Source: a virus
Length of the DNA stretch: 28,893 nucleotides
IMG/VR virus record: IMGVR_UViG_3300037585_004577
Coordinates: 1-28,893 of that record
Strand: one strand, 5' to 3'
Below are positions 1 to 28,893 of the stretch, piece after piece (position 1 is the stretch's first letter; the number at the start of each line of letters is the position of its first letter). The position numbers and the translations under genes are program-made. The notes beneath the pieces were generated by a model that did no database searches, was not told where the DNA came from, and saw only the letters and a program-made list of their open reading frames with translations.

Positions 1-2
1 CT

Positions 3-1193
3 AAAGGGGACGTCAATAGACAATCTCTTAACTTACATCAGTGTGCTGTCATTGGTGACAAGTTTATGCGAAGACTTGAAGCAGGAGACGCTGAAGCTAG
101 GAAAAAGTGGGGAAAATTACTCCAAAAACGTAAAGCTACTGGCGAGCCGTATATCCTCTTTAAAGGAAATACAAACAAGGCTAATCCAAAAGCTTATAAG
201 TCGAACAGCTTAAAAGTTCATATGACTAACATCTGTAGTGAAATTGTTTTACATACAGATGAATCACACAGTTTTGTGTGTTGTTTGTCCTCAGTTAATC
301 TGGATAAATATGATGAATGGAAAAATACTAATCTTGTTTATGACTCAATCTGGTTTTTAGATGGAGTATTATCTGAATTTATACAAAAAGCCAAAGGAAG
401 AGTTGGATTTGAAAATTCTGTAAGATCAGCTGAAAAAGGAAGAGCATTAGGATTAGGTGTTGTAGGGTGGCATACACTTTTACAAAAGAGCGGAATTGCT
501 TTTGAAGGGCTTTTAGCACAATTTAAGACTAGAGAAATATTTTCTAAGCTTAAGATAGAGACAGAACGCGCTTCTAGAGCTCTTGCGGAGACGTATGGCG
601 AACCTTTATGGTGTGTGGGTACTGGAATGCGTAACACACATTTAAGAGCCATAGCACCAACCGTATCAAATAGTAAATTAAGCGGTAATATTTCACCGGG
701 AATTGAACCTTGGGCCGCAAATGTGTTTACTGAACAAACCGCCAAGGGAACTTTTATAAGAAAGAATAAAGAGCTTCAAAAAATATTAAGAAGACTTAAA
801 ATAGATACTCCAAAAATATGGGATAAAATTCTTAAAGATGGGGGATCAGTTCAAGATATAAAAGAACTTGATGGGTGGTTTTTTGATAGAGGAAAATTAA
901 CTAAAGATCATGAGAATGGCGAACCTCTTAAAAATGTATTTAAAACATTTAAAGAAATAAACCAATTAGAGCTAGTTAATCAAGCTGGGATTAGACAAGA
1001 CTATATTGATCAGGCAGTAAGCCTTAATTTAGCCTTTCCAGCTGAAGCACCACCGAGATGGATTAATCAAATCCATATAGAAGCATGGAAACATGGAATA
1101 AAAACATTGTACTACATGAGAACCGAATCTGTGTTAAGAGGAGATATCGCTGCTAATGCAATGAACCCGGATTGTTTATCATGTGATGGATAA
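3..1193 (+). CDS. nrdA: Class I ribonucleotide reductase, large (alpha) subunit, C-terminal part
   Basis: Reduces ribonucleotides to deoxyribonucleotides for phage DNA synthesis, working with a small radical-generating beta subunit that is not in this window. The reading frame is open to the left edge, so the true start lies outside; the ATG at 66 is internal. Numbering from that ATG, the active-site stretch NICSEI (about 55-60) supplies the conserved Asn, Cys and Glu, and C73 in CLSSVNL matches the partner Cys of the active-site disulphide. A conserved RN..LRAIAPT segment is followed by the GIEP loop. YYMR (Y349-Y350) matches the radical-transfer tyrosine pair, and the C-terminus CLSC (C370, C373) is the redox-active cysteine pair that re-reduces the enzyme. 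All expected C-terminal elements are present, so it is probably functional. It is on the strand opposite to the structural genes, as expected for an early/metabolic gene. The family assignment is firm; the a/b subclass is not resolved. Confidence 0.95.
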   Translation, partial: KGDVNRQSLNLHQCAVIGDKFMRRLEAGDAEARKKWGKLLQKRKATGEPYILFKGNTNKANPKAYKSNSLKVHMTNICSEIVLHTDESHSFVCCLSSVNLDKYDEWKNTNLVYDSIWFLDGVLSEFIQKAKGRVGFENSVRSAEKGRALGLGVVGWHTLLQKSGIAFEGLLAQFKTREIFSKLKIETERASRALAETYGEPLWCVGTGMRNTHLRAIAPTVSNSKLSGNISPGIEPWAANVFTEQTAKGTFIRKNKELQKILRRLKIDTPKIWDKILKDGGSVQDIKELDGWFFDRGKLTKDHENGEPLKNVFKTFKEINQLELVNQAGIRQDYIDQAVSLNLAFPAEAPPRWINQIHIEAWKHGIKTLYYMRTESVLRGDIAANAMNPDCLSCDG

Positions 1194-1213
1194 TAATAAA
1201 TAAAAAATAACTT

Positions 1214-1423
1214 ATGTCAAAAAGATTTACTTTTGCAGATGCAAAAAAGAAAATTCAAGATTTAGAAGATCAATTAATAGAAACCAAAAAGAAAGCAGGT
1301 AATCTAATTTTAGATACATCTGATCATGTATTTACTAAAAAAGAACTTGGTAGAATAAAATTTCTAGAAATCTGGTCTATATTAGGCCCAATAATTGGGA
1401 TACTAATTGGATTAATATTTTAA
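1214..1423 (+). CDS. Small tail-anchored membrane protein, function unknown
   Basis: A 69-residue protein. Residues 1-45 are charged and helical, rich in Lys and Glu with a possible short coiled coil around AKKKIQDLEDQLIETKKK. A single hydrophobic segment (about 51-69, Ile/Leu/Gly rich) forms the extreme C-terminus, so it is predicted to be a C-tail-anchored inner-membrane protein with its helical part in the cytoplasm. It starts 20 bases after the reductase stop codon and ends 6 bases before the hairpin terminator, so it is probably the last gene of the reductase transcript. The upstream sequence is A-rich with no Shine-Dalgarno. Small membrane proteins of this build are common in phages, but the sequence gives no specific function. 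A role in lysis or membrane modification is only a guess. Confidence 0.75.
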   Translation: MSKRFTFADAKKKIQDLEDQLIETKKKAGNLILDTSDHVFTKKELGRIKFLEIWSILGPIIGILIGLIF

Positions 1424-1429
1424 ACAACG

Positions 1430-1464
1430 AAAAGGGTAGCCAAATTAATGGTTACCCTTTTTTT
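1430..1464. terminator. Hairpin terminator at the convergent junction
   Basis: A 12-bp stem (1430-1441 with 1450-1461, one G-U pair in the + transcript) encloses an 8-base AT loop. On the + strand it is followed by a T-rich tail (1458-1464, then ATTTT), a typical factor-independent terminator for the reductase transcript. Read on the - strand, the stem has one A-C mismatch and a shorter T run followed by CGTTGTTT, so it could also stop the late transcript but looks weaker in that direction. Its position exactly between converging genes fits a shared terminator. Confidence 0.88.
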
Positions 1465-1531
1465 ATTTTGATATATAAATAATATGTATGCACATTGCAA
1501 TTAAGCATAAAATGTAAAGAAAAAAATCCAT
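1463..1531 (-). CDS. Candidate 22-residue hydrophobic microprotein
   Basis: The ATG overlaps the stop codon of the preceding 114-residue gene by one base (TAATG), the same stop/start coupling seen at 14993 and 20011 in this operon. The frame runs 22 codons (begins MDFFLYILCL, ends IIYISK) and stops with TAA just before the hairpin terminator. The product would be a single hydrophobic helix of about 18 residues with a Lys at the end, a build like very small membrane peptides. Caution: AT-rich DNA yields Phe, Ile, Leu and Tyr codons by chance, so hydrophobicity alone proves little. The support comes from the coupling and from its fit between the last gene and the terminator. Function unknown. 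Confidence 0.35.
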   Translation of the reverse strand: MDFFLYILCLIAMCIHIIYISK

Positions 1532-1875
1532 TATTTTAAAACCTTTTCTATAACATCTAAAATTTCACCTTTAGATACCTTTAATTTAAAAGATAGATCG
1601 GCTGTCCATTGATATTTTATTCTACCATCTACATATAAAATTAGTATAGGTAAAGGTTTACCAGAAAAACTTTCTTTAAAGTTAGGTCCCTGATGTTCTA
1701 TAGTAGCATGATCTATTCTTATTTTATATGCCATGTATCTGCTTGGTAATTCTCCTCGTGGAATATCATTTTTTAAATTCCAACTTGAATTAATTTGTAA
1801 TAATTGGATATCTGGGATTTGGCTAAAGCCAACATAGGCAATTAAAAACAAAATTAAAGTTAATATATATTTCAT
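1531..1875 (-). CDS. Exported thioredoxin-fold-like protein without a CXXC pair
   Basis: A 114-residue protein. Residues 1-19 are a signal peptide: a short Lys start, a long Leu/Ile/Phe core and a GFSQ end, a cleavage context typical of Bacteroidota. The export site would be the periplasm. The mature part resembles the small thioredoxin-like proteins of marine phages. A Trp-containing stretch (SSWNLKND, about 30-37) sits where the redox motif would be, and GKPLPILILYVDGR (about 72-85) looks like the cis-Pro loop and following strand. A helix at the C-terminus (SKGEILDVIEKVL) completes the pattern. There is no cysteine in the mature protein, so no disulphide chemistry is expected; a binding or structural role is more likely. 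It lies 4 bases after the 92-residue gene and overlaps the candidate microprotein start. The fold call is by eye and moderate; the signal peptide is clear. Confidence 0.72.
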   Translation of the reverse strand: MKYILTLILFLIAYVGFSQIPDIQLLQINSSWNLKNDIPRGELPSRYMAYKIRIDHATIEHQGPNFKESFSGKPLPILILYVDGRIKYQWTADLSFKLKVSKGEILDVIEKVLK

Positions 1876-1879
1876 TGTA

Positions 1880-2158
1880 TTATTTTTTAATTATTTCATA
1901 TAATTTTTCATCTATTTTATCGAGCTTTTGCGAATTTTCTTGAACTTTTTCTTCAGTGTTCATTATGGATTCGCGAATTAACTCATCTTTTAAGTCATAC
2001 TCTGTCCTCGATACTGGAGGCTCAGGTAAAAGTTTTGCTTCATCGATCTCTTCTTGCAAAGTATAGTACATTCCTATCAAAGTAGCCAACCCTACCCCAA
2101 TAGCAATCAATGTTTTAATACTTACTTGAAATTTAGTGTCTTCACTAAGTTCACCCAT
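1880..2158 (-). CDS. Single-pass membrane protein with exported helical domain (holin- or spanin-like build)
   Basis: A 92-residue protein. A short cytoplasmic N-terminus is followed by one transmembrane segment (about 14-34, KTLIAIGVGLATLIGMYYTL), an acidic/proline stretch (LLPEPPV, about 43-49) and a charged C-terminal helix (about 50-92) with coiled-coil-like spacing. The residues around the membrane segment suggest N-inside, C-outside topology. That is the layout of inner-membrane spanins and of some single-segment holins, but no partner outer-membrane lipoprotein is visible: the next gene has a signal peptide without a lipobox Cys. It is the first of a small-membrane-protein cluster at the end of the late operon, where lysis genes often lie. 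It starts 49 bases after the stop of the 242-residue gene, with AT-only upstream sequence. Family recognition is uncertain. Confidence 0.75.
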   Translation of the reverse strand: MGELSEDTKFQVSIKTLIAIGVGLATLIGMYYTLQEEIDEAKLLPEPPVSRTEYDLKDELIRESIMNTEEKVQENSQKLDKIDEKLYEIIKK

Positions 2159-2207
2159 TGTCGTTTATTTGTATTTATAGTTATTAATTATTATTTTATT
2201 TTATTAA

Positions 2208-2936
2208 TTAATCATAAGGATTCCAATCATAACCTCGTCTATCCTGCTTTGTGTAATCCTTTATGTTAAAACCAAGTGCCGTATCAGCCATGTCTGATGT
2301 TGTAGGATCAGGTTCATTTCCTTCTAATGAAGTCTCTACATTAGGATCATCGTTAAATCTAGCGGTAGTGTTTTGTCCTTTACCAAAAAAGTTTATAATG
2401 TCTTCGGTTTTTGTATTGGGATTAAACTTGGTTTGTGGGTCTTCCCTTTCCCCTTTATGAAATCGGCCCAGTTCTTCCATCCTATTATTATAATGTTTTG
2501 TTGCTTCTTTAATGGACATGTTATTTCTATTAGCTAATTTAGTAATTCTTTGATTAGCTCTATCTTCTCTTATTGCCCCTCTTTCCTTATCTCTTAAAGC
2601 ACGCATATCAGCTCTTTTGGTAATTCTAGCTAATTTTCTTTCATCTGCATCATCATAAGCTTTTTTCGCTCCTTCCTTATTATTAACTACCGAACTTAAC
2701 CTCTTTTCTTTTTCATCATTTAACCTTTTAATTTCAGCATCTCTAGTGGCTTTTATTTGTTGTTTATTTTTTTCAAAATCTTCTTTTCTTTGTAATTTAC
2801 CTATTGCAACTGACTCAGCAGGTTTCAATAACGCTTCTTTTTCTTTTGCATCTTTTATACTTTTCGCCCTTGCTAATTTATTTTTTTTAACCAAGTCATT
2901 TTCTTCGGTTTCGGTTTGATATACTGGACTTCCCAT
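2208..2936 (-). CDS. Charged helical protein, probable virion-associated, function unknown
   Basis: A 242-residue protein dominated by Lys, Glu, Asp, Arg and Ala from about residue 10 to 165, with long predicted helices and probable coiled coils (for example around KLARITKRADMRALRDKERG). The C-terminal 75 residues are different: Asn, Asp, Thr and Pro rich, probably flexible, ending in the aromatic RRGYDWNPYD. There are no membrane segments, signal peptide or catalytic motif. It starts 13 bases after the stop of the giant 2691-residue gene and so is almost certainly co-transcribed with it. A small structural or internal protein, or a chaperone for the giant protein, would fit the position, but nothing in the sequence decides. 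Not recognised as a named family. Confidence 0.8.
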   Translation of the reverse strand: MGSPVYQTETEENDLVKKNKLARAKSIKDAKEKEALLKPAESVAIGKLQRKEDFEKNKQQIKATRDAEIKRLNDEKEKRLSSVVNNKEGAKKAYDDADERKLARITKRADMRALRDKERGAIREDRANQRITKLANRNNMSIKEATKHYNNRMEELGRFHKGEREDPQTKFNPNTKTEDIINFFGKGQNTTARFNDDPNVETSLEGNEPDPTTSDMADTALGFNIKDYTKQDRRGYDWNPYD

Positions 2937-2949
2937 AATTTATATTTAT

Positions 2950-3228
2950 TTATACAGTTCGTTGTTTACTTAATTTATTAGCTTCTATTTCCCAAGGTAA
3001 AGCTCTATCCCCTTCTTTATGTAATTTACCATTCCAAAAGATTTTCCTATCAGCTGTTCTTAAAGCTTGTTGGTTTTTCCACCTAATGTATTCATCATTA
3101 TAATCTAATTTTCCCGTTTTGAACTGAAGCAAATGAGCTTCTTCATGAGCTTTCACTTTTGCTTCTTTTTCTTTAGATAATCCTGCTTTTATATCAATAG
3201 TTCCATCTTTATTAGCTCTACCTAATAC
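2950..3228 (-). other. C-terminal HEXXH zinc-metallopeptidase-like domain of the giant protein
   Basis: Residues about 2600-2691. The motif AHEEAHLLQF gives H2627, E2628 and H2631, the zinc ligands and catalytic Glu of zincins. About 48-50 residues downstream, LPWEIEANKL supplies a Glu (E2679 or E2681) able to act as third ligand, as in small gluzincin-type domains. The pattern and spacing are seen directly; peptidase activity and substrate are inferred. Candidate substrates are the virion proteins themselves, cell-wall peptides or a host protein after ejection. A Ser/Thr/Pro/Lys linker separates it from the rest, as if it were an independently folded cargo. Confidence 0.72.
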
Positions 3229-6200
3229 TCCTTCAGGCAATGCAAATTTTATTGGAGTTGATTTAACAGGGGTGCTTTTAATAGTTGTACTTGTAACGGT
3301 AGTGCTTTTTTTCTTAGTTTTTTTAGGGGGCGTTTCAGGCCATTGTACACCTACATTATAAGGTGACCACCCTAATGATAAAAATATAGATTGCCATGCT
3401 TCGGTTCTGTCATCAGACGCAGCTTTTAAGTTTTCAATCTTTTTAAATATTCTATCAGCTGGTACATTGGTTAAACCTGATACATAATTAGCTACAGCAA
3501 ATCCTTTATAAAAAGGATCATTTTTGTATTGTCTCCATGTTTCAAATTTCTGTGCTTCAACAATATCCCCAATTTTTTTACTCATTGGAGGTGAAATTGA
3601 AAGACCTCTTTGTATTAATTTTAAAGCACCATCCCTTATATATTTACCTTCTTTTCTTTTTTGGTATTGAGAATAGTATTCCATAGCAAGACTTTTAAGA
3701 GCTGCAGTTGTTGCTCCCGCAAATCCTATACCTCTAAGTAGACCATCTATAACACTATGAAGAGCATAATCAAGCTTTCTTTTTTCTTTTTCATCAAGCT
3801 CATCATCATCATCAGCTAATAAAGAAAATAACCCTTGTTGTAATGCTACAAATATTAAACTTTGTGCCATTCCATAATAAATAGCTTTAGACATATTTGT
3901 TTTAGCGTCTCCTCTTCTATAAATAAGATTACCTATAGCTTTTTTATGAGACCTAGCCAGCTGTAAAGGTGTATTAGCAAAAGCTAATATAAGTCTACCT
4001 ATATCTGATGATTGTTGTCTAGATATTCTATCAGGTCTGGAAGACTGTTGATGCTCTTCAGAAAGTTCACGAAGCTCTAACATAACTTGAGCATCTGCTT
4101 CCTTCTCGGTCATTGTACCTTCTTTAAGTAATTGGTTTAATCTATTTCTATACCAAGTAGCTCCACCAAAAGATATAGCATTACTATCACCCCATTGTGT
4201 AGGCTTAAACCCTAGTTCAAGTAGTTTTTTATTTAATTTTAAGAATAAATTACTTGGATTTGAATCAGCTATATCTGCCATGTTAACTTCAATAGCCATT
4301 CCTCCTCTTCTTTCTTTTAAAAATGGGGAGTTCCATATTTTAATATAATCTTTTAAAAACTGAGGAACATTAGCCATTGCTTTGGCCATCATAAAGGGAT
4401 TATTAAAACTCCAATTAGTATAGTTTACAATAGATAACTGCTGAAGAATTGCTGATCTCATATTAATAGCCATCACTGCACCAACAGATTGATTAATCCA
4501 GGTCATTACAGCGTTAAATTCTTTATCTTTCCCCTTTTTACGGTTTATACCCGTAGTCATTCTTTCTAAAATATTTTCCAATGCATTAGTAAAATCATTA
4601 CCATATGCTTGTTTTATTAATTTTAAATTTTGTGGAGAAAAAATCTGATTCTTATTATTTATAAAATCCTGTAAAAATATATCTCTTAAAGATGTGTTGG
4701 CAGCATTAGCTATATCTGTATCAATATTACCGCCTAACCATTCTTTAGTAATATTAGGATATCCATTATCTAATTTAGTTATTTTAGATAATTCCTCAGC
4801 AAAAGCTTTAAGTTTAGCATCGCCCTCAACTAAAGCTATTAGATCTTCAGTATCAGCTTTATTTAAACCTAAATCTTGTCCAGCTTTATTATATAGATAA
4901 GCTCTAACAGCTTGCTCTTTAGTATATAATCCTCCTAAAACCTTTTCGGCTAATAATTTTTTATTTTTAAATCTTTTCTTTAATGCTTTATAATCTTCGG
5001 CTAATGAAACTTTTGCGGCAGTCCATGCATCAATACCTTTAGCAAACGGATCTAATAAGTTTTCTTGGAACCATTTTTGTTGTTGTTCTCCTATTTTGCC
5101 ACTACCTAAAAAATAGGATAATAATCCAGCAAAATCATCAGCTCCAGGTGGAATATAAATATTAAATTTATTTAATATCCTGCCAAGCTTAGAAGGTTTA
5201 TTAGTTCTAATCAAAGAATCCATTTCGTCTTCTAAAGTTTTTTGGCCATCTTCTTTAGCTTGTTGCACTCTATTTGTTACACCTAAGTCGGTTAACATTT
5301 TTTCAGCAGCTTCAACATTAGCCTTAGAATCATCGGCAAAGAAAACGTCATTGTAACCCTCTGAAACTTTTTCAGCAATCCACATAGCTTTAGCGCCGGG
5401 AGTACCGTTTTCTATTCCAGATATATTTTTTAGTGGAATACTAATATTTAAAGTATTTCGTAAAAATTCTTGTATAGCTGCCGCTGCTTCCGCTGGGCGT
5501 GCTGTTAATACAAATACATCTCTATCGCCTAATGCCTCAGTAAATCTTTTAGCTAATGTAGCTAATGGGCCTTTAGTGCCTTCTTTTACTTTATTAAACT
5601 CAGAATAATCAAAAGTTGCACCGGACTCTTTTAAGGACTCATATTGTTCCGCGAACTCTGTAGCATTTAGACTACCTTCCGTTCCATCTGGGAGTGTGTA
5701 AAGTACCTTAGAATTGGTTTTAGCCAGCGTATCGTCGAAATCAAATACTCTAGCCTTCTTAGTTGGATTTTTTGGATTTGAAGCTTCACTTTTAGCTTTT
5801 CTAAGTATATTTAATTTTTCAACAATTTCATCAGTACTTAATCCGTCAATATCAATTCCAAACTCTTTTAATAAAGCATTATCAGTTTTTCTTGATTGTT
5901 CCTGCATTTGAGCAACACCTTTTTCTGAAAGAATGGCCAATTTAACTTGAGCAGGATTTTTTTCATTTCTTACTTCTTGAACAGAAACACCAACAAACTC
6001 GGCCCATTCTGCTTTAGTCATATAATTTTTTATTTTATTATATCCTGCATTAATAGCTTGACTTAAGCTTTTCCCTCCTTGATATGCCAATTTAACAGCT
6101 CTTAATCCACCTGCTAATAAATGGATAGGAACAGCAGCTAAATTCATTTGTAATGTGCCTTGTGAACCTGTAAGTTCAGTCAATTTAGCTATAGCCCTAT

Positions 6201-9200
6201 CAAGTAAATTTTCTACTTGATCAGAATTATTTGCTATTGATGCGGCATTAGAAGCAGCAATACCATCAATTGTATTAGGACTTTCAACATTATTTTCTTG
6301 AGCTAATGTTTTTCCTGTTAAAGGATTTATTATTGAATTCAAATCTATTTTAGCTTTGTCTAATCTAACTACTGGATTATTTAGAATAGAAAATCCTTTA
6401 GGTAGAACATCTGCTAACTTTGCCCTATCTAGTTTACCATCATCTTTTTTAGATAATTGAGTTTGATAATAGTTTTTTCTAATGTAAGGCATAATTGTTT
6501 CTACTTTATTGTTGGCTATAGCCCACATTAAAGTACCCCCAATAACTGATGCAGGAGGATTATGTTCTTCTCTATATTTTTCTCCAGTTCTATCGCTTAA
6601 TTTACCTTTTAAATCATATTCAAATATTTTAGATACATATTTAAATGGCGCAGATATTTTAATTAAACCACTTGTAGCTTGGTAACTTGAAGAAACAAAA
6701 AGCAATACATCCTCTAAAGGAACACCATATTCATGTACGGCATCTTGTAAAATAGTTGCAAAAGATTCTAAAGTGTTCATATTATCTTCTGCTCTTTTTT
6801 GATACTTTTCTATAAATGCTTTAGTAATTTTTTGCCCTTTAGATAGTTTAATTTGAAAGGCCTTCTTTAAATCTGGGTACTTTCCATCATTTTTTTTCGC
6901 AGCCTTTAATGCTGCTATATATGCAGGATCTGTAGTCCCATAATATAAGCTCCCCTTTGCAGCAACCCAATCTTCTCTACTTTCTAATAATTTTCTATTT
7001 TCTTTTGAATTTTCTTTTGCAGGTACCCATTCATTAGATGTAGTTTTATAATGTTTTTTCCCCTTAGAGTCTTTTATAAATTTACCATTAATAATTTTAC
7101 CTTTTTCATATGATCTAGCAAAATTTGCAAGTCTACCTGCTATAAAAACAATAGAAGGAATCTTACCTTTTTTAATTGCTTTTAAATTAGCAATTTGTTT
7201 TGCAATTCTATTAGTTTCATTAATTGTTATTTTATTAATTAGTCCTAATAATTTAGTTACAATATTAACATTTTTAACTGAAGATATTTCTTGTAATTGT
7301 TTTATTAATTTTGTAGTAAATCCTTTAGGAACTAATAAATTTAAACCTTTAGCAGCTTTTTCGAGCTCTTGAGTTTGTTGTTCTAAAAATTTATTTTTAA
7401 TATCAGCATCTGTAGTTAATGCATTTATTGCTTCTGCAGACCCAATAGAGGAGGCTACAGCTTCTATTAAATTCATTCTACGATCAGACATAGTATTTGC
7501 TGCTTTATCTTTAGCAGTATAATAATCTATGAATGCTTGTTGATCAATAGTTTCAAAAGCAGCTTTTACTAATTCACCATTTTTTTCAATTAAAAATCCA
7601 GCTTCAACAAAAGGATTTATCCCGGTCTTATTATTACGGGCCATTCTCATGCTTTCTACTGTTAGTGTATCATATAATGCTTTTGTATTCTTAGTTATAA
7701 AATCTGTAAATCTTTTATCTCCTTTTTTATCTTTACCAAAAAATTCTTTTAAATCCCCATATAACAAATCTTTAAAAGCCTTGCTTATTTCTCCTTTAAA
7801 TTTTCTAGAATCAATTTTACTTTTTAAAGTAGATAAGATAGTAGGAATGCTAGCTTTAAGTTTTTTAGTTATATTTTTTGGTAAATCTAAAAGCCTACTA
7901 GTTTCTATAATTTTATTTGCTTCATTTTCTTCCTCAATTTCTTCAACAATTGTTTGAGAAATCTTATCAGTTAACTCTTCCGTAAATTCATCATTTTTAC
8001 CTGTAGCCTGGTCTATTAATCTATTAGCTCTTAAATTTAATCTATTGCTAATAAATTTATCTAAAGTTTGTAAACTAGGATCAAATTTTTCCTCAGACTT
8101 ATCTTTTTCTATTATCATTTCTTGAGCTGCAGATTGCAAGTCTTTAATAAAATCTTCTCTTGTTAAAGTTCCAAGTTTGTCTTTAGATGTTCTGTCATAT
8201 AATCTTTGGGCTATTTTTTCAAAAATTGGTGCTGCAATTTTATTAAATTCATTAACAAATTTATTTTCACCTCTTTGCGTTGTAGGTAATTTTCCTTCTT
8301 TGTCTATAGTTGAATCATATAATTTTTGTAATTCAGTATATTCGCCTTTAGTTTTATCAATTTTTTCTATAAAACTATTTCTTTTTTTATCAAAAATAGT
8401 TTTAAGTCTTTTGTATTGTTTATTATACTCAGTTGGTGTTATTTTTTTAGATTTTAACGCATCACTTAATTCAGCAGACTTAGTAATAAAAGCTTGATTT
8501 AATTCTTTTATAGAGTTAGCTTTCCCTATAGTTGTTGGGATAATGCTAAAAAATCCTGATTTTTCAGGTACTAAATATTTTATTTTATTTTGAACATTTT
8601 TTATTTTTAAATCTAATAATTTTATTTCTTCAGCAGTAGTAGCTTTTTTTCTACGCTCTTGTAAATTTAATAAAGTATTAGATAATGTTTGAATTTGTTT
8701 GTCTATATATTCATTACGACCCATTTTCCCTTTAGTAACATTATTTTCATACTCTTCTATTGAAAAAGTTTGAGGATCAAAATTCTTTTCGCTTAATCTA
8801 GTTAATATAGAATTTTTTTCATCTTGATAGGCATCCCATTTTCTTGCTTGAATATCAAGATTATCTTCTCTATTTTTTTCACTAAGTTTAGGGTTATTAG
8901 CTATTTTTATAGCCCTTCTCTTAACATTATTTTGTAAATCATATATTTCAAAAAGCCTTTTTTTCTCTTTAGTAGTAGCATTATCAAAGCTTTCATTAGC
9001 ATTTCGCATTATCTTCTTTTGCTTAGCATCGATTTCAGCGATATTATTTAAGATGTCTTTTCTTTCAGTTTCCGTTAAATTATCATTATTAAGTTCATTA
9101 TTTAACTCTTTAATTAATTGATTACCAGTTTGAATTTGATTTCTTACATCTTCACCCCAAAACACTTTACTTAAAGCTCTACCAGCCAATGGTGCTTTAT

Positions 9201-11025
9201 ATATAAATCCGCTCATTACAGCTCCGCTTACAAATGAATCAGCTAGACCTCTAGTTAATTCAACATCTTTGTCTAATAGATATTTATCAGTCATGTTTTC
9301 GGCTAAAGTTGCCGCAACTTCCGAGCCACCTTCTTGGAACATGTCTTTAGTCCATCTAAGATAATCATTTGTAAGATATCTTTTTACTGCCTCAATAATA
9401 GATTGATCACCTTTAACAGCCCTCATTACACCTTTTACTTGTCCTAAGGTTATTTTTTCTGAAAGATATTCAGCTCCCCCTACTATAGCTGGAGCTAATA
9501 ACAATTCAAGCCCACTATAAGTTGGCCCGCCCGGTAAACCCATTTCTTTTTCCATTTCTAGAAATTTACCACCTCCAGCAGAGGCGCCTAGCATTGTTAA
9601 AGAATATGTAGGCATAGCCATCATAGTTGCCATTATTGGAGCTTGATTACCAATTAATTGTGCCATCCAACTTGCAACGCCACCCATACTATCTATCTCT
9701 GTTACTTCTTGATTCTTTGCAAAAGTACCCCTAATATTTTCAGAAACATTATCTAAGAAACCATTAACATCTTTAGTTTCCTCACTAGCTAAAAGATTAA
9801 ATGCAGGCCCAGCTAAAGCAAACACCCAATCTGGCATATCATATTTATTGCCAGTAATTCCTCTTGCTAAATTATCCGCAGCAGTTTTTAAATATCTCGG
9901 AATAGCTAATCCCCCATTAACTAATTCTATAGTAGATGCGGCAAGCGATCCTAAAGCTATACCAGAAAAACTATAATCTCTTTTTATTACATCAAGATAT
10001 TCATCATATTTGCCTATTTCTTTAGAATTAACTTTTAAATCATCAAAAATATCTTCACTTTTTTTAATAATAGCTTCATTTTCTAAAACTATATTTGCAA
10101 GTTGTTTTTTGGCCTCATCTAAGTTTTCTTGGGTTTTATAATCACCTTGAGCTAAATTAATAGCTTGTAATTCATTAGTTTTTATTTTAGTACTTAATTT
10201 ATTAAGATCTAATTTATTTTTCTGTATCTTTTCTTCCGTAAATTTTTTATCACCTTTAGCAAGAGTGGCTTGCCTTTCTTTAAATGCTTTCATTTCAGGA
10301 TTTAAAGCGGGCATTATGTATGGAGAAGCTATAGAAGCATATGTTTTTAGATCACCCCAATCAAGTGCTGGATTTTTACGTAAATAATGATCTGCAAAAT
10401 TAACATTTGCATTTTCTTGTTCTTTAGCAAGCCAAATATTTTTAGCGGTTTCTAAAATTTCTTCTTCAGATGGTTCTACTAAATTTGTTCCGCCATTTTG
10501 TTCATTTAATAATTTTTTAGCCTCTTCAATTGCTTCAGTTCTTCCTTCATTTTCAGGATCCCGTTTCACATAAGATGCGCCCGGATTTAAAGGACTTCCG
10601 CTTGCACTAGGCACATATACTTGATTATCTTCAGCCCAATTAATTGAAAACAATTCTTCTGCTTTAGGAATAAGATTTTCTTCATGATCTAAAAGAGCTG
10701 TTTTTTGTTTTTCTAACCACTCTTGTGATTGAGTTTTAGGGCCTTCTTCAACAATTTCCTCTTCAATAATTTCCTCTTGAGGGGCATATGGAACTCCTAG
10801 GTCTTTTTTTGCTTTAGGATATCTTTCGCCAACAACTTCAACCTCTCTTAATTGGTTTTCTGCACCTACGCCGATTTGCACTTCTTGGCTATTGACATTA
10901 CCTTCAGCTATCATGTCCGCTCTTCTTGCATCTACTGCAGCTTGTATTTCCTCATCCGTCAACCCTTGATCCATTAAGCTTAAAGCCAAGTGTTCAAGCT
11001 CTAGCATTTGTGCTTTATTTAGCAT
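2950..11025 (-). CDS. Giant multidomain internal/ejection-type virion protein with HAD and metallopeptidase-like domains
   Basis: A 2691-residue protein taking 28% of the window. Reading from the N-terminus: a small helical start; an acidic stretch (about 80-95, EEIIEEEIVEEG); charged helices; a hydrophobic zone (about 350-620) with several membrane-type helices rich in Gly, Ala and Met; long Lys/Glu helices (about 640-1300); a mixed segment containing EEHNPPASVIGG (about 1486-1497); a complete HAD domain (about 1755-1925); and a conserved-looking helical region (about 1950-2560). That last region includes QQSSDIGRLILAFANTPLQL and a second hydrophobic zone followed by DDDDELDE, and recalls the large polyvalent proteins of marine phages. 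A Lys/Thr/Ser/Pro linker (about 2566-2594) leads to an HEXXH domain at the end. By position and build it is probably packaged in the head and ejected with DNA. The frame has no interruption. No RNA polymerase signature was found. Confidence 0.9.
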   Translation of the reverse strand: MLNKAQMLELEHLALSLMDQGLTDEEIQAAVDARRADMIAEGNVNSQEVQIGVGAENQLREVEVVGERYPKAKKDLGVPYAPQEEIIEEEIVEEGPKTQSQEWLEKQKTALLDHEENLIPKAEELFSINWAEDNQVYVPSASGSPLNPGASYVKRDPENEGRTEAIEEAKKLLNEQNGGTNLVEPSEEEILETAKNIWLAKEQENANVNFADHYLRKNPALDWGDLKTYASIASPYIMPALNPEMKAFKERQATLAKGDKKFTEEKIQKNKLDLNKLSTKIKTNELQAINLAQGDYKTQENLDEAKKQLANIVLENEAIIKKSEDIFDDLKVNSKEIGKYDEYLDVIKRDYSFSGIALGSLAASTIELVNGGLAIPRYLKTAADNLARGITGNKYDMPDWVFALAGPAFNLLASEETKDVNGFLDNVSENIRGTFAKNQEVTEIDSMGGVASWMAQLIGNQAPIMATMMAMPTYSLTMLGASAGGGKFLEMEKEMGLPGGPTYSGLELLLAPAIVGGAEYLSEKITLGQVKGVMRAVKGDQSIIEAVKRYLTNDYLRWTKDMFQEGGSEVAATLAENMTDKYLLDKDVELTRGLADSFVSGAVMSGFIYKAPLAGRALSKVFWGEDVRNQIQTGNQLIKELNNELNNDNLTETERKDILNNIAEIDAKQKKIMRNANESFDNATTKEKKRLFEIYDLQNNVKRRAIKIANNPKLSEKNREDNLDIQARKWDAYQDEKNSILTRLSEKNFDPQTFSIEEYENNVTKGKMGRNEYIDKQIQTLSNTLLNLQERRKKATTAEEIKLLDLKIKNVQNKIKYLVPEKSGFFSIIPTTIGKANSIKELNQAFITKSAELSDALKSKKITPTEYNKQYKRLKTIFDKKRNSFIEKIDKTKGEYTELQKLYDSTIDKEGKLPTTQRGENKFVNEFNKIAAPIFEKIAQRLYDRTSKDKLGTLTREDFIKDLQSAAQEMIIEKDKSEEKFDPSLQTLDKFISNRLNLRANRLIDQATGKNDEFTEELTDKISQTIVEEIEEENEANKIIETSRLLDLPKNITKKLKASIPTILSTLKSKIDSRKFKGEISKAFKDLLYGDLKEFFGKDKKGDKRFTDFITKNTKALYDTLTVESMRMARNNKTGINPFVEAGFLIEKNGELVKAAFETIDQQAFIDYYTAKDKAANTMSDRRMNLIEAVASSIGSAEAINALTTDADIKNKFLEQQTQELEKAAKGLNLLVPKGFTTKLIKQLQEISSVKNVNIVTKLLGLINKITINETNRIAKQIANLKAIKKGKIPSIVFIAGRLANFARSYEKGKIINGKFIKDSKGKKHYKTTSNEWVPAKENSKENRKLLESREDWVAAKGSLYYGTTDPAYIAALKAAKKNDGKYPDLKKAFQIKLSKGQKITKAFIEKYQKRAEDNMNTLESFATILQDAVHEYGVPLEDVLLFVSSSYQATSGLIKISAPFKYVSKIFEYDLKGKLSDRTGEKYREEHNPPASVIGGTLMWAIANNKVETIMPYIRKNYYQTQLSKKDDGKLDRAKLADVLPKGFSILNNPVVRLDKAKIDLNSIINPLTGKTLAQENNVESPNTIDGIAASNAASIANNSDQVENLLDRAIAKLTELTGSQGTLQMNLAAVPIHLLAGGLRAVKLAYQGGKSLSQAINAGYNKIKNYMTKAEWAEFVGVSVQEVRNEKNPAQVKLAILSEKGVAQMQEQSRKTDNALLKEFGIDIDGLSTDEIVEKLNILRKAKSEASNPKNPTKKARVFDFDDTLAKTNSKVLYTLPDGTEGSLNATEFAEQYESLKESGATFDYSEFNKVKEGTKGPLATLAKRFTEALGDRDVFVLTARPAEAAAAIQEFLRNTLNISIPLKNISGIENGTPGAKAMWIAEKVSEGYNDVFFADDSKANVEAAEKMLTDLGVTNRVQQAKEDGQKTLEDEMDSLIRTNKPSKLGRILNKFNIYIPPGADDFAGLLSYFLGSGKIGEQQQKWFQENLLDPFAKGIDAWTAAKVSLAEDYKALKKRFKNKKLLAEKVLGGLYTKEQAVRAYLYNKAGQDLGLNKADTEDLIALVEGDAKLKAFAEELSKITKLDNGYPNITKEWLGGNIDTDIANAANTSLRDIFLQDFINNKNQIFSPQNLKLIKQAYGNDFTNALENILERMTTGINRKKGKDKEFNAVMTWINQSVGAVMAINMRSAILQQLSIVNYTNWSFNNPFMMAKAMANVPQFLKDYIKIWNSPFLKERRGGMAIEVNMADIADSNPSNLFLKLNKKLLELGFKPTQWGDSNAISFGGATWYRNRLNQLLKEGTMTEKEADAQVMLELRELSEEHQQSSRPDRISRQQSSDIGRLILAFANTPLQLARSHKKAIGNLIYRRGDAKTNMSKAIYYGMAQSLIFVALQQGLFSLLADDDDELDEKEKRKLDYALHSVIDGLLRGIGFAGATTAALKSLAMEYYSQYQKRKEGKYIRDGALKLIQRGLSISPPMSKKIGDIVEAQKFETWRQYKNDPFYKGFAVANYVSGLTNVPADRIFKKIENLKAASDDRTEAWQSIFLSLGWSPYNVGVQWPETPPKKTKKKSTTVTSTTIKSTPVKSTPIKFALPEGVLGRANKDGTIDIKAGLSKEKEAKVKAHEEAHLLQFKTGKLDYNDEYIRWKNQQALRTADRKIFWNGKLHKEGDRALPWEIEANKLSKQRTV
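5251..5763 (-). other. HAD-superfamily phosphatase-like domain inside the giant protein
   Basis: Residues about 1755-1925. All four HAD motifs occur in order: DFDDT (D1762 nucleophile, D1764 acid/base, T1766), VLTARP (T1841), a Lys in the GAKAMWIAEK segment (K1879 or K1886), and FFADDS (D1898-D1899, Mg binding). An insert between motifs I and II (about 1770-1830) would form a cap. The full motif set implies an active Mg-dependent phosphatase or nucleotidase. The substrate cannot be read from the sequence; nucleotide or polynucleotide ends are plausible in a phage protein. Confidence 0.85.
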
Positions 11026-11058
11026 ATTAAATTAATTTATTATGACTTAACCCATTTG

Positions 11059-12705
11059 TTATGATGCCCAAATCTTAGAATTTGCCTTAGACCTTTCAAT
11101 AAAGCTTTGAGCTTTTTTCTTTTTGAGTTCTTTTATTTGATTTTGAATTGATATTATAATTCTACCGCCATTTTGTTCCCATGTGTTATCTACTTCTGTC
11201 TTCTCTTTTGCAGTTTTACCTTCTTTAAACCTTTCTTTCCAAAAAATTTCAATATGATCAGGGTCATTAAAATTAAATTCTTTAACTTTTGAATGCCTTC
11301 TAAACTCATATTTATCAGTTGCATTTCCCTCTTTATCTGGAATATTTACTTTGTAAGGTTTGCCATAAGCATGCTGATAAGTTAATACTCCATTATCTGA
11401 AAATTCAATATTTGTTATGTCCTCCCCACCAGACAGATTTGCAGGCATTTCGCCCATTATAGATATTATATCTTTATCCGCTAAACCTTTTACAAACCTT
11501 TCAGTTCCTTCTTGTATAGATATATTAAACTCTGAAGGTCCTGGTTTAAAAGGAATGGTATCAGCATATTTTTGTCTATCAAATTGTGTTTTAAATACAC
11601 TAACATACTCCTTCATTAAATCTTTTGTTACCGCCTCCTTAGCTTCAACTTCACTCATTTGATATGGTTTAGGTCCAAATCTATTATCAATTTGCAATCT
11701 TTTTGCAACAGATTCAGCATCTGTTCCTGGGTATTCCTTTAACATAGCCTTTAACATCTCCTCTGAAACAATACCTTGCTCCTGAACGGAATTTAATTTA
11801 GCCTTCCACATAGCCTCATAAGTAGCGGCATCCAATCCCATAGTATCTAATGCAAACGCCTCATCACCTTTTTCGCCATATTCGGCAATTTGTTCAGTCA
11901 TAGCGTCGCTTATCGCTTTTCCTTGTACATCATCGCTCCATACTTGTCGGTCTTGTGGTTTACCCTCCGCTCTATATGCATTTTGTCTTTTTCTCCAATC
12001 TTTATCAAACCCTACTAGATTGTCAGTTATAGATGACATCTTTGCAGTAGTTTCCGGTAAATGTGCTTCAAAATCTTGTAAATCTAAATTTATTTTTTCA
12101 CCATTAGAAGTAGTACCTCTTAATACCATTCTATCACCTTCAAAAACAATTCCCCCATCAAATTCATCATTTAATAAATCCGCATACATCTGTTGGAACT
12201 TAGGTTTCATAGATTTAGAAACATCATCTTGTACTGAGCTTATAGCGAATTGGTTTATTCTATTATTTAATAAAGCTTTAGCATTTTTCATCATCGGAAC
12301 ATGACGCAATAATTTCTTCATTTGCACCGATTGAGTTCTAGCATCCATATCTTTATCTTGAGCTATATTTACATAAACATCCATCAGTTGGTTAGAAGTA
12401 GCATCCCATATATTGTTAAGATAATCCGAAGTTGCTGATTCGCCTTTTTTATTTTTGTAAGTTTCTGGAATATAAAATGCATCAGTTACTTTATCTTCAA
12501 GTATCCTAGTGGCCTTAGTTTGGGCATCGGCCTGCGTTTTTTCTGCCGCATATGCTTGTTTTTGTTTAAGAATTGCTGCGTCCCTTATTTGTTCAGCTTG
12601 CTTATTAAATAATGCTGCATTCTTATCCCCAGCGGCCGCTGCGCTAGCACCAGAATAAAAATCATTAGGATTTATTCTTGCTCTTTTAGATAATGGTATA
12701 GCCAT
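11059..12705 (-). CDS. Probable internal virion protein
   Basis: A 548-residue, mostly helical, charged protein. The N-terminus (about 15-70) is Ala, Gln and Lys rich (GASAAAAGDKNAALF then long helices). The middle has several Met-rich helices (KKLLRHVPMMKNAKALLNN). A short beta-containing region (about 190-215, around GGIVFEGDRMVLRGTT) and a C-terminal part with mixed strands (around 430-470) precede a basic helical end. There is no signal peptide, membrane segment or enzyme motif. It lies between the 517-residue internal protein (4-base gap) and the giant protein (33-base gap), the place where short-tailed phages keep their set of ejected core proteins, and its size suits a middle member of such a set. 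The role is inferred from position and composition only. Confidence 0.82.
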   Translation of the reverse strand: MAIPLSKRARINPNDFYSGASAAAAGDKNAALFNKQAEQIRDAAILKQKQAYAAEKTQADAQTKATRILEDKVTDAFYIPETYKNKKGESATSDYLNNIWDATSNQLMDVYVNIAQDKDMDARTQSVQMKKLLRHVPMMKNAKALLNNRINQFAISSVQDDVSKSMKPKFQQMYADLLNDEFDGGIVFEGDRMVLRGTTSNGEKINLDLQDFEAHLPETTAKMSSITDNLVGFDKDWRKRQNAYRAEGKPQDRQVWSDDVQGKAISDAMTEQIAEYGEKGDEAFALDTMGLDAATYEAMWKAKLNSVQEQGIVSEEMLKAMLKEYPGTDAESVAKRLQIDNRFGPKPYQMSEVEAKEAVTKDLMKEYVSVFKTQFDRQKYADTIPFKPGPSEFNISIQEGTERFVKGLADKDIISIMGEMPANLSGGEDITNIEFSDNGVLTYQHAYGKPYKVNIPDKEGNATDKYEFRRHSKVKEFNFNDPDHIEIFWKERFKEGKTAKEKTEVDNTWEQNGGRIIISIQNQIKELKKKKAQSFIERSKANSKIWAS

Positions 12706-12709
12706 AATA

Positions 12710-14263
12710 TTAAATTATTACTTGTTTAAATTCAACGTCTATTTTATTATAATCTACAATATCGAATCCATCGTTAGTCACGTAGGTAGCTTCAGGAGAT
12801 ACTTCATCGGACATTACTCCTTGAAAAAATCCAAATCCATGTTTATTAGGGTTTTTATATTTAAAAATATAAATATTCAGTCCAGAATTAGATTGCCCTA
12901 TTATTTGGATATTTTTCTTTAATCGTCTATCTGAAAGTGCCGTATTCGCCATTGAACCTGCTGCATCTATAGTGCTACCCCAGCCTGCTTTTATTTGGGC
13001 TTGCTGATATGCTACTTTATCTGAAGCATCTTTTAATTGAGCTCCTTTAATTCCCGCAATATCACTTAATTGACTATATTGATTATTTTGTTGAGCGGCA
13101 GCACCTTGTCCAATAGTGACGTCAGTTTTCCATTGATTTTCTGCTGCCCATTGGTTAGCGTTAGTTTGAGCGCCAGCATTAAACATTTCAGCGCCAACAT
13201 CAGCTCCAAATTGAGTTTGCAAAAATTGATTTTGTGAAGCAGTGTCTGTAAGAGCAAATTGATTTTGAGCCCCAATATTAAATTGTTCCATTGCTTGGTC
13301 TGCCCCAAATTGGGTCATTGCAAATTGATTTTGAGCTTGTGCTTCAAATCTTCTTTGCTGGTTAATTGCATCTGCAGAAAACCTATTAGCTTGATTTCTT
13401 GCATCCGCCCCAAATTGTGCTGCCTGATTAGCTGCAGCTGCTCCAAATTGTGCCGCTTGATTTACGGCTCCTACATTAAATTGTGATTGCCCTAAATCAA
13501 ATTGTGAGGCCAAATTACCTTGCGCTAATTGAGCTCTTTGTAATTCAGATTCACCTTGAGCCCTCATCATTTCATTTTGTTTTACTTGTCTATCAATATC
13601 TGAAGATATGCCAGCTTTAGATTTTGCTGCTGCCGCTGCAAGGGCGGTTGCACCACCAGCCCCAGTTCCTGCTTGTGCAGCTAAATCTTGACTAGCGGCT
13701 AAAGATTGATCAGCTTCTTGAGCGGCCATTTCTGATGCAGCTGTGGAAACTTGTAAGTTAGACATTGTATTACTTAAACCTGTAGCTGCCCCTCTTTGTA
13801 ACCCCCCTATACTGGTTTGGCCAGCAGTATAACCTTGGCTATCATAACCTTCACCAGTATAGCCTTTAGCATTGTACCCTTGAGCCATTCCTAATTTATT
13901 AAGTCCTTGCATTTGTGATGGATCACCAGCTAAAATAGCCTTCCCTAATGTAGGGGCTTGAGCTTTCTGTATTTCATATTCTTGAGATTGCAAATCCTCA
14001 AAGGTATTATCAAATTTATGTTCTTCTAAATTTTTAACTGCCGCATCCAGTTCTGCTTGCTTTTCCTTTTCAGTTTTCTTTTTCTTTTTAATACCTTTAG
14101 ACGCAATAGCAGTTTTAGCACCTGCCCCAACTAAAGCTATACCACCAGCAACAAGAGCCGCCGTAGCTGCACTAAGACCAAACGTCCCATAAACTAAATT
14201 ATTTACAGCTGTTTCAGCTATAAACAATGAAGTCTCTTGTAAAATTTGTGAAATTAAAATCAT
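12710..14263 (-). CDS. Internal virion protein with 11-residue repeats and an S74-type intramolecular chaperone tail
   Basis: A 517-residue protein built in clear blocks. Residues 22-54 are hydrophobic, Ala/Gly rich and membrane-like, followed by a poly-Lys patch (about 57-70). Four GY pentapeptides lie at 129-148. An Ala/Gln-rich helical part (150-260) leads into 11-residue repeats (268-378). The last 74 residues (from S444) are an S74/endosialidase-type chaperone domain: SDRRLKKNI, then GLNIYIFKY, GFFQGVMSDEV and DYNKIDVEF. In this family the peptide bond before the Ser is cut by the domain itself after folding. The chaperone is usually on trimeric fibres; here it is joined to a protein that looks like a small internal core protein (membrane-active N-terminus, helical body). 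It may therefore release or trimerise a virion-internal helical assembly. The S74 match is strong; the internal-protein role is inferred from composition and neighbours. Confidence 0.88.
   Translation of the reverse strand: MILISQILQETSLFIAETAVNNLVYGTFGLSAATAALVAGGIALVGAGAKTAIASKGIKKKKKTEKEKQAELDAAVKNLEEHKFDNTFEDLQSQEYEIQKAQAPTLGKAILAGDPSQMQGLNKLGMAQGYNAKGYTGEGYDSQGYTAGQTSIGGLQRGAATGLSNTMSNLQVSTAASEMAAQEADQSLAASQDLAAQAGTGAGGATALAAAAAKSKAGISSDIDRQVKQNEMMRAQGESELQRAQLAQGNLASQFDLGQSQFNVGAVNQAAQFGAAAANQAAQFGADARNQANRFSADAINQQRRFEAQAQNQFAMTQFGADQAMEQFNIGAQNQFALTDTASQNQFLQTQFGADVGAEMFNAGAQTNANQWAAENQWKTDVTIGQGAAAQQNNQYSQLSDIAGIKGAQLKDASDKVAYQQAQIKAGWGSTIDAAGSMANTALSDRRLKKNIQIIGQSNSGLNIYIFKYKNPNKHGFGFFQGVMSDEVSPEATYVTNDGFDIVDYNKIDVEFKQVII
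12713..12934 (-). other. S74 intramolecular chaperone domain
   Basis: From S444 to the C-terminus of the 517-residue protein. SDRRLKKNI is the diagnostic start of the family, with the predicted self-cleavage just before S444. The domain is short (74 residues): it lacks the long helical tail found after it in endosialidases and many fibre proteins. Sequence match is clear; cleavage in this short form is inferred. Confidence 0.88.
13130..13462 (-). repeat. 11-residue (33-base) degenerate tandem repeats
   Basis: Within the 517-residue protein, units beginning NQ recur every 11 or 22 residues from about 268 to 378, for example NQAAQFGAAAA, NQAAQFGADAR, NQANRFSADAI, NQQRRFEAQAQ and NQFALTDTASQ. 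Phe holds a fixed position in most units, and two units are double length. An 11-residue period equals three helical turns and is typical of right-handed or straight helical bundles. DNA copies have diverged, so this is a protein-level repeat. Confidence 0.85.
13820..13879 (-). repeat. Four tandem GY pentapeptides
   Basis: Residues 129-148 of the 517-residue protein read GYNAK, GYTGE, GYDSQ, GYTAG: Gly-Tyr every five residues, four times. The segment is polar and probably flexible, linking the basic N-terminal part to the Ala/Gln helices. It could be a surface-exposed contact or assembly strip; function unknown. Confidence 0.8.
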
Positions 14264-14286
14264 TATTATTTTTTTAAATTATTGTA

Positions 14287-14739
14287 TTATTTTAAAGCAA
14301 GCTCTGGATCATTAAAATCTTCAGCTATTACATCTTTAGTTACTTCTTCTACAGTTGTTTTATCTGTCGCATGAACAGTTATAAAAATACTATCTGTATG
14401 AGTATATATAATTCTTTTTGTGCCCGGTTTTGTTATTCCATGATAAGGGGCTTCAATCCTTACAATACCCTCCTCTGAAGCTATACTTAATTCGCCACTC
14501 ATTATAAAAAATGGATGTAATTTTTTATGTATTTTGGTTGTTATAATTTGTCCAGCAGGCATAAATATTTCTCTTATATATTGCCCATCACAAAATGTGT
14601 GTTTTAATGTATTTTTTTCATCAAAAGCTTTGCCAGTTATAGAGCCGGGGGTTGCTATGATTTTTTTTTCGATTCTCATAGATAGATCCCTAAAATATTG
14701 TTTAGGCGATATACCTTCTTCGGGTTTTATTAATTTCAT
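14287..14739 (-). CDS. Cupin-fold protein in the structural operon
   Basis: A 150-residue protein. The central part (about 50-125) has the strand pattern of a single cupin barrel: GQYIREIFMPAGQII, then KIHKKLHPFFIMSGELSI with H71, H75 and E83, then GIVRIEAPYHGITKPGTKR and IYTHTDSIFITVHAT. His residues and the Pro-Gly turn match the two cupin motifs, although the classic HXH spacing is replaced by HXXXH, so metal binding is uncertain. The C-terminal tail (about 126-150) is acidic (TTVEEVTKDVI). Similar small cupin-like proteins occur in structural regions of marine phages. Its place between a tail gene and the internal proteins suggests a virion part or assembly factor rather than a metabolic enzyme. 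There is no signal peptide. Starts 17 bases after the stop of the 78-residue gene. Confidence 0.78.
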   Translation of the reverse strand: MKLIKPEEGISPKQYFRDLSMRIEKKIIATPGSITGKAFDEKNTLKHTFCDGQYIREIFMPAGQIITTKIHKKLHPFFIMSGELSIASEEGIVRIEAPYHGITKPGTKRIIYTHTDSIFITVHATDKTTVEEVTKDVIAEDFNDPELALK

Positions 14740-14756
14740 TTAATATATATATAAAT

Positions 14757-14993
14757 TTAACTAGAAGAATATACTGCTATAGAACTTATTGAGAATAATT
14801 CTGTTTTAGTTCCCGCGTTAGCTGCTGGTAAAACTAATTTAGTTGTTGCAAAGGCTCCTTTTACACCTCCTACTAATTTAGTTGAATCTGCTACAACAGC
14901 CCCATTAGAAACTTTATATGTAATTTCTTCTGAGACTATTGGTGCAAAATATTTACCTTCTTTTTTTTGAAAAGGAAAGTTTATTATACTCAT
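14757..14993 (-). CDS. Small protein coupled to the stabilization protein, function unknown
   Basis: A 78-residue protein whose ATG overlaps the stop of the 1356-residue gene by one base (TAATG), implying translational coupling and a linked role. It looks like a small beta-rich protein: alternating hydrophobic residues in EEITYKVSNGAVV, a Gly-rich turn (LVGGVKGAF), further strands (TTKLVLPAAN), and a Ser-rich end (SISSIAVYSSS). There is no membrane segment or signal peptide. It could be a small tail or decoration subunit attached to the large protein made just before it. Not recognised as a named family. Confidence 0.72.
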   Translation of the reverse strand: MSIINFPFQKKEGKYFAPIVSEEITYKVSNGAVVADSTKLVGGVKGAFATTKLVLPAANAGTKTELFSISSIAVYSSS

Positions 14994-17900
14994 TATGGTT
15001 GTCTTTGTTGTTCTATTGTAATAGTAACCGATGTTAATCCCGTTATTCTGCTTCCTCCATATGTTATATCTATAGTACCTGATCTAGTAATAGGTGTGGG
15101 TGCAGATCCCCCATAATCATCCACATTTATAAAAAATGGTGCCTCCGGATCTACATCTGTAATTGTAGAATCTGTAGGATTAGACGTTTTACCAATTTTT
15201 ATCCATGTATCAGTTCCCACTGTGGCATCTAATATCACATTTGGTTCTGTAGTCCATAACCCAGCAGTTGCTGTAGAATACGTTGGATTATTTTCCCATG
15301 CAAAATCAGGTGGCTGATTAGCAGCTACAACCCCTAGAGTTGCCGCTACTATAGGACTAGTGTTTATAGTTCCTGTAGCTGTTTGATTAGTTGTAAATAC
15401 ATCTAATAATACAGAAATATCTGCTCCCGCACCATCAGCATTAACATTTTTAGTTATAGTGTTAGCTGGTGTAAAAACTACATTATCCAAACTGCTATTA
15501 GTTATAGTTTCTGTAGCGCTTACTCCTCCGGCCGCCCATACCACTGTGGCTGTTCTACCTGAAGTGCCATCAAATGGACCCCAAAAATAACCTTGGTTTA
15601 ATCCAGGAGATTCTGTAGGTAAATTAAATACTGCCCCTGTAGTACCAGCTCCAGTTATCCCTGCCCATGCTAATATAGGTTTTAGAGTTGCCGCTCCTGT
15701 TAAATTAATTTCTCCGGATGTTGCTACTGCAGGCACAGTCACATCCATACTATAATCTACTAAATTTTGATTACCACTATTTCTAGCAGCTGTTGGCGTT
15801 TGTGGATTAGTGGCCGCCGGCATATTTGAAATATCAACTGTTATAGTACTTGACGATATAGGATTAACAGGATCTGGAATATAATAATCTGCTCCAGGTG
15901 TTAATACCCATGTTAAAGTTGAAGCACCCGCGGTACTTCTAGAAATTGAAGCCGGTGCTAAATCTGTATTACTTACAGCATCATCAATATTAACAATTAA
16001 TAATGCTACGCTGTATGCAAAAGCTGCACCAACCCCGCTTATTGCAACTGTTTCAGTACTATTAGCTGTACCTGAATTAGTTGTTATAACAAATACTAAA
16101 TTACCGTTAGTTATAGATGCTGGGCTAATAATACTAACCCCTGCTGGAGGTGTTAATATTATGTCATTAGTTGCTGTAAATTGATAATCAGAACTAATAG
16201 GGCTAAAAGTAGCAATCCATTGAATTACTTGATTTGATTTAGCACAAATTGAACTTTCCCCGCTTACTACACTATTTGGTCCACTTCCAGAAAACTTTAA
16301 AGTAGTACTATAAGAAGTAGCAGCAGTAGGTACTGTACCTAGCGCGCTTATATCTGTTTCTATATATTCTATTTCCCAACCACTTGTCCCTTCATATTGT
16401 ATATTATTAAATGTTTTTATTGTGGAGGGGTCATCATTGAATATTGGTACAATATAAGATTCTTGAGAATTTTCTCCATAAAAACTATTTCTTGTTACAT
16501 TAGCGGAGTTATGTTGCCATAAGTTTCCTGTATTAAAAGAATAAAAAGTATTATTAAGACTTATAGCTTTTTCTGGATTATAAGATTTAAAAGTACTCCA
16601 TGCACTTAAAGATTCATCAAATGATAATGTTAAATAATTACTGGAGGCTGTAGCTACATTTGTATCATCATTACTGTCATAACATTCCCCAATTAAAGTA
16701 AGAGTATATTGAGCATGATATTCATCATAACAACCCACCACTGAAGAAGCACTTTTTAAAGCATCTCTAAAGAAATCTGACATTCCATTTTGTGAAATCT
16801 CTACTATTTGATTTCCTGCCAACCTTAGTATTACTCCATTGTTTTTATCTGCGAAGTATTGAGCAATCCCATAATGTGCAAATGATTCAGGATTTAAAGA
16901 TATACCATATTCACCATTAATTGGTGCTATAGTCCCTAAAAATTGTGTATTACTAGTTACAGGAATATTCCCACCTTCAGCTGAATAAATAAAGTCTTTG
17001 TTTATTGGTGAAAAAGAAACCTTATCTTCTTGAAAAATATTTATAGCAGTATCATTAGCATGTAATTTTTGTATTGATCCATTCCTTGGATCTAACGATA
17101 CTGTTAAACCTCCCTCAGATTCATTAAACTGATTTATATAATTAATACCAGTTCTAGAGTTAAATAAACCACTAGAATGTATTAAGGTATTAAATCTTAA
17201 TTCTTCTGCAAAATTTTCTTGGACTACATAAGCTCTAACTCCATAATCAAAAGCTGTTTCATTATAACCTGCTCTTAATCTATTTATTTCTATATGTGCT
17301 CCTGTGCTTATTGTTAATAAATAACAGTTAAAAAAGTCAATATTTATAGCAGTTGTAGTTAAATCATCAATTAGACCACTTGTTGGTGTTTCATAAAATA
17401 TATCCAAATCTGTTTCTACAGGAGTAGTTTCATAAATACATAAACCGCTTGTTACTGCTCCAGTGGATACTAACGCAGTTCCTGCTGGATTTGCAATAGA
17501 TTGTACTATTGTAGAGTTTGAACCTGTTTGATTGGTAGCATTTAAATATTTAGGGAAAACAGACACATCACAAGGAGATATAGAATTTCCTGTACTTGGA
17601 GGGATGACCGCTGTTTGATCTCTTGGTATTTTATTTATACTATCACCTAATCTCGCTACTGTATTTTGAGCTGTTACAATAGAGATCCAATTATAATATT
17701 CTTGTTCTCTTTGTTTTATAACCACCCTATAAGAATAAGCCCAATCTAAAGCTTTTAAAGCATCTATTTGAGTTTGAGAAAATGCAATTCTTAAAGCATT
17801 AAATGCATCAGTAGAATTAGCATCCCCAGCCTCTGGGTCTATATAAATAGAATCTCCTCCTGAATTAGATAATATAACAGGAGTTTGTCTTCCAAATTTA

Positions 17901-19063
17901 TCTGCTAGTACAATACCTATTTGATAAGTTCTTCTTGATTTAACTGATAAATAAGGTATTCTAGCATTTCTTGCAGCGGCTTCTCCAGTATTACTTACAT
18001 TAAAACTTATATCTGGAACATTATAATTTTGTAAAAAATTACCATATACTATTCTTCCACCTGCTAATTCTTGGGTTTTAGCAACTCTAGGAACTGCATC
18101 ATATACTCTAGTTAATTGGTCGGGAGGTAATGTTTTAAAAGGATCTTGTGATTCATAAAAGAAGTTAACTAAAGTAGCTGTAGTGGTAACAGGCTTGCTT
18201 TCAACTACATATAAAGTTGTAGAACCTGTTTCTTTATAAATTAATTCAGCTTCCACAATTCCATATCCTGTTGGAGTGGGTACTTGTAATTGAACAGCTT
18301 TTATAGCATTTATGAAAGTTTCAATTTCTCCAAAGTCTCCTGTATTTGTGCTGATAGTATCAACATTGTTTAATCTAGAAAACATTGTAGTAGTAAATGG
18401 TGCTAATAAACTATATTCTCCATCTTCAAATTTCCATCTATATGAAAACCTAATCATTTTGTTTTCTAAAAAGTTAGATGTAATAGATTGTCCCTGCTCA
18501 TCTGTTGTACCAATACTTAATACTGTAGGCGAATTATAAGGCGCAAACTTAGCTACAGAAGCAACATCATCTAATGATGTTAAATTTGTATAATAAGCAG
18601 CATCATTTCTAGCTTTTTCAACATTAATTTTTCTTGGACAATTTCTATTATCAGTCCAAAACAATAAATTATCTACTAAATTTATACCATTAACCGGGAA
18701 ATCCTGATGGAAGTTTAAATCACTTCTAGTAACTAGTGTTCTTAATTGATTATTTACTTGACTGAATTCATAAATAGCATGAGTTCCACTATTAGTTTTA
18801 TCAAAGCTATTATTAGTAGTTGTAAAAAAATATATTCTTTCTGTAAAATTGTCTCTAAATACACCTATACATTTAGCATTAGCTGTATTTATATCTCCAA
18901 TTAATTCAGTACCAAGAATATTTTCTACAGCACCCATATCAGCGCTTTCAGATTTGCCTATATTAACATTTAGTGCTTCTCGGTATTGGCCCGGAGGTAC
19001 TAGTCTATCATCTAAGTCACGGTTCATACCACCGCCATTAAATGTTCTTTTAATTACTGGCAT
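14993..19063 (-). CDS. Large tail stabilization / tail-hub-type protein with Ig/BACON-like C-terminus
   Basis: A 1356-residue protein. The N-terminus (RTFNGGGMNRDLDDRLVPPGQYREALNV) and the following beta-propeller-like strands (CIGVFRDNFTERIYFF, LLFWTDNR) match the stabilization protein family of crAss-like and related podoviruses, which closes or extends the short tail. This conserved-looking core runs to about residue 900. From about 915 to the end the composition changes to Ser, Thr, Ala, Gly and Asn with few charges: repeated beta-sandwich domains, the last (about 1250-1356) BACON-like. Such C-terminal arrays are often surface-exposed and may bind host glycans, making this the best receptor-binding candidate in the window. 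The gap to the upstream connector gene is 9 bases, and its stop overlaps the next start. The core assignment is fairly firm; the receptor role is inference. Confidence 0.82.
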   Translation of the reverse strand: MPVIKRTFNGGGMNRDLDDRLVPPGQYREALNVNIGKSESADMGAVENILGTELIGDINTANAKCIGVFRDNFTERIYFFTTTNNSFDKTNSGTHAIYEFSQVNNQLRTLVTRSDLNFHQDFPVNGINLVDNLLFWTDNRNCPRKINVEKARNDAAYYTNLTSLDDVASVAKFAPYNSPTVLSIGTTDEQGQSITSNFLENKMIRFSYRWKFEDGEYSLLAPFTTTMFSRLNNVDTISTNTGDFGEIETFINAIKAVQLQVPTPTGYGIVEAELIYKETGSTTLYVVESKPVTTTATLVNFFYESQDPFKTLPPDQLTRVYDAVPRVAKTQELAGGRIVYGNFLQNYNVPDISFNVSNTGEAAARNARIPYLSVKSRRTYQIGIVLADKFGRQTPVILSNSGGDSIYIDPEAGDANSTDAFNALRIAFSQTQIDALKALDWAYSYRVVIKQREQEYYNWISIVTAQNTVARLGDSINKIPRDQTAVIPPSTGNSISPCDVSVFPKYLNATNQTGSNSTIVQSIANPAGTALVSTGAVTSGLCIYETTPVETDLDIFYETPTSGLIDDLTTTAINIDFFNCYLLTISTGAHIEINRLRAGYNETAFDYGVRAYVVQENFAEELRFNTLIHSSGLFNSRTGINYINQFNESEGGLTVSLDPRNGSIQKLHANDTAINIFQEDKVSFSPINKDFIYSAEGGNIPVTSNTQFLGTIAPINGEYGISLNPESFAHYGIAQYFADKNNGVILRLAGNQIVEISQNGMSDFFRDALKSASSVVGCYDEYHAQYTLTLIGECYDSNDDTNVATASSNYLTLSFDESLSAWSTFKSYNPEKAISLNNTFYSFNTGNLWQHNSANVTRNSFYGENSQESYIVPIFNDDPSTIKTFNNIQYEGTSGWEIEYIETDISALGTVPTAATSYSTTLKFSGSGPNSVVSGESSICAKSNQVIQWIATFSPISSDYQFTATNDIILTPPAGVSIISPASITNGNLVFVITTNSGTANSTETVAISGVGAAFAYSVALLIVNIDDAVSNTDLAPASISRSTAGASTLTWVLTPGADYYIPDPVNPISSSTITVDISNMPAATNPQTPTAARNSGNQNLVDYSMDVTVPAVATSGEINLTGAATLKPILAWAGITGAGTTGAVFNLPTESPGLNQGYFWGPFDGTSGRTATVVWAAGGVSATETITNSSLDNVVFTPANTITKNVNADGAGADISVLLDVFTTNQTATGTINTSPIVAATLGVVAANQPPDFAWENNPTYSTATAGLWTTEPNVILDATVGTDTWIKIGKTSNPTDSTITDVDPEAPFFINVDDYGGSAPTPITRSGTIDITYGGSRITGLTSVTITIEQQRQP
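14996..15316 (-). other. BACON-like C-terminal beta-sandwich domain
   Basis: Residues about 1250-1356 of the stabilization-type protein. The end pattern RSGTIDITYGGSRITGLTSVTITIEQQ (split here as RSGTIDITYGG and SVTITIEQQ) matches the last strands of BACON domains: Arg-x-Gly-x-Ile followed by a final strand ending in Gln. A Trp-containing strand (DTWIKIG) lies upstream, as expected for the fold. BACON domains are found mostly in Bacteroidota and their phages. Sequence resemblance by eye only. Confidence 0.55.
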
Positions 19064-19072
19064 AAAATTCTA

Positions 19073-20011
19073 TTAATGTTTAATCCATTTTGATTTCCCT
19101 CTAAATACTTGTGATATTTCTGGAAGTTTCATATTAGATAATCTTATTTTAGCATTTCTCATTTTAGCATATGCTTCTTTCTTATATAATGGTACCCCTG
19201 GTGCTGCTGAAGGGCGTAACTTTGCTAAATTATAAAGCATAAAAGCCATTACAGCATCTTCTGCTAATTTAGGCACAAACACATTAGAGAAATCTCCATT
19301 TTCACCTAACCCATCTGAAATATATCTTAAAGTAATAATATCATCTGCTTTAAATCCTGAACTAAAATAAACTTGTCCTGCATTTAGATCTAAAACAAAT
19401 GTTCCATTCATATTAGCAAATTCAGGGATACTACCATATCTTTGACCCCACCAGCCCATTACACTTTCTGGACCATAAATGCTATTGTAATAACCAATAT
19501 AATAACTTGCTAATTCATCAACCGTTAAAAGCGAAATTGCTTTTTTATATCTTTCTAACGTTACAGATTCTTCTGCCCAAAGGACTTCCCCTGTTTGATC
19601 ATATAAATATTTATAATCATCGTCTTGCGCAATACCTCTAGTTGCTTTAGTAGCTTGAGAAGGTAAGATTGGTCTCATATTGCCAAATTTATCTACATAA
19701 GAAAAACTTACATAATTTACAAAATCTGATGGTAAAGACATTTGTAATGTTGTACTTAACTGCATTTCGATGGTTTTATTAGAATAAAATACATCGTAAC
19801 TAAATTCTTGTACAGCTCTTTGCGCCCAAAAAGCTATTTCGTACCGTGGAACTTTTGTTAAAGCTTTACCGTCACCAATATAAGAAATCATAAAATTATT
19901 AATAATATCATTTATATTAGTTCTTCTGTATGAACCCGGTATTTCTGTACCATTTCCCCCATCTAAAGCGGAATAATTATCTACGTCTAAAGGTCTTCTT
20001 GATATTGCCAT
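19073..20011 (-). CDS. Head-tail connector / tail ring protein
   Basis: A 312-residue protein. A mixed alpha/beta protein with helical N-terminal part (RRTNINDIINNFMISY, VPRYEIAFWAQRAVQEFSYDVF), a beta middle (MQLSTTLQMSLPSDFVNYVSF) and a conserved-looking helical end (PKLAEDAVMAFMLYNLAKLRP, then KKEAYAKMRNAKIRLSNM). This strand/helix order, with a polar start and a ring-type helix bundle, resembles the adaptor/tail-tube A proteins that sit below the portal in short-tailed phages. Its ATG overlaps the stop of the 250-residue gene by one base (TAATG), so the two are coupled and probably made in fixed ratio. The large tail protein follows after 9 bases. Assigned from position and overall pattern; no catalytic residues expected. 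Confidence 0.7.
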   Translation of the reverse strand: MAISRRPLDVDNYSALDGGNGTEIPGSYRRTNINDIINNFMISYIGDGKALTKVPRYEIAFWAQRAVQEFSYDVFYSNKTIEMQLSTTLQMSLPSDFVNYVSFSYVDKFGNMRPILPSQATKATRGIAQDDDYKYLYDQTGEVLWAEESVTLERYKKAISLLTVDELASYYIGYYNSIYGPESVMGWWGQRYGSIPEFANMNGTFVLDLNAGQVYFSSGFKADDIITLRYISDGLGENGDFSNVFVPKLAEDAVMAFMLYNLAKLRPSAAPGVPLYKKEAYAKMRNAKIRLSNMKLPEISQVFRGKSKWIKH

Positions 20012-20763
20012 TATTGTTCAGTTGTTGTAAGTTCTTGTTCTTTTGCCATCGCAAATTGAGATACATCCCCTTGTTTTATAACTACTCCAGCATAACTTAA
20101 TATTCTTACTATTAATTCAGATTGTTCTGAAGGATCTAAATGAAAGTTATAAGATTTAGCAGGAGTTGTATAACTATCAGTAGCGGGATCAAATGAGGTA
20201 GGATCATAAATAGGTTCATTAGGAACACCACTTGCTATTTGAGAAGCAGTTGGCATTATATATCCCCATTTTGGCTGTTCTGGTTTAAATAAATAATCAA
20301 CAGTTACCCCAGTAGTTATAGAACTTGGATATACTTTAATCCCAGTTGAAGTTAAAGTGTATACAGGTTGTGTAGCTACTGGATAAGTTAAAGGCGATAA
20401 ATTTATATATTTAATCTCTTCGTTTGAAGTATTATCTGCAACAATATTATTTACATTCACTACTCCTAGTTTATAAAAATCTGTAGGATAAGTAAATTCA
20501 TCTCCATTTTTAGTTAATGAAGCATTTTTATAAAATGCAGCAATTTTTTGGGAAGATGTTAGGATAGGATTTGAAAAATCACTTTCTACATTAGTAGGAG
20601 GCGTTTGCATTTCATAAGCCATTTGTTTCATAAAATAACTAGCAAATATTGCCTCTTGAGCTTGGGTAGCTAAACTATTAAACTCCTCAGGTGTTATATA
20701 GCCCCTATTATCTTTGTTAGTAATAACAAGAACAGCATTATATACAGTGTTTATATTTACCAT
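20011..20763 (-). CDS. Ring/adaptor structural protein
   Basis: A 250-residue protein. The N-terminal segment NKDNRGYITPEEFNSLATQAQEAIF (about 16-40) is a pattern recalled from ring proteins of crAss-like and marine podoviruses. The middle has beta strands with Pro and Tyr (YPTDFYKLGVVNVNN, VYTLTSTGIKVYPSS, VTVDYLFKPEQPKWGY), and the C-terminus is a helix (SEQSELIVRILSYAGVVIK) followed by a Gln/Glu/Thr tail. No membrane segment or enzyme motif. It is coupled to the next connector gene by a TAATG overlap, so the pair probably forms stacked rings at the head-tail junction. A hairpin lies between it and the preceding 260-residue gene. The structural role is inferred from pattern and neighbours. 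Confidence 0.68.
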   Translation of the reverse strand: MVNINTVYNAVLVITNKDNRGYITPEEFNSLATQAQEAIFASYFMKQMAYEMQTPPTNVESDFSNPILTSSQKIAAFYKNASLTKNGDEFTYPTDFYKLGVVNVNNIVADNTSNEEIKYINLSPLTYPVATQPVYTLTSTGIKVYPSSITTGVTVDYLFKPEQPKWGYIMPTASQIASGVPNEPIYDPTSFDPATDSYTTPAKSYNFHLDPSEQSELIVRILSYAGVVIKQGDVSQFAMAKEQELTTTEQ

Positions 20764-20789
20764 TTATTTATTTTTAGTATTAATTAGGT

Positions 20790-20817
20790 AATATAGGGCA
20801 ATCTCTCGCCCTATATT
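20790..20817. terminator. Perfect 10-bp inverted repeat between the 260- and 250-residue genes
   Basis: Arms at 20790-20799 and 20808-20817 (AATATAGGGC and its exact complement) enclose 8 bases. In the direction of the operon (- strand) the hairpin is not followed by a clear T run, so a full terminator is unlikely; an RNA stability or processing element is as plausible. The hairpin is seen directly, its role is not. Confidence 0.6.
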
Positions 20818-20824
20818 GATTTTA

Positions 20825-21607
20825 TTAAGCTAATTTTTTAGCAATAGATTTCATTAAATCTAAGCCTTCATCAGTCTTAAAGTATTGTGCTAATGCTCCA
20901 TAAGGATGTTGATCGAATGGCACTGTCATAATTTTTTTACCATTAGCAAATTTAAATACAGTATTATCATCTGTAAGTTTAATTATATTTGCTTCAACAG
21001 CTCGATTAGCTAAGTTTCTTAATTGAAGATCATCATCTTGACTTAATTCGATAAATAATTTAGGGTTCCCTTTAGCAAAATTATAAGCATCTCTTTTTAA
21101 TTCTTTAGATGATAATTGTCCAACACTACTTCCTAACTCAGTACGCATTATAGCTTCTAAGTGACTAATATCTAATTCTTGTACTAGATTTAAAGCTTTT
21201 AATTCGTACTCAATCCAATCAATTTCATCTTTTGCTTCTTTAGCTGTATCTACTTCTTCCCATAGATTACCATTCCCTAGGGGATGATATATAGACATTA
21301 ATTTTTGTAAATTTTGCTTATTTCTTGGAACAAATAAAACACCATCTTCAAACATTACATGTTCTAATAAAGCTGGTCCTTTTTGTTCGTCTATAAAAAG
21401 ACTTGGATGATTAGATGTTAATCTTAATTCTCTAGTTGCGCCTGTTTCTTCGTCAAACCATAATAATGGTTTTCTAGGCGTATTCCTTGTTTGGATAGAC
21501 CAAGTGATAGGGGCTCTACCATTTGTTAATATATAAGTTCTATCTTTAATTTCCCAACCTTTTTCTCTAGGTGAAACGTTTGGGGTTTTCTTTGTTTTTG
21601 TTGTCAT
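20825..21607 (-). CDS. Structural-operon protein of unknown function
   Basis: A 260-residue soluble protein. A Lys/Thr/Pro-rich start is followed by a beta-rich half (about 18-105: DRTYILTNGRAPITWSIQTR, PLLWFDEETGATRELRL, HVMFEDGVLFVPR). A helical half follows (about 125-200: DEIDWIEYELKALNLVQ, then AIMRTELGSSVGQ) and a mixed end (NTVFKFANGKKIMTVPF). No signal peptide, membrane segment or recognised catalytic motif. It is the first gene after the major capsid gene and is bracketed by two hairpins (21627-21657 and 20790-20817), so its transcript may be separated from both neighbours. Position suggests a head-associated or head-completion protein, or a factor needed in its own amount. Not recognised as a named family. 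Confidence 0.8.
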   Translation of the reverse strand: MTTKTKKTPNVSPREKGWEIKDRTYILTNGRAPITWSIQTRNTPRKPLLWFDEETGATRELRLTSNHPSLFIDEQKGPALLEHVMFEDGVLFVPRNKQNLQKLMSIYHPLGNGNLWEEVDTAKEAKDEIDWIEYELKALNLVQELDISHLEAIMRTELGSSVGQLSSKELKRDAYNFAKGNPKLFIELSQDDDLQLRNLANRAVEANIIKLTDDNTVFKFANGKKIMTVPFDQHPYGALAQYFKTDEGLDLMKSIAKKLA

Positions 21608-21626
21608 AATAAAATAATATAAAATA

Positions 21627-21657
21627 AGAATACTAGGCCCCGAAGGGCCCGTATCCT
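21627..21657 (-). terminator. Strong UUCG-tetraloop hairpin after the capsid gene
   Basis: In the - strand transcript, AGGATACGGGCCC (21657-21645) pairs with the 21640-21627 arm around a UUCG loop closed by C-G, with one bulged base at 21634: 13 pairs, two of them G-U. C(UUCG)G is an exceptionally stable tetraloop. A TTATTTTATATTATTTT stretch follows. The hairpin lies 13 bases past the capsid stop, so it is probably a partial terminator or 3' stabilizer that lets capsid mRNA exceed downstream mRNA. Confidence 0.8.
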
Positions 21658-21670
21658 ATGTTAATAAAAA

Positions 21671-23182
21671 TTACGCGTCTTTGAATAATACGAAATTATT
21701 AGCCGCTTGTGTAATAAGACATCTTTCACTTAAGTAATTGATTCTCATTTCATCAACGTCAGTTGTAACAGCTCCACCTACAGATCCAGTGATCCAAGAT
21801 TTATTTTTTCTGTTATCAACTTCAGAAGCTCTGTATCGAACGTGTAAGAAAGGTCTTTTAATATTTTGACCTAGTTGTTGATCGTATACAGTTGAAGTAC
21901 CTGCAGGAATTAAAACTCCTTCAACGTCTCCAAAACCACCTCTTGTTGACCAATCATTAAGATATTTCCAGTCAGTTTTATAGAAGTCATAAGAACCTCT
22001 TCTGTAACCAGTAAATCCTAAATTAAGTGCCATATCCTCGCTGTTATTAAATACTCCAAAAGAAGTACCACCAGCATAAGCTCCATTTTGTTGAGCTAGG
22101 ATATCATCAATTTCTAAAGAAAGATTTCTATTTAAGAAAAGCATATTTTCTTCGATAGCTCCTTGTTTGTCTAATTGTTTAAGTACAGCATCAAAGTCAG
22201 TAAGTGCACCACCACCAGCAGCTTGTGCTCCAAATCCAGAATATACATTTCCTCTTGCTTCTAAAGATGCGAAGAAACCTTCAGTACCTTTAGCGGTTTG
22301 AGTTGATCCATATCCTAAAACAGCACCAGTACCGTTTTGTAAAACACCTTCAACCATAGACATTTCTAAATAGTCTTCCCAACGAAGTCTATTTTCATGT
22401 TCTGATTTCATATACCATAAATATCCATTAGCTCCATTTTCAGAAGTAACTTCAATCCAACCAATCTGAGCAGTGTCAGATCCATTGATAGAATAATTTT
22501 CTTTTAAGATAATTGGTGAATTAGAGAAAGTAGCATAACTAGGATCAAGTTTGCCAGTGAAGTTTGAAGTTCCTTTTGCAAATTCAGATCCGTAAGCTAT
22601 TACTGTAAATTTATCGCCAGCTGCAACTGCAGGTGTTCCTGTATAACTTTTTATAGAAAAGTGTTGTGCTGATACGAATGTTACTATACCTTTAACTACA
22701 GCCGCTCCTGCTGCACCAATATTACCTGTAGCTGCTTCTTTTTGGATCATAACTGTTTGACCAAGTCTGAAGTTAACTTCGGTAGTTGCTTGTGTAGTTG
22801 AACCTAAGCTTGAAGGTTGGTTAGCTGGATTAACATAATAGTGCTGAGTTACACCTCCTGCTGTACTTGCGTTAGCAGTAGAAGCTGTTGTTGCAGCATT
22901 ATTAGCTACGTGTAGACATTGTGTATATCTAGTATGTAATCTTCCTTGTTCAGTCCAAATTATTTGGTCAGACGCAGAAGGCATTTCTGCTGATACCATA
23001 CGAAGGAAAGCACCGATAGTTCTGTTTCCATATCGTTCTACTTCTTTTTCGTATACATCAGGTAAGAATTGTTGTCCCCATTGTGCAAAATTTGTATCTG
23101 TGAAATTTATATAATTCCCCGCATACATATTTTTAGTTTGGGTTGGTTGTAAAGGGGCCGGAACCCCAGCTGTAAAAGCCAT
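21671..23182 (-). CDS. Major capsid protein (HK97-fold type)
   Basis: A 503-residue protein that builds the head shell. It is placed directly after the portal and scaffold-like genes, as in most tailed phages, and its length (503) is usual for capsid proteins of crAss-like and related podoviruses. The N-terminal arm (about 20-75) includes FLPDVYEKEVERYGNRTIGAFL. The middle (about 95-215) is Ala/Thr/Gly rich with short strands. A helical spine segment includes HENRLRWEDYLEMSMVEGVL, followed by a Gly-rich loop. The C-terminal part carries FLNRNLSLEIDDILAQQNG and ends in SERCLITQAANNFVLFKDA. A strong hairpin follows the stop. The 23-base gap to the scaffold gene holds no Shine-Dalgarno (AT-rich only). 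The fold is inferred from order, length and pattern, without a structural match, but the assignment is well supported. Confidence 0.88.
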   Translation of the reverse strand: MAFTAGVPAPLQPTQTKNMYAGNYINFTDTNFAQWGQQFLPDVYEKEVERYGNRTIGAFLRMVSAEMPSASDQIIWTEQGRLHTRYTQCLHVANNAATTASTANASTAGGVTQHYYVNPANQPSSLGSTTQATTEVNFRLGQTVMIQKEAATGNIGAAGAAVVKGIVTFVSAQHFSIKSYTGTPAVAAGDKFTVIAYGSEFAKGTSNFTGKLDPSYATFSNSPIILKENYSINGSDTAQIGWIEVTSENGANGYLWYMKSEHENRLRWEDYLEMSMVEGVLQNGTGAVLGYGSTQTAKGTEGFFASLEARGNVYSGFGAQAAGGGALTDFDAVLKQLDKQGAIEENMLFLNRNLSLEIDDILAQQNGAYAGGTSFGVFNNSEDMALNLGFTGYRRGSYDFYKTDWKYLNDWSTRGGFGDVEGVLIPAGTSTVYDQQLGQNIKRPFLHVRYRASEVDNRKNKSWITGSVGGAVTTDVDEMRINYLSERCLITQAANNFVLFKDA

Positions 23183-23205
23183 ATTGTTTTGATTTTAAGT
23201 TATTA

Positions 23206-24555
23206 TTATTTCCATTTAATTCGCAACTTACTAGAATCATTATCGTTAGTAGAAACAGCCCGTACGCCAGAAGTATTTGTTTTTGGCATAGAAGAATTAT
23301 CATTTCTGGGATCCATATTTATATTTCTAGCCTTTTTAGCACTTTCTCTAATAGCATCGGCACGGCCTTGCTCATAAAAGTGACTAGCTATTTTATCTGC
23401 ATTTTGGGCAGCAAATAAAGATTTATGATAATAACTAGCGTCTTTTATGTCGCCGTTATTATCTATATGGGAATTCACAAAATTAGTAATATTAGACTGA
23501 AATTCTTTAACTTTTGTAGGATTTTCAACTTTAAAACGGTATTTGTTTTCTCCGACCTTAAAATCAAAACCTTTGAAATTATCGTTAAAAACTTTATCTG
23601 TTTCGTTATGAAAATTTTTTCTTTTTTCCTCTGTGATTTTTGCTTGTTGCTTGTAATTATTGTAATGTTCAATTGCTTCTTTTTGTTCAAGAGTCATAGT
23701 ATCTTCCTTTCTTAACTTAAGATCAGCGTAATATTTTTCTTTATTTGAATTAAAGTAATTTTGAGCATTAAATAATTCCTCTTTAAAAGCTAATTGCTTA
23801 GCTTTTATTTCTTGCGGATTATCCGCTTCCCCATCATAGGAAAAGTTTTTATTGAATAAAAAATCAATATCTCCTGAATCTAAATGAGGTTTTGTTTTTG
23901 AGTAATATTCTCTTAATAAACTAATATTATCCATTTTAGATACATCGCGATTAAGATTTACATAATCTTCAATAGTTCCACCTGTATCTTCTAAAAACTT
24001 AACTAGTTTATCAACATTCTCTGGAAGATTTTTAGGGTCTTCCTTAATTTCTTCTTTTTGTAAAACAGGAGTTTCTTTTTCAAGTTTCTCCTTCTTTTTA
24101 TTTTCTTTAGTATTCTCTTCTGTTATTAATTCAAGTGGCGAATCTGGAATACTAGTTTCAGCATTAGATTCAATTGGTTTATCTAATACTTTTTCCTCGG
24201 TTTTAACGGTTTCTTTTTCTTCCTTAGCGGATCCCCGTACTTCCTTATCCAATTCTTGCACACTTGGCGAGTCTTCGGATTTTTTGATAGGCACATCGCT
24301 AGCCTTTGTTTCTTGTTTTTGAACGGCATCTTTTTCTGCTTTAGGTTCTGCTTTTTTTGTTTTAGCTTTAGTTTCCTTTTTAACCTCTTTAGGTGGTTTG
24401 TCTAAATTTATTTTATAGACCCCATCATCTTGTAATCCAAAGTCTTTATCTACTTCTCCGCTTTTTACAGCTTCCTCTAATACAGCCGCTTCTTTAGATT
24501 GAGGAGTTTCGTTAACTTCTGGTACTTCTTTAACTTGTGTTTCTTGTTCTTCCAT
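23206..24555 (-). CDS. Scaffold-like protein for head assembly
   Basis: A 449-residue, very charged protein. Residues 1-175 are low complexity (Lys, Glu, Thr, Pro, Ser with runs such as KKEKLEKETPVLQKEE) and probably unfolded. A short ordered segment follows (about 176-250, ENVDKLVKFLEDTGGTIEDYVNL). A long helical part (about 255-360) contains EALFK-like charged helices (AKQLAFKEELFNAQNYF, then RKEDTMTLEQKEAIEHYNNY). A C-terminal segment (about 370-449) ends in a basic WK. This composition and the slot between portal and capsid genes fit a scaffold that fills the prohead and is later removed. No protease motif is visible in it or next to it. It lacks sequence identity I can name, so the role rests on position and build. 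Starts 25 bases after the portal stop. Confidence 0.75.
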   Translation of the reverse strand: MEEQETQVKEVPEVNETPQSKEAAVLEEAVKSGEVDKDFGLQDDGVYKINLDKPPKEVKKETKAKTKKAEPKAEKDAVQKQETKASDVPIKKSEDSPSVQELDKEVRGSAKEEKETVKTEEKVLDKPIESNAETSIPDSPLELITEENTKENKKKEKLEKETPVLQKEEIKEDPKNLPENVDKLVKFLEDTGGTIEDYVNLNRDVSKMDNISLLREYYSKTKPHLDSGDIDFLFNKNFSYDGEADNPQEIKAKQLAFKEELFNAQNYFNSNKEKYYADLKLRKEDTMTLEQKEAIEHYNNYKQQAKITEEKRKNFHNETDKVFNDNFKGFDFKVGENKYRFKVENPTKVKEFQSNITNFVNSHIDNNGDIKDASYYHKSLFAAQNADKIASHFYEQGRADAIRESAKKARNINMDPRNDNSSMPKTNTSGVRAVSTNDNDSSKLRIKWK

Positions 24556-24580
24556 AATATAATATAATAATTAATTGTTT

Positions 24581-26995
24581 TTATCTAGGTTCAAACCTTG
24601 ATAGATCAATACCACCTAAAACATCATTACCTTTTGATTCAAAAGATTTTTTTGGTTTACCAGTATCTGGTGGGCCAGCAATACTACTTACTGAAGCCTT
24701 CACGTTTGCAACCTCTTTTTGCGTTTCTGATTGCTTATCTACTAGCTCTTTTTGAGCTTGTAATTCTAATTGTTTTAATTGAACATTTAAATCAAATTCA
24801 AATTGCATTAATTCTCTTTTTGATCTAGCTTCAACTTCAAGCTTTTTAATTTCAAATTCTATATCAGCTTTTCGATATTGAATTTTAGATTCTGTTTTAA
24901 CTTGCTCTGCTTGTGCTTTAGCATTTTCTACAACAACTTGCGCTTGGCCTTGTGCTTCCGCTTGCGCAGCGCTGGCAGCTTGAGCTTGTTGTTGATCAGC
25001 TTGTTGTTTTTTAATTCTTCTAAATTTTAGTAGTTGATTTGCTAATTGAATATTTTTTATTTCTCTTACATCAATTGCATCTTCTAAAAATATATTTTCT
25101 TTTGATAAAGCCATTTGTATGTTAGCTTCAAGAAGGGTTTTTTCTTGTTCATCTGGTGCTAATTCTAAAAATATACCAAAATCATGAAGATGTAAATCTT
25201 TCATTTCTTCTAATGAACCTACTGAAAACGGTCCCAATGCACCTATAAATGCTTCTTTAGTCGGGTGGTATTCTAAGGCATCTTTAAATCGTAATGCAAT
25301 ACATTGTGCTAATCTCGTAGTAATATTCATACTACTATCTAGTATATGTCTTGTGGCTACATTACTATTTGCCGCTGCTAATTTTTGGACACCTACTAAT
25401 GAATTAGGGTCTGGATCAGAACCATCTCTAGCTTCATTCAAACCAGTTATATCTCTAATCATTTGTATATATTGATTATAAGCAGTAACTAAAATTTGAA
25501 TTTGATTTCCCCCACCACCGGGTAATTCTGTAATAGGAATTTTTCCTAAATTTTGATCACCTTCTGTGGTTAATGATCTACCAATAATAGACCCTGTCTG
25601 GAAATACATATTAAGTGCTTCCTGAGGATTATAATTTGTGCCATTACCTAAATCAATTTCAGCTAGTCCATCTGCATCCAAATATACCCCCGATGGCGTC
25701 ATTTTTTGTATAGCCTGTTGCATTTTTAAATGCGTTAATTGGATCAAATCCGCATAAGGCATCATTTTAGCTACTAATGAATTAATAGCGCCTCTATATA
25801 TTCTAGGAGCACTTACTACATAATTCATTAATACTAAATTAGTATTAGAATTTGGCCTTACTATATTAGATGCTTTTTCCCATTGGAGCATTGTGTTAGT
25901 TCCTAATATTAATACTCCTTCATAAACTGTTTCTACGGCTTCTGCTACTTTTTCAAATCTATTTCTTTTATCTTTAGGAGGGTCAAAAGAATCATCTTTT
26001 TGTATTGCTTTACTAGCACCTGTAGATGTTTCTTTTATTTTATAAACATTATTTTCCCAAGTTTTCCAATTAAAATATAATACAGAGATTATATTATTGT
26101 CATTATTCCAGGAAGCATTAGTATAATCATTATAAGATGTCCAATCATAACTTTGTTTAGTTAATTCTTGAAATTCCTCATTAGTTACTCCAGGAAATTG
26201 TTTTTTAAGTTCATTTAATTTTACTCTTTTAACTTCACCAAAATAATAACAATCACTAAAATTTGGATTTTCTGTATAAGACCATATAAGATTAGCAGGA
26301 TCAACATAATCAAGTTTTATGCCATCTGTATTATTAAAAGTACATTTTCCAGCGCCTACACCAATAACAGCTAAATCATAATCTATTCTTCTTTTTATTT
26401 CATCATATTTATTAGAGAGCATTACATTATTTATACCTTCTTCTTCCGCTATTTCAATACCTTGCTTGTAATTTAAATTCATGTATAATTGGAATTCTTC
26501 TGAATTTAAAGGTAATTCCTCTTTAGGGACAGCCCTAGGTGCTTTGCCCAATTCTGTTTCCATTATATCTAATAGGGCATCTGCGGCCATATCTTTTTCT
26601 ATATTCTGAACAAATTTAGTTTTTCTATCTGTAGCAATAGGATCTTGCCCTACAGCTTTAATAGAAAACAACCTATCTTGCATACCGTTAACAACAATAT
26701 CCACAAACTTAGGAATAATTGGAACTGGTTTCCAGTCTAAATTTAAATAGGATAAATCTCCATTAACTGAAAATTCATCTTTATATTTTCCAATTGCCTG
26801 TTCACCTCTTGCATATAATCTAAGGTTATGGTATTCGTTAGCAGATTGATAAAATCTTCCGATATTACCATCTCTGTTAAACCAATCTTGTTCAATAGCT
26901 TTAGCTACTCTAAACCCATAATCTAAAGACTGCTTTTCAGCATCTGAAACCGCTTGGCTTGGAAATTGACTATATTGCCCTGTTGTTTGTGTCAT
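24581..26995 (-). CDS. Portal protein
   Basis: An 804-residue protein that forms the 12-subunit ring through which DNA is packed and ejected. The N-terminal half has the alpha/beta layout of portals (DWFNRDGNIGRFYQSANEY, then LNLDWKPVPIIPKFVDIVVNGMQD) and a basic/aromatic middle (YNDYTNASWNNDN, SVLYFNWKTWENNVYK). The segment SPSGVYLDADG-like to GLNEARDGSDPDPNSLVGVQ (about 470-545) is typical of the clip and stem region. The C-terminal 150 residues (about 658-770) are a long Gln/Ala/Glu coiled coil, the barrel that extends into the head, ending in a flexible Pro/Gly/Lys tail. Length is normal for large podovirus portals. The start lies 2 bases after the terminase stop (TAA, AT, ATG), so the two are tightly coupled. 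It is the best-placed gene in the head module. Confidence 0.88.
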   Translation of the reverse strand: MTQTTGQYSQFPSQAVSDAEKQSLDYGFRVAKAIEQDWFNRDGNIGRFYQSANEYHNLRLYARGEQAIGKYKDEFSVNGDLSYLNLDWKPVPIIPKFVDIVVNGMQDRLFSIKAVGQDPIATDRKTKFVQNIEKDMAADALLDIMETELGKAPRAVPKEELPLNSEEFQLYMNLNYKQGIEIAEEEGINNVMLSNKYDEIKRRIDYDLAVIGVGAGKCTFNNTDGIKLDYVDPANLIWSYTENPNFSDCYYFGEVKRVKLNELKKQFPGVTNEEFQELTKQSYDWTSYNDYTNASWNNDNNIISVLYFNWKTWENNVYKIKETSTGASKAIQKDDSFDPPKDKRNRFEKVAEAVETVYEGVLILGTNTMLQWEKASNIVRPNSNTNLVLMNYVVSAPRIYRGAINSLVAKMMPYADLIQLTHLKMQQAIQKMTPSGVYLDADGLAEIDLGNGTNYNPQEALNMYFQTGSIIGRSLTTEGDQNLGKIPITELPGGGGNQIQILVTAYNQYIQMIRDITGLNEARDGSDPDPNSLVGVQKLAAANSNVATRHILDSSMNITTRLAQCIALRFKDALEYHPTKEAFIGALGPFSVGSLEEMKDLHLHDFGIFLELAPDEQEKTLLEANIQMALSKENIFLEDAIDVREIKNIQLANQLLKFRRIKKQQADQQQAQAASAAQAEAQGQAQVVVENAKAQAEQVKTESKIQYRKADIEFEIKKLEVEARSKRELMQFEFDLNVQLKQLELQAQKELVDKQSETQKEVANVKASVSSIAGPPDTGKPKKSFESKGNDVLGGIDLSRFEPR

Positions 26996-26997
26996 AT

Positions 26998-28893
26998 TTA
27001 TTTTATTAACTGACTTCTTGATCCTTTATTATTATAGTGTGAAAACATAAAATCAAGTTTTTTTACTGTTCTTTCTATATTTGGTCTATACATATGTTTT
27101 CTACACGCCATTAATGCTAGACCGCTACTAATTGACGCATCGTGAGCTGTTCTACGATTTATATCAAATCTAGCCCAATCTTCTAGTGTTCTTTGAAAAA
27201 ACATGTTTCCATGATTTTCCCTTATTTTACCCACATATTCCTCTATGTAAGACTCTATCGCTGCTGCATGAGCTTGTTTTATATCTTCTGAAGTATTAGG
27301 TATACCCCCTAACTCTAACTCGGTTTTTGACAATTTTGATCTTAATTTGTCAGGACGATTCATTGAAAATCCTCTATAACCTCTTCTTTTAAAATGATAT
27401 AATAATCTTGGTTTATTATTTTCTGCTAATAATGGCATCCCATAAAATACACAAGCCATTAGCACATCTTCAAAAAATATCTCTGCAGTTTGTGGTCTAG
27501 AAATATATTCTAAAAAGAATTTAGTACTAGGCACTTCCGGATCCATAGAAAAGGTTGTTAATCCATGTAAAGCTCCCTTAGAACCCCCACCACCAACTGT
27601 TCCTGAAATATCATAAGGATCACATCCAAAAGCTCCTAATCCATCATTAGCTGGATAGCTAATACCATTTTTATTTATTATATTATTTTGTAAATTATTT
27701 GGCGGTATCCAAGAAAGCAAAAATCTTCCTTTAAGATTTGGTTGCCAAATTACTTTACTATCTTTTATTCCGCCTCTCCATCCAAAATTTCCTTTAACTA
27801 TATGACCTTTTTTAGTCATTTCTTCATTAAAATCAATTTGTTCGTAAATCTTAGTTAGATTAAATAAGGAATTAAAAGTTTCATCTCTAAATGCATGCTT
27901 CTCTGATCTTGGAAACTGCCTATAATATTCATTTAAAGCATCTGAATCTCTTTTTAAGCCTTCAACTTCATTTTCCCAGTGGTTAATGACTCCCGTAGAG
28001 ATGTATTCACCATCAATTCCCTCAACCGCTTCTGGTGGTGTATCGAATACAGGGAAACCATACTTATTGATAAACCCTTCGAATCCCCACTCCATAGGTA
28101 TGAACAAAGCATATAATCCACTTGTAGTCTGGCCATTGCGATTTCTATTTGTGACATCTGAATTATAATATAGTTTTTTAAAATTATCCCCTCCTTTATC
28201 TAATGCATTAGAGGTAGATCCCATCATACATTTTCCAACTATTTTGGATCCGAGCCTGAGGCACGTTTTTGTGACCCTCCAGTTATTGAGGATATTGTCG
28301 GGACGTTCCCATTTCCCGGATTCGTCATGAACGAGGAGTTGTAACTTCTCCCCATCGTACGAGTTATCTCCGGTGTTCTTCCAATCGATGGTTGTATCCA
28401 ATCCTTCCTGTATCTCCTCGGTCTCCTCGAAGGAGGTGGCCCGAATGGTTTTTCTTGTAAGTCTTCTTGACGGGACTTTGTAGGATAATTCAGTTTTCGG
28501 CCTTTCCATACCATCCTGTATTGGTTTAAAGAAAAAGGGATAATTAGTTGAGATCGGTACAACCTTATCTGTGAACATCTTCTTAGCATCTGCTCCAGTC
28601 TTAGATAAGATCCCAAACCTAGAGTCCTTTGAAGTCGTAGCCTGGTTGACACACTCAGCTGATGCCATGAAACTAAACCCAGACCGTCTATTCTTAAGAT
28701 AGCACATTCCGTAACATCTCCTATCCAATTTGCACGCCTCCCAAAAGTAGAAAAAAATCCTATTTGCTTGTCTAAAATCTGGTGATCCCACATCAATTTT
28801 TGTCCAGTTGAGATAGATATAGTGTGATCCTGTAATGTAGCACGGCTCACCGTTGCACATGAACCAATAACCATCATTCCTGTAATTAAACTC
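26998..28893 (-). CDS. terL: Terminase large subunit, N-terminus cut by the window edge
   Basis: The DNA-packaging motor: ATPase plus headful or site-specific nuclease. The frame is open to the right edge (11 further codons upstream of the ATG at 28860), so the true start is outside. Numbering from that ATG: a Walker-A-like segment KNRRSGFSFMAS (about 56-67, deviant but typical for phages); the Walker B LLVHDE (about 175-180, D179-E180); and motif III GKCMMGSTSN (209-218). The nuclease part follows with D414 in FGCDPYD, an acidic FFEDVLMA (about 462-469), and D574 in HDASISSG. All main motifs are present in order. The portal gene follows after 2 bases. Part of the ATPase region (about 28240-28740) is far richer in G+C than the rest of the window. 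Confidence 0.93.
   Translation of the reverse strand, partial: EFNYRNDGYWFMCNGEPCYITGSHYIYLNWTKIDVGSPDFRQANRIFFYFWEACKLDRRCYGMCYLKNRRSGFSFMASAECVNQATTSKDSRFGILSKTGADAKKMFTDKVVPISTNYPFFFKPIQDGMERPKTELSYKVPSRRLTRKTIRATSFEETEEIQEGLDTTIDWKNTGDNSYDGEKLQLLVHDESGKWERPDNILNNWRVTKTCLRLGSKIVGKCMMGSTSNALDKGGDNFKKLYYNSDVTNRNRNGQTTSGLYALFIPMEWGFEGFINKYGFPVFDTPPEAVEGIDGEYISTGVINHWENEVEGLKRDSDALNEYYRQFPRSEKHAFRDETFNSLFNLTKIYEQIDFNEEMTKKGHIVKGNFGWRGGIKDSKVIWQPNLKGRFLLSWIPPNNLQNNIINKNGISYPANDGLGAFGCDPYDISGTVGGGGSKGALHGLTTFSMDPEVPSTKFFLEYISRPQTAEIFFEDVLMACVFYGMPLLAENNKPRLLYHFKRRGYRGFSMNRPDKLRSKLSKTELELGGIPNTSEDIKQAHAAAIESYIEEYVGKIRENHGNMFFQRTLEDWARFDINRRTAHDASISSGLALMACRKHMYRPNIERTVKKLDFMFSHYNNKGSRSQLIK
28240..28740. 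other. G+C-rich island inside terL
   Basis: By hand count, 28261-28440 has 91 G+C of 180 bases (51%), while 28141-28200 has 15 of 60 (25%) and typical late-operon lines sit near 25-33%. Codons shift too: GAG, ACC, TCC, TTC and CAG replace the usual A/T-ending forms. The reading frame continues intact. The stretch covers the ATPase core between the Walker A and motif III regions. Base composition seen directly; origin by recombination is inference. Confidence 0.75.

Follow-up and report, generated by a model that had tools for sequence, protein, structure and literature searches.

Polyvalent proteins, as described by Iyer et al. in 2017, are giant, multi-enzyme phage proteins encoded in late operons, in which domains are swapped and a zincin is the commonest domain (PMC5512222). 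The concept of an ejected protein bearing several enzymes is already covered by this class and is not novel. A giant protein is also the third member of the ejection trio of phages N4 and DEV, where the virion RNA polymerase (gp50/gp71) has an N-terminal membrane-associated part (PMC12633501, PMC10925440) and, in N4, a C-terminal domain with an HExxH subdomain and a large helical region (PMC12633501). In crAss001, the cargo proteins gp45, gp46 and gp47 were found by virion mass spectrometry and have been modelled as ejected (PMC10172136).

The 2691-residue protein described here is best read as a phage polyvalent protein. In keeping with that class, it unites unrelated enzymes (a HAD domain and a terminal zincin) in one chain, its zincin-type metallopeptidase domain has an invariant HEXXH and E2679, it is encoded among late virion genes, and its helical C-module structurally matches predicted giants of that name. 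It differs in that Pfam matched no LPD domain in it (a direct LPD38 search of the giant gave no match, but neither did the controls), in its crass-type muzzle lineage, with an N-terminal core so far recognised only in flavobacterial phages, and in its HAD/Pnkp-type phosphatase, an enzyme not mentioned in the main text of the survey, where neither 'phosphatase' nor 'haloacid' occurs (PMC5512222). Injected proteins with several enzymes already form a recognised class; a large marine family with a removable repair-type phosphatase appears to be undescribed.

As with the N4 and DEV polymerases, the protein is a giant, stands third in a trio for which we propose ejection, and carries an HExxH zincin together with a large helical region at its C-terminus. 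Unlike them, it carries a HAD domain and no recognised RNA polymerase (no single-chain RNA polymerase domain was matched in Pfam, PHROG or NCBIfam), and its zincin lies at the very end rather than before the helical region. With crAss001 the locus shares a muzzle protein and three consecutive genes that follow the muzzle gene and end in a giant, whereas gp47, annotated as RNA polymerase-associated, has no significant profile similarity to the window protein, and homology between the two was not detected. A weak score for phi14:2 g067 (21 bits) exceeded the reversed controls of its profile and is not claimed as a match.

Genomic setting and family

The window is a 28.9-kb fragment (28,893 nucleotides) of a viral contig, the features of which are collected in Table 1. 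The giant is a 2691-codon frame with an ATG start and no interruption, opposite a stop-rich plus strand; the single unbroken frame reported by the first-pass annotation, which had given no strand, was confirmed, as was the presence upstream of proteins of 517 and 548 residues. The late operon runs from terminase through portal and crAss-type muzzle to these two proteins and ends with the giant. The order 517/548/2691, ending in the giant and near tail genes, is kept in 43 loci, and in seven cultured or circular relatives the giant gene occupies the equivalent position.

Table 1. Features of the window and of the giant protein
Feature	Position	Strand	Remarks
Giant protein gene, 2691 aa	2950-11025	-	one open frame; relatives in 25/25 related marine contigs tested; 91 complete homologues
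Terminal compact zincin, residues 2600-2691	2953-3228	-	HEXXH 2627-2631 plus E2679; AF2 pLDDT about 92
C-module, residues 1935-2560	3346-5223	-	all-helical, conserved; constant frame of family
Uncharged hydrophobic helix in C-module (second hydrophobic zone), residues 2386-2404	3814-3870	-	Kyte-Doolittle mean 1.48, below TM threshold
HAD phosphatase domain, residues 1746-1930	5236-5790	-	T4-Pnkp-like fold; removable cassette in relatives
Charged helical zone, residues 621-1300	7126-9165	-	33% charged residues; moderate conservation ~840 to 1200
N-terminal core, residues 333-743	8797-10029	-	common to cultured flavobacterial phages (BLASTP); contains weakly hydrophobic zone 421-620; no canonical TM
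548-aa protein	11059-12705	-	second member of proposed ejection trio; place kept, sequence divergent
517-aa protein	12710-14263	-	first member of proposed trio; homologue 5' of giant in 43/43 loci
Muzzle protein (crAss_MUZ)	14993-19063	-	Pfam PF25731 1.7e-19, PF25729 7e-9
Portal	24581-26995	-	with terminase: PHROG matches phrog_6547 4e-128, phrog_6681 2e-150
Terminase large subunit	26998-28860	-	with portal: phrog_6547 4e-128, phrog_6681 2e-150

Searches with the whole protein, of viral contigs for close relatives and by tblastn against phage isolates, gave no match, and the family was then reached with the muzzle protein as query. Weak matches from the broad profile were rejected because reversed-sequence controls score up to E 4.5e-7. 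A profile of the C-terminal third matches at least 571 viral contigs, a family scarcely represented in the phage-isolate, Pfam and PHROG collections; the 91 complete relatives used for domain comparison were gathered through this same third. BLASTP of the N-terminal core detected phi38:1 (2.7e-11), phi13:2 (5e-10), Gundel_1 (4e-10), elemoE (2e-8) and Panino (2e-6), and with the phi38:1 protein against family members the values over this core reach down to 4e-16.

A constant frame with exchangeable enzymes

The helical region between the HAD and HEXXH domains, which had been described as conserved-looking, proved to be the most conserved part of the giant, with a mean column identity of 54% across 20 sequences, a figure that takes in the terminal zincin. 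An AF2 model built from 83 sequences is all-helical at a pLDDT of about 90; a 20-sequence model (pLDDT 58) and its PDB fold search were set aside. Structural matches of the C-module, with E values of 1e-8 to 1e-7, are to predicted giant phage proteins labelled PolyVal ART, ART-PolyVal-like, MuF and large polyvalent domain. Profile searches of the PDB with the C-module gave no significant match, and a VIA-align run against the PDB, by which the C-module was barely tested, returned HAD-type matches only.

Across the 91 complete relatives, a set gathered via this region, residues 1935-2560 are constant, while the N-terminal part and the HAD domain behave as cassettes that are exchanged or missing. 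Of the 91, 51 carry HAD, and its presence changes at least 10 times along the tree of the C-module. Relatives L125 and L146 differ by a single clean indel, a 171-aa HAD block, and L216 and L204 are 93% identical in the C-module and 22% upstream. Other additions among the relatives are an internal zincin (in most), a Zeta_toxin/AAA_33 kinase and LPD14. These comparisons support the conclusion that the enzyme domains are exchangeable cargo on a constant frame; because they behave in this way, the giant would be more than a channel, and to that extent the earlier proposal of delivery rather than a channel alone gains support. With a constant module and interchangeable enzymes, it becomes possible to ask which enzymes marine phages carry into Bacteroidota before transcription.

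The HAD domain held up on closer analysis, its FDFDDT (1761-1766), LTAR (1840-1843) and DD (1898-1899) preserving the active-site motifs DxDxT, [S/T]xR and DD. A profile search, proposed by the first-pass annotation, recognised this domain through PHROG 415 'polynucleotide kinase' (E=1e-5) and, in relatives, through Pfam DUF2608, matched by 28 of 33 aligned family HADs (best 7e-7), while Pfam and NCBIfam searches of the giant itself yielded no credible match (cwf21 and Trnau1ap fell below the cut-off and were dropped). The closest solved fold is that of T4 Pnkp (PseT), with Z 12.9 and an rmsd of 2.5 over 128 residues, and all three motifs correspond to those of its 3'-phosphatase. On the basis of the model, the domain most resembles polynucleotide 3'-phosphatases, a fold match that leaves the substrate undefined, and because of this resemblance its likely job would be the healing of nucleic-acid ends. 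Two differences from T4 Pnkp stand out: Arg176, which follows motif I and which we take to be essential in the T4 enzyme, corresponds to K1773 in the window protein, in a column not conserved in the family; and the kinase fused before the phosphatase in T4 is, in a few relatives of the giant, nested inside the HAD domain.

At the C-terminus, the zinc-peptidase-like domain suggested from the HEXXH motif was substantiated by a compact fold and an invariant motif. The motif reads HEEAH and is followed downstream by PWE, both invariant in relatives (A2/A6), and HEXXH is kept in 27/27 members having the terminal domain. SprT-like Foldseek matches came from an earlier model. PDB profile searches with the terminal and internal zincins found no significant match, and homology between the two was not detected. 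Their presence is anticorrelated (p=2e-4), an association that is not phylogenetically independent because each changes only twice on the tree. The terminal zincin would most likely cut the giant or a partner.

A variant of this scheme, still within ejection, is that the enzymes, internal and terminal, are directed against host targets, the zincin as an effector protease and the HAD as a nucleotide or protein phosphatase, instead of repairing ends or processing the giant. We give this some credence without favouring it: Iyer et al. regard MPTases as possible effectors and the zeta-toxin kinases of polyvalent proteins as cell-wall-precursor kinases (PMC5512222), relatives carry Zeta_toxin/AAA_33, and other HAD folds score not far below Pnkp (Z 9-11), but the Pnkp group is the best structural group for the HAD (rows 1-7 of the matches), and the kinase inside the HAD domain of some relatives makes the same activity pair as Pnkp.

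Packaging and proposed mechanism

That the giant is carried in the head, as first suggested from its place in the operon, can be addressed through cultured relatives. The phi40:1 proteins gp097-gp101 of Cellulophaga phage, including the 1691-aa gp101 and, in the 548-aa position, gp100, are annotated 'experimental MS/MS proteomics'. The phi38:1 giant has the same length as gp101 and shares its N-terminal core with the window protein. Packaging of the giant is well supported, by analogy, because its syntenic homologue gp101 is annotated from virion MS/MS, the overlap with this homologue being the N-terminal core only; the C-module, HAD and HEXXH were not detected in proteins of the phi38:1/phi40:1 type. 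Tenacibaculum phage Gundel_1 gp074, likewise a syntenic giant with a homologous core, additionally matches over part of the C-module (8.5e-11), and differs in having an internal HEFGH and neither HAD motif nor terminal zincin.

The membrane-type helices of the first-pass annotation, taken in the strict sense, were not confirmed. A 19-residue Kyte-Doolittle scan of the whole protein found no transmembrane-scoring stretch, the peak mean being 1.48 (2386-2404), a value reached by 184/200 same-composition shuffles (mean maximum 1.81). Zone 421-620 is merely less polar (GRAVY 0.01 vs about -0.5 to -0.7 in large flanking segments), and windows of at least 1.6 occur in 22/91 relatives.

By analogy with T7, N4/DEV and crAss001, from which we infer ejection, membrane passage and enzyme activity, the giant probably rides inside the particle and passes into the bacterial cell along with the DNA, bearing swappable enzymes on a fixed helical frame. 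In the best reading it would work as N4 vRNAP or T7 gp16 do, without a detectable polymerase and delivering modular enzymes. Packed in the head, it would exit by way of the portal and muzzle, ahead of the DNA or together with it. Its N-terminal core (roughly residues 333-743) and the two smaller proteins would probably help to build an envelope conduit, as do T7 gp14/15/16 and DEV gp71-73. The C-module would be the constant frame, and the HAD before it, the internal zincin of most relatives and sometimes a P-loop kinase would be the exchangeable enzymes brought into the cell. There, as infection begins, HAD could heal nucleic-acid ends left by host nuclease cleavage, and the terminal zincin could clip the giant or a partner, freeing domains after delivery. 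As a whole, we consider it quite probable that the source phage is a marine podovirus, uncultured and related to the crassviruses of the gut, whose muzzle is of the crassvirus type and whose lineage is that of the flavobacterial phages phi38:1, Gundel and elemo, and that, of its three ejection proteins (517, 548 and 2691 aa), the giant is the largest, delivering modular enzymes. More doubtful, and offered tentatively, is the fuller proposal that a widespread uncultured marine family injects with its DNA an end-healing phosphatase (with a nested kinase in some relatives), borne on a conserved ejection frame as a cassette that can be removed, such that repair of damage by host-defence nucleases would begin before phage gene expression. 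Should HAD repair the ends of RNA or DNA, it would amount to an anti-defence enzyme supplied beforehand and not made after infection.

Alternatively, the giant could have a structural or scaffolding role inside the particle, giving the head interior its shape or plugging the portal, with its enzymes acting in assembly (the zincin, for example, as a maturation protease) and not in the new host. The late structural operon and the virion mass spectrometry of the homologue fit this equally, and there are precedents in phage P1 DdrB, which is processed before packaging, and in the MPTase region of N4, needed for encapsidation (PMC5512222). We nevertheless judge it unlikely, as the gain and loss of HAD between near-identical C-modules better suits an optional host-facing cargo, and the crAss001 proteins at the equivalent place are modelled as ejected (PMC10172136). 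A tape-measure-like or external tail protein is highly improbable: very long helical proteins of structural operons are often tape measures and one relative matches TMP_2 at 3e-4, but low-complexity helices yield chance matches, as the reversed controls attest, the C-module matches polyvalent giants, microscopy places Gundel and Calle among the podoviruses (PMC8776804), and the gene content (portal and muzzle, the window showing no tail-tube genes) indicates a podovirus-type tail. Within the trio placed by the preferred, ejection reading behind the muzzle, the 517-aa protein has a single N-terminal hydrophobic stretch, at residues 24-42 (Kyte-Doolittle 1.43).

Gene order and anatomy of the giant

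In this 28.9 kb virus record, all large genes between 2208 and 28860 lie on the minus strand, in the order terminase large subunit, portal, capsid-type structural protein, ring-type structural proteins, crAss-type muzzle, short tail-fibre protein, 517-aa protein, 548-aa protein and giant. The giant's unbroken frame, reported by the first-pass annotation without its strand, is confirmed (see table). The membrane-type helices claimed by that annotation were not confirmed: residues 421-620 are less polar but lack a transmembrane-grade stretch, and shuffled sequence outscored the real one. The AF2 model of residues 1746-2691 (83 sequences) reached a pLDDT of 85 and a pTM of 0.68.

A ribonucleotide reductase gene is convergent with the structural operon. 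The 517-aa protein carries a Gln/Ala/Phe-rich repeat (AQFGADARNQANRF...) and, at its C-terminal end, a truncated and weakly matching Peptidase_S74-like chaperone motif (E 0.006), which is unusual for an internal protein.

Features of the window (nucleotides) and of the giant (residues)
Feature	Position	Strand	Description
Ribonucleotide reductase, large subunit	nt 1-1193	+	C-terminal part, cut by window end
Giant ORF	nt 2950-11025	-	2691 aa, uninterrupted
517-aa protein	nt 12710-14263	-	
N-terminal region	aa 1-420		low conservation
Less polar region	aa 421-620		no transmembrane-grade stretch
Charged helices	aa 621-1300		moderate conservation at about 840-1200
HAD (phosphatase-type)	aa 1746-1930		
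C-module	aa 1935-2560		all-helical; strongest conservation in giant
Linker	between C-module and terminal zincin		disordered
Terminal zincin (HEXXH metallopeptidase-type)	aa 2600-2691		

Relatives and virion presence

The window terminase is 66% identical to that of MW202828 (Manatee Spring) and 46% to those of the Flavobacterium phages elemo. Matches to the muzzle were confined to Flavobacterium, Cellulophaga, Tenacibaculum and Maribacter phages and MW202828. Muzzle relatives occur in at least 92 IMG/VR contigs. Sufficiently long loci keep the order muzzle, ~400-aa protein, ~500-aa protein, giant; all 43 loci encode a homologue of the 517-aa protein, and the 548-aa protein diverges fast among them. 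The C-module is present in 20 MAG contigs, eight of them in Bacteroidota bins, which are weak evidence of host. In four related records (G039, G035, G032, G034), muzzle relatives occupy open frames of 2220-2423 aa, against 1356 aa in the window, suggesting large insertions. In a fifth (G029, the record of locus L154), a terminase homologue at 28881-30704 can be aligned only across stops (2 TGA, 9 TAG, 14 TAA); frame shift, degraded gene, intervening element and misassembly are candidate readings.

The structural block of seven cultured or circular relatives closes with the gene of a giant, 1691-3859 aa long. Pairwise BLASTP matched window residues 333-743 to phi38:1 (2.7e-11), phi13:2, Gundel_1, elemoE and Panino, and family members matched phi38:1 down to 4e-16. 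The syntenic gp101 of phi40:1, equal in length to its phi38:1 counterpart, is annotated, together with gp097-gp100, as 'based on experimental MS/MS proteomics analysis'. This is direct evidence of virion presence for a homologue, in a phage other than the window's, and it supports the packaging part of the earlier proposal that the giant is carried in the head. The crAss001 proteins gp45, gp46 and gp47, in the same genomic place as the window trio, are virion cargo for which ejection has been proposed (PMC10172136), but profile comparison detected no homology between gp47 and the giant.

Enzymatic domains

Both predicted enzyme domains of the first-pass annotation, a HAD phosphatase and a zinc-peptidase-like domain, stand. 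The DxDxT, TAR and DD motifs are retained throughout the HAD alignment except in the relative L124, whose HAD contains an insert. The domain matches PHROG 415, named polynucleotide kinase, and in VIA-align the first seven rows were T4 polynucleotide kinase/phosphatase (Pnkp; top match, Z 12.9) and Pnkp1, down to Z 11.8; the lead over other HAD folds (11.4 at most) is therefore small. Arg176, an essential residue of T4 Pnkp, falls in a column that is not conserved when family HADs are aligned to it, so a 3'-phosphatase substrate for the HAD is a guess. Whereas T4 Pnkp carries its kinase in tandem with the phosphatase, four relatives (L151, L155, L171, L188) have a P-loop kinase segment that appears nested inside the HAD, between motifs I and II; in L151 and L155 it is recognized as Pfam AAA_33/Zeta_toxin.

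The terminal HEXXH lies 60-72 residues before the C-terminus in all 27 members possessing it, and E2679 belongs to a PWExxA motif invariant in 21 aligned terminal zincins. An internal HEXXH, with its own invariant Glu, occurs in 80 of the 91 complete giants compared, in place of or beside the terminal one; comparison detected no homology between the two types. At least one zincin is found in 89 of 91.

Cassette exchange

Because the C-module served to gather the broader set of giants, finding it in 90 of 91 is a selection effect; its even conservation is not. On the C-module tree the HAD shows at least 10 changes of state, and each of the two zincins shows two. The giants of L125 and L146 are set apart by a single clean HAD block of 171 aa (flanks 54/60 and 44/60 identical), and those of L216 and L204 have 93% in common in the C-module against 22% upstream. 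The pattern is one of cassettes exchanged around a C-terminal frame that stays constant.

Residues 1544-1682 of phi14:2 (L224) g067, a protein found by virion MS/MS that occupies the cargo position in a true crassvirus, align at 81% identity over 140 aa with 588-727 of the phi13:2 (L006) giant gp127. The stretch bears a GNAT-like motif, YRRKG[IL]AS. BLAST gave no further match between the two proteins; the reading is a recent cargo-domain exchange between two Cellulophaga phage lineages.

Proposed mechanism and novelty

The giant closes a late-operon trio, has a homologue that is present in virions and carries modular enzyme domains with conserved catalytic residues. Its modelled C-module is structurally akin to phage giants annotated as polyvalent proteins. 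The giant would be ejected from the particle and cross the envelope; the HAD may then perform end healing, and the zincin may cleave the giant itself or a partner. The closest working model, by analogy, is the virion RNA polymerase of N4 and DEV, an ejected giant in which an HExxH subdomain accompanies a large helical region (PMC12633501, PMC10925440), although our giant bears other enzymes and no polymerase was detected in it.

Profile searches returned no credible Pfam family for the window giant, and PHROG yielded domain matches, all weak. Polyvalent proteins are already known as a class. We found no description of this family in open-licence papers, an absence that is weak evidence; the main text of the founding polyvalent-protein survey leaves phosphatases unmentioned (PMC5512222). 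Gundel_1 is the one cultured relative that shares part of the C-module.
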